From the NCBI GenBank assembly GCA_026874595.1, contig CM049307.1:10439579-10503578 (forward strand): DNA of 64,000 nt, read 5' to 3'. A program made the translations under genes and the position numbers. Below, in pieces: positions 1-64,000 of the stretch (positions within the stretch are counted from its first letter, which is position 1; each line of letters opens with the position of its first letter). This DNA comes from Sipunculus nudus. Lineage: Eukaryota; Annelida; Sipuncula; Golfingiida; Sipunculidae. Below the pieces are notes generated by a model. It was not told the origin of the DNA, did not search any database, and worked only from the letters and a program-made list of their open reading frames with translations.

Positions 1-661
1 TTTACCACCTCACAATTATAACATGAGTGACTTCAGCATATCCGAGTGCAGAGATTATGACTGTGTTTTAAAAATGTGTGATAAAAAATTAAAATAATTA
101 CTACTAATTTATCCTGTATTGTCTGTTGCCTGTTCAGATTTATTTTTATCTGAATTGCCGTGTTTGTGTAAATATTAAATAAACATAATAAAAGTTTGAT
201 ATTAGATAAGTAATATGACTTCAGTGATATATATCTGATTATAAAAATGCACTCAAGGCTAGCTGTATTTATGTAAGGATTCTTTAAAAAAATCTTGCAT
301 TGAAAAATATAATTATAATACATTATATTTGGAAATGTATGTGTCAAAATGGAACCTTTTAAATCATTTTAATTGCATCTGAAACCTATCCTATATCATT
401 TTGAGAATATTTTGTTTGATATATTTATTTTGTACATTTAAATAATTTGAAACATTCCTTTTAACACATAAGAAAATTAAGAATATGTTCACCCATGTTT
501 ATGTAATAAAGCAGTTTGTATATATTACAGTGAATGTTAGAATATTATTTTAATTTAATATATATATAAGTGTGTGTTAAATTAAAATAATATATAACAT
601 ATATATATATATATATATCATCTTTATTATTAGTGCATTATCGTATTTCTTATTTTAACAG
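1..661 (+). other. Intron sequence upstream of the terminal exon of gene 1
   Basis: This AT-rich stretch has no supportable coding sequence. It ends in a splice acceptor (AG at 660-661) after a T-rich tract, so it is read as the 3' part of the last intron of the gene whose final exon follows. It contains an AT dinucleotide run at about 599-618. Short open frames here look like chance. Confidence 0.6.
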
Positions 662-790
662 GGACCATCTGAGGGAGAGAGTAAGAATGAAGACATCCCA
701 TTGAATGGGGGAACAGCATCTCCAGATTCTTCATCTAATGCTTATGGAATTAACAGTCAGACTAATTCCCACTATGATACAAAGGTATAG
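662..790 (+). CDS. 3'-terminal coding exon of an unidentified gene, with PDZ-ligand-like C-terminus
   Basis: An acceptor AG at 660-661 is followed by a frame open from the first base (GGA) for 42 codons to TAG at 788-790. The other two frames close within about 45 bases. The encoded tail is Ser/Asn-rich and hydrophilic, starts GPSEGESKNED and ends SHYDTKV, so it should be cytosolic. The last four residues DTKV fit the class I PDZ-binding pattern (S/T-x-hydrophobic). Such tails occur on transporters, channels and adhesion proteins. The end of vertebrate EAAT1 glutamate transporters (ETKM) is similar, but four residues cannot identify a family. The rest of the gene lies to the left of the window. 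Exon call is fairly strong; function is unknown. Confidence 0.7.
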   Translation, partial: GPSEGESKNEDIPLNGGTASPDSSSNAYGINSQTNSHYDTKV

Positions 791-1045
791 CAGACTGGCG
801 CCACCTAACAGCACATCAGGGACCTAGAACAATAGCGTGTTTTGTGATATACGTTGGTCTATAGCAAGAGAACCAGTCCCTTTTCCCTGTACCAATCAAT
901 GAAAACAATCCTTTGTATCAGATAGCCCCCTGCCTCTCTGTCAGCCACTGTTGTCTCACTATATCTCCAGCCTGGTTTTCCTTGTGGGCGGTGGATCGTG
1001 TCATGTAAAGGGGTTATGTAGAATAAAGACATTTCTCATGTAGGT
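791..1045 (+). other. Likely 3' UTR of gene 1 with polyadenylation signal
   Basis: The sequence after the stop codon is less AT-rich than its surroundings and carries a canonical AATAAA at 1022-1027. Cleavage would fall at about 1040-1050. Other possible hexamers occur further on (for example near 1739), so a longer UTR is possible. Confidence 0.4.
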
Positions 1046-2930
1046 GGATAACGTAGGGTAAGCTACGCCTGTGGTAGCCACGGCTACATCTGTTTTGTGC
1101 AGCAATGTGCTGGTATCCACACTCTCTCTTTGGGTCATCAAGTGCAAATTCCTGGAGCAAGTTTCGCACAATTACACAGAAGTTTGAGTCATGAGCTCAT
1201 TAGGCCTGTGACAGCGGAGTAGCAGTTCCCCAGGAAGAGGCTGTTTACCTCCAGGCAGTCCAGCTCATCAGCGGCTGACTAACAGAATGTACTGATTATC
1301 AGATCGCCCTTGGCTACAGGTCACTGTGTTTCGTTGGTCTCCTTGTTTATCGTGTTTATCAGTTTATATGTCTTTACCACAGGGGAGGGGGATCATTTGA
1401 TCACGTAATGAAGGTTGAGATCTTCAAGGATTAGGATTGTCCGCACAGGAAGTATTAACATCCAGTGATTTGTGTGCATGATAGCTTCACGCCTGTGTGT
1501 GATTCATACAGTCAATCATTTATACTTTTTCATCAAAAACTTTTTATCTTAGGATTATAAATAACTGCATTGTTCTGATTAATCAATGGTTACTTTAATT
1601 AAGTCGTTCACAACCTGAAATTATATTTTTAATCATTTACTCGTAAAAATGATTTTATATGGTTTCTTCCTTAGGGCTCAGCATTTACAGTTAACAGCTT
1701 GCCTGGGGCAAGCAAACATTTAAAAAATATTGTAGGGCAATAAAAGTTACCTCCTATGTGCCTGATTAGGCAAGTGGATGGGAAAAAAATTTACTTTGAT
1801 TTTAATAAAATTAAAATAGTTGAAAATAAATAAAACCATCAGCAAGCATTTAAACAGATGCTTAACTCAAAAGGGTAGAACACATTTGTGTTCACGGCCA
1901 CAATTATTGATTTTTGTAGGGCAAAGTGAACACTTTATTCTGGGCAAGTAAAACCTAGATATTATTTACCTGGTGAGACAAGACCTTTCTATTATTAATG
2001 TGGAGTCCAGTTACTCACAGAGAACGAGAGAATAAGTATCAGCTCAGGTCTGCAGCATTTCTCTGATTTTTTCCAGGACTCCAGGAGTCTTATATTCTCT
2101 TATGAAAAACTCCTATATTCCTAAACCAATTATATTGACCTTGAGAAGCTGCCTAGAAGATAGATGGTCATGTTGATACACCATGTGAACCACAGTTGTG
2201 CAGTGAAACTCATATTTTTCCTATTTTTTTTTTTTTAAAGTTCCTTTAAACTATCAAGCTTGGTATAAAATTTCTGTATATCATCAAGTACCAGCTGCTG
2301 GTAGAAGCCCTGTTATTCTATTTTGGTGCTGCTGACTCAGTGGTCCTCCAGTCCTGTCATCAGTCAATCCATTGACTGTCTCTTCCATCTCTGATCCTGT
2401 TCTGGTCCTACAAATACAATGTAACAGTCATCTTTTAAACTATCAACCCTTGAACTGTGGGTGCATAAGTCCTGCAGGATCAAAAATTAACTGTGCAGGA
2501 AGGTTTTTGTTAAAAAGGAATAGATCTCTCTCTCTCTAAGAGATTAAACAATTCTAAATCTCTACATTACAATCCTAAAACCTCATTTAAACCAACATAA
2601 AACATTTGCAGGATAAAAATCTGACTTTTGCATTTAACCAGCACAACTGTGTTGTGAAAATATCAGTAAACTTTATCAGTAAAACACAGTTTGTCAACAA
2701 TCCAACATTTGCCAAAAATTTGACCAGTTGCACCTCCATTACAGAATATTAAGAAAAGACTTTGAAATTATATAATAATCAATAACAAAAAGAATCCTAG
2801 ACAGGCCTCTAGGAGTGCAAGGGCCAAATCAGGGGTCACTATTGGACATTGAAATGTCACTAAGGGCATTATGACTGGATGGAGGTATTACTGTGAGGAC
2901 AGCTTATATTACTTACACATTACTGATTTT
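1046..2930. other. Non-coding stretch, no gene seen
   Basis: No open frame with coding character was found. The segment at about 1690-1980 has several degenerate copies of a motif around GGGCAAG, which suggests an old eroded repeat. A short CT run lies at about 2526-2537. Confidence 0.4.
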
Positions 2931-5537
2931 TTTAGCGAACCTGTGAGCTTATGCGATGGTGCGGCGTCGTTCATCGTGTGTCGTGCGTCGTCTGTACGTT
3001 AACCATAGCTATCTCAAAAACGGCAGGAGCTAGCATCACCAATTTTTTTGCAAATATTCAGTCATCCAAAAAACTATATCAGATTTTGTTTATTTTTTTT
3101 CTAACTGCATTTTCTTAGATTTTATAGGGAAAAAGCTAAAAAAACTTTAAAAATCTTCTTCTCTGAAACTGTCCAGCCAAATTGTCCAGTATTTCACAGA
3201 AATGATCCCTGGATCAATCTTTCTCAAGTTTGTTCGAAAGGTTCCAGTTTGGAGATTTTTGGCTGAGTTACAGGAGGTTGAACTTTGTTAACTGTGCAAA
3301 AAAGCATATTAAAATTTAAATCTCAGAAACGGCTGGAGCTATCATCACCAAATTTTATGCCAATGTTGGTCACATGAGTCATATCTGAAATTGAGGTATT
3401 GGTGGCGCCATCTGCATCGGCCTTTTTTGTATGGGGGTCATCATTCCCTGTATCATACTGACAGCTACAAATAACTTCTTCTCTGAAACGAAATGGCCAA
3501 ATTGTTTAATATCGTACAGAAATGATCCTAGGGTAGTGCTTTCTGAAGTTTGTTCAAATGGTCTCAGTTCAGTGACTTTTGGCTAAGTTATGGGAAGCTG
3601 AATTTAGTCATATGCCACAACAGTCCATTTTAGCTAAGTGGCTACAAAAATCTTCTTCTCAAAAACCACTGGGCCAAATTCTTAAATCCCACACATTAAT
3701 TATCCTTAGATGTTGATAATTCAAGTTTGTTCAAATGGTCTCAGTTCAGTGACTTTTGGCTGAGTTGTGGGGAGCTGAATTTAGTCATATGCCATAACGA
3801 CCAATTTTAGCTAATTGGCTACAAAAATCTTCTTTTCAAAAACCACTGGGCCAAATTATTAAATCTCATACATTAATTATCCTTAGATGTCGATAATTCA
3901 AGTTTGTTCAAATGGTTTTGATTCAATGATTTTTGGCTGAGTTATGGGAAGCTGAACTTTGCCATTTTGTTGTATTTTCCCATGAGTTATAAACCTACAA
4001 AACGTTTTTCGACTGATGATGATACTGAGGCCAGTTTGTATAATATTTTGCAAGAGTAATTCCCTGAATCATTCTTATAATAATTGTCTTTCATGGTTCC
4101 AAAAAATTGAATTTGGCTGAATTATAAAGATTGAATTGAGTCATTTTACCAAATATGTTAGCTGTGTGAAGCAGATACATCTAGCTTAGCACCAGTTTAT
4201 CAGCATCCATTACATCATGCCTCTAGACATTTAGATTTCAGGTTATCTATGGAAAATATTGACAAGAATGTTTTTAAAAGCTTTTAAAAAATGTAGATTT
4301 ATGATATTACATATCATCTGTACACTAACTCATAATTTTTCAGGAATAGCAGGAGCTACCATCCCCAAATGTTATGCAATTATCTGTCACATATCAAATG
4401 TTGATGGATTCATCTTATTTTTGCTATCTGCATTTACTTAGATTTTACAAGGGAAAAGCTGAAAAAAACTTGTAAAAGTCTTCTTCTTGTTAACAGTCCA
4501 GCCAAATTGTCCAAATTTTACAGAAATGATCCCAGACGTGAGCCCTCTCAAGTTTGTTCAAATGGTTTGTGTTGGATAAATTTTAGCAGAGTTACATAAC
4601 AGGCCAAGATTGTGTACGTTTCTTGAATAGGTTAAGAAACTGCCAACTGTTTCAGATTTGGCAACAGATCAAGAGTTCATTCAGTGCAGCCAAATATAGG
4701 TCAACAGTTCAGTCAGTGCAGCCAAGCACAAGGCATGTGATCACCTCATGGGCAGCATGTGATCATCTCATGGGTAGCATGTGATCACCTCATGAGTATC
4801 ATGTGATCACCTCATGGGTGTCATGCCCCTCAGGGCTGCATATGGAGCCAATCTGTGAGCTTATGCAATTGTGTGGCTACTATTTCAGATTTGGCAATAG
4901 GCAAAAGGTCAGCCTGGATTTATTAATAGCTTTGGCAGACTGCCAACTGTTTCAGATTATGCAACAGGTCAAGAGTTCACTCAGTACAGCCAGGTACAGG
5001 TAAAAAATTCACTCAGTCTAGCCAGGTGCAGGTCAAGAGTTCACTCAGTGCAGTAGCCTGAGCCAGTAATTTGTCACAGTACACTCGGGGCAACAGCCTT
5101 TCTCACCTAAGCCTGGTCAGCCCTGTGCTTCAGACTCAAGGTAAGTTTGATGTATTGGCCTGATATTCTGACCTGTCTATGTATTTTTATGGCTTTCTCG
5201 TTCACAAGACAGGTGTTGCCATCTACAATGACTTTTGCAAAGTGTATTTGCCTGCTTAATTCTACAGAAGAATTTGATATATCAGCCTGAAATTGGGCAT
5301 ATGTGTACATGTCAAATAGCTTTGTTGTATACAAGACTGGTGGTGCCACCTAAAATAATTTTTGTGTTGTGTGCACCCATGCCAGAATTTCAGCAGTGAT
5401 GTTTGTGTATTGTTTCTTGTTCAAAATGTTTAGTACTTGCATTGTTCATATATATGAAAAGTAGTGGTTCAGCACTGAAGCGTTATACCTGGTGTATATC
5501 CATATGCACAGGTTCGCATTAGGCCTGTAGGCCTTGT
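2931..5537 (+). mobile_element. HINE-like element E, complete
   Basis: The element starts in a T-run with GCGAACCTGTG (2935-2945). The complement of this, CACAGGTTCGC, sits near the other end at 5507-5517. It is followed by the palindrome AGGCC-TGTA-GGCCT (5521-5534) and a terminus TGTTTT. Subterminal inverted repeats, then a 3' hairpin, then a T-rich end, is the plan of Helentron-associated interspersed elements (HINEs). No transposase is encoded, so mobility would need an autonomous Helentron elsewhere. Inside are units of about 180 bp with the phrase AAGTTTGTTCAAATGGT (near 3226, 3548, 3723, 3900 and 4551), one copy of the shared GGTGGCGCCA core near 3402, and a 26-bp satellite near 4735. 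A second 5'-like phrase (GTGAGCTTATGC near 4855) hints at an internal rearrangement. Confidence 0.7.
4735..4825 (+). repeat. 26-bp tandem repeat with TGATCA, four copies
   Basis: Four units of about 26 bp contain CATGTGATCACCTCATGG with small changes. The unit includes two palindromic cores (CATG and TGATCA). It lies inside element E and is flanked by looser repeats of 45-50 bp around the phrase GTCAAGAGTTCACTCAGT, up to about 5055. Confidence 0.75.
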
Positions 5538-7134
5538 TTTATATTTTTGTCAGAGCTTTTTTATATATCTGCATACTGCATGGCACAAATAAAGAAATGC
5601 CAGCTTCAGGTAATGTCCCACCTAAATGTTTCCACCACTGTTATTATATATAACCATTAGAGGAAAATATGAATTTATTATTGTCAGTAAGTCAGGAAAG
5701 TTCAGTGTGACTGACTGGGACACATTCCATTAACTTATTTGTATGAATTATGAATTTTTTGTTGTGCTTACTTAATCTTATCTTCAGGTGGGCTCTGCCT
5801 ATATTCTGTCTAGATATTTCATTGATAAAACATATTTTGTATGCATGACATTGGTGCCACCTTTTTAAAATTTATTTAAATACACAAATTTACTCTCCAA
5901 TCCCATCACTGTTTATACCTTTGTTGTACCATGAAGGGCCTTGCTGGGAAACTTTGGGTCTTTTATATTTTGTTACTGTATTTGTATACAAAGGAACAGG
6001 CCTGCCAAGTTTTGAAGGAAACTTGTTGTGCTTGTACTTTATGTACTTCAGAGGATTATGAATATACAGTATTACCTCAGTTTCCAACCAGAACCATAGA
6101 AATATAAACAGCAAGTGAAGGGTCAGGTGACTGAGGATATAAACAAGTTGGTTGGCTTTAGGTAAAGGCATTCTACTTGAATGGACATTTGAGTCACAAT
6201 AATGATTTGTTGATTGCCATATGTACCAAGGCATGAAGAAATAATTGGTTATTAAGGTCAAATAGCACATTTAGATGGCACAATTTGGAAAATGGAAAAG
6301 GTAAAGAAAAAGTTAATAGGATATCTTACAAATATATACTGTTTCAATTATGGCTGCATGGACAGTCTTGTTATTTGATGTGCTCAATGGCAGTTTTATT
6401 GGTTACCCAGAACAGGAAGCACCACCTGCATTTGCTTCATGTTTTTGTATGTTTAAATTATGGAGCAATGCTACCTTTGTAAAAATTGTGTATAATGTCA
6501 CCTTGAAAGGGTTATGTTGATAAAAAGGAGTGCAAAACTTGTATATATTTAGTGCCGTTGCTTTTTGGGCTTCAGTGATTACCTGAAAATGAGAATATGG
6601 CATCTTTAGTGAATGTCCTGTCCTAAGATCTTATGGCCATTCCTAACTCACAAATTCTCAAGTGAACTTGCTACTTTTTTTAGTTTCAAGTTTTTACACA
6701 CTTGAAGTCGACCTATATTTTTGTACCATAATGTACCAGAGGCTTCATACAGTAACTGTAACGACCACTTAGTTGGAACTGAAAGTACAGAAATGTGAGT
6801 ACCATCATCAGAAATGTTCATACTGTTGTTACTATGACATTTTGTAAAACAGCAGTTTATGTATTCCCAAAAATGACACATATTCACTCATTAGAAAGTA
6901 TGACCTTTGATACATTGAGCCAGAACATGTTTCATTTTTGTTAATTTTTTAAGTTTGACCAATCACCGTCAATCACTTGTAATATTAAGTTTTATTTCTT
7001 AAATTTCCTTCTGAATCAACGGAGTATATGTATATTAATGGCTTTGGACTTAAAAGGAATCATATCTTTTAAAGACCAAATGTGCTTGGACTATCAGAAC
7101 CTAGTCTGATGCATTTTATTTTCATAGATGGATG
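5538..7134. other. Non-coding stretch, no gene seen
   Basis: AT-rich unique-looking sequence. Its longest open frames (about 80-126 codons) show no domain, no signal and no splice context, and are probably chance. A canonical AATAAA occurs near 5588. Confidence 0.4.
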
Positions 7135-7620
7135 GACTGAAGTTATACTAAAATCTAGTGTTTGTATAGTTTACATGTAGTGTAACTACAAGTAGCATTA
7201 AGACCTGGTGTTTATATTGTAATCATGTGTAGTGTAACAGGATAAATTACAGAAGTAAAGCTACAGTGTTTGTACAAAAATGTTTGGAATAACATAATAA
7301 GTTACACTATAAGGTCTAGTGTTTATACAAAGAAATACTAAATAACAGTAAAATTATATCTATTCTGCTGGTTATAAATAGTATTTTAGTGAAACAGAAA
7401 ACGTTACAATACAGTGTAGTCTTTATACAAAGAACTTCTAGTCACAGAAACATGAAAGTTACAAAAAAACTGCTGTCTATAGAAAGAATGATAACTGTAA
7501 CAGGATTGGTAGCACGACGACCTCGTGTTGATAGGGTTAATGTTTCATGCGTCAGGATAAGTGGCACTACGTATAGTGAGAGGTGTTAATACAAAGAATG
7601 TTTAGTGTAATAAGGCTGTG
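7135..7620 (+). repeat. Degenerate tandem repeat of about 50-60 bp
   Basis: At least six diverged units share a pattern of AGTTACACTA, a short spacer, then TCTAGTGTTTATACAAAGAA. Copies start near 7141, 7189, 7245, 7300, 7400 and 7565. The units vary in length and sequence, which suggests an old array. No palindromic core of the HINE type is present. Confidence 0.5.
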
Positions 7621-8171
7621 CTAATTTAATGCTCTGTGTTCCGTTATAGTGATCAAAATGAAAATTTTATTATAATAAAATGATGTTAAAAAATTGGTTA
7701 AGTGTGTGTGGTGCAAAATGTATGTTTTGCAATACGAGTCTCGGAAAACTTTGCTTTAGGGTTTTAGAGTTCTTGCACATTAAGATAATGGAAGAATATG
7801 GTATTTTTTAGCTCAGATTACTTTCAGTCAGCTCTTTGTCCATCGTCCGTCCGGCCTTCCTCTTGTCCGTTAACAGGACACAAATCGTAACTGCTGCACC
7901 TAGAAACTTCTAACTGAACACCCGTGAAGGTCTATATAAAATATTCTTGAAGACCTGAAAAAAGGTCACTTCGACCTATATCTTCCGAGCTATGGGGCCC
8001 GTAAATACCCCCTAGAATTATTAAACATTTGATACAAAAGTTCCAATATCTGAATAACTAAATCTTTGCAATGACTGCCATGATTTTTTCCATGCATTTT
8101 GATCATGGAGTGTATCACCAGTCCTGAAGACTGGTGGCGCCACCTATATTTTTTCCAATTGCTTACGCGTT

Positions 8172-11161
8172 TTTTAGCTCAGCTGACTATAAGTCATCTG
8201 GATGTCCGTCCGTAAGACTGGCACGTTTCGACACCGTTGGACCTACGAATCTGAATGCCAAAAATTGGGTCAATAGGACTTCGTTCCTTTGAGATATTAA
8301 GGAAAAACCTCAATTTTTTATTAGAAATCTATTTTCACACTTCAGGACTGCCTAATATCAAAACCACTCATCTGGTTTTCTTCATATTTACCATAAATAT
8401 TCCTCTATATAGTTCCTATGTACATGCAAGATATTAAGTCAGTATTATATAATTTAAAAAAGTTATTGGCCCAAACATAATGCACTTTGTAAAAAAATCA
8501 GGAAGATATTTTGTCACTTAAAACTAAAAGTGTTAAAGATAGGGACTTTTTTCCAGTAATACAACTTAAATTAATCAAAATTTTTTATGGCAAAAATATA
8601 AAATTGATACCTTAAATTTTGCCCAACTTTGGCCATGGCAGGTTTTTTTCCTGTAAGTACTGTGGATTTAATTGTCACACCATGTATACATAAGGATTTA
8701 ATCTGTTAAAATCTGAAATTTGAAAATAAAAGCTGCAAAATTAGGCTAGTTATTGATTTTTTTTGGAGGCTCTTTTTGTATTCCCTTACATTGTCAAGCA
8801 GTCCACTTTGATGACTGTAGGTCATTCAGTGCACATCTCTATGCTCCCCAGGCTGTTGACATAATTTTAGATGTCCCCAAAATCTCCTACCATACCGAAA
8901 ATTGGGTCATTAGGACTTTGTTCCTTTGAGATATTAAGGAAAAAAACTCCGTTTTCCATAAAAAAAAAGCCATTGTTACACTTCAAGGCTGCCTAATATC
9001 AAAACCCCTGATCTGTTTTTGATCGTATTTAGTATTCATTCTTTTATACATTTTCTATGAACATACCAAAAATTAGGTAAGTATTGAGTATTATTTTGAA
9101 GTTATGGGCCAAAACATAATGCAATTTTTTAAAAAATCAGGAAATATATTTACTCACATGAGAATTGCTGAACCTAGAGACCTTTTTTCAGGAATATAAC
9201 TTTATTTAATCAAAATTCAATTGTTTACCCAAAATTAGATCTGAATTTTGCAAATTTTTCAAGTTATTAGCATAAATAAAAAACAATACCTTAAATTTTG
9301 TCCAACTTTGGCACTGTTGATTTAATTTTCCCAGCATATATGCATAAGGATTTAATCTTTTAAAATCTGAACTTTCAAAAGAAATTGATTGGAATGAATA
9401 GCTTTTATTCATGTTTTCACACACCATGTCAAGTGTTGTTTACATCTAGCCCACCTAGTAGTACAGCCTTCACTTGCATTATGTAACCCACCTCAGGCAG
9501 CTTACCTTGGCCCAGCTTGGCCACTACTAGCAGGCTTCCCCTCACCCTGCACTCACCCCCCCCCCCCAGCTGGTGCATAAACTAGATGAATGTTATAATT
9601 TTTCTGTATTTTATTTTATTCTTGGACATGCTACATTTTAGATTTTGTATTGAACCACCAGGGTTACAATGATTAAAGTGTACATTTAATTGTGTCCACA
9701 AAGTGGTGTATTGCTGTGAAAGTCTGGATGTTCATGAGATAAGTAATTCCTTACTTCAGAAGAGTAAAAACTTCACCAGGAATGAAATTGACTATTAATT
9801 CCAGTAATTAATTAAAACTGGGATAGTAATTAGCACAATGATATTGTTTGTCCCTCATTCAACCAACAGTGTGTATACTTTATTTGAAAAGATGTTTTAT
9901 TTTGTCAAATTTACTTTTATTTTATTTTGGTGAATAAAATTAAGCATGTCCTGAAAACTCCAATATGCAAAACTTTTTAATAGTAATTCAAGGAATATTC
10001 TTGTAGATGCCATGTTGTGGCATTATTTTCTTTTAAAATCAGTTAAAACATTTATGATTTAAAAATAATAAAATATATGTGTATTCATAATATGACCCAA
10101 TGTTTTTTACTCTGTTTATATAATGATTGCAACTTTTGCAACAATTCTAATATTTTAACTTATATTTTCAGGTTTTTTAATTAAAAATTTATAAACCTGT
10201 AAATAAAAAAATGATACAGATAAAAACTTCTTAATGGAAAAAGTGGATCTGCTTAAAAAAATAGGATTATATATAAACTTAAATGCATTATTCTCTTGAA
10301 AGTGAAATAAAGGTATTAGTCCATTCTGTCCACTTGCCTGTCCATCTGTAAATTTTCGTATGCAACACAGTATCTCAAAACTTTTACTGTTTTTCTTCAT
10401 GACAGTCTTGTCAGAGTATTAGTTTGCAATCATATATTTAGAACTTTACTATAACCAAGTAGGAGGGCCCATTTCCTCTTAGCTTTTCATATTCTTATAT
10501 AAATGAAAAACATTACAATAGAATATTTCTACATCCACCTTCGTGCTGCCCTCACTTTTCCCTTTTCCGAACCCCATCCCAAAGTCAGCCTCAGTAAGCA
10601 AGAACAAGATGAATCAGATATATTCATACTTTAATATTTTGTATAACTATTCGTCCATAGGTACCTATGTACATGCCAGAAATTATGTCAATATTGTGTA
10701 ATATGTAGACATAGTGGGCATCACAATAATGTACCTTGTCAAGACTAAAGAGATATTGTGTCATACAGTCACATATTCATAAATCACATAGTTAATCATA
10801 ACATCATATCTGTCAAATTGAACATTGCAGACTACCATACACTTTAGATCCTTCAACAAATAGCCTTATCATCTACTACTGCTTATTACTGCTGTCATTG
10901 CATTCATATTTGCTCAAATATATCACAATTTTCAACCCCTCCTAAATAAATAAAAAATAAACCACTTTATTTGACTCTATAAATCCATCAGTAAGGTAAT
11001 TTCATTTATCATTTACTCACATATTACATTACATTCCTTTATAATAGCCCAACATGTACATGATATTCATAAGCTTTATTGACTCGATATAGTATCACAG
11101 TGGAGAAACATTTATAGTCCAATCACGATCAGCTGAGCGCCGTGACCCATGGGTCCCTTGT
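8172..11161 (+). mobile_element. HINE-like element B1, about 3 kb
   Basis: The 5' end is TTTTTAGCTCAGCTGACT. The 3' end is CAGCTGAGC (from 11130) followed by the palindrome GACCCATGGGTC (11144-11155) and CCTTGTT. B shares its ends with A, but inside it has two tandem units of about 640 bp. These are recognised by GGCACGTTT, TTCGTTCCTTTGAGATATTAAGGAAAA and CTTCAGGACTGCCTAATATC (quoted in parts). A C-run (about 9549) and an AT-rich tail follow. No protein is encoded. Its 3' end abuts the 5' end of A1 directly. Confidence 0.65.
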
Positions 11162-11469
11162 TTAGCTCAGCTGACTGAAAGTCATCTGAGCTATAGCGAT
11201 CACTCTTTGTCCGTCGTCCGTCTGTCCGTCCGTTAACCAGGCACAAATCGTAACCGCTAGTTCTAGAATCTTGTAACTTGGGATTCTGAGAGGTCCATAA
11301 AAAATCTCCTTGGAAACCAGAAATTAGGTATCTGTTACCCATATCCTTCGAGCTATGGGGCCCCAAAGTAAAATTTCATACAAAACTTTGATATCTCATT
11401 TACTACATCACTGATGGTCATGATTTTTTGGCATACATATTGATCATGAGATGTTCTATCTGTTCCTGC

Positions 11470-12840
11470 AGACTGGTGGCGCCAACTGTATTTTTCAATT
11501 TTTCACGATTTCTTTTCTCTATTGAGACCTTTAAAAATGTGAACATCTGTTAACAGGGCACAAATCGTAACCGCTGGCCCTAGAATCTTCATTCATGACA
11601 CACTGAGAGACCTATGATAAGTCTCCATGGAAACTAGAAATTAGGTCTCTGTTACCCAGATCTGTCGAGCTATGGGGCCTCAAAGTACCCCCCAGAATAG
11701 TCAAAAATACAAAAACTTCAATATCTCATTAACTACATCACTGATTGTCATGATTTTTGGCATACATATTGATCATGAGATGTTTCATCAGGTTCTGCAT
11801 ACTGGTGGCGCCACCTGTAATTTTCAATTTCTTACGAATTGTTTTCTCCTTTTTTGAGACCTTTAAAAATGTGAACATCTGTTAACAGGGCACAAATCGT
11901 AAAGACTGGCCCTAGAATCTTCATTCTTGACACAGTGAGAGACCTATGAAAAGTCTCCATGGAAACCTAAAATAAGGTCTCTGTTACCAATATCCTTGGA
12001 GCTGTGGGGCTCCTAATAACCCCCTCAGAATAATGGAAAATTTGATAAAAACAAACTGCAACATCTAAATAACTACAACACTGATGGTCATGATTTTTGC
12101 ATACATATTGATCAAAAGGTGTTCCATTAGTTCCGGCAGACTGGTGGCGCCACCTGTATTTTTTTCTAATTTTCACAATTTTTCCTCTCTTTTTTTGAGA
12201 CTTTTAAGGATGTAGTTAATTTGTCAACAGGGTACAAATCGTAACGACTGGACCTAGAATCTTCATTCTTGGCACACAGGGAGACCCATGAAAAGTCTCC
12301 ATGGAAACCTGAAATTAGGTCTCTGTTACCCATATCCTTTGAGCTATGGCACTCCAAAGTACAGCTCAGAATAATGGAACATTTGATACAAAAAGTATCT
12401 GAACAACTAATGCAGAGACCACCATAATTGTTTGCATGGATATTGATCATGGAGTGTTTCATCAGTTTCTGCAGACTGGTGGCACCACCTGTATTTGTTC
12501 AGTTTTTTTTTACGAATTTTTCTCTTTTTTGAGACCTTTAAAGATATGAACATCTATTAACAGGGCACAAATCATAACAACTCGACCTAGAATCTTCATT
12601 CTGGACACACAGGGAGACCCATGAAAAGACTCCATGGAAACCTGAAATTAGGTCTCTGTTACCCATATCCTTGAAGCTGTATGGTTCCAAAGTACCCCCC
12701 CCCCCCCCAGAATAATGAAAAATTTGATACAAAAACTGCAGTATTTCAATAACTACAACACTGATGGCCATGATTTTTGGCATACATATTGATCATGAGG
12801 TGTTTCATCTGTTTCTGCAGACTGGTGGTGCAACCTGTAT
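11470..12840 (+). repeat. Tandem array of about 340-bp A units with palindromic core
   Basis: The unit carries TATTGATCATGAG about 45 bases before a GGTGGCGCCACC core. Cores or close variants lie near 11474, 11804, 12143, 12478 and 12823, so the period is about 335-350 bp. The two right-most cores are mutated (GGTGGCACCACC, GGTGGTGCAACC). One unit contains a C-run at 12695-12708. Confidence 0.8.
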
Positions 12841-15571
12841 TTTATTCAATTTATCGAATTTTGTTCTCTATTTTTAGCTCAGCTGACTATAAGTCATCTG
12901 AGCTATAGTCGTGGTCCATTGTCCGTCCGTCAGTCTGTCCATCAGTCCGTCCGTAGATGTGGCACGTTTTGAAACCGTAAGACCTAGGAATCCAAAATTC
13001 GGCATAATGTTAGATGTCCCCAAGATCTCCTACCAAGCCGAAAACTGGGTCTTTGTGACTTCGTTCCTTTGAGAAATTAAGGAAAAATCTCAAATTTTTA
13101 TTAAAAACCTATTTTCACACTTCAGGACGGCCTCATATCAAAACCACTCATCTGTTTTTCCTCATATTTACCATAAATATTCCTCTATATATTTCCTATG
13201 TACATGCCAGAAATTATGTCTGTATTATATAATATAAAAAAGTTATGGGCCCAAACATAATGCATTTTGTAAAAAATCAGGAAAGATATTTGTTCACTTA
13301 ACACAAAACATGTTAAAGCTATGGACTTTTTTCCAGTAATATAACTTTAATTAATCAAAATTAAATTGTATACCCAAAATTAGATCAGAATCTTTTAAAT
13401 TTTTTAAAATATTAACAAAAATAAAAAATTGGTACCTTAAATTTTGCCCAACTTTGACCATGGCACGTTTTTTTTTCTGAAAGTACTATGGATTTAATTT
13501 TCACAGCATGTTTTTGTTAGCATTTTGTCTGTTAACACCAAAAATTTGAAACCAGTTGATCAAAAACTGTAGATTTTATTCAAGTTTTCAAGCACCATGT
13601 ATTATATTGTTTACATCTTGCATGAAATCAACTCCCCAGCTTCAGCTCTCAGTTCCTAAAATTTGGTATACAATTAGATGTTTCCAAAATCCCCTACCAT
13701 GCCAAGAATTTGGTCACTAGGACTTAATACCTTCGAGATATTAATGAAAAACTTCATTTTTCCATTAAAAACCCATTGTTACACTGTAAGACTGCCTAAT
13801 ATAAAAACCACTGATCTGACTGTAATCATATATAATATACATATTTTTGTATACATTCTCTATGCACATGCAAAAAATGATGTCAGTATTGCGTAATTGT
13901 TTTAAGTTATGGGCCCAAACATAATGCACTTTGTAAAAAATCAAGAAATATATTTACTCCCTTAACAAGGGGATTGCTGAAGCTAGAGATTTTTTGTCAG
14001 GGATGTAACATTATTTAATCAAGATTCAATTGAATACCCAAAATTAGTTCTGAATTTTTAACATTTTATAAGTTATTAGTATAAATATAAAATTAGTACC
14101 TTAAATTTTGCCCAACTTTGACCATGGCACGTTTGTTTCCTGTGAGCACTGTTGATATAATTTTCAGATCATGCACATATAAGGATTTCAGCTTTGTAGT
14201 TTAGAAAGCTGACAGAAATTGGCCAAAAATTGTAGCTTTTATTAATGTTTTTAGTTCACTCTGTGAACTTATGCCATGGCGCAGCGTCCGCTGTCCACTG
14301 TCAACTGTCCACCGTCCACCGTCTGTTACCAAATATCTCAACAGCCACAGCAGCTACCTTCATGAAACTTTGCAGAATTATTGATCATGGGATGGAGATG
14401 CAAAAATAAGCTTTTGGTGGCGCCACCTATGTTGACCTACTTTCTGCAGGACGAAATGGTCTTTTCAACTTCTTCCAAGATAAGTCATAAAGTATTAATA
14501 TTTTGGCCTTTTATATCATAGTCAACAGTTCCTTAGAAGAAGGGGAATAATTTGTGTGTAAATTCAGTCAGGTCATTTTCAAGATGGTGTCTCTACAGAA
14601 CTTCAAATCGTGTTTAGCGCAAAATATGACAACTTGATGTGTTTCTATACAGGATGTATTGTCTGATACCAAATATCTGAGGAACTGCTGCAGCCTTCAG
14701 TTTCAAATTTCACAGGAATATTGATCATGTGACTGCTGAATGATTTTGACCTGCAGGTGGCGCCACCTGTGTTGACCTACTTTCTACAGGCTGTAATGAT
14801 CTTTTCTGCTTTTTCCAAGATATGTCATAAAGTATTAATATTTTGGCCTTCATATCATAGTCAGCAATTCCTTAAAGGCAGGAGAATAATTTGAGTATAA
14901 ATTCAGTCAAGTCTTTTTCAAGATGGCGTCTTTACAGAACTTCAAATTCTGTCAATTGCAAATATGACAACTTGATGTGTTTCTATATACATGATGTATT
15001 GTCTGTTACCAAATATCTGAGGAACTGCTGCAGCCTTCAGTTTCAAATTTCACAGGAATATTGATCATGTGACTGCTGAATGATTTTGACCCACAGGTGG
15101 CGCCACCTGTGTTGACCTACTTTCTACAGGCTGTAATGTTTTTTTCTGCTTTTTCCAAGATATGTCATAAAGTATTAATATTTTGGTCTTCATATCATAG
15201 TCAGCAGTTCCTTAGAGGAAGGGGATTAATTTTAGTATAAATTCAATTAAGTCTTTTTCAAGATGGCGTCTCTACAGAACTTCAAATTCTGTCAATTGCA
15301 AATATGACAACTTGATGTGTTTCTATACATGATGTATTTACCGTTACCAAATATCTGAGGAACTGCTGCAGCCTTCAGTTTCAAATTTCACAGGAATATT
15401 GATCATGTGACTGCTGAATGATTTTGACCTGCAGGTGGCGCCACATGTGTTGACCTACTTTCTACAGGCTGTAATGATCTTTTCTGCTTTTTCCAAGATA
15501 TGTCATAAAGTATAAATACTTTGGCTTTCATATCATAGTCAACAGTTACTAGGAGAAAGGGAAATAATAAT

Positions 15572-17627
15572 TGTATCCGCCAAAACAGAGTTTTGTGGAT
15601 ACTTTGTTTTCAGCTGCACGCCGCCGCCACCGCCGCCGCGGCGTAGGTGTCCGGAGAACTCCTCCGTAACCGCTGGGCGGAATTTTAAGAAACCCGGCAT
15701 TATGTTTGGGTCACATGTGAACTGCTGCGCCCCGATTTTGTTTTGACCTCTGACCTTTCCTCTGCGCTCTGCGTCCGTTTGTGCGTCTGTTTCCACACAT
15801 AAACCCACATATCTCGGGAACCGTTTTACCAATCAGGAAAATTTTTTTGCACAAATGTAGCCCTTGGAGAGCTTTATAACATACACAAAAAATGGTGGCG
15901 CCACCTGCAACCATGTTTGCACAGTGTCCATCTGTTTGTCGGCCTTGGGTAAAAATCACTCATATCTCTGCAGTGACTTGACTAATTCACCTGAAATTCG
16001 GCATGCGTATACATCCTGGATAGCTTTTCTGATTTTATGACAGGTGGCGCCACCTACATTCACGTTTACGCTGCAGACATCCAAGCTCATATCTCGGGAA
16101 CCGTTTGACCGATCAGGAAAATTTTTTGCACAAATGTAGCCCTTGGAGAGCTTTATAACATACACAAAAAATGGTGGCGCCACCTGCAACCATGTTTGCA
16201 CAGTGTCCATCTGTTCGTCTGCCTTGGGTAAAAATCACTCATATCTCTGCAGTGACTTGACTAATTCACCTGACATTCGGCATGCGTATACATCCTGGAT
16301 AGCTTTTCTGATTTTATGACAGGTGGCGCCACCTACATTCACGTTTACGCTGCAGACATCCAAGCTCATATCTCGGGAACCGTTTGACCGATCAGGAAAA
16401 TTTTTTGCACAAATGTAGCCCTTGGAGAGCTTTATAACATACACAAAAAATGGTGGCGCCACCTGCAACCATGTTTGCACAGTGTCCATCTGTTCGTCTG
16501 CCTTGGGTTAAAATCATTCATGTTTCGGCAGTGATTTGACATATCTGCCTAGAATTTTGCAGGTTTATACATCCCCGACAGCTCTCTTGATTTTATGACA
16601 GGTGGCGCCACCTACTTTCTAGTTTATGCAGCAGACATCCAAGCTCATATCTCGGGAACCGTTTGACCGATTGGGCCAAAATTTTGCATGTGTATAGATC
16701 TCACATAGCTCTTTATCATAAGCAAAACTGGTGGTGCCATCCGCAGCCATTTTTGCACAGCTTCTGTTTGTTTGTCTGCCATGGGATAAAATCACTCATA
16801 TCTCGGCAGTGGTTTGACATATCTGCCTTAAATTTTTTCAGGTTTATACATCCCCGACAGCTCTCTTGATTTCAAACAAACAGAAGCTGTGCAAAAATGG
16901 CTGCGGATGGCACCACCTGCATTCTAGTTTATGCAGCAGACATCCAAGCTCATATCTTGGGAACCGTTTGACCGATTGGGCCAAAGTTTTGCATGTGTAT
17001 AGATCTCACATAGCTCTTTATCATAAGCAAAACTGGTGGTGCCATCCGCAGCCATTTTTGCACAGCTTCTGTTTGTTTGTCTGCCATGGGATAAAATCAC
17101 TCATATCTCGGCAGTGGTTTGACATATCTGCCTTAAATTTTTTCAGGTTTATACATCCCCGACAGCTCTCTTGATTTTATGACAGGTGGCACCACCTGCA
17201 TTCTAGTTTATGCAGCAGACATCCAAGCTCATATCTTGGGAACCGTTTGACCGATTGGGCCAAAGTTTTGCATGTGTATAGTTCTCACATAGCTCTTTAT
17301 CATACGCAAAACTGGTGGCGTCACCTGCAAACATTCTTGCTCAGCGTCCATCTGTTTGTCTGCCACGGGCTAAAATCACTCATATACATGTAGTGGTTTG
17401 ACTTATCTGCCTTAAATTTTGCATATATATACAACTTGGACGGCTTTCTGGATTTTGTGGTGGGGGGGGGGGGCAACCTACATACACAATTTGGCTGCAG
17501 ACATCCATGCTAATATGCAACACTTCACTCTATTTCCCCTTGCCACTCGATCCATGCCTCACTTCACCCGTTCCACTTTGATTTAGGTGGATACATGTAG
17601 TCGCTTGTCGACTGCCCGTATTCTAGT
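15572..17627 (+). mobile_element. HINE/Helitron-like element D1, 2.06 kb
   Basis: D1 starts TGTATCCGCCAAAAC and ends with a mutated inverted copy TTTAGGTGGATAC (near 17582), then the hairpin AGTCG-CTTGT-CGACT (17599-17613), then CCCGTATTCTAGT. It combines a CTAG end preceded by a hairpin (Helitron-like) with subterminal inverted repeats (Helentron/HINE-like). Element C around it gives an internal reference: removing D1 restores AATAAT+TTGAGTATAAATT, the canonical C sequence, so insertion was between two Ts without duplication. The interior is a tandem array with GGTGGCGCCACC cores alternately about 149 and 130 bp apart (15894, 16043, 16173, 16322, 16452). A GCC-rich patch lies near 15617. Confidence 0.75.
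15894..17330 (+). repeat. 279-bp dimeric tandem array inside D1
   Basis: Two half-units of about 130 and 149 bp alternate, each ending in a GGTGGCGCCACC core or variant, giving a 279-bp period. Conserved phrases are CATATCTCGGGAACCGTTTGACC and GGCATGCGTATACATCCTGG (quoted in parts). The left copies are almost identical; the right ones have GGTGGTGCCA or GGTGGCACCACC cores. One segment at 16874-16917 is inverted. Reverse-strand open frames in this array repeat with the period and are not genes. Confidence 0.85.
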
Positions 17628-18972
17628 TTGAGTATAAATTCAGTCAAGTCATTTTCAAGATGGCATATCTACGGAACTTCAAATTGTGACAATTGCAAAA
17701 TTTGACAACTTGATGTGTTTCCAAACATGATGTATTGTCTGTTACCAAATATCTTAGGTACTGCTGCAGCCTTCAGTTTCACAGGAATATTGATCATGTG
17801 ACTGCTTAATGATTTTGACCTGCAGGTGGCGCTACTTTCAGCAGGCTGTAATGGTCTTTTCCGCTTTTATCCATAATATGTCATTAAGTATTTATTTGTT
17901 ATAATCTGCCAAAATAGAGTCTCCTCTGAGACTCTTGGACTGATCTTTCTGAAACATTTTTTTAATCACCTGCCAAAATGCACAGTAATTCACAGAGTGA
18001 ACATTAGACCCCTGGGTCTGTTGTTATGATACCATGTCAGACCTTGGCTCTCTGCAGCCCCTCTTGAGTCACCTGTACGTTGACCTTGTTGAACTTTCAG
18101 CAAATTATGCATGCTTGAGGTGAGACATACACTGGGGCAGCCAGGCAGCTTATGGACAGCCACAGTTGATCCAGGTGTCCAACCCAACTCATCTAGTAGT
18201 TTTGACCAACAACATAACAATAAACAATAAATAAATCAATTTTTATTGTTTTTTAATAACAAATTAAAGAAAAATAGAAAAGGAATTTGTTAGTGTATAA
18301 TAACAGGAAATTAACTTGCAGTTACTGATGATATAAGAATCTTGTATTGATGGATAGAATGTCACATATTCCATATATCACCATGCAGTCACCTATGGTA
18401 TTTTTCAGTTCAATTTTAATGATAAAAAAGTAAATCATAATATTCATTACTAATCATTAGGGATCATATGAAGGAAATTAATGATAGACAAAGATGCAGT
18501 TGATAATATTAATCTAGATTTCTACTGTGTCTAGTGTGTACATTGATGTGAAATTAGTCCAAAATGAATATATTACATTTATTTTTTTAATATAAATAAA
18601 AGCCATAAAACCAGATACTTATGATCATTATTTAAATGTGTGAATTTGGTATATTCTGGATTCTCAACATCATTGTTTGGTGAAAACTGAATAAATACCA
18701 GACATGGTGCGAATACTTTGCAATTGTATTTAAATACGAATATTAATATGTACTCCATTATAAAATTTTTTGCATAAAGTATGGGAATTCAGGTAAAAAT
18801 GAAAGAATATGAATACCAGTGCAAATACTTTCAAAATGTATTCAAGAATGCATTCATGAATATATTCTTTAATAATATTTTAATAATAATTTCAGTTATA
18901 TTTCATTTTAAAAAATCATACGATTCTCTTATTATTTTTAATAAAAATTATATTTGGGACAATATTTGTAAT

Positions 18973-21393
18973 TTTTAGCTCAGCTGACTTTCAGCCATGC
19001 TGGGCTATAGCGATGGGTCTTTGTCCGGCGTCCTTCCGTCTGTCCGGCCGGCCGTCCGTCCGTTAGCAGGGCACAAATCGTAACCATAAGGGCTAGGGCC
19101 ATGAACCCTATGCAGTCTAAGAGGTTCTAAAAAGATCTCCTTGCAAACCTGAAATTAGGTCACTGCGACCTATATTCTCGAAGTTATGGGGTGTGTTTGC
19201 ACCCCCCAGAAATAATTCTTTTAGCCAAAATTTTCATCCCAAACCTTCCATCTTTCACATACAGCACACCTACCAACAGGGGAAGAACCATAATTATTTT
19301 GAGGTCACAAGGTCAAAGGTCAAGGTCACAGAACCAACTTCTTTGAAAAGCCTCAGGATGCATTTTAAGCCAAACCTTTCATCCCCATTCTTTGATCTTT
19401 CACATATAGCTCACCTACTAAGTGGGAGAAGAATCCTATAGATGTTGAGGTCACAAGGTCAAAGGTCAGGGTCACAGGATCCACTTCTATGAAAAGGTTG
19501 TGGACACGTTTCAAGCTAGACCTTTCATTCCAAACCTTTCAGCACTGATATCGCTTCTCTGCCAACAGGGGAAAAGACCTGTTGATTTTGAGGTCAAAGG
19601 TCAAGTTCACAGCACCCTCTTCTTGCGTGGAGTCATTTTCAGCAAACTTTTCAATCTATACTTTCCATCTGTCATATATGGCTTACCTACCAATAGGAGA
19701 AGAAGCCTATTGATGTTGAGTTCAAAAGGTCAAAGGTCAAGGTTACAATATTGTTCTAAATGCTTGTGAACATATTTCAATTGAAACTGTTCAACCCAAA
19801 TCTTCAGTCTTTCACATATGCCACATCTATGCATCACTGAATTTGATTCAAACTTCATATTTATGGGTCTTTTTGCATGAAGAAATAACAAATTGATATT
19901 GTGGTCAGCTGGTCAGGAGGTTAAAGGTTGCAGGTCTAAGTTATTCACTCATTGGTTGCCAAGTAATTACACCCGGCCAGATGTAAGTGGTTAGTAGTTA
20001 CCCATCATTTAGAAAGAATCCAGTTGATATGTGGGCAAAAGGCCAAGGTCATAGGTCAGGGATGTTCACAATAACTTATTCTGTAGACCATCTCTATTTT
20101 TCTTGTTTTCTTGTATATATAACCATATGGCACTCACAACTGGTACATCTCACTATGTGCCCATAATTGTCAGTGACACTTGTGATATATGACTCCCTTT
20201 TGTATCAGCTCATGGAGTGATAAGGATATATCATTAGTGCATAACAAAAACACTGTTGCCGGAATGCTTTGGCCAGGCATTAAGACTATGAGAGTTAAGT
20301 GTTAAGTTTAGCTACTGATTTATAAAATGATGGGAACATTTTGCAGTTTATATCATGGAATCATAGCAATAAACTTAGTTTTCTAGATATCTGAATATTA
20401 TTATACAAATCATCAGATATACCAGCAAGTGTTTGTTCTGATAATATGTGGGTCTGTACCTGGATTTAGGATGGCTTTATTTGATTACAAGACTCTTAGT
20501 GATGCTTTCTGCATTTCTTTTCTTTTAGGTTTTGCAGTTTACCTACCCTGCTGACCCCATTGAATAGCAAGCTGATAATTGGACTTGCACTTTTTACATT
20601 TGCATGTTCATAAATCTGATATGAGAGCTCTCCAACCTGATCATGCCTTTTGAATTGTTTTGGACATTCATAACTGTTTTATTCTTTTAAGCAATTGCTA
20701 CAAGTTTAGTGTCTTATTGGAGGATGTGTGACTTGTCAGAAAACCATTATGTCTGCCAGGTAGCCATTTTAGAAATCCTTTTACCAGGACAGTTTCTGTG
20801 ATTTTTTTATGATGTTTGGTCCCTTTTAGAGGATGTTTGTTGTTCAATTTCCGACCTGTCAGAAATCCAATATGGCCACCAGGACGCCATCTTTAAATTC
20901 CTTTAGAACATATTATCTCAAGAACTATAAAAGTGAATGCAGTGGGATGTATATTAATGTAATCTTGCATTGGGTCAAAGATTTCTTAATAAATATGACC
21001 ATCATTTATGAAAGCTCAGTACAGCTGGCTTGTATTGAATAAAAATTAATATGGAAGCACCCGTTTCACAATAACTCTTGCATGGATTTCCTTGATCTTT
21101 TGCTATATTTTGATCTTATATGTGGCCTGTGTGGTATTCCTTTGAGACTGAAAGGTATCGAGCAAGCTGTGGGATTAGTTCCTGATAGCTCAACAACCAT
21201 ACATTTCGCCTCAGACCATCATTCACTATGTTTTAACCAGACATATATGATAAGAATTTATGGCAATGTAGAAAGTTTAAACAAAATAGGCATATAGGTT
21301 CTGCAACAATTTTACTAGAAGTTGTGAATTGCAGCCCATGATGTCGCAGGTCATGCTTGGCAGCTGAGCGTCATGACTCATGGGTCACTTGTT
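18973..21393 (+). mobile_element. HINE-like element F, about 2.4 kb
   Basis: The 5' end is TTTTTAGCTCAGCTGACTTTC and the 3' end CAGCTGAGCG (21361-21370), palindrome TGACTCATGGGTCA (21373-21386) and CTTGTT. The start matches A (GGGCACAAATCGTAACC), but the interior has units of about 120-130 bp with GAGGTCAAAGGTCAAGGTCACA, quoted as GGTCAAAGGTCAAGGTCACA, at about 19300, 19450, 19590 and 19725. No GGTGGCGCCACC core was seen in this copy. The GGTCAAAGGTCA repeats resemble nuclear-receptor half sites, probably by chance of the repeat. Confidence 0.6.
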
Positions 21394-21817
21394 TTAATAA
21401 ATAGTTAAACTCTTATATTATATGTTCTGCTTATAAGTTATATTGCCAAGTCAAAATCTGTGTGACAATAGTACTCCATTTGTTAATAAAATAAATTAAA
21501 TCAATCCTCTTCCCTGTCTCCAAAGGTACTATCAAAATCATAATAAGCTAAACAACAACAACTCATAATACAGCTTATATTTATTACCACACTAAACCAG
21601 AATGTGCCTCATTTTAAATTCATATTTTTTTTATCATATATAACAGCTGAGCGCCGTGACCCATAGGTCCCTTGTTTAGACCTCTAAGGATGCTGTCATC
21701 TGTTAACGTGGCACAAATTGTAACAACTGGACCTAGAATCTTCATTCTTGTCATGCAAGGAGGCCTATAGATATTGACCATTAAGTGTTTTTATTAGTAT
21801 CTGCAGACTGGTATTTT

Positions 21818-22960
21818 TGTATCCGCCAAAATGAAGTTTTGCGGATACTATGTTTTTGACCGGGTTCCGCCGCCGCGTTTGTTTCTGGAAAACTCCTCTG
21901 AGACTACTGGATCAATTATCGAGTCACATGTGAACTGGTGCCTAACCAATTTGCGTTGATCTCTGACCTTTGCTCTCTGCCCAGCGTCCATTTGTGCATC
22001 TGTTTCCACACATAAACCCTCATATCTGGGGAACCGTTTGACCGATCAGGAAAATTTTTTATACAAATGTAGCCCTTGGATAGCTTTATAACATACACAA
22101 AAAGGTGGCGCCACCTGCAACCATGTTTGCACAGTGTCCATCTGTTCATCTGCCTTGGGTTAAAATCACTCATATCTCTGTAGTGAATTGACTTATTCAC
22201 TTGAAATTCGGCATGCGTATACATCCTTGATAGCTTTCTTGATTTTTGACAGGTGGCGCAACCTACGTTCACGCTGCAGACATCCAAGCTCATATCTCGG
22301 GAACCGTTTGACCAATCAGGACAAAATTTTGTGTATAGATCTCGCATAGTTCTTTCTCATACGCAAAACGAGTGGCGCCACCTGCAACCATTTTTGCACA
22401 GCGTCCGTCTGTTTGTCTGCCATGGGATAATATCACTCATATCTCGGCAGTGGTTTGACATATCTGCCTAAAATTTTACAGTTTTATACATCCTGGACAG
22501 CTTTCTTGATTTTATGACAGGTGGCGCCACCTACATTCTAATTTACGCTGCAGACATCCAAGCTCATATCTCGGGAAACGTTTGACCGATGGGCCAAAAT
22601 TTTGCATGTGTATGGATCTCACATAGATCTTTATCATACACAAAACTGGAGGGGCCGCCTGCAACCCTTTTTTCATAGCGTCTGTCTGTTTGTCTGCCGT
22701 GGGCTAAAATCACTCATATACATGTAGTGGTTTGACTTTTCTGCCTATTTTTCGCATATGTATACAACTTGGACAGCTTTCTGGATTTGTGGTAGGTGGC
22801 ACAACCTACATACACATTTAGGCTGCAGACATCCATGCTAATATGCAACATACCTCACTCTATTTCCCCTTGCCACGTACTCAATCCATGCCTCACACCA
22901 CCTATTCCACTCTGATTTTGGCGGATACATGTAGTCGCTTTAGACTACCCGTATTCTAGT
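21818..22960 (+). mobile_element. HINE/Helitron-like element D2, 1.14 kb
   Basis: D2 starts TGTATCCGCCAAAATG. It ends with the intact inverted copy TTTTGGCGGATACA (22916-22929), the perfect hairpin GTAGTC-GCTTTA-GACTAC (22931-22948) and CCCGTATTCTAGT. It is the same family as D1 with fewer internal units (cores or variants near 22104, 22250, 22371, 22520 and 22795). It sits in a T-run of an A unit just after CTGCAGACTGG, again consistent with T/T insertion. Confidence 0.75.
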
Positions 22961-24078
22961 TTTTAAAGTTAACGCATTTTTTTCTGTGTTTGAGATATAT
23001 AAATACAGACACAATCTTGGCCTGTTGGTGAATCTGTTTGATGCTTCAGTTGAATGGGTATATACTACCATTCTGATGATAAAATTTCCTTTTGCGAATC
23101 TCTTCCCAGTCAGCTGAGCGTCATGACCCATGGGTCACTTGTTCTCTATTTTTTTAGGCCTTCTAATGAAGCAGTTCAGTGGTAAATAGGGCACAAACCG
23201 TTACCGTTATACCTAGAAACTTCTAACTCTTTATCGAGAGAGGTCTGGGGCAAACCTTAAAAGAAAGCTGAAATTAGGTCATGGTGACCTATATTCTATG
23301 AACAACCGGCTGAAAATCAGTTTTTGAGTGCCAAGTGAGTCAGACAGGGTACAAATTGTATCCGTAAGGTCTGGAATCTTCTGACACAATACCCAGGGAA
23401 GTCCTGGGAATTTTCTTGTACTCTCCTTGCACATCTGAAATAAGGTCATTATGACCTTTAATCTGCAAGACACGGGACAATTTTTGAGCACCCTAAAAGA
23501 CAGATTTGCATGATTGGTTACAGTTGGACCTAAAAACTAAGATCCAGGGAGGTTCCTGTAAAATTCCTTGGAAATCTGAAATAATATCACTGTGACCTAT
23601 ATTCTGCGAACTATGTGGAAGAACATGATTTTAGCACTATTAGTAAAATGAGCACAAATTGTAACTTAACACCTAGGGAATTCCTGGTAAAATCTTCTTG
23701 ATACCCTAAAGAAGGTCACTGTAACCTTATTTCTAAGGGCTATAGGCAAAAAGCATAATATTGAACATTCTTTAAGTCATACTACCCATTGTTCAAAGTT
23801 CTTTATCAAATATTTGTCACCGGATCATAACATCAATAATTAATAGTTGCATGCGTCAGTTGTAAAATTTTGCTGAGAGCATAGCCCATGGGCCACTTGT
23901 TCATTTTTTTCTACCCTCTGTTGACGTGGAATATTTTGGTAAAAAAAAACCCCAGCATTTTCAATTCATTCATTCTCCACTAATTTGATTTGATCAAATG
24001 AAAAATTTACTACTTTTTACTTTTCCCTTCCTTTGCACCCTGAAAAACACCAGATACTAATTAAGCGTAAGAAATCGT

Positions 24079-25635
24079 TTTTAGCTCAGCCGACTATAAG
24101 TCAACTTAGCTAAAGCGATGATCCTTTTTCCGTCGGCTGTCTGTCCGTCCTTCTGTCCGTTAAACTGACACGTTTGAAACCGTTTTACCAACGGATCCGA
24201 AATTCGGATATACCATACCAAAATATTGGGTTACTACGACATGTACCTTCGAGATACAAAGGAAAAACCTCAATTTTGCATTAAAAACCCATTGTTACAC
24301 TTCAGGACTGCAAAATATCAAAACCGCTGGTCTGATCTTGATCATATTTGAAATATTAATTCCTCTATATATTCCCTATATGTACATACCAGAAATTAGG
24401 TCAGTATGTAATTTCTTGAAGTTATGCGCCAAAACATCATGCATTTTGTCAAAACTCTGGAAATATATTTAATCACTTAACATGATAAATTTTTAAGCTA
24501 GAGAGCTTATTTCAAGTATATAAGTATATTAAACTTAGTTTTATTTGTAAACCAGAAATTAGATCAAACTTTTGTATTTTCCCAAGTGATTATAGCATAA
24601 ATGAACCTTAAATTTTGTCCAAATGTGACCATGGCACATTTTCTTGAAAGCACTGTTGATTAAACTTTCACAGCTTGTACACACGGATTTAATATTTTAT
24701 AATCTGAAATTTGAAACCGATTGATCAAAATCTGTAGATTTTATTCAAGTTTTCAAGCACCACGCCCAGTATTGTTTACTCCAAGCCAGCCCAGAGCAGT
24801 CATTATGTAATCGCTAAACACTCCTGAGCAGCTTCCTCCGCTAGGTGAGCTGGGTCAGGCTGGCAGTAACTACCACATAGAGCCTTTCTCCCCCCCCCCC
24901 CCCCCCCCCCCCCCCATCATCAACCCCTTCAATACACAGGACTTATAAGGAAGATGAAACTTGTAATTTCAATGTTAAATTCTCTCTTCTTTTGTGAATT
25001 AAATTATTTTTTATATATTTTTTTTAATTTCAGGATTTGAATCCTAATTTTTAAATACGATAAAATGTAATTTATTTACATGGTTTAAGATTTAATAAGA
25101 TATAAATACTGTAGCATTTCATTCATATCTCTTAAAGTTGGCAGTGCCTTGATATGAATAACAATGTTAAACTGAGTTAATTAGGAATATTGGGCAAATT
25201 TCGGTGGGATTAATTTATAGCTCGTATGGCCATATATTTAATTATTGAAAACTTAATTACATTTTTTGTTTATGAATTTATCCTTTAATATAAAACTTAG
25301 GCCCTTTTTTCGTTTTGCGTCATTAAATGGTTTTATGCCACAAGTTTCATTTATTAAAAAGTGTAATTGCGATTAATACCTAATTGGCTTGTTTTAACAT
25401 GCTTGTTAAATTTTGTTTCTTCTCATTTGTTTTTTTACAGCCTTTTTTTATTTCAGTTAATATATTAATGTTTAATAAATTATATTTTGGCTTATTTCCA
25501 TTGTTCTAAAATTTACAGGGTTTATTTTCGGAGGGTCATTTCCTCTAAGCTTTTCAAATGCTAATATATTTGAAAGAAAAAAAAAGAAGAATATTTTGAA
25601 TTTGCAAATTCAGCTGAGCGGTTCCATGTTTCCCA
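24079..25635 (+). mobile_element. HINE-like element B3 with decayed 3' end
   Basis: The start TTTTTAGCTCAGCCGACTATAAG, the B-type phrases (ACCTTCGAGATACAAAGGAAAA, CTTCAGGACTGC) and a C-run at 24890-24915 match B1. The tail phrase GGAGGGTCATTTCCTCTAAGC (near 25531; quoted in part GGTCATTTCCTC) also occurs in B1 near 10465. The 3' subterminal CAGCTGAGCG is present at 25611-25620, but the palindrome after it is no longer recognisable. Only one B unit is present, so it is shorter than B1. Confidence 0.55.
24890..24915 (+). repeat. Poly-C run, 26 bases
   Basis: An uninterrupted run of C lies inside element B3. B1 has a shorter C-run at the equivalent place (about 9549), so the run is an inherited part of B elements. 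Confidence 0.9.
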
Positions 25636-26949
25636 CTGCTATACTGCAAATATGATTCCAATCAGGACATCGGTTTCCCATCCCACCCAGACAGTGGCGG
25701 TACAGGACAACATGTAGCCCATGCGCTAATGTATTAATAGTGTTTTTCGTTAAATTTCATATCTGACCATGTTTTAGGTAAAATCCGGTAAATATCCGAT
25801 CCCATTTGATTATTCCGAAGAGTCTTTAGGAAAAAGTCAGTTGCTGTGCCGCAAACTAATAAACAACGGGAGGTCATGAGAGACTGACAGACTCGTTATG
25901 ATTTAAGGTAATTTACTCAGAAAGGTATGTAAATTATCTTTTTATATCCAAGTATATTTGTGTATTAAACATGAAAGAAATACAAGTAGTGACCATGAAC
26001 AAATAATCATCATTATCAATCTGAGATATTTGAAAGGACGATATCGTTCAGTGGCATTGTCTGAAGGCCTGCAGATGAAATCGCTCTATTGAAGAACATC
26101 CAGATCGCCATTAATGTAAAGAAACACGATGCAGAAACTAGATACCTGTGTAGGAAATTCAGGTTTGGTATCCCGTCAAGGAAGTGCCGGTACATGAAAA
26201 CATGCATGTAGGCCTATATCCTGTATCCTGCTGCATGTTTTATATTTCATATATATTTCAGGTAAAATCCTGTATGGCAAGATCCCAGATAATTTTCAGA
26301 ACAAGGAAGTCCCCCCCCCCCCCCCCCCCCGCCCCAACACATTTCAGTGTACACAAGGGTAGCTCTTAATTACAGTAGAAATAGGAATGAGCCAAGGACT
26401 AATTAAACACAAAAACTAACTACGCGCTATACTTTCCTATACTTATATAGAATGTTTGAAGGTATGTAATGACTGACAAAACTGGCTAAAGCTTGTCCAA
26501 AAAGGGGTTGTCGGTTTAGGGGAGGGGAAGGCTGTAATATGTTATCTCAACCCGAAAACGTGCTTCCTGTATACTATATGTACCTCCCTGGATCGTGCAC
26601 AAGAGCAGTGGCATTAAGTAAGCGGCTCTCAACTGACTCCCTTATTTCAAAGAAATCCTAGTTTAGCACCTGATCGGTTTACATGATTTCAACTGAAACG
26701 ATTGCTTCATTTTAGACCGAAATTACAGTCATGTTACAGTATTTTACTCTGAACAAGTCAATAGAACTGGATTAAACTGCATTGTTTAGACGTATAAACT
26801 GTCAGTCTCAGACATTTCACGTGATTGAATCCTCAGACAAAGCACGTTCTCAGTTCCCACCGACCCGCCACAGTTTTCTTGTGTGCGAGATATAAATATT
26901 TCAAGGATCTATTTCACATCTTACACACGCATAGATACAGGTGAGGGGG
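25636..26949. other. Non-coding stretch with a poly-C run
   Basis: Mostly unique-looking sequence, slightly less AT-rich than the repeats. It has a run of 20 Cs at 26311-26330. No coding exon could be supported. Confidence 0.4.
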
Positions 26950-28145
26950 GGGGGGCGAAGGTTTTTTTAAGTGGGTTATGACCTTTATCAGGAGAGTGAC
27001 CTTGAATAGGTCAATTTTTGTTGAAATTCACAAAATCTTGAATACTTTCAGAAATGATGGGTGGACTGGTCCAAAAATCAGGTTGACCGAAGATCTTGGA
27101 GCTTTGTCTTTTTTTTTTTTTTTTTTCTTGCGCCTTTTGTACCCCCTTTATTGCCACTTGACAAAAGTGCGAACGTTATAAGTCATATCTCTCATATTAT
27201 GCACATGCTTAGATTTGGTTATAGGATGAAGTCTATTTAAATTTAGATCATGACCTTTACTATGAGGGTTGCAATGACCTTGAATATTTCCATATTTGGT
27301 GGAAACCTAAAACATATTTCTCAAGTGGTTGGATGAATATTTCTGAAAATCAAATTGAAAGATGTCAGATGGTAAGTTTCGGTACGAGATCGAAAACCAG
27401 TAACCAACGTCAAATCTGCTGATTTTATGAATCCCATTACTTTTTTAGTTCTGCATATTATAGCCTTAAATTTGACACAAAGATTATTGTTTCAAATTTC
27501 TCTTCACCTCTTCATAGGTAGGTTTTATACGTTCATGTACATACAAGTTATTATGGCTGTAGGCCTACCATGTCTGAGAGTAATACCGCCCGGTTAGTCT
27601 TGCAATTTGTTGTGATTTTGGTAATTTATCAACTGCATACTTTATTCATTTTCTTGAAATACTTGCCGTCTAACCATGCAGTCTTAATTTGAACTGGGCT
27701 GGCCTGATGATCACATTAAATCAGGAATACAGAGGAATTTGCATCGTGCATGGCCTGCATGAATGTCCTTCATAAAGGTTTAAAAAAAGAATAACCCTAT
27801 ATAAATTCGTATGTGTTAAATCACACAACTATTATTTAAGAAATTATTTATACATTTTATTTTTTTTATGATTAAGTCGGTTCTTAATCGGAAGAAACGG
27901 TGCATATTCTTCAACAATTTGTGTTGTTAACGTTCTTGTCACTTTTTTCTCATTCTTGATTTTAAACTCCTCCCACAGCAATTATACACTGAATTCGTTT
28001 TAAATCTCCATTTTTAAACAGTGATTATCTTGAACGACTGTATTATATGGAGTGTATCGTGATCTTTGATCTGATTTTCTCAGAAGTCAACTTTTTATTA
28101 TGTGTCACGGTTATGCTCATCACCTGAGCGACATGGCCCATAGGA
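26950..28145 (+). mobile_element. Eroded HINE-like remnant with 3' end only
   Basis: The right end CACCTGAGCGACATGGCCCATAGG (near 28121; quoted in part CACCTGAGCGACATGG) resembles HINE 3' ends but lacks a good palindrome. To its left are two diverged units with ATGACCTTTA, GACCTTGAATA and a GGTGGAAA-like phrase (near 26976 and 27246). A T-run lies at 27109-27126. No 5' end was found, so this is a tentative call. Confidence 0.3.
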
Positions 28146-28690
28146 AAAAGCTTTACCGGTGTCATACTCTGTCACATTACATAACGTAAATTCCGGTGGA
28201 TGTTTACTGGGGGAGAATGCACAGTCAGTCCTGGCATAAACCACAGACCAAAGCGGAAACAGCCGCGCAGTAAGAGGAGGTTTCCCACCGGGTGCACAGA
28301 CTGGGACAGGGATTTAGTATGGTTGTTTACAAACAAACTATCAAAACATAAAATATCACCAGGAAAAAACAGAAATGTTTCATCTTAATCTACCTTGAAA
28401 GACTTTGAAATATGCGCGTGTAAACGAACTTGGTATAAATCATGAAAGATATAACAATTGCCACTTAATGCATGACATGTAATTTTTTATGATATGAATA
28501 TTATTATAACAATAAATGGAAACATGACATGGAAAGTGTCAAAGCCTTGCGAGAAGAATCCAATTATTTATTTATCTGCAAAACTGTTATATACATCTAA
28601 TCTTTTATGCTCTTTGGAATGCCAAAAGTTTGCGTCTGTTCACAGACTGACATGGTCATTCCATATATCTGTTTAATGCAATTATGTATG
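28146..28690. other. Non-coding stretch, no gene seen
   Basis: A small GC-richer patch at about 28190-28330 stands out but has no splice or domain evidence. Confidence 0.35.
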
Positions 28691-28694
28691 GATT

Positions 28695-28835
28695 CTAGCA
28701 ATAATATGTAAAGAGGAATTTTATTGCAATAATATGTTCTTCTTAAAAAAGGAATTAATAGCAATAATATGTTCTTCTTAGAAAGAAGAAATTTATAACG
28801 ATCATATGTTCTTCTTAGAAATAGGAATTTTGTGG
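28695..28835 (+). repeat. Tandem repeat of about 45 bp, about three to four units
   Basis: Units contain CAATAATATGTTCTTCTTA followed by an A/G-rich stretch and GGAATT. The last unit is diverged (GATCATATGTTCTTCTTAG). Confidence 0.75.
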
Positions 28836-29249
28836 TGTATAGGTTATTCCTTGAAGAATACATCAAAATAAAAACGCCTATTGAAAAATGATAAAGTTAC
28901 AAAAATGGAAAACATAAAATATCAATGCAACAGTGGAAGCGGATAAACTACGAAGCCTTGTGAATCACATTGTTTTCCGGGGGCACGGGGCGTTGTCCTG
29001 ACTAACCAAATCTGATGACTATCTGGATTTATGTGTCTTGTTTCCATCAGAACAGTGCACGGTACACGGACTTTGTTATATACGTGCTGAGTAACGGCCA
29101 CTGGCCTGCTACGCTGATTCAGTAAAAAGATCATATACTGGTGATCAATGAAATAACAAGATATCGCGGGGGTGCATGTCATACAGACATGGCTTATCTT
29201 AACGAATCTTAACGGAATTACAGTATTGAACAAATAATATTTCTTTTCT

Positions 29250-29553
29250 GTGCATTGGTCCTTGTGAAACACAATTGAAGTGTTTTATATTTTTGCTTTA
29301 CCATTTCTAGGCATATTGCTACCAAAATGTCGGATGCGGAATTGTGGAACCCAAAAGGTTTCAAACTATTTAAACATTAAAGTTCAGGCACTATAATAAT
29401 TTTAATCATCATCCCGATACCGACCGTTGCATTGGTGCTTGTGAAAGACCATTTTCAAGGTTTAATATTTTGCCCAACCATTTCTAGGCATATTGCTACC
29501 ATAATGTTTGGTGGGGATTTGTGGAACCGGAAAGGTTTTAAACTGTTTAACAA
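29250..29553 (+). repeat. Direct duplication of about 125 bp, offset about 178 bp
   Basis: The copies at about 29250-29378 and 29427-29553 share TGCATTGGT, CCATTTCTAGGCATATTGCT and ATTTGTGGAACC. They differ at many positions, so the duplication is old. Confidence 0.65.
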
Positions 29554-31332
29554 TTTCTTTTGGACGCTCTGATGTGGATGTCCGATTGCATGTACGTGCC
29601 AGTTTCTCGCTGCATACAGAACCGAGAAAATCAAAGCTGGCTGTTGTATATGTTATTATAATCAGATATCCATTTAATAACCCGTGATACAAGTGTTACC
29701 ATCATAAAAAAAACTTCGTCTACGAACGCGGCGTCCGTGGTATTAGATTATGTAAGGGAAGTTACAATAGAAACTAATCATTTATTGATTAAAAGAAAAA
29801 AATAACAGCTCGATTGATATAGCTGGAAAATATTAACTTTGAAACATTCTTATGAATTAACTGCTTAACATATACACACCAGTATTGGCACGTCAATTTC
29901 TTTTCAGAAATCGCTAAGACTGGCTCTACGTTAATTGTCTGAAGGATATGACAGGATATCGTTTTCCATCCAGATTCAGATAAGGCAGTTCGTTGTGCTT
30001 CGAAGCTGATTATTTAACAGTCTAGGTCTCAAATTACCGTTCGCCTGTGCAGGTTTTTGCTATCATGTACATAGCTCCATGGCATGTACATGAGCTCCAT
30101 GGATACAAATTCTACATTGGAAATACAGACTTCAAGGAGCCTCCAGCCATGTAGAGTGTTGTTACTTTCATCATAAACCGCCGAGTGTTGGATTTGCTCA
30201 CACGCATTAAGTAGGTCCATCCCAGTTGAGGAATTTATGAAAGAAGTTATCCAATTTTTATTACAATTTATCCTCTGTACTCTGTTTGCTTTGTTGAAAT
30301 ATATTTCCTTAATTGAATACTACACGTTTAACCGAGATATCGTAATTTTATCATTTACTTGGATTTTTTCAAAAATCAACTTCTTTGTTCCTCTATATTT
30401 GGCCTTCTCAAAGGACAGGGAGAGAAAACGGGAGTCAGTGTTATCGATAGAATTATCATTGCCAGGCAGCCTTTTGTCTGTTCGTAAAATTATGAAATTA
30501 ATAGTTGATGCAACGAAAACCTATCATAGTCTAACGTATACATGACTATAACATTCCGTTTACGGAATATTTTGTAAGGAATTTTTTCCCTTTTTTAAAA
30601 AAATATATATATAAATTTGAATGCATGGGGCACCCTAAATACTTAGAGCCCCTGGGTCAGTGGCCATGTGTTAAGACGGCCCTGAGCCTGATATAAAAAT
30701 CCATTATATCATGACACAAATGTTTCCTTTAAATAAAGTAACACAATGCTTGAGTGTGCAGTCCAGACATCAAAAGGTCAGATCTATTTGTCTTGTTAAC
30801 AAAGCGCTATAGCAAAGAACTTAAGCCATTATAGGTTTGTCGTATAAGCTAATAAGACCAGTTAAAGTATGGAAAAAAAGTAAGGGTTCCATCAGGCGAA
30901 AATGACATCTGTTGGCATCCTGCTGGAGAAGAAACAAACTGTAAAAAAGGACACACATTGAAACATGTTTCTGGCCACAGCTTGAAAAATGCTATAGATC
31001 GAATATTGTAAAACAGTATCGTTAGCAGTAGATCAAAGACTGTGTCGGTCAGGACCATTATCGTCATCGATACATATCACTCATTACTTTAACACAATAT
31101 CCGACTTGTATACACGTAGGCTACACCATACTTTGGGGGATTTATACATGTATAAACGGGCTCAGCGGGGGATGGGGGCAATCGAAATTGAGCAAAAAAT
31201 CATCTTAATTGTAAACCTTAAATCAAGGAACTTTTGAATAATTTGTTAGGACATATTTACATGCAGAGACGCATTTACTGGAGTGACAAACGCAGGACAT
31301 CTTTGTAGCTTATAAGTGTTATTGTCTGGGCT
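29554..31332. other. Non-coding stretch, no gene seen
   Basis: An open frame of 102 codons at 30237-30545 (+) begins with a hydrophobic stretch, but it has no splice context, no promoter and no recognisable domain, so it is not called as a gene. No other structure was seen. Confidence 0.35.
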
Positions 31333-32010
31333 AAGTTGTTTGGTAACATTAAACACGCACAACAACCAGTTGCTTGGTAACATTAAACACGCACAACAAC
31401 CAGTTGCTTGGTAACGTTAAACACTCACAGCAACCAGTTGCTTGGCAACATTGAAACCCTCACAGCAACCAGTTGCTTGGTAACATTAAACAGTCACAGC
31501 AGCCAGTTGCATGGAAACATTACACTCACAGAGACCACTAGCTTGGTAACATCAAACACTCACAGAGACCACTAGCTTGGTAACATCAAACACTCACAGA
31601 GACCACTAGCTTGGTAACATCAAACACTCACAGAGACCACTAGCTTGGTAACATCAAACACTCGCAGCAACCAGTTGCTTGGTAACATCAAACACTCACA
31701 GCTGCCAGTTGCTTGGTAACATTTAAGACTCACAGCAGCCAGTTGCTTAGTAACATTAAACTTTTGCAGCAGCCAGTTGCTTTGTACCATGAAATACTCA
31801 TAGCAACCAGTTGCTTGGTAACATTAAACACTCGCAGCAATCACTAGCTTGGTAACATTATACAATCACAGTAACCACTAGCTTGGTAACATTAAATACT
31901 CACAGCAACCAGTTGCTTGGTAACATTAAACACACAGCAACCAGTTGCTTGGTAACATTAAACACTCACGGCAACCAGTTGCTTGGCAACATTTAACACG
32001 CACAGCAACC
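31333..32010 (+). repeat. 34-bp minisatellite, about 20 units, X-box-like core
   Basis: The unit reads CAACCAGTTGCTTGGTAAC then ATTAAACACTCACAG. Two subtypes occur: one with CCAGTTGCTTGGTAAC and one with CCACTAGCTTGGTAAC. The second forms a homogeneous central block of four (about 31536-31655) and reappears near 31847. The 13-mer GTTGCTTGGTAAC fits the RFX X-box pattern (RYYNYY, 1-3 bases, RRNRAC). The array is in non-coding DNA about 10.5 kb before the EGF-like gene. Units carry no unique spacers, so it is not a CRISPR array. Confidence 0.9.
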
Positions 32011-33206
32011 AAATTACAGGGGCTTGTCGACAAAAAGTGCAACCGCAATCATTTTCTCAAAGATTAAATTTCATTAATGTCTGCTTTCATCGATCAGTGC
32101 TATTAAATTATGGCTTTGTCTCGGGGCCAATGCTTCTGTGTAAGTTCGAACAGTGTCCGTTCTTTGGTCCAATGAGTGCAGAAAAACAGTTTGAAGTTTC
32201 CGCTCTCCGAACAACCGCATGGTGCCCGACTTTTGCATCCGGTCAGTTTTACCTTACCCTGGGTAGTCAGCTATAACTACCAACAATTTGTTGACAGTAT
32301 TTGATTAGATAAACTATAAATTGATTTCAAAACCATGTCATGTGATTATTTAATTTCCACTTGAAGAGTTTCATGTCAACCTTTACCATAATCATTATTA
32401 AAACTTGGGAACAATAAGATATGCATGCAAGGTGAAAAATGAAGCATATTAAAATTTCGTTAAGACCAATTTTAACCATTTTAGATTTTACATTTAAAAT
32501 TATCTCTATAAGTAGCTTAACTCTATAACTCTAAGCTTTACTGGGACAACTTACATAGCGTCCTACTCCAAAGCAATGTGTTAAAATACTTATAAAATCC
32601 TTTAATAATGAAATACCATTTGCAGAAAATCGAAAAAACGGCACCGAGTCAGTTATAATTGCACGTGACAGTAAAATCCAATAAACACCAGGTGAGCAAT
32701 ATAAAGTGAACTGGTTAAAGTCGTTCATTATGCATGAATTGTGCATGTACATTATGTCTTATATTTCTTCGTTTCGTTAAGTCCCTGGGTACTGTCATAT
32801 ATGTTTTATATATTCCCGATTGTTTCAAATTAGTATATACACAGGTTCCATGTAGCCTTCTTGAGTTAACGGTTCTTTTATGACTTATATACATATACTA
32901 CCAAACAAACATGCACAAAGCATCTGAAATACATATTTCAATGAATAAAACGTGAATTTGTGCAAGTATTTTCATCCATGTGCACTTCATATTACCAGAC
33001 CGAACCTCTTCTAAACCGCAGGTACATGCATGGTGTGAATTTTGGGCCATGGGGGGAATGTTTGGGAGGGGGTGACATGGCGGAAATATAGTCGGTGCAT
33101 GGAAAAATGTTCTTAGCGGGGGTTGGTGGGTGTCTTAGAAACTTATATATGTACTTAAATGTGTGGGTGAGAGGGGGTTACTAGAGGAAACCTAGATATT
33201 CTAGAT
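32011..33206. other. Non-coding stretch, no gene seen
   Basis: Unique-looking AT-rich sequence with a G-rich patch at about 33045-33180. Nothing else was recognised. Confidence 0.35.
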
Positions 33207-34443
33207 AATACTGACTAACCACTTTAGTAAATTCATTTTGATTTTCAGGGTCTGAGATCAAAGGTGAAAGTCACAGGAGCCACATCTTTAAAAAGATTTT
33301 GGATGCACTATAAATCAAACTTTTCATCCCGAACTTTCTCAAAGTGTGGAAATCTGTAGATTTTGAGGTTACCTCGTCCGAGGTCAAGGTCACTTTTAAA
33401 AGATTGTTACAATAATCTAAATGCTGTAAGTTCAAGCATAAAAGTTTAAAGATTTTTGGTCACAAAGTCGTCGGTTAGGGTCACAGGACTGCCATTCTGA
33501 TAAATGTCTTTAAAATTATCCTTGTAGACAAATGGGTCCCTAGTTCATTTGGTAGGTGTGATTTTAGAACAGCAGATTTTTTTAAGGTATTAAATCCAGG
33601 ATATACTGTTTTATTAATTTGGCCTATGTATCTCATAATTTCGTTTTAGTCTGTTTGGATTATTAAATGATCACACCGTTGAAAAGGCTATACAACGCTT
33701 TTCTAACTGGAATGACGCTCAGTAGAGCGCATACCGACGCCAAGACCAATCAATCCTACTTGATCAGTCGCTTTGTCTGAATCCGCACCAAACCTCCCAC
33801 GCCCATTTTGCTAGACCTTGCATGATATACCAGACCATTAAAAAAGAAACAGTCACGTGGGGGAAACATAACCTATTTGACAGTGGTATAACTATACGGG
33901 AGCGTTTTTTCTTTCTCTTGTTGTTAATATTAGAATAAAACGTTTGTTGTATAGTGTCATACTGATTAGTATAGCCATAGACATATTTATTTATAAAGCT
34001 TATATAAAATTTTCCAAAAACGGCCATGCTAGGTGAGCCGTTTCATTAAACGCCCTTCATAGTTGTACATAACGTGTGACCTGTACATCCGCATGCATCT
34101 CTGCGTGCATATATATTATTTGTATACCTGTTGTGTCTATAATTATAAGTAAATCAATCTACGTAAAGCATTTCCCCGGTTCACCTGCATTGTACCTTTA
34201 AATACTGGCTTGCTTTGTATTCAGGCTCATACATGTGTCATTTTTATCATTCTTTCTTGTATGTGGCACCTTTAGACCGTTCATGCATATGTCATTGTAT
34301 AATTCGGCCAAACGCGAAACCATACACAGTCTATATATATTCGCTGTCTTTTTTATTTTCAAACGTCAGCAAAGGAAATCCTTCAGAATAAAAGCATTCC
34401 AGACATAATAGAATAGACATGCCACGTCAGCTGACAACTTTAT
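33207..34443 (+). repeat. 1.24-kb direct duplication, copy 1
   Basis: This segment is nearly identical to 38204-39441, with an offset of about 4997 bp. It starts inside an F/G-type HINE array (AAAGGTGAAAGTCACAGG), crosses that element's decayed 3' end (ATGGGTCCCTAGTT near 33532-33545), and continues about 900 bp into ordinary flank. Because flank is included, this is a segmental duplication and not a clean copy of the HINE. The similar reverse-strand open frame in both copies (87 codons) is not supported as a gene. Confidence 0.85.
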
Positions 34444-35044
34444 TCTGTGATATGGGTCAGGCTGATTATTTTTTAATGCGTATTTGTATATACATGTATA
34501 TATACATAAGGTTATGATCAAAATTCATGTAAATATTTACGACCAGACCATTTCATATTATTTAAACATTAATATACGGCGGTATTTTAACTAAAAAATA
34601 AACGATAAGCTATTATAAAAAGTAATCACAACACGAAACAAAAATAGTTTTAATAAGTTTGTTCAAATACGCCATTTTTAAGTTGTTTTAATAATTCAAT
34701 GATCAATACCGGCTGCTTTATATGAAGAAGAAACTATTAGGTATTAAGTGAGATACAATGTAATATATAACGGTGAAGCACCATGCAGCTGACATGCGGG
34801 ACATTCGTTCTGTAACTTACGGAAACACCGGTCGGAAGGACACACGGGGTGTATATGACGCAGTGAAGGTGGCTAGGAAATGTCACAGTTATTACCACCA
34901 GGAAGGAATCCGGGCAGACCCATGTTGCGGTGCACGAGGCATGGCAACACGTGACACATTATGGTTATACGCATTTTGCATTTATGTATGTTTTCCTATA
35001 CATTTATAATCTACTCTGATAATATTACCAAAATCGCATTCTAC

Positions 35045-35102
<58 letters not shown>

Positions 35103-37018
35103 CTTTGTTGTAAATGGAATAAGTTCTCCTGAGGTTTTTATGTTATATTTATGTCAAATTATGAAGAAACAATACATGCAAAGTAACACCAAAGTAAATT
35201 TTGTACTTTTTGTCTAAATGCTTTTTTAGAAGATTCACGTGAAAGACATCTGAATATAGTAGACATGTGATATTGTGTATGTTATCGATATATAGTCCTG
35301 TCAACAAGGTTCAGAGATAAGGTATATATCTTTCAGGTACTGATCCCCTAATTCTGAACAAACTCCATTAGTTCATTGCAAGATACAAATAACATATTGT
35401 CAGCACATATTTAACCATAAGGTTAATTTCGTATACCATTATCGTTATATAATTTCTTTTAATATCGACTCCATAAAACGGAGATCGATACAACTTATAA
35501 GCCTAGTTGAAATTATAACAAGTATCGTGTTAAATACGCATGGGCCGGTATAATCTATGCACGTTCAACTCTACAGTAAAACACCTCATATATATATATA
35601 TATATATATATATAGCTGCATGGTTGGATTTATCCACAAACGAGGTTATACATTTACCTCTACCTGCTCGATTGCCTGTAAGCAAGAGTACGCAAAAATT
35701 CCACGTAACTATATATGTAGAAAGGTTTGGATGAACCCATCAAGTTTTGGTGCTGATCAGGATATATAAAAAAGAGGATCAAGTGGACTGCTCTGCCTAT
35801 TCGGGTGTATGCACTCTGCTTTCCTTCATTTATTTTTCCACTGCCGTGCATGGTGTTCATTAAATTTTACCTTCCACGTTTTAAAGCCATACGTCGTTTA
35901 ATACGTTTTCACAAATGAAATATTTCCAGAAACAATCTCTTATTTTTATCGTTTATTTAAGATAATGAAAGGTAGGTGGCGCTGATCACCAAATCAAGGT
36001 ATTTTTGCTATTCATAATTAAGGGATGGCTATTGTTTCCTGATATTCTTGAGGCAGCTTTTGGTCCGGGACACCAAGGCTCTGTAATATATTTAATATAT
36101 ACATAAAAAATGAAGATGTTGAATTATGTCATTTCCCATACCAACCTATAACTAGGTCTCGCCTATACTTTCACTACTGAAAAAGATGTAAACTTTACCG
36201 AATATTCACCTGCCAGGTGGTCGTAATTGTCCTTTCAGTCACAAAATAACAGAACGTTACTTTTCATTGTAGATCAAAGTCAACATTTCTTACATTGTAC
36301 AGATTTTTTTATTACAGACCATAGGAGTGTGAACGTGTACATCAGTATGTTTCTATGTCAATAACCGTGTGTGTAAATATCCTGGGTTAATGAGAGTCGG
36401 AACTTGGTGGGCAGGGATCAGCCGTTAAATATTATCCCATGCACGCTATCACTGCCACCGCGGCGGTATCTGGTTTATATCAATAAACAGAGGGATTTAA
36501 TATCAGATATGTACACACGTGAAAAGAGCAGGTTATTATCCAGAATGGGTTGGTGCGGCAATTTAGGGAAGGAAAGGCTTCTTAATTGTGCAATGTCGCG
36601 CTCATGTACACATGCAAACATGGATATAGTTAGGACAAGAGAGGTCACGTTGACTTCTGATTCTAGGCCTGTGGAATTGCTAAGGGGACTTAGATTCAGT
36701 TCTATTCTCGCTTGGTGCCTTAAAATTCAATAATCGACTCGATTCTTGTAAGCAATCATAATATTCTTCGACAGACATACAACAACTAAAAAGTTTAATC
36801 ACAGGTGATTCTAAGATGAACATTATATCTAAGCATGTACGAGATCCAAGTAATATTTATATTTTCTCAAATATTACTGCCCTAATACCTAATAAAAGAG
36901 AAGGTGGCTTTCACTTTTAAAACAAAAGGGTCCTATTACATAATGCATTTTGTTTGAAAAATGACTGCAAATGCAATAATTAAATTAATTGACTATGGCA
37001 TGCCCCATTCGATATCAT
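34444..37018. other. Non-coding stretch with AT microsatellites
   Basis: AT dinucleotide runs lie at about 35049-35100 and 35588-35614. No exon or element end could be supported in the rest. Confidence 0.4.
35049..35100. repeat. AT dinucleotide microsatellite
   Basis: About 26 uninterrupted TA repeats. The run is self-complementary and prone to length change. Confidence 0.95.
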
Positions 37019-37518
37019 TTTTAGGTCAGCTGACTGTAAGTCAACTGAGGTATAGGAATGGTGCTTTGTCCGTCGTCCGTCCGGGCGTCCGGCCGTCCGT
37101 TAGCAGGGCACAAATCGTAACTGCTGGACCTAGAAACTTCTAAGTGAATATCAAGGGAGGTCGATAAAAAATCTCCTTGAAAACTAGAAATTAGGTCACT
37201 GCCGCCTATATCATCGGAGGTATGGGGCTTGAAAGTACCCCCCAGAATAATCAAAAACATAATACAAAACCTCCAATATCTTGATAATTAATGCATGGAT
37301 TGTCATGAATCTTGCCTTGAATATTGACCATGACTAGTTTTGTCAGGTCCCGAAAAGTGGTGGCGCCACCTGTATTTTTTTATTATTTTAACGAATATTT
37401 TAATTTTTTTTACTATAAAATGACAACAATCATGTCAGTTTCTCAGCTGCAATTATATCTAGTGTCCCAAAACCTGGTGTGTTTATTGATCACAAGTGGA
37501 TGCCATATAGTTATCACC

Positions 37519-37551
<33 letters not shown>

Positions 37552-38543
37552 CATCCATCCACACAAATTTGTTTCCAGATGATAACTCCAGGTTGTATTG
37601 ACACATAGATTTCAAACTTGACTTACATATGGTCCACCACTAAAGCAAGTACCTATATGATTTATGGGTCATGAGGTCAAAGGTCAAGGTCACAGGACTC
37701 ACATTTTTAAAAAGATTATGGCTGAATTTTAAGCCAAGCTTTTCATCCCAAACTTTCCATTTTGCACATTTAGCTGACTTGCCAGTATGGGGAGAGCATA
37801 AATGAATTTGGGGTCACATGGTCAAAGGTCTAGGTCACAAATGCCATCTTTTCACAAATTAGTTTCCAGATGATAACCCAAGTTAAGTTTGACATATTGG
37901 TTTCAAACTGGACTTATATATGGCTCACCACTAAGGTAAGAACCGTGTCAATTTTGGGTCCAACGGTCAAAGTCAAGGTCACGGGACTCATTTCTTTAAA
38001 AAGAATTCATATGCATTTGAAGCCAAACTTTTCATCGCAAATCTTCCATCTTGAAGATAGTGCTAACGTGCCAACAGGGGAAGATTCTGTTCGATTTTTG
38101 GGTCATAGGGTCAAAGGTCAAGGTCACAGGGCCGATCGATTCACAAATTAGTTTATGGATGATATTTCGCTTTGGATAGACAGATTGGCTTCAAACATGA
38201 TTTAATACTGACTCACCACTTTAGTAAATTCATTTTGATTTTTAGGGTCTAGAGATCAAAGGTGAAAGTCACAGGAGCCACATCTTTAAAAAGATTTTGG
38301 ATGCACTATAAATCAAACTTTTCATCCCGAACTTTCTCAAAGTGTGGAAATCTGTAGATTTTTTAGGTTACCTGGTCCGAGGTCAAGGTCACTTTTAAAA
38401 GATTGTTACAATAATCTTAATGCTGCATGTTCAAGCATAAAAGTTTAAAGATTTTTTGTCACAAGGTCGTTGGTTAAGGTCACAGGACTGCCATTCTGAT
38501 AAATGTCTTTAAAATTATCCTTGTAGACAAAAGGGTCCCTAGT
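37019..38543 (+). mobile_element. HINE-like element G (A/F type)
   Basis: The start TTTTTAGGTCAGCTGACTG and the phrases GGGCACAAATCGTAAC and GGTGGCGCCACC (near 37360) match A. From about 37500 the interior switches to F-type units with GGTCAAAGGTCAAGGTCACA (37677, 37820, 37970, 38110) and a CTGT microsatellite. The 3' end is a decayed AAGGGTCCCTAGTT near 38530. The last 340 bp belong to the 1.24-kb duplication. Confidence 0.55.
37519..37553 (+). repeat. CTGT tetranucleotide microsatellite
   Basis: About eight CTGT units with one change (TTGT), followed by CCATCCATCC. It lies inside element G. Confidence 0.85.
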
Positions 38544-39441
38544 TCATTTGGTAGGTGTGATTTTAGAACAGCAGACTTTTTTAAGGTATTAAATCCAGGA
38601 TATACTGTTTTATTAATTTGGCCTATGTATCTCATAATTTCTTTTTAGTCTGTTTGGATTATTAAATGATCACACCGTTTAAAAGGCTATACAACGCTTT
38701 TCTAACTGGAATGACGCTCAGTAGAGCGCATACCGACGCCAAGACTAATCAATCCTACTTGATCAGTCGCTTTGTCTGAATCCGCACCAAACCTCCCACG
38801 CCCATTTTGCTAGACCTTGCATGATATACCAGACCATTAAAAAAGAAACAGTCACGTGGGGGAAACATAACCTATTTGACAGTGGTATAACTATACGGGA
38901 GCGTTTTGTCTTTCTCTTGTTGTTAATATTAGAATAAAACGTTTGTTGTAAAGTGTCATACTGATTAGTATAGCCATAGACATATTTATTCATAAAGCTT
39001 ATATTAAATTTTCCAAAAACGGCCATGCTAGGTGAGCCGTTTCATTAAACGCCCTTCATAGTTGTACATAACGTGTGACCTGTACATCCGCATGCATCTC
39101 TGCGTGCATATATATTATTTGTATACCTGTTGTGTCTATAATTATAAGTAAATCAATCTACGTAAAGCATTTCCCCGGTTCACCTGCATTGTACCTTTAA
39201 ATACTGGCTTGCTTTGTATTCAGGCTCATACATGTGTCATTTTTATCATTCTTTCTTTATGTGGCACCTTTAGACCGTTCATGCATTTGTCATTGTATAA
39301 TTCGGCTAAACGCGAAACCATACACAGTCTATAAATATTCGCTGTCTTTTTTATTTTCAAACGTCCGTAAAGGAAATCCTTCAGAATAAAAGCATTCCAG
39401 ACAAGCTAGAATAGACATGCCACGTCAGCTCACAATTTTAT
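38204..39441 (+). repeat. 1.24-kb direct duplication, copy 2
   Basis: Partner of 33207-34443. This copy is continuous with the rest of element G on its left, so it is the likelier source. The two copies end together at the phrase CACGTCAGCT, after which they diverge. Confidence 0.85.
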
Positions 39442-40261
39442 CTTTCCATAAACCGTATAATGCAACTTCTGCAGAAACGAAGGGCCAATATGTATAAAAT
39501 TAAGTTTAAGTCCTGCATATATCAATTCCACGCACAAGTTATATGTGTCTAATTCCACGAAATAAATCATTTTTCTTTTATTTTCAGAAACCCTGATAAA
39601 TAAAAAACGTGAGAGGATTCCCCAGGGTCATATATTGTGTATGTAAATTTATATCAGATGTTAAGGTTGTTAAAGTCCATTTGTCTCGCTAAGTGTCCCG
39701 TCCTCATGATTCATGAAAAAAAACACCCATTTATTCGAACTGAAAAAAAAACTGACCAGACAATATATATACACTAATGAATTGGACCTGGACTCAACAA
39801 GTACAGATGATATTACGATATAAAAACACGAGTTAGTATTTATGTCTGTCTATGTTTACCTGTGAATTGCATATATAGAAGTCTTCGATTTAAATAGGCT
39901 TTCGATTATTGCCTTTCAATTCAATTTTCGATTTGATTATTTGGAAACAACTATAATATACTGTTGAATATAAAACTGTCTATGATCAAAGAGCTAACTG
40001 AGAAAAAGAATGAACGATTGCTGTAATTCCGCAATAAAATTCGAAAATAAAATTAAAGTGGGTACAAAATGTAAATCATTGGCATCACCAGTCTTACTCA
40101 CGTCATTTAACTATATGTGATAACTGGGTTTATTAAGTCTCAGCTAGGAATAAACATGACATCTAACAAAACTGCTCGCTTAATTTTCATCTGCAAAGTA
40201 TTAACAAATTTAAGCAAAAATAAGTGATAAAACATGCCAAAAAATGGATGGCGCCATAATA

Positions 40262-40264
<3 letters not shown>
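39442..40264. other. Non-coding stretch, no gene seen
   Basis: AT-rich sequence without recognisable repeats or exons. Confidence 0.35.

Positions 40265-40326
<62 letters not shown>
40265..40326. repeat. AT microsatellite, left flank of palindrome cluster
   Basis: About 31 AT repeats. It directly precedes the palindrome cluster; a second AT run follows that cluster at 41060-41099. Confidence 0.95.
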
Positions 40327-40328
<2 letters not shown>

Positions 40329-40339
40329 CGCGCTAACTT

Positions 40340-41040
40340 CCAATCTGGCTCATCTTAAGATGGGTCAGACCCAATAGTCGATGTCGGTTATTGGTTCAGA
40401 CCCACCTTAAGAAGGGAAAGGCCAAATAACTGATCAACAAAGATCAATGTCAACCTGGAATATGCCCATTTCCCGATGTTATTTTAAATTTTTTATATGT
40501 CGGTTATTGGTTCAGACCCATCTTGAGATGGGTCAGGCCCAATAACCAATCAACAATGTCAAGGAATCAGGTGGACATGCTGAGATCGGTTAAACTCAAT
40601 AACCGATATCGATTATTGGTTCAGACCCATCTTAAATTAACTAATAACCGACAAACTATATCAACTTATAGCACTGGCCCATCTGCCTGAATTCATTTTT
40701 CTGAAATTGATAATATTTTAAAAATATTTGTAATCTCAAAAATTAAAACGGACATAAATTTAAATTGATTGAAATTTATTTTAAAAAATAATAAAATCAA
40801 CATACAAGGTATAGAACCTTCGCAGGTTTTTAACTTTCCATTCATCAGCTACTTACTACATACAATATACAAATATACAAATCATAGTACTCAAGGATCA
40901 AAAATGGACATTGATTTATATCTTATATCTGACCTATCTTATATCTGACCCATCTTATAAGATGGGTTGCCCACCTTAAGATGGGCGACCCAATATCCGA
41001 TCTGTTATTGGGTCAGACCCAACAGATCGGAAGATGGCGC
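40340..41040. repeat. Cluster of inverted repeats around GGGTCAGACCCAATA
   Basis: The motif GATGGGTCAGACCCAATA and its complement TATTGGTTCAGACCCATC recur in both orientations in two groups (about 40350-40640 and 40945-41030), often as arms around ACCGAT/ATCGGT. The right-most hairpin (40997-41030) pairs CCGATCTGTT..TGGGTC with GACCCAACAGATCGG. The cluster is bounded by AT microsatellites. It could be a foldback element or a palindrome-expanded locus. No coding sequence was seen in it. Confidence 0.7.
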
Positions 41041-41056
41041 GTGACATGTTTTCATG

Positions 41057-41059
<3 letters not shown>

Positions 41060-41099
<40 letters not shown>
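41060..41099. repeat. AT microsatellite, right flank of palindrome cluster
   Basis: About 20 TA repeats immediately after the palindrome cluster. AT runs often grow beside palindromes that extrude as cruciforms; that link is inference. Confidence 0.95.
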
Positions 41100-41102
<3 letters not shown>

Positions 41103-42486
41103 TATTAGGAACGCTTTTGGGAGTGTTATAAATGGCAAAAAAAAATTCCCAAGCACGTTTAGTCACCGGAAACACAGACAGGATCAAACACTGCATGGTC
41201 TCGTGTGCACCAACCTAAACCTCGGGTAAATTCATCCAGTTGGCACCTTTTATATTAATATATTCATGCATGTATACACCCAAATAAAACACTTAAAAGT
41301 AGATGACAAATATTCCCTCAAATATATGTTCTGTGCAGGAGAAAAAATGCTTTTTCTTAATATTCAGGATTAGCTTATGTAATTTGCTACACGCTAATCT
41401 TATCACCAAGAACGTGTGTAAGGAAATGCTGAGAGACATGACGTGGACTTTGTCTTTTCATGTGAACTAACCCCCCCCCCCCCCCCCCCCCCGGCCAAGC
41501 TTTGAATCATCGTTCATCCGCGTTTTGCTGCGTTGCTTGGATACCTGACGTCATCTTAAGGTGGGATTTTCCCTTCACAATGACACGATGTCTGAGCATT
41601 GTATTGATCACCATAATTTGATTATGCCTAAGACAATATTTATCAAATATGAAAAAGAACATAAAAATATTCTTTGTCCGCTCAGAAAATAAACGTAATT
41701 ACGAGGCTGTTACTGAGCACCCGTAAGCACCTGTAATCCTTTATCTACTCAAAGTTTTCCCACAAACAATATTTATCGATGCACCACCCTAATGTCCTAA
41801 TGTTATGGCCAGACTGACCTCTCTCGGCTAGGTCAGTGATTTTATAGCTGTACGTAAGTGCCTATGTGCCAAATGAAACTAAACGTGAAATGCCTTCATT
41901 GACCGAAAACTTCATTGACCGATTAGAGTACACATTAGAGTACTGATACAGATATCGTCATGCGAGTTTGGTGTTGGTTCAAACTCAGATGTCCGGAATG
42001 TTCTCTCGCATATATTGCAATTCATTTTCAGTATGTCAATATCCATTGCATGAACACAGTTGCTCTTTTTTCTGTCAGCTGATGCAAAACAAACAATATG
42101 TTACACAGTCAACTATTTACTTGGCAAATTCTTTAACTGAGTTCTATTACGAGAAGCCGAGGGGAAGGAAACTCTGTTTCTATTGTAAAGGGGTTGCATA
42201 TACATTTTATCCCAGTAGAATTTGGACTTTACAATAGTCCAAAAAAGTAATATTATATAATCAGTTCTTATTGCGGAGAGAGGTAGTCAACGGCATTGAT
42301 CCGGTTACCTTTGACCGGTTACCAAATAAAGCTGTTTAACTACGGCACGTACAGTGTGCGAATTATCCTCGTAACAATAGCTATAAATAGAAATAAAAAT
42401 ATACATACTATTATATCCTATAGGTGTAACAATCATCATTACATACTGCAGCACTGCACACTATAGGGATGCGTAGGAAATGGGCT
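41100..42486. other. Upstream region of the EGF-like gene
   Basis: No repeat element was recognised apart from a run of 22 Cs at 41471-41492. It probably contains distal regulatory sequence of the gene that follows, but no site could be supported. Confidence 0.35.
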
Positions 42487-42521
42487 GCTTCCTATTTTCG
42501 AGGCTGCCGGGGTATATATAA
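42487..42521 (+). promoter_or_regulatory. Core promoter of the EGF-like gene: ETS-type site and TATA box
   Basis: TATATATAA lies at 42513-42521. The pyrimidine-rich CCATTCAC at 42543-42550 fits an initiator, placing the start at about the A of 42545, 32 bp downstream. GCTTCCT (42487-42493), which is AGGAAGC on the other strand and holds an ETS core, is 26 bp before the TATA box. The same GCTTCCT lies 28 bp before the TATA box of the second gene at 62.1 kb. Confidence 0.65.
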
Positions 42522-42544
42522 CAGCAGCTCGGTATGTTTGATCC

Positions 42545-42684
42545 ATTCACACGTGGAACTGGCACGCTCGCCAATAACTGGTAATTACAACGGCACTCGG
42601 TGTACTAACTTGCTTCAACTACTGTGACTATAAAAGGGCTTATCAGCGTCTTACATCTAGTAAAACAAACATCAGACCTACTTG
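42545..42684 (+). other. Non-coding exon 1 of the EGF-like gene
   Basis: This exon is inferred from the promoter above and a strong donor (CTTG/GTAAGT, intron from 42685). It contains no ATG, so translation must start downstream. The next acceptor in register is at 44150-44151, giving an intron of about 1.47 kb. Confidence 0.55.
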
Positions 42685-44151
42685 GTAAGTAAAATTATAT
42701 AATCACTGGGTAGCTTGGATGTTTTCATGTTTCTCTGTAGATGTTGTTTATATATGGTTAAGTTTTACGGTTAGTGACTTTAAAAGTTAATTTTTAAGTT
42801 TAAATTTTACTTTTTTTTAATTTTGATTATATAATCATACAAATTGGTCGCACAAAAGAAGCCATCTTATTGAGGTAAAATATTCAAATTCTGTCAGAGA
42901 CATGAAAAACGGGGCACAAAATAGCAAATAGCATTAAATCAAAATATAAGATGAACGTTGTCCACGAATTAACAGCCCGGCAATTTTACGTGATGTACAA
43001 GTCAGACTTCATTAACTCTGTCAATAATTCTTTACAGTAGATTTCACGGTAATATAAAAGTAGCTAAAATATCGAACGATAATCGATGATTGGTCGCTTT
43101 TTATCTTTCAATTATTGAATATAATTTTACAACCTATTCATACCACTGATATATATGATTGCTATAGCATGTGTAAGCTTAGGCATTGTTCGTGCTCTGT
43201 AGTCATCGGTATATATATATTTTTTCCTATCCATTTCAAGATTTTCTGTTAAAGGTCATTGAATAACGATGACAAATTTCGCACGACCATGTATATTATC
43301 TCCAGCGAAAAATGACACACGGTCCCGCCTAGTTCTATATATACTTTTCCTGTTCTCCAACATTGTCTGAGGAATGGTGTTTAGCCGCTTTGTTTATAAA
43401 TACATTGTTATAGTGCGTGGGCTATCAAAGAGGTTGCTGAAAGCTGGCCCGCCTTGTACATACTCCCTCTGTTGGCTGTGTCACGATCCTGATTTACATC
43501 TGTGAGGTGAACTGCAGGGGAGGATCCACAGTACTGGTCATTCGGGATTCCAGGTTTATGTCGAATAGTTTAAATTTTTACACACACAAAATATCTAATA
43601 ATATCAAATTAATCTATGAAATATGCGGATGGTGTTAATTGGGTACGTTGGGGTCCGGTGGACAGGGGCCACTTTAAACTCCCCCTCCCCCTTTCCTCAA
43701 ACTGCAACCACTCATGATCTATTCTATCAACATGAAAGGGCAAGCCACCCACATGCCGGTCACTCAATACATTATTATTACTATACTTACTACTTACCAT
43801 ATATGGGTATGGTATTTCCGGTCTTTTTTCCTGCTCTAATATACGAATATACCCTTTTTGTAACCTTAATGCGAGCTCATAAAGGCCAAAGTGTATCCTT
43901 TCATAAACTAATAAACTAGAGTTTCAAATTTCCAAAGAATTGTGATATTTTCAATACGTAAGAGTTTATTCCTTTAATCACCTGGGCTTTTATTAGAGGT
44001 TCTTATGCACTTTGCGCACCAATGATAACCAGGCAACGAAGTGATTATATAGGCCCATACATACCATACTTCGGTTTCCTCAAGTGACGTTTGTAGTGTC
44101 GTTGAAGCATTCAGATTGGTGAGGTCTAACTTACGATGTGTCGTGTTTCAG

Positions 44152-44202
44152 CTGAACCCTGAAGAACACTGGTTCGGATTTTACATTATCATCTTCATCA
44201 CC
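44152..44202 (+). other. 5' leader of exon 2, open in frame with the start
   Basis: Between the acceptor and the chosen ATG the reading frame stays open and would encode WFGFYIIIFIT, which looks like the core of a signal peptide. No in-frame ATG is available in spliced exon 1, but an ATG at 44116 would be in frame if transcription started within the intron. The matching leader of the second gene is also open but less hydrophobic. The ATG at 44203 is preferred because it is the first in the spliced transcript. Confidence 0.4.
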
Positions 44203-47200
44203 ATGAACACCACCAGCATCATTCTCAGCACCATAACGGATGCTGTGACAGCAAATTATACTACAAACTGTACAACGACAGGTAAGCTTACACAGTTACC
44301 CGACTATTTTAAGTCTCTTACTGGTGTTCTTCTACTAATAACAAAATTTCATTAAATGAGGCAAACTATATATGTGGGCCCACATCGACAAGACCCGCGG
44401 GCGTCACTTTTAAATCTCCAAGAAACTTTTTTCTGTATTAAACTTGGAGGTAAAACTATTCAGAAAGATACCGTGGGATGACTGTATCACTAGTTCGCCT
44501 GCTACAGATGAAATCCTTAAATAAAAGTCTTGTTGATAGAATACAAGACTGCAAGCTGTAACATAAAAGAATCTGAGGATCGCTTTCCCTCAAAAAAAAG
44601 TTTTACACGTCCATAAGTATTCATTGATGGTAGATGAAATATTATTTCTAACAATATTTTTAAACTTACCCAGTTGAGACATGTCGTAATCCATTTAGCT
44701 GAGAGGTCACCTGTTTATTATGGATAACATATTTTAAAACGAAATTCCTGAAATAACTACCGTTATGAAATGTGTTCTTTTCGTATTCGTGAACCGTTAT
44801 GTAAAATGACCGGGAACAGACATGTTACGTATGCTGATCAGCTTATCTAAATTACGTTTTACATATGCCTCACCTGTTGACCATGAAAGGTGCGTACAAA
44901 CTTATCATTCCGTGCATAATTAATAGCAGTCACAAATATTTAGTTGTCCGGTATGTCCGCTATGGGTTTACCGCAAGTAGGCCTACGTCCGCTTATTAGA
45001 CCGCAACCCTGGCACATGTACTTGTTAGCTGACGTTACATAGGTGTCTGTACATGTTATATGAGTTTAACAGTCTTGATATATTCTTATTTCTTTCAAGT
45101 GGAAAATGTCTTATCAGGTAAAGCTTTTTGCTTTTACTACTGTTTACATTTTCTTTTACTATAACACCTCTACTATTGTATAATGTCCATTTCGATCCCC
45201 TCTTTATAGTCTTGCTTAGCCAAAAATGTGGTTGGTCGCAAATATGACGTTTCATGATACCTTGTTAATTATAACATATACCGCTAGGTGGCAGCAAATA
45301 CGATTAAAAAGCCTTCAGCTAGGCCTAGAGAACTGTTCTTTTCTCCAATGGTTTACAATATGTGGAGGCTTAATCTATTATTCACATACATTAGGAGGAT
45401 TTTATCAGCCTGAAAAGCCTAACTACTACTTATTGTCATAAACTGGTGAGAGTCAAGGTTGGTGTATGAAATGGGCGATGATATATATATTTGGTCGTAC
45501 GCTATGGGGAATCTTGCTTTACTAGTAATACTTGACTGGTGTATCCAGGCTGTCTCTGACACGCTGCAGCCGTCCCTGGGCCTTCTTTATCCAGCTGCTT
45601 TGCCTCAGTGCCGGAGAAAGTGCTGTTATCTCCATGTTATCAATGTTATGAGTTGTTATCTTCGGGTTATCCTGGTTACGGTGAGCGTTACCGGGGGAGC
45701 CGCCACTAAACAACCCCTGAAATCTCAGTGACATTTCAATGCACTAGTGGAAAGACGATGAAGCCCCCCAGATCTCCAGTGACCAGATATCCGAATCTTA
45801 CTGGTTTTACATGTAAGAGTTTGGAGGCCCCATGCAAAACAATTAGATAGACCTTGAACTTGGTTGTTTATGACAGGATGTCACTCACGGTGCACACAAT
45901 TTGTATCTAATGTTAGCGATAAAAGATGACCTGCCCGAGGCTGTAGTCTTGATCCTAATGTCTCTGATAAAAGATGACCTGCCCGAGGCTGTAGTCTTGA
46001 TCTTAATGACTCTGTTTGTGCCATTGCTTTGTTGTTACCGTAAAGTTTTCATGAAACCGGAAGGAACATTAAATTCATGTCCCGAGATGAACATCCTAAA
46101 ACTACGTCGTCCTAGGCATCGAAAGCTTATACGAATATTCATCAGTGATGTTTATAATTGTTTTAATATTTGATTAAACACTAGCTGAATGTGCATGCTG
46201 ATCGATCCGTACGTAAAATCATAAAATTTGAATTTTCATCACGATCGTTTCGAAGCCAGTATATTTGACGTCCTGCCAAAGTAGCACTTTTGCTTCAAGC
46301 AGGCCAACACGTTACGTTTCTAGAATACATACGGGGCATGTCGGTATCTATGTGTTTTGTTTCTCAACGGTTTAGTTAACTACCATATTCATAATATTTG
46401 CAGGTTTATATACGGTGTTTTCTAACTACTGCCCCTCGATTCTTCTTATTTAGAATTATACACTTGCCACCCATGTTTGGGTACTACATTGACACTAGGC
46501 CTACTTTACACTCTCAGGGAGACCTCGCACCATTTACACAAACCAGACAAACTTGTGTATGAAATAACACTCATTATTAATTAGAAGCAGAGTTTGCTAA
46601 TTATAGAGAGTAGACATAGAGGTCGTATTAACTATTTACACGTGCTAGCACCGAGTGGTTCATAGGGCGTAACACTTGTAATTGAATATCACACCCTGGC
46701 GGACTAAACATTGGTGTATTTGGGCAGAGCCCTTGGAACGGAAGCAGATACTTGATCCGAAAATAACGAAGGAACAGAGACCTGATAAAATGAAAAGATC
46801 ACCGGATCTGAGGTTTTGTGCGTCAATGATCATAAGCAGTTCTGTCTCCCCTGTATTTATTGAAAGCTTAGAATATTTTATTTAATGTTTAACTTCACAT
46901 GTTTGTGTCCCCAAGTTAGAGGCAATATCGTATGCTGTATCGTATTGATATATGCCGAGTGGAGTAAATTAAGAATAACCTATAAAGTGTACTCGTAATG
47001 GAATTCTTCCTGAGTATGTTAAAACATTTATAGAAATCTCATTGATATTAAACTGTCTCTTCTGATCAAAATTTATTGATTGGCCCATAAACAGCACCAA
47101 ATCTGCAAGTTCAGAGACTCCAATATCTTCACGGAGTAAGCTCTGTGGATGGCGGTAAAATATCCAGGGCTTTGAAACACTGTAACAGAAAGTGAAAACT

Positions 47201-50200
47201 TCAGCAGTGACTGCCCGGGATCCGGCCTTATACAGGAGAAGGCCTGTAGTGAATCTCAGCATCTAGCCTCGCAGCAAGTTGGAACAGTCATCTTCCGCAG
47301 TCAAACATACATTAGAATAATACAGACAGGAAGTCGGTAAGGGCTGCTGGAATGCTGCAAATTGTCATGTCAAGCTTGCTGACTCACCCATTATACACAA
47401 ACTTGTGTCCCGTTAAAGCTCAATAAAAATTCGGTCCGGTCACCTTGGGGGGTCCCGGCATATATACTGCTGATCACCAGAATCTATGCCAGTTGTTGAA
47501 GCCGGTGTGTGCACGGAGAAAACATGGTTTCGTTTAGAATGTTTCTACCTTGGTTTTGCACAGGTAGGGCATACGCATAAAAAAAGTTTTGCCACAGGCA
47601 GTCTACATATACTGCAGGTCGCTTTTTTGACAGATAAGGCAAAACACGCTTGTGCAGTCACCTTTGAGGTATCACGGGAATTTTTCGGACAACCAGCGTT
47701 CTTTGGACTTGCTACTATCCAGGATTTTTTTTTTCATTTTCAACTATGATGTTTGTGGCCATACGAATTTTAAGTTATCACAATGAGAAAGGCTTAGCTA
47801 ATGCTTAGTATTTTGCATTGCATGGAGTAACAGAAATAGGCTGAAGACAGACGTTTGAAGGAAATTTATCAGTGACTCATTGAGACGTCTAAGCAGTATC
47901 CAGTTGACTCTCCTGGGCAAATAAATAAATGCTATTCGTCTTTATACAGGGCGATGTTCACTCTTGTATTACTGAATTTGCTCCTATATCATGTTAACTC
48001 TTCTTCTTCTCTTCTTCAGGCTGTGGGGGCGCTGGATCGACCACAGAGACGTCACTGGTCACTACGTCACAGGGCGGGACGGCAGCTCACCGTCTTCCAT
48101 GCACCACTGAAGAAGCGCTGGAAAAGGGATGCAGCGAATACGGAGAATGTCGGAAGATGTTTTTCCAAGACTCCCCAGTATACACGTGCCAGTAAGTCTG
48201 TTCAGTATAGTCAATCAGCTATAAAGCTTTTTAAAACAGAGTTTATATTGTTAAATACATATTTCTTCGTCCTTTTGTGCGTGTGTGTGTGCGTGCGTCT
48301 GTAAATCCTTTTACGGCGTACAATATTACCTGATGTGACCTACTGATGTATACCTTCTATTATTTAATGCGTGCGTGCATGTCTATGTATAGATGTATTT
48401 GTGTAAAAATTCCGCACTAAAAATTATTCTTATCAACTTATTTAGGAATGACAGTTTTATTGTTAATTTAAGAACGACAAGGTGTTACATGACTGCTATT
48501 TATCTTGTAGTTGTCATGATGGCTGGAGAGGGGACCTGTGTACTAAAATCGACTTTAGTTATGGTAAGTTTCGTCTGGAACGTTTTGCTTAGTTTTACCA
48601 CAAAGCAAACCTGCCCTAATAGGTACAATGTGAACTCAATTGAAGGCAAAATAAATATTATATGGTTGAATTAAATCATGTAGATCTTAAATTACGCGTA
48701 TAATTTTAGAATGCCTTGACATTGTACTCCTCAATTTGTATGCACATGTATGTAAGATGTCAACAAGTTGCTAAAAGTTGTTTTCCCTTACAAAATATAT
48801 ATTGGCTTCCACTGATTTTGACGCGAGGATATTACATTAAATGAAACCACCAGGCAAATATGGTATATGTTACTGCCATAATATCACGCCTGTAGGAAAT
48901 GTGTACATTTGATGTTTTTATTGAATAATATTCTTAAAATCAGCTTTGCTTGCACGCGCTATCAAGAATGAAACCATCACCGTGTATTCTGTGAATAGTG
49001 TATAGACTTGCATCCTGCACTGTTACACTTAGTTAATCAATTAAAAAATAAAAATATTACAGATTTCGCCAGAGAAGGAGAAATCCAGCGGAATCTGGTG
49101 CTGTACGGTGGGGTCTGTGCGGCTCTCGTGGTCCTGTTTGTTGCGTTTGCGATTATTATAGTCAGACGGTAAGTAAAATAGGCCTGCTTTCTATTTTTTG
49201 ACATAACGAGTTAATAATTTAGAGATAATAATGTATGTCCATCGTTCACGTGTGTTTGAAAAACCGCACTAGTATTACAGACAAATCCAAACAACTGGTA
49301 TGTGATCCAGTTTGCTGGAGAAGTTTCCTGTGCTGGTAAAATGTAATAAACTAAATAGTCCATGTTAGTTCTAACTAATTGTGCTATTAATATAAATAAT
49401 ACATGTGACATAGCATCTGGCAACAACACGTGGTTACATTATGACTGCGTTGCAGGTATCACCATAAAAGCAGTCGGTCAGACATGGTAGAGAGAGGACA
49501 ATCCGGCAGGACGTACAGTCAGCTGCATGAAGCCCAGACACCACCCGTGGTCCTCCTGCCAACCACCTCATCGTCACAGGTAAGCCAAGTCGTGTGATAT
49601 ATGATGGTCATGTTACTGAACCAAAATATCAAACCACACAGAATTATCTCAAATAAATTACGCTGAAACTATGCTTTGTAGTCAGGGATTATACAAAACT
49701 GATATTGCTGATTGTACTGCTCTAACAAAACATGCAGCAAAACGAATCTCACAACACTGATAAAATCAGTATGGAGTTCTGCCTCTCTTGGGGTCCTGGT
49801 TGGAAATGATTATACATAAATTACCAGTCCTTAAACAATTCTCAGAAGAAAAGATAAATGCACATTTTTACACGTGTTTATCAATACCTTAAATTGCTTT
49901 AATATCTAATATTAACTCGAGCAGCCAAAAATCGATTACACACGACAGTTATTCAATAGCGTTCGTTTTTTATAAATGGGATTGAAAGAGGCTACAAAGG
50001 CCTGGAGAACTTGTAACAAGCATGTATACGAAACCTTTTCGGAGACATAACCATTCTATGTTATACTCTCTTCTGTCCATTCAACAAGCAGTCGTTTCTT
50101 GCTGTTTTAATTTTTTTTTTATCTGCTACTTCAGCTGGCAAAAATGAACTGACCATGCCCCATGTTTTACCTTTCTAGATAATGGACGAGGATGACGTGT

Positions 50201-50238
50201 TTGAAGTTGACGAGCAGGCCCCCTTGACGCCGAAGTAA
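44203..50238 (+). CDS. Single-pass membrane EGF-like protein, candidate ErbB/EGFR ligand
   Basis: Six coding exons join in phase: 44203-44281, 48020-48191, 48511-48563, 49063-49168, 49456-49579 and 50179-50238, giving 197 residues. All introns are GT-AG. Residues 1-52 are Thr/Ser-rich with sequons at N2, N18 and N22. One EGF-like domain has Cys 54, 64, 70, 83, 85 and 94. A hydrophobic helix spans about 113-135, followed by RRYHHK, which puts the N-terminus outside the cell. The cytosolic tail is acidic at its end (MDEDDVFEVDE). An intron lies between Cys4 and Cys5, a hallmark of ErbB ligands, and D98-F99 after Cys6 resembles the conserved D-L. The conserved Arg just before Cys6 is Leu here (GWRGDLC). 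The protein would probably be shed to activate an EGF receptor. No classical signal peptide follows the chosen start; neuregulin-type ligands can also lack one. Related start at 62.6 kb. Confidence 0.82.
44282..48019 (+). other. Intron 2 of the EGF-like gene, 3.7 kb
   Basis: It has GTAAGC at the start and a CT-rich tract ending in CAG at 48019. A 51-bp tandem duplication lies at about 45914-46015. No further exon with matching phase was recognised, although a small one could be missed. Confidence 0.6.
45914..46015 (+). repeat. 51-bp tandem duplication inside intron 2
   Basis: Two nearly identical copies of 51 bp contain GATAAAAGATGACCTGCCCG. As 51 is a multiple of three, an open frame (45901-46173) repeats a 17-residue unit twice. 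No splice sites in register were seen, so coding is unlikely. Confidence 0.8.
48192..50178 (+). other. Introns 3-6 of the EGF-like gene
   Basis: The introns are 48192-48510, 48564-49062, 49169-49455 and 49580-50178. Donors read GTAAGT or GTAAGC, and acceptors TTGTAG, TTACAG, TTGCAG and TTCTAG. Nothing else was recognised in them. Confidence 0.75.
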
Positions 50239-50575
50239 CATCCGGGCGCAATGATCTGGGTCACATAACAATGTTGTCTTGACAACGGCGCTTAAGTTTC
50301 AACCCTTCACTGCCAATCTCTTACGCTCCACAAGCAGCGGTTACGCTTTACTCAACTTTTCGCTCCACAAGCAGCGGTTACGTTTTACTCAACTATTCGC
50401 TACACTAACGAGTGGAAGGTGTCCGGGAGGTCGCGCTGTTTTCAGAGCGTACCAATCTCTGTATGTCAGTGACCTGTGATACACGCACTGTTGTTTGATG
50501 GTGCACTGCTACTAGGACACTTTAAATTTAATTTTAACTTTTGAATGGTAGGAATAAAGAAGCTTTAAATTGTAC
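50239..50575 (+). other. 3' UTR of the EGF-like gene with poly(A) signal
   Basis: The first canonical AATAAA is at 50553-50558, which would end the transcript near 50575. A 40-bp tandem duplication (CGCTCCACAAGCAGCGGTTA, near 50325 and 50362) lies within it. Further hexamers (near 51003 and 51368) allow a longer UTR. Confidence 0.5.
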
Positions 50576-53059
50576 AAGTGGAAAATGTTACATTCCAGAA
50601 TCACAGTACGATTAAGTGGCTTTAGTCGGTATAATCTGTGCATATCACTGTGAATTCATACATTTTGTGTATATGTACAAGTATTTTGTAAGTAATGTAA
50701 GTAATTGAATTTGTGATTGACAACAAACGTTCTTCCTGTGACAACAAAAATGAATGTTTATATGTACATTTCTGTTTAATTTATTTATTAACGTATTTAT
50801 GTATGATAGGTGTATTTTATGTATAATGTTACATATTGTTAAATATGTCAAATTTATTTTTTTTAACGTTTATGACTGACTTTTTTTCTGGTGATTGGAA
50901 AAAGTTATCCATTGTATTACGGTGCTGGTAGGGCAAGTGTTCATATATCTCTGGTCGCATAGTAACGTCACATGACATCACTCTTCTTGCATACGTAAAG
51001 ACAATAAAAATGAATACGCTCTCAAGTTTTGCTGGAAAAAACTTGTCTGCATTAAGATGTTCATTTAGTACCCTATTTAGTGTTAGAAATGTTAATTTAC
51101 TCACTTCCTACGTGATTAAGTGTTATCCCGGCTGTTTTCAATAGTTTGCACAGTCAAAGTGTCCACATGTCCTCGTGCATGTATTTTCGACATAGTGGGG
51201 GTCTTCCAGTCAATGTGGGCATTCACATACAACATTCTGAAGGTACAGCCTGTATAAGAAGCACCTGATGTCAAAAAGAACCCTTGATTTCATGTTTAAT
51301 GTTGTTATATCCTGCATGTGTAAGCTGGGGCGGGCTCTCCAGCAATATTTACCAGTTAGTGGATGAAAAAAAATAAAGTTTGTGATTGGGAGTTTATATT
51401 TTTATACGCAGGCAATTTGTTGTATACTTAAAAAGTATCGTAGATTTGCCATGTAGATTTATTTATTGGCCCTTGTGTGGGAATAAATTATTGTCAACAT
51501 AATATTGTTTTGTTTACTGAATACACTAGCAACCGCTGGAAACAGGATAAATTTGAGACAGTATTTAATAGGATTGCTTCGCTAGCTGGAGGTATGTGCT
51601 CCCATGAGTGCCGTTCCAGTTGTTCCAGAGAGATGGGGGGGGGGGGGGGGGGGGGGGGGTTGATACACGTTATTTCTATGGATACTGTTGGGTGCAGGTT
51701 AATATTGCACCACAAATATTGCCCACTAATTCCTTATATGGAATGAATTCAACATTGTTACACTAAAACTCCGTGTATAAATATTAGTTCTATAGATAAC
51801 AAACGGCCACTCTGGTTCAGTGTCGACACAACCTATCAAATATGAAATGCTCCTTTTATATTCAAACTGTAACTACGGTTTAGAAGTTTCAATTGACCGG
51901 CCGGGGGCAAATCAGATTCAAAGTTACTATATACATTTAGTAGTATTAATATCAGTTTCAAGTTAATTCGGTTCCTTGTACCTTTAATAATGATATTTTT
52001 AAAAAGTTCAGTAAGATTATATCTTTTACTATGAGGTCAAATAAATATGTTATAGGCATATCCCGTCGGACTGTATTCTTTTGGTTGTTATGGAGGGCTA
52101 TCCAACCGTCCTTTATCTATATAATGAAGAAACTATAATACAAAGAAACCGATTTTATCATATCCTAATCAGAGGTTAATGACCCGGCGAACTAGTTGTA
52201 CCAAGCCTGGTCACTATAAGGAAATCCGTAGGGTTCCAGTTTCCAGAACTCCATTAATCATATCGTTAAAATAAATAACTATACAAACATGTTTTTGCGT
52301 CTACATCGATTTAAAGAATATAGAAGCACCATTTTAACGATTTAAAGTTACCCAAGAACATATGTTTATCATTTCTTTGGGTGTAATATACCAAACCATG
52401 ACCTAATGTTTGAGAAGTATATATATATTTTACTTTTGTGACTTTTTTGCTGTTTTCTTCACATGCAAATCAAGACTTTCAAGTACAAGACGTTAAAGAA
52501 GTAACCATGTTGACGAAGAGTGTGAGAGCAGCTTGCATTCAGGTTCAGACAACCCGGGGGAGTAAAATAAATCGATTTCAGAACTTGGTTGGGATGGGGG
52601 TTGTTTAATTGGAGTCTTTACAACTAGTTCAGGGCTCAAAGATTAATATACAAGACAAACAAAAAATTATTACTCAAACAAAAAAGGGACTGGTTTCGCA
52701 GACACCACGTTAAATTTGTCCCCCACATCAAAAGTTTTTATTCCGATTTTCAGTAAAAATTTTCCGATATTGCGCTTCATCCGCTCGATTTTTTAAAGGA
52801 AAATAAAATAATAAAATTTCGATAAAGTCTCCCAATATATATATATGTCCCTTTAACAGTCCCATGATCACACGACATTGTTATAACAAAGTTACTTCAC
52901 CCGCCCTTACAGATTTCGGGAAAAAAAGTGCTTGAGAAACATATCTATTTTGCCTTATAACCGTGGAAAGTAAACCACGAAACATACCGGGATTACTGAC
53001 AAAGTTCCAGGATTAAGTAACTTTACAGAGATTCTTCGGAAACAGAATGATTTTTTTCT
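50576..53059. other. Intergenic stretch with a poly-G run
   Basis: AT-rich sequence, possibly including an extended 3' UTR of the preceding gene. A run of 25 Gs lies at 51635-51659. Open frames crossing it are artefacts of the run. Confidence 0.4.
51635..51659 (+). repeat. Poly-G run, 25 bases
   Basis: An uninterrupted G-run with strong potential to form G-quadruplexes and to vary in length. It lies about 1.4 kb after the stop codon of the EGF-like gene. Confidence 0.9.
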
Positions 53060-54155
53060 CTATTTTGTGACTTTAATAGATGCCGTCATCTGTTAACAGC
53101 CCCCCCCCCCCCCCCCAGAATAATGAAAATTTGATACAAAAGCTCAGGTATCTGAACAACTAATGCATTGATCACCGTGATTCTTTGCATGGTTATTGAT
53201 CATGGGGTGTTATATCAGTTTTTTTCAGAATGGTGGCGCCACCTGTATTTTTTCGATTTTTTGCTATTTTTGTAATCTATTTTTGAGACCTTAAAAGATG
53301 CGGTCATCTGTTAACAGGGCACAAATCGTTATGACTAGACCTAGAATCTTCTTTCTTGACATGCTGGGAGGCCCATGAAAAGTCTCCTTAGAAACCTGAA
53401 ATTAGGTCTCTGTCGCCCATATTGTCCGAGCTATGGGGCTCAGAAGTACCCCCCAGAATAACTAATTTTAGTTACAAAAGCTCAAGTATCTGAACAACTA
53501 ATGCATTGATCACCATGATTCTTTGCATGGATATTGATCATGGAGTGTTTCATCAGTTTCTGCAGACTTGTTGTGCCAACTGGATTTCTTTGAGTTTTTA
53601 CGCATTTTTTTTCTTTATTTATGAGACCTTCAAAGATGCGGTCGTCCCTTAACAGGGCTCAAATTGAAACCATTGGTCCTAAATCTTCAAACTTGACATC
53701 CAGGGAGATCTGTGAAGTGTCCTTGGAAACATGAATTAAGGTCTCTGTTACCCATATTTTCTTAACTACGGGGCTTATAAGCACCCCTCTAAATAATTGA
53801 AATTTGACACCAAAGTAGGGCACAAATCAAAACCATGGGACCCAGAATCTTCTAACTTGATATCCTGAGAGTTCCTCAAAAGTTCTCCCCAGAAACCTGA
53901 ATTTGGGTCACAGTGACCTATTTTCTCAGAGTTTTGGGGTATGTTTGTGCACCCCAGAAATAATGCAAAATACACATAAATTGCCAGAGTCCTCATGAAA
54001 GGCTGGTTGGATTGCCATCAAATTTGTTGTGCTTATGGGTCTTGATGAGCTAATATGCATGAACAATGATGCCACATATCTTAATTAGTTGTCTGTGCAA
54101 GGACATATTACCAACATGTCAGTCGGCTGAGCGTCATGACCCATGGGTCATTTGT
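53060..54155 (+). mobile_element. 5'-truncated HINE-like element A4
   Basis: Three A units start with CATCTGTTAACAGGG or a variant (near 53090, 53308 and 53641). One GGTGGCGCCACC core is at about 53231 and a decayed one near 53572. The 3' end is intact: GTCGGCTGAGCG, palindrome TGACCCATGGGTCA (54137-54150), then TTTGTT. A C-run (53100-53116) replaces part of the first unit. No 5' TTAGCTCAGCTGAC end is present. Confidence 0.65.
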
Positions 54156-56589
54156 TATTGTTTCTGGCCCAAGTGGCGGACGTGGATGCACAAAGTGTTG
54201 ATTTTACGTGGTTTTGCTGACACGTGCACACACTTACACTGGTATGAATATACAATTGTTTTCAAGGGTCCTCTTTCATTTGCTGAAACAGAGAGATCAC
54301 TGAGCGCAATGTGTCCCGGATCTTTTTATCTATGGCCCGGTAGTCCCGTAAACATGCACGTTTTATATGCATAGTTTTATATATTTTTTAATAAATCACA
54401 GAAACTTTTAATTACCTTTTTTGTTTTGCCAGAAAGCAAGAGAAACATACATTGCTCGTGTAGTAAAGCTCAGTCTGTACCTAAACCCGGCAGGGACAGA
54501 ATAATGAATGTCAAGATCTTGCTGCTCATACACAAATATGTTATCAGCCTTGATTTCCATCTCCTGTAAAATGAAATCTGCTTCGTCTGATAACCGGGAC
54601 TTGTGCATTATAAAGTTTCTGCTGCCATCTGTGGGAGATTCGGCAAACTACTTGCATCTTGACCAAAGAACCATTATTCATGACATAAAAAGAGAAAGTT
54701 GACATTGTTCATTGTTGACATAAGTTCAGTTGACATTGACTGCCTCCGCCTGGAGGGTATGCTTTCATTCCCGTTCGTGTGTGTTTAGGTGTGTGTTTGT
54801 TCTCAATATAACTCCCGCAGTCGTGAACGGGATTTTATAAAAAGTTCAATGCATTTCGAGATTGAGCCAATGAGGAACCGATTATATTTTGGATTTCCGG
54901 CACATGATCCGAATTAAGGAAGTAATATTTGAGTAATATTCATAAATGTAGAGTCACGTATGCACGAATGAACCTGGGATTATGGCCGAATAAGTAAATG
55001 CAAACACAGTTTTGTGAGCCTTCCATAATAGGGACCCCCATGTGGCGGAGGCTTGCACTTCCTAGAATGCAGATTTCTAGATTTTAATAGGAATCACATG
55101 AATGTAACGGGGTGACACCAAGACTTCCTTGGATGGCTGAGTAGAGTAACACCTAGCCTCTGTTTAGCGGCCATCTTAAAATAATGGTACTTGTTCATGG
55201 TCCGGTTTCTTTTTTGCTCTTTATATATAAGACCTCGCTTAGACGACCACCTCGAAATGCGACCAAGGGCTTCTGTCGTGGTCTTAATTTCAAGATTTTA
55301 TTGTATATATTTGGCGTGTAGGTTTCGAGTTATAATGTAGAACGCGAATCAACTGTCTGTTTACACAGAGTAATTCCACTAGTTCCCCAAATGTATGTCT
55401 GTCTCTGATAATGCAACATTGATAAGGAAAAGGCACGCTTGAATTCGTAGTTCTGACATAAAATTTATCGTTGGCGAAGCTTTAATTTGAGCATTAGACC
55501 GGAACAATTCTATTGGCCTTATCCGACAGTTGGTAGAACCAAAATTGTAACTTCCGTCATGGTTGTTGACAGGTCGGTTTAGGGGAATGTTTCCAAGGAA
55601 GGTGCTGGAACAGAAAAAGATAAACCCAGAAACATTAAACAAGTGTTTTGATACAGAAATTCGCTGGGGTATTAACTATTAAATTGGCCTTAGGAGCCAT
55701 AAAGTACACATATTTGTAGCTCCTTGTGTTTATTATTTCTTTTTTCATTTTATTTTTTTTTGGTATTATCACCAGATTTTTCCAGGGAGTGTCCAGCAGT
55801 ATTATTTCTATACATACTCTGTAGGGCCCAACGCCAACATTGGTTAATACACATGGAGACTTAATTTGCTCTTTCCCTTGCCCCATCCCCATGCATCGTG
55901 ATGATTTCCTCGTGTATATGGAAATATCGTGTAAGAATGGCTTTTTAATTCAGCAAATCAACTTACCCGGGAAGTGTCATCACACATCTGTTTTACATGT
56001 GTCCGGAAAAGACATATCCGTGATAATGGGATATATGTGAATACGTCCTGGTGCATTTTCAGGATGGGCAATTCTTATAAACTATATTCGAGATATCTGG
56101 CGGAGGAATAGAAGGATAAATATGCCCTTTAGCGTCTATAGACTATCCGAGTTCTAGCTTATGAGGTTTGATTCCACACACTTTGAGTCCGAGCCTCTTA
56201 AAAACCGTGTCCAAGGGCCAGTCCTTTACAAAAAATTATTGAAATGTTTGTTTGGCTAGGTTTCATCTTTTTGGCGGACATATTCTTTCTTCCCGTTCAA
56301 AATCATCCTGTAAATAATCATGGTTATACAACATGTGGTAATTTTATAGTCCTCACTGCTGTTGACCACAAAGTCGCAAATGTTTTTCCATCTGTTAAAG
56401 GTTATATATAAATATAAAAATATGAATGTCCGTGGTCAAAATGCCAATCTGTACAACAGAACGTCCGTCATATGCAGATCCCATTTTAGCAACGGGACTT
56501 AAGCTGAATTTGACATCCTTTTCCTGTCAGCTTCAAGGATATATACAATTCTCTAGTTAATATAAGTAAAAGTGCTGTGCTGAGTGTCA
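54156..56589. other. Intergenic stretch, no gene seen
   Basis: Several open frames of 60-102 codons on both strands lack splice context, domains or composition unlike their surroundings. Nothing could be supported. Confidence 0.35.
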
Positions 56590-57195
56590 TGGATTGTCTG
56601 CTGATAGCGGATGGTTGACAGCGAGCCTATTAGCGTTGGTGGCTGCGCTGTTTTCTCGAATTTCAGTGAAGAATTTCGGTGTCAAGATTGATCGAAATCT
56701 TTTAATGCATGATTATATCAGTAGTATATGTCGTGCGGCCTTTCTCGAGCTTCGATCCGGCGTTTCTTTTCTACTATCGTGTGCTGTCGGCTCATTTACG
56801 CCACAGTAATACCTCGCCTGGATTACTGTAATTCAGTTCTTGCTTGGTTACCTTCAGAGCAAGTCTCACGGCTGCATATGGTTCAGAATGATGCTGCTGA
56901 CCTCATTCAAGTGCCATGTACAATACAAAATTGGGGGGGGGGGGTGTTACCGCCATTTCGATGGCTCACTTTCATCATATTTGTCTGAAAAAAATAATAA
57001 TCTATCAGCTTTTGCGTTCACTGCATTCTGCTGGCGGATAAAGTACCTAAGAGTAATCTATAAGTCGGTGAACGGGTGAACGTTCCTTACTTTTCATAGC
57101 CCCAACAGTCTGGAATTCGCTTCCTGTTATACTTAGAAAACTCTTACCGTACATCATTTAAAACCAATTAAAAAACTTATCTCTTTCGGCAAGTT
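56590..57195 (+). pseudogene. Decayed C-terminal part of a LINE reverse transcriptase
   Basis: Pieces in shifting frames match the end of the reverse transcriptase of non-LTR retrotransposons (Jockey/CR1/L2-type). These are VKNFGVKIDRNLLMHDYI (frame of 56594), IPRLDYCNSVLAWLP with LHMVQNDAADLI (frame of 56728), then LRVIYKSVNG (near 57050). Further on are remains of the usual PTVWNSLP phrase (near 57102) and a K-x-YLFRQ tail (about 57175-57195). At least two frameshifts and stops break it, and a G-run at about 56933-56944 disrupts it. The catalytic FADD box is upstream of what remains. It is inactive and 5'-truncated, as is common for LINE copies. Confidence 0.7.
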
Positions 57196-57424
57196 TTTGG
57201 TCAATAATATATATTATTTGTTTTTCCTAAGTCAGTTACAATAGGCAACACGTGAGATAAGGTGAGAAAGTTGGCTAAGGGAGAGGCACGGGGAGGAGGT
57301 TCCGTGAAATCGTGCTTTATATGTGGGCATGAGTGCACATGTTTATGTGTGAATTGCGCTGTGAGACGGACCACCGAGAACTGGCGCTTTATAAAAACTG
57401 TCTCTCTATTATATAGGCCTATTT

Positions 57425-57510
57425 TTATTATATTATATTATATTATATTATATTATATTATATTATATTATATTATATTATATTATATTATATTATATTA
57501 TATTATATTA

Positions 57511-57545
<35 letters not shown>
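57425..57545. repeat. Pentanucleotide ATATT array grading into an ATT array
   Basis: About 18 copies of a TTATA-type pentamer are followed directly by about 10 copies of ATT. The shared TATTA sequence suggests one array grew from the end of the other. Tyrosine-rich frames through it are artefacts. Confidence 0.95.
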
Positions 57546-57546
<1 letters not shown>

Positions 57547-58913
57547 AAATTATTATATTACCTATACATCCAAGATAGTAAACAGAATAATCTTTCACTA
57601 ATATGGTTAAAAAGCAGTTACTTTTTATCATAGACGCGAGTTTTAGGTCTGTCATTAGGTTTCAGGGTGAACAAATAAAGACGTTAAGACAAGAAAAAAT
57701 ATTATTAGGTAATCGTGTAACCTTAAATATCAAATATGACGTCCACGATGGCCTCCTATGCAATGTAAAAAACATAAGACAGTTCTAGGCCAGTGTAATT
57801 TAGTGGAGGATAGAACAGAACGAAGGTAGTTGGGAATAACAAGTAAATTTGACATCTGATGTAAGGGAGGGTCGATGGTCTTAAACGCAGACCTGAACAT
57901 GATGTCAAGGCTCGAAATCTAGGCCAAATCCAGCTCAAGTCCAATAAGAACAAGCTCTGTCGAACATACTGGAAAACATGCTACTTACATGTACATGTAT
58001 ATGTAACATGCATATGTATAACAGTAAAAGAAGTATAACTGTTAAAGATGAATGGTTAATCGTTCTACTTCTGTATCTACCCTTTGCTTTGCCCTTATAC
58101 TGCTTGTATTAATGTTTTCACTTGTTTGATCTCGCATCCCACATCACTGGCATCTTGGTAGTCTATCAAGTCCGGCGTTTACGTCTTTGTGCGTCATGCA
58201 TGTTGTGTGTCAGTGGCCCTGTTTTATATCTGCACAGACAACTGTTTATGGGTTTGGGAATTCTCTCGATTCAATGAGTACTGCTACCTCGGGAGTTTTT
58301 CTCTTTTTGGGCTTCTAACATGCTTTATCGGCGGCCCTTTTTTCATTTGCTTGCAAATTTGGGGCGATTTCAATTATGACGATATTGTCAAACGCACTTT
58401 TGAAAGCATTCCTTGGTTCTTTCTTGCTTTCTTTTGCCTGACCTGAGTTCAAGATATAGGAGTTGCTTGGGAATTCTCCATACAGACGAGGTCCTATCCA
58501 GCTGAGTTTTTGTAATTCCTGCCTCAGTGATACATGCCAAGATCTTCTCAGAAACAGACAAAATGATATGCCTATATTCGATATGGTGTTTGATGTGCTG
58601 CTCTTGTTATTTGTGCAGGTATATCCTTATATAACCTTGGTATATCCTTGGAATCTTGTTGCATGACCTCTTCTTCCCAGGTACTGCACGGAATGTTACG
58701 ATTCTGCACCAATTCTTCTAAATCTTACCCTTTCAAACCACCTCAAACATCCCAAATGTTGACATTTGATACTGTCACAATTCTTAAATCACAGTTCTAC
58801 CTATAAAAAACCTATAAAGGCTTTGATCTCTGGAAATATCTTACTTTGAAGTAACATTCTTTTGTGATTCATAAAATTTTTGGTTAACCTTCAAATACTC
58901 TTATTAAAAAGAT
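57546..58913. other. Intergenic stretch, no gene seen
   Basis: An 85-codon open frame at 58189-58446 (+) is hydrophobic and Cys/Phe-rich, but has no splice sites, promoter or known domain, so it is not called. Nothing else was seen. Confidence 0.35.
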
Positions 58914-58983
58914 AGACCGAATTTTGCGCCCTCTGCGTTCGCGCTCCATCGAACAGTAACGCAGAGGGAGCAAAAATTGACCT
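58914..58983. repeat. 70-nt hairpin with 26-bp arms
   Basis: Left arm 58914-58939 and right arm 58958-58983 pair with about five mismatches around an 18-nt loop. The inner core CCCTCTGCGTT pairs perfectly with AACGCAGAGGG. The arms are GC-rich against an AT-rich background. It could be a tiny foldback element or a microRNA-like precursor; no known microRNA was recognised. Confidence 0.7.
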
Positions 58984-60113
58984 ATTATTTAACTTGAGTA
59001 ACCTTGAATGTGCGTGTTACCAATTATAATAAAACAATTCTTTCTGTGAATTTATTGCATTATTCTTGGCGACTATAACAGCATAAATACATTTCTTTTA
59101 TTTCGATTTCTGTCCATTGTTTTCATAAAGAGAGAATAAGAACACGTGTCATAAGTGTGTGCTCCCTGATCTGAGGCATCTCATTTCTGTGAAGTAGTGA
59201 GGTAACAAGGATTATAAGGATAATTAAGAAAAGGGTCTACCAAGACGAAAGGTTCCTATTTGGCGCTGGGTAGCTTAGATGATATTAACCGTAATTTAGC
59301 GCAAGTGTGTAACACACATGTAATAATGAAATATAAACGGCCGTTATCGCGCACATATATACCAAGTAAATTCAACAAACCATGCATGACAGATTACTCT
59401 TGACTCTCTTGCCGCCCATATTAAAACCTGTCATTATTTAATACCATGCAGATTTCTATTCTCGTCCGTTTCCTCTCCGACTAATTAAAACTTGGATTTA
59501 ACCATTAGAGCAGATACAATATTCATTTATCTTTGAATATAATATTCTTTTTAAACGTTACAAGGGTTTCAGACCCATCTGTTGGGAAAAAAAGATATTA
59601 AGTCATATCAGAGCTTTTTTTTGGAAAGGTCATAAGAATGTTCAGATTTAAAGGTTCTACATGCATGTTCGTAAAAAAATACAGAGCACCATTACAGGAA
59701 ATAATTGTATTTACATATTAACTTGAATTTGAAACATTATCAAAGATCTGGACAACTTTTGCACATTTTATTTTGTTGTAAAAACAGCATTTTACTTCTT
59801 CTGAAACCTATAAATACCAAGTTGTGCTTATAGGCAATGATGTTATACAAATTATAAAAGATGTAATAAAAAAATGGCCAGTATGCAGCTAATACAATAA
59901 CAAATGGGTTTACGCTGATAATTTTATCGAGAATGGACGATAATCCAAACGGGTCCAGATCTGTTTCCATAAATCAACGCCTGGATGTGGCTTATGTAAA
60001 GTGCACATTCCAAATGGCATAAACATCAGAGGGGATATTTAGGCGCACGTGCCATCACTGCAAATATATCGTTTTCAAACGCATCAAGTGTCAACACGAG
60101 AAGTGAATCGCAT
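58984..60113. other. Intergenic stretch, no gene seen
   Basis: AT-rich sequence without a recognisable element or exon. Confidence 0.35.
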
Positions 60114-60336
60114 ACAGAAGCGGATCCAGGGGAGGGGTCCAGGGGGTCCGGAACCCCCCCCCCCCCTTTTTTTTTTTCATCCGCTGCAAGTTTATTATGG
60201 GTTTCAGACAAAATTTTGCGGCCTGGAACCCCCCCCCCCCCACCCTCCTTTCCCGGACCTGGTGATCTTTTTTTAGGTTTTTCATTAGTCCTCCTTTGTT
60301 GGACCCCCTTTTTTTAAATCCTGGATCCGCCCCTGA
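60114..60336. mobile_element. Small non-autonomous element with GGATCC-containing inverted ends
   Basis: The left end CAGAAGCGGATCCAGG (60114 onward) pairs with the right end CCTGGATCCGCCCCTG (60320-60335), about 14 of 16 bases. The interior of about 190 bp has two C-runs, two T-runs and no coding sequence. Size and ends fit a MITE-type DNA transposon relic. No clear target-site duplication was seen. Confidence 0.6.
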
Positions 60337-62113
60337 AATGCCTTATCGGATAAAGCCGTGTTTACACTTCATCCGTATTCACTGAATACGGCATCGAATA
60401 CCGTTTTATTGCCACCAAATCCACGTTTTTTAGCAGACAACACCCGTATCCATTTTCGTTTCAACCGATTCAGTGAAACCACATCGGGGTAATTTCGAAT
60501 TTATTAATACGGTATTTATTCCAAAGCAGTGTGAGCAAGCATTAAAAGTATGATTGTTGAATATCGTTTCCGCAGTTCATACACAATAGGAAAATATTTG
60601 TGAGCGTATGCGCTATAACTGAAAAAGAGCGTATAACGAGCGTTGAATCGAATGATCAAATATGGTACTAAATACGTATATTTCTGACGCAGAAGAGTCT
60701 ATCAAATACCGTTAGTTGAAAATTTTCTTACATGCTTGTAGTGTGAAAACGGTTCAAGAAACATTGACAGATATTTTGCATTACCGTTTTAAGACATTTT
60801 ATGGCATTTATAGTGAGAGCGTCAACGCACGGGACCTCACTAGAGTCTATTTTAATTCTAATATAGTCACGTGGCCATGGCAATTTTAACCTTAATCATC
60901 TATATATAATTAAACGAGGCCGAGACATCTTTATTTTAACTATAATTCTAATTTTAAACATTTTACGCAGTCAATTTTCATATATTATATATTTGTATAC
61001 GACATTATAATTTAGTATAAAAAAATATAGATGTGAGAATATATGAATCTGGGTCACATGGTATACTGAATTATCCCACGCCAAATAAAGTCTCAAACTA
61101 GTAGCGGGATAACATATGTTTCAAGCGATTTGGGCGAAGAACAAACTATCCGTTGTTTCCATACTTATGCAAAAATGCGACTGTTATACATCTATAGGAC
61201 CTTCTGGTCTAAAGACATGTTTAGTTGAGTGGGTTTTTAGGTCATGCCTAACTTCTTCCAAAAGTAAAGCTGCTGTGACGGAAAGATGCATCAATGTGAC
61301 TAAAGAATTACCTACTGCGGCACACGGAGACGTTCCCTCTGGGTGCATGAATGGGAAGAGATGGGAATATTCATGTTTCACCAACAGACGACAGCATACG
61401 ACATGAATATTCATGACGGCCTCGCGTAGGATGTTCTTGATTCATATCCAGAGGAAGGGGCGTTACCTGCTACGTGTTCCGATTGGCTACCTGAATATAG
61501 ACACGTATGAAAGGGGAAATCCCCTTTCCTGACTGAATGAAAAACAAAATATCTTTTTATTGTTTTACAACAACATAATTTCTTAATATTGATTTTGCCT
61601 TTGCAAAGTATTGTTTTATTTTAAAGCAATTTTCCTTGTATAACCATTCATACCCTGCTTTAACGCGGCAACTTTTATTTTTACAAGATTGTTCTGATTA
61701 AAATTCATTATAAGAGGGATAAAAATGAACATGAGCAAACATTCCAAGGAGAAAATTGTTTTAATAAAACATTCAAACGTACGTGTTTCAATTATTTATT
61801 GATATTAAATAAAAATGTATTACACGTTTAATATAATTTAGCCAATTACCATATGATTTAATGAGGAAATTATTATGCCTTCAAAGCCTCCATATCTATA
61901 AATAGCTTGCCGTAGGCGTGATGAGTCGTGAGATATAATTGTATACATATTCCGACCTGTGTTTGTGCTCGTTTTTGTACACACCCGTTACACTCGGTGC
62001 GCGAGTGACGTAACACTGGACCTGCTATTTCCGTTATAGTACCTAAATTCATGTTTTACAGCTGCAGCCGTGGGACTAACTGTCCATCAACTGACGTATT
62101 TGGTATCGCAACA
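60337..62113. other. Upstream region of the second EGF-type gene
   Basis: The AT-rich flank holds two copies of CATGAATATTCATG or a close variant (near 61366 and 61402), a palindrome that could bind POU/octamer-type factors. No exon was supported. Confidence 0.35.
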
Positions 62114-62147
62114 GCTTCCTCCTGCGGTCGTAGCATCAGTATATAAA
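62114..62147 (+). promoter_or_regulatory. Core promoter of the second gene: ETS-type site and TATA box
   Basis: TATAAA lies at 62142-62147 and GCTTCCT at 62114-62120, 28 bp before it. The arrangement copies the promoter at 42.5 kb. Transcription would start at about 62172-62180. Confidence 0.6.
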
Positions 62148-62174
62148 CTTACAGTAGGACTGACTGCAGCATCG

Positions 62175-62260
62175 TTCATCCAGACAGGGAGACAAGGTAC
62201 AAGTCACAACACCGACTGTCGTCTGACGTGATTACTACTAAGAAATTATCATTACAATAG
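62175..62260 (+). other. Non-coding exon 1 of the second gene
   Basis: It ends at a strong donor (AATAG/GTGAGT, intron from 62261), and has no ATG. The intron starts almost at once with a CT microsatellite and ends at the acceptor CAG at 62601, so it is 341 bp long. Confidence 0.55.
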
Positions 62261-62269
62261 GTGAGTTAC

Positions 62270-62271
<2 letters not shown>

Positions 62272-62309
<38 letters not shown>
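62272..62309 (+). repeat. CT dinucleotide microsatellite
   Basis: About 19 CT repeats followed by a T-run, 11 bp after the exon 1 donor. Length change here could affect splicing or promoter activity; that is inference. Confidence 0.95.
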
Positions 62310-62314
<5 letters not shown>

Positions 62315-62626
62315 TTTTTTCATTACTCAAGTTATTAGACTGATTTAAATCTTGTAATTGCACATAACATGTATTTTATTTCAATTCATATACACACTGT
62401 ATTTAAGAATTAGTAAAATGTGTATGTTATCTTGAACATTCTTCGCTGATTACCTACCATGTGGCGCATTTTTTGTTGATTTTTTCATAAAATCACTTAA
62501 ATGCCCGTATTGCTTATTTGTAAATATTTAATTAAAAAAACTCGCCAATATATACCATTTAGAGCAGTTTAAAGCATATTTTCTGATTGTGATTTTTGCA
62601 GACTCGGATTATTTTACTACTATACC

Positions 62627-62693
62627 ATGACTTCAACAGACACAGCTGTCACCACAGCAGCCGGAGTCTTTACGACCGGGTGTCTCACAACAG
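62627..62693 (+). CDS. First coding exon of a tandem paralogue of the EGF-like gene (partial)
   Basis: Exon 2 runs from 62602 to 62693, with the ATG at 62627 and a donor G/GTCAGT. It encodes MTSTDTAVTTAAGVFTTGC then LTT and one base of a Gly codon. The first gene's exon ends YTTNCTTT plus one base, so both have TT-x-C-x-T-T and phase 1. The leaders are also alike before the ATG (TCGGATT, then ACCATGA). With the shared promoter layout this supports a tandem duplicate. The EGF and membrane exons would lie beyond the right edge and cannot be seen, so identity rests on exon structure and a short match. Confidence 0.6.
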
Positions 62694-64000
62694 GTCAGTA
62701 ATATATACAGCCAGAACAGATTGTAAAGAAACTATTACAAAAATTAACGACTAAAGTTTATTAACATAAACCTATCTGCCATCCGTATATTGTAAACTGA
62801 TCTCACAATGTTTATGATGCGTGAAGTTTTAAATGAAGAGGAATTTATTCATATATACAGGATTATACTCATTGTCACATACGGGAACCCAACATGGTGA
62901 AGGAGTGCATATCTCAGAGAGCGCCCACTAATTTTACCTATTCTACTCATCAGTGCTCATATGTCCAGCACAATCATATTGGAATAAATTTATTTTATTT
63001 ACAAACATATTAAAACAAATTGATCTTTTTTTATGATCTTGTACACTATCATACACCCAGACCTACAAATAGACAGTTGGTGAAACCTGTGTCTGTCTCT
63101 GGGCAAGGATAGTCTTCAAAATTCACAAAAGACTTTCTACTTTAACATGTTTGACGAAACTAGTGACACCTATTGGCCGTTATTGACACTGATTGTTCGG
63201 GTCAGATTCATCGATTTAGAAATCATGTTTTCGGTAATGTCAACAGTTTTATAATTAGTGGTCTGTCTTTATTAAAAGAACAATTAAGCTTATTATTAAC
63301 AGCGTCTGCATGTCGTTGTAAGTTTATATTCTCCATTCGGTTTCATTGAAATCCGCGGATAAATTTTGGAGATATATTTCATCAAATAATATAAAACGGG
63401 ACAGCTTATTAATATCAACAAGGCGTAATGGCATGTATGGCCATCGTTGTAGACGGAGATCACAAAGAGAGACTATTTAATACCAGCATTAATAACCCTG
63501 ATTAGTGGACTGTCAGCGTTTTACCAGCCAGGCCCCCCTCTGACCCGCCGACGGGTTGCGTACAACCACAGTGCTGCTATACACAATTGCGGCAGTTATT
63601 GTTTCCTAGGCTTTAATGATAATGCGTCACTCCCTGGTGACCTGCAATTAATAACACACAGTGCACACATTGCTCTTCAAGAGTACCAATAATATCCACC
63701 TTCTTGCCTGCATTCCCACGGTATTACTTTTGTGTATATATTTTATTAGTTATTTATATACAAACAATTTAAATAAGGTGGTTTTTATTGCCAGAATTTT
63801 TAAGCGTGTGCACCATCTAGACAAACGTTATAAACAGGGGACATTGCTTTACTGTATAATTACATTATAGGATTTGTTTACTATGCCTAAATTCCCTTAA
63901 ATAGCTGAAATTCAATTATCCATATTACACAAATGTTATTATGCTTTTTCATACCATTTGTCACATTTAAGTGTCCAATAATCAATGAAAAGACAAATTG
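62694..64000 (+). other. Intron 2 of the second gene (continues past the window)
   Basis: No acceptor followed by an in-phase Cys-rich exon was found before the window ends. The first gene's matching intron is 3.7 kb, so this is expected. Confidence 0.5.

Follow-up and report, generated by a model that had tools for sequence, protein, structure and literature searches.

A five-level nest of HINE-like transposons in the genome of Sipunculus nudus

Introduction

Among the closest described counterparts of the elements studied here are the Cg_HINE elements of Crassostrea gigas, whose structural description (PMC7492417) includes a 5' subterminal inverted repeat (subTIR) with a complementary inverted repeat, a GTCC-type microsatellite, a central satellite-like array, a 3' subTIR with a palindrome, T-rich targets without target duplication and copies inside other repeats. 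Our elements have all of these in common with Cg_HINE as compared by description, not by sequence, whereas the Cg_HINE units of 138-181 bp differ from the larger arrays here, of about 280-340 bp (146 bp in F). With HINE/DINE-1 elements and Helentrons, as outlined in PMC4067079, they share subTIRs, a 3' palindrome, a T-rich target and a non-coding nature, but that outline gives tandem arrays in some copies only, unlike the elements here. That paper also discusses clusters and composite or bypassed-terminator transposition in Helitrons, and suggests them for Helentrons. In the 'shuffled' Helitron/satDNA loci of C. gigas, as portrayed in PMC12628747, elements and truncated structures are likewise inserted in other elements; in the present nest, empty sites resolve the layers, and one of the junctions is multi-copy.

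In this work, we analyse a 64,000-nucleotide stretch of S. nudus contig CM049307.1 ('the window'), in which positions 7806..23901 form a stretch of roughly 16 kb of transposons inserted in transposons, at five levels. The genome carrying it measures 1.43 Gb and also provided paralogous empty sites, at loci designated by L numbers. Our best explanation, to which as a whole we assign a probability of roughly 0.78, is that non-autonomous, Helentron-associated (HINE-like) rolling-circle transposons form a true nest in this region.

Results

A motif search revealed paired ends on the forward strand for eight elements (A0, B1, A1, B2, C, D1, F and D2; Table 1). The A-, B- and F-type 5' ends were placed at 7808 (two mismatches), 8174, 11162, 12874 and 18975, that of C at 14252 and those of D at 15571 and 21817, with 3' ends at 11162, 17628, 18025, 21393, 21676, 22961, 23143 and 23901. 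Because the ends pair and the joined flanks align across the joins, the anatomy A0>A1>B2>C>D1 is confirmed at five levels, the outermost being the least certain. A sequence-only reading had proposed a nest over this span, and its extent, element ends, nesting and resumed units all hold.

Table 1. Parts of the nest from left to right, in window positions.
Part	Positions	Strand	Evidence
A0, left part	7806..8173	+	5' end TTAGCTCAGATTACT (2 mismatches), GTCC-rich microsatellite, first array unit; unit resembles A1
B1, complete HINE-like element in A0	8174..11161	+	both ends exact
A1, left part	11162..12873	+	exact 5' end; 4.5 units of about 332 bp (TRF period 332)
B2, left part	12874..14251	+	exact 5' end; copies without C and F at L002, L040, L042
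C, left part	14252..15571	+	palindromic subTIR GTTCACTCTGTGAAC; four units of about 340 bp
D1, complete, in C unit 4	15572..17628	+	exact 5' end; 3' motif with one subTIR mismatch
C, right part	17629..18025	+	resumed unit and 3' end TTCACAGAGTGAAC...AGACCCCTGGGTCTGTTGTT; unit continuity
B2, middle part	18026..18974	+	continuous with B2 left part in L002, 323/353
F, complete, A-type ends, 146-bp array (TRF)	18975..21393	+	3' motif with 4 mismatches; empty site L002
B2, right part and 3' end	21394..21676	+	3' motif; L002 alignment
A1, resumed degenerate unit	21677..21817	+	B2 join aligned to A units
D2, complete, in last A1 unit	21818..22962	+	ends; empty site L043; 39 other scored loci span its junction with the A tail
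A1 tail and 3' end CAGCTGAGCGTCATGACCCATGGGTCACTTGTT	22963..23143	+	3' motif; matches elsewhere
A0, resumed units and 3' end	23144..23901	+	3 mismatches in the 3' motif; matches A units when joined to 8173

The subterminal inverted repeats are AGCTCAGCTGA/TCAGCTGAGC in A1, B1, B2 and F, GTTCACTCTGTGAA/TTCACAGAGTGAAC in C and GTATCCGCC/GGCGGATAC in D (one mismatch in D1), and A0 is degraded, with two mismatches in its 5' motif and a 3' subTIR that the long 3' motif does not match. GTCC/GTCT runs follow the 5' ends of A, B and F, and TRF reports arrays in A1, C, D1, D2 and F. The 3'-end palindromes comprise GACCCATGGGTC and its variants, AGACCCCTGGGTCT and the D hairpin. All eight 3' ends form a hairpin when folded; only those of D1 and D2 are clearly more stable than shuffled sequences (z -2.1), with C at -1.2, B2 at -0.6 and the rest near 0. 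The 5' flanks of C (41 flanks) end in TTT or in TTATT/ATTATT/TTGTT-type sequence, 12 of 15 flanks of solitary D copies end in AATT and the other three in TATT, D2 and the D of L039 follow a T-run, and the joins of C, F and D2 carry no duplication past a shared T. Under bacterial start and stop rules, with no introns and open ends excluded, the whole window holds no open reading frame of at least 150 aa. The elements thus display four of the features that define HINEs (subterminal inverted repeats, a 3' palindrome, a T-rich target without duplication and a non-coding nature), together with a Cg_HINE-like layout.

Joins and empty sites

Once the inner element is taken out, six joins continue, that of A0 weakly. 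The D1-in-C join aligns at 270/307 to an intact C unit, the B2-in-A1 join at 224/273 to an intact A unit, the F-in-B2 join at 411/462 to L002, and the D2-in-A1 join at 216/244 to L043, which lacks D2, with a 12-base gap in the window beside the join. The C-in-B2 join is weak against B1 (89/126) but reaches 323/353 against the paralogous B2 of L002, which is without C, whereas the A0 join, with B1 and A1 removed, is weaker (best 172/236 against A units). The resumption of broken units described earlier for C in B2, D1 in C and B2 in A1 is therefore borne out; of the alignments suggested as checks, those of C and A units hold and that of B1 with B2 is weak. When the right flank was swapped for 1000 random pieces of the window, the joined score was reached by none for C, F and D2, by two for D1, by six for B2 and by 16 for A0, exceedances that are likely to stem from draws from the repeat arrays themselves. 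Empty sites are available for C, F and D2 (L002 and L043) and for D1 (L048, a C with unit 4 unbroken and no D).

These data bear on whether the composite could be a single long element of the ordinary kind, without nested insertions. Its A|B and D|tail junctions are indeed multi-copy, but all the inner elements are bounded by 5' and 3' ends of their own, B, C and D occur elsewhere outside these hosts, and for C, F, D1 and D2 there are empty copies. L002 refutes a single element for C and F, and the different T-runs occupied by B in different loci refute it for the whole; we rate this the least probable of all readings.

B in A arrays

Near-whole copies of B1 lie at L043 (96%) and L044 (95%). 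Across loci, B lies in the T-rich linkers of A arrays at varied T-runs, and the divergences of A and B are uncorrelated (Mantel r -0.02 in 28 of 32 loci tried, leaving out L003, L012, L031 and L034, in which no B start pattern was detected). On these two grounds we reject a single ancestral A[B] composite for most loci, and B apparently entered A by separate insertions. At L019, L020, L021 and L023, the A flanks are 99-100% alike and B uses one T-run, and the B parts are not always mutual nearest. L041 and L042 (the places of L023 and L021) have the A backbone (96-98%), D (95%) and the position of B in common, but differ in their B interiors, and nothing in L042 matches the 69 bp that precede A in L041. 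L024 and L028 are a local duplicate, and array unit numbers vary among loci.

Such duplicates and varying unit numbers, the mixed likeness of L041 and L042, and one matching pair of C flanks (L078/L079) would suit an origin of the whole region by segmental duplication or inter-array recombination (unequal exchange or gene conversion) instead of insertion. That origin is nevertheless quite improbable, as the joins coincide with element ends and upstream sequence matches neither between L041 and L042 nor, over 400 bp upstream of C, among L050-L054.

Inner layers: D in C, C and F in B2, D2 in A1

D lies inside C at 22 of 39 other scored loci. In the six C[D] loci that we read, it occupies one base of the unit, yet in three different units (2, 3 and 4), AATAATT in the C unit being the insertion target. 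In L051 and L052, whose outer flanks are unrelated, D occupies the base that it occupies in the window, from which we first read the spread of a C[D1] composite. This reading was withdrawn, and D1 may or may not have come with C: the supposed diagnostic variants are ordinary unit-4 sequence in L048, other C copies have D in unit 2 or 3, and the D copies show no clustering by class, those of the three C[D] loci in which unit 4 is interrupted not grouping together.

C itself matches at 94-98% in 39 other scored loci, with match starts equivalent to window 14230-14248, at or just before the C boundary. The B2|C junction is spanned at only one of 40 scored loci, the window, with C present at the 39 others; C and F entered this B2 copy. 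The T-run at B2 14250 holds C here and a B-type end in L017, and that at 18974 holds F here and C in L084.

The junction of D2 with the A tail is spanned at 39 other scored loci, which with the window lie on 17 contigs, with spans of 441-445 bp; since the queries held both sides and so favour loci having both, the resulting 40/40 (window included) is not a frequency, and the match lists are the best 40 scored of 300-12,292 candidates. With a D2 query lacking the tail, 23 of the 39 other nearest D2 3' ends fall in the junction list, whereas in a tail-only search 37 of the 39 other top-scored tails are absent from it, so many A tails appear to have no D2-like neighbour, or a diverged one. At L041, an A[B][D] element is complete at either end of A. 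The D/tail junction recurs in L039, yet the D there shows only about 85% similarity to that of L041. Because the junction recurs at near-constant length, D2 in A1 is probably not a local insertion, A1 having arrived with D2 already inside, and the step-by-step build-up previously envisaged for this spot is not borne out for D2.

Targets, orientation and age

Insertion ends in our sample lie inside these families in 20 of 83 cases, which is not above the genome background of 16% (65 of 400 random tiles; 6-28.5%) within its error, so that the suggestion that the elements prefer each other as targets finds no support. B ends alone lie in HINE sequence in 9 of 27 cases (p 0.023 against the point background), and C alone in 8 of 41. 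Among the 20 nested insertions, the match of L006 is weak (74%), L002 is situated just past another element's 3' end and not plainly inside, and L141/L145 share a site and may be one event; the matching C flanks of L078/L079 (a duplication) mean that one flank is counted twice, and five flanks without a detected end were left out (L094, L134-L137). L056 (C13:48277664) has a B-like piece about 120 bp upstream of C and was scored none under a 150-bp rule. Outside the formal count, incidental A 5' ends have library sequence upstream in 6 of 19 cases, two of them short matches.

The nest could alternatively have grown by seven separate local insertions in the order A0, A1/B1, B2, C and D1, with F and D2 apart, as elements homed on each other. 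The aligning joins, the paralogous B2 copies without C and F and the figure for B ends speak for such growth, but the D2|tail junction recurs elsewhere at near-constant length, and both the overall count, within the background interval, and that for C alone speak against it; we regard it as unlikely.

Of the 20 sampled nested insertions, 17 have the same orientation as their host, as do all seven in the window. This excess is larger than the T-run asymmetry of the hosts predicts (p 0.003), making that asymmetry insufficient as its cause. It is a long shot that HINEs insert into another HINE during its copying, with its single-stranded or displaced strand as the target, so that nests would be partly assembled in transit and land as composites.

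The sequence-only reading had also ordered the families by age, with D youngest and A oldest. Reverse nests identified from upstream flanks, with B in D (L008 and L126) and an A element in B (L031), break this order, and C and solitary D lie equally close to the window copy.

Discussion

We consider the nest to be, for the most part, what abundant families and T-rich landing sites would ordinarily produce, arising because the families are so common and their arrays repeat an insertion target in every unit. HINE-like families filling roughly a sixth of the genome would nest in one another, and the central tandem arrays would offer a target per unit, in the form of T-runs in the A linker for B and AATAATT in the C unit for D. 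An element bearing an insert may still be copied from its own outer ends, and some nested pairs would therefore spread as composites. As for the order of events, which like the mechanism of transposition we infer, A1 most likely reached this site with D2 inside, and C, with or without D1, and F would have entered B2 later, singly. If insertion were uniform at a density of 16%, no more than about 1.7 kb of DNA would be expected at depth five genome-wide, so abundance alone is a tight fit and needs composite copying, regional clustering or HINE families beyond our library.

A transposon nest invites reading as a local age ladder. Here a widespread composite probably accounts for at least one of the layers, and such a nest therefore cannot be read in this way without a genome-wide check of each junction. 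A central tandem array can, moreover, supply repeated landing sites, which bears on the joint growth of satellite-like repeats and transposons.

Anatomy of the nest

We find eight HINE-like elements in the nest, every one on the plus strand, ordered A0, A1, B2, C and D1 from the outside inwards, with B1 in A0, F in B2 and D2 in A1 (letters denote families, numbers copies). Elements of types A, B and F have in common the 5′ end TTAGCTCAGCTGACT, which a motif search recovered in A0 with two mismatches; their 3′ ends take the form CAGCTGAGC plus GACCCATGGGTC and CTTGTT. C is delimited by GTTCACTCTGTGAAC and a 3′ partner with AGACCCCTGGGTCT, and D by GTATCCGCC and GGCGGATAC, the latter followed by a hairpin and CCCGTATTCTAG, with one mismatch in D1. 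No open reading frame of at least 150 amino acids is listed anywhere in the window, and the elements appear to share the general look of the bivalve HINEs described in excerpts of PMC7492417.

Features of the window (G000:C2:10439579-10503578; assembly of 1.43 Gb in 153 contigs)
Feature	Window position	Strand	Description
Nest	7806-23901	+	eight elements
Tandem array, A1			unit 332 bp, inside element
Tandem array, C			unit 340 bp, inside element
Tandem arrays, D1 and D2			unit about 279 bp, inside elements
Tandem array, F			unit 146 bp, inside element
Further B-like start	24079-24890	same as nest	TTAGCTCAGCCGACT; lies immediately downstream of nest; about 72% to B2
34-bp minisatellite	31334-32011		twenty copies; AGTTGCTTGGTAACATTAAACACTCACAGCAACC
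A-like 5′ end and unit, then 289-bp array	37018-38330	same as nest	array related to F array, 66-78%
A-like array	53070-54156	same as nest	typical A 3′ end; no 5′ end detected

Joins and empty sites

At six joins the sequence becomes continuous again once the inner element is taken out. The sequence-only reading held that broken units resume where C enters B2, D1 enters C and B2 enters A1, and proposed aligning B1 with B2, and A and C units. All three resumptions are borne out; that alignment gave 270/307 against an intact C unit for D1 in C and 224/273 against an intact A unit for B2 in A1 but was weak for C in B2 (89/126 against B1). Support for C in B2 comes from L002, a B2-type copy on contig C6 without C and without F, which aligns through both joined sites (C site 323/353, F site 411/462). 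At L043, in the same place as L002, an A tail (the 3′ part of A) is free of D2 (216/244 over the aligned part), and L048 is a C element with an uninterrupted unit 4 and no D. The A0 join is weaker, reaching 172/236 at best. With random flanks, the joined score was reached 0 times per 1,000 for C, F and D2, 2 for D1, 6 for B2 and 16 for A0. Given the restored joins, the paralogous empty copies and these controls, the claimed nest five levels deep is confirmed, its outermost level being the least firm.

Local and probably composite insertions

Among the best 40 scored loci, the B2–C junction is spanned at the window only; the other 39 are C elements (94-98%) whose matches start between window positions 14230 and 14248, on the C boundary or slightly ahead of it. 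Neither C nor F is present in the B2-type copies at L002, L040 and L042; C and F therefore entered this particular B2 copy. Separately, a B-type element at L017 (minus strand of that locus, near position 3206) interrupts a different B2 copy at the base where C sits here, window 14250, and at L084 C sits at the base corresponding to F's site here, 18974.

D2 had been read as a local insertion into A1. Its junction with the A tail, however, is spanned in 40/40 of the best scored loci, on 17 contigs (39 besides the window, at 93-94%), a count that is not a frequency, as the query held both junction sides. Span lengths are 441-445 bp only. When the D2 3′ end alone was the query, 24 of the 40 best loci (23/39 besides the window) were in the junction list; in the remaining 16 the tail may be weaker or absent. 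Such recurrence is not easily explained by independent insertion at one base. L041 is an A element of about 6 kb with B and D inside and both A ends present. A tails also occur often by themselves: of the 39 other top tails, 37 fall outside the D–tail list, which fits L043. The multi-copy junction, the D2-only query and L041 together make it most likely that A1 arrived already with D2 inside.

D in C allows two readings. The C–D junction is spanned at 22 of 39 other best scored loci (79-96%); of the 39 other C copies in the B2–C search, 9 belong to this set. D sits at AATAATT of the C unit in all six loci read, in unit 4 (window, L051, L052), unit 3 (L047, L053) or unit 2 (L054), and in L049 a break in unit 2 is followed by sequence from the D interior. 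The D copies resemble one another at 95-97% and do not group by class, and each of the 15 flanks of solitary D has AATT (12) or TATT (3) at its end. Separate hits on a target repeated in each unit fit these data, as does spread of C with D as a composite, so that D1 could have come with C or after it.

For B in A arrays, all 40 best loci of an A-unit–B query, which selects junction-spanning loci by design, span the junction (535-652 bp). B follows differing T-runs of one T-rich A linker (CAATTT, ACGAATTT, CTCTATTT), and A-flank and B divergence are uncorrelated (Mantel r −0.02 over 28 of the 32 loci tried; 1108/2000 permutations equalled or exceeded it), which suggests that B entered A arrays in many separate events. 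This reading is complicated by L041 and L042, where A backbone, D and B position are alike and the B elements are 89% alike at the 5′ end with interiors that do not match; an exchange of modules or repeated insertion at a single site could account for this. At L024 and L028 (C15, about 5.6 kb apart) the A–B junction sequence is identical to two decimals, likely a recent local duplication.

Age, targets and orientation

By percent identity with the copy in the window, taken from lists biased towards the closest matches, C (94-98%) and solitary D (95-97%) look young and B (mostly 87-93%) older. Upstream flanks alone place B inside D at L008 and L126, A inside B at L031 and B inside B at several loci; D is thus not always younger than B, and with these reverse nests the family order proposed from the nest, D youngest and A oldest, does not hold strictly.

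Nor did the suggested preference of the elements for each other as targets emerge. The library (the nest's own elements) matches 65/400 background tiles (16%, bootstrap interval 6-28.5%; 150 bp each, 20 stretches at preset positions). Sampled 5′ ends lie in library sequence for C at 8/41, for B at 9/27 (31 fetched, 4 dropped; the query held 365 bases of upstream A0, a small bias towards A) and for D at 3/15 (16 fetched, 1 dropped; loci without C beside D). The pooled 20/83 is no excess over the background interval (p = 0.042 against its point value, 0.84 against its upper bound). Under uniform insertion, we calculate about 1.7 kb of depth-five DNA genome-wide at 16% and about 36 kb at 28.5%, so that such a nest in a single window calls for copying as composites, for clustering or for a larger amount of HINE DNA than the library detects.

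Orientation matches that of the host in 17/20 in-family insertions, against 10.7 predicted from host T-run and A-run counts (p = 0.003): 8/11 in B hosts, where these runs are balanced, and 9/9 in A, D and F hosts. In the window nest it does so for 7/7 inner elements.

Mechanism

The observations comprise the ends and joins of the elements, their empty sites, targets that are T-rich or AATT, their abundance and a multi-copy composite junction. Excerpts of PMC4067079 discuss composite and end-bypass transposition, and excerpts of PMC12628747 nested Helitron structures in oyster. These elements may move by rolling-circle transposition driven by a Helentron partner, and A would have been copied from its own outer ends with D2 inside.
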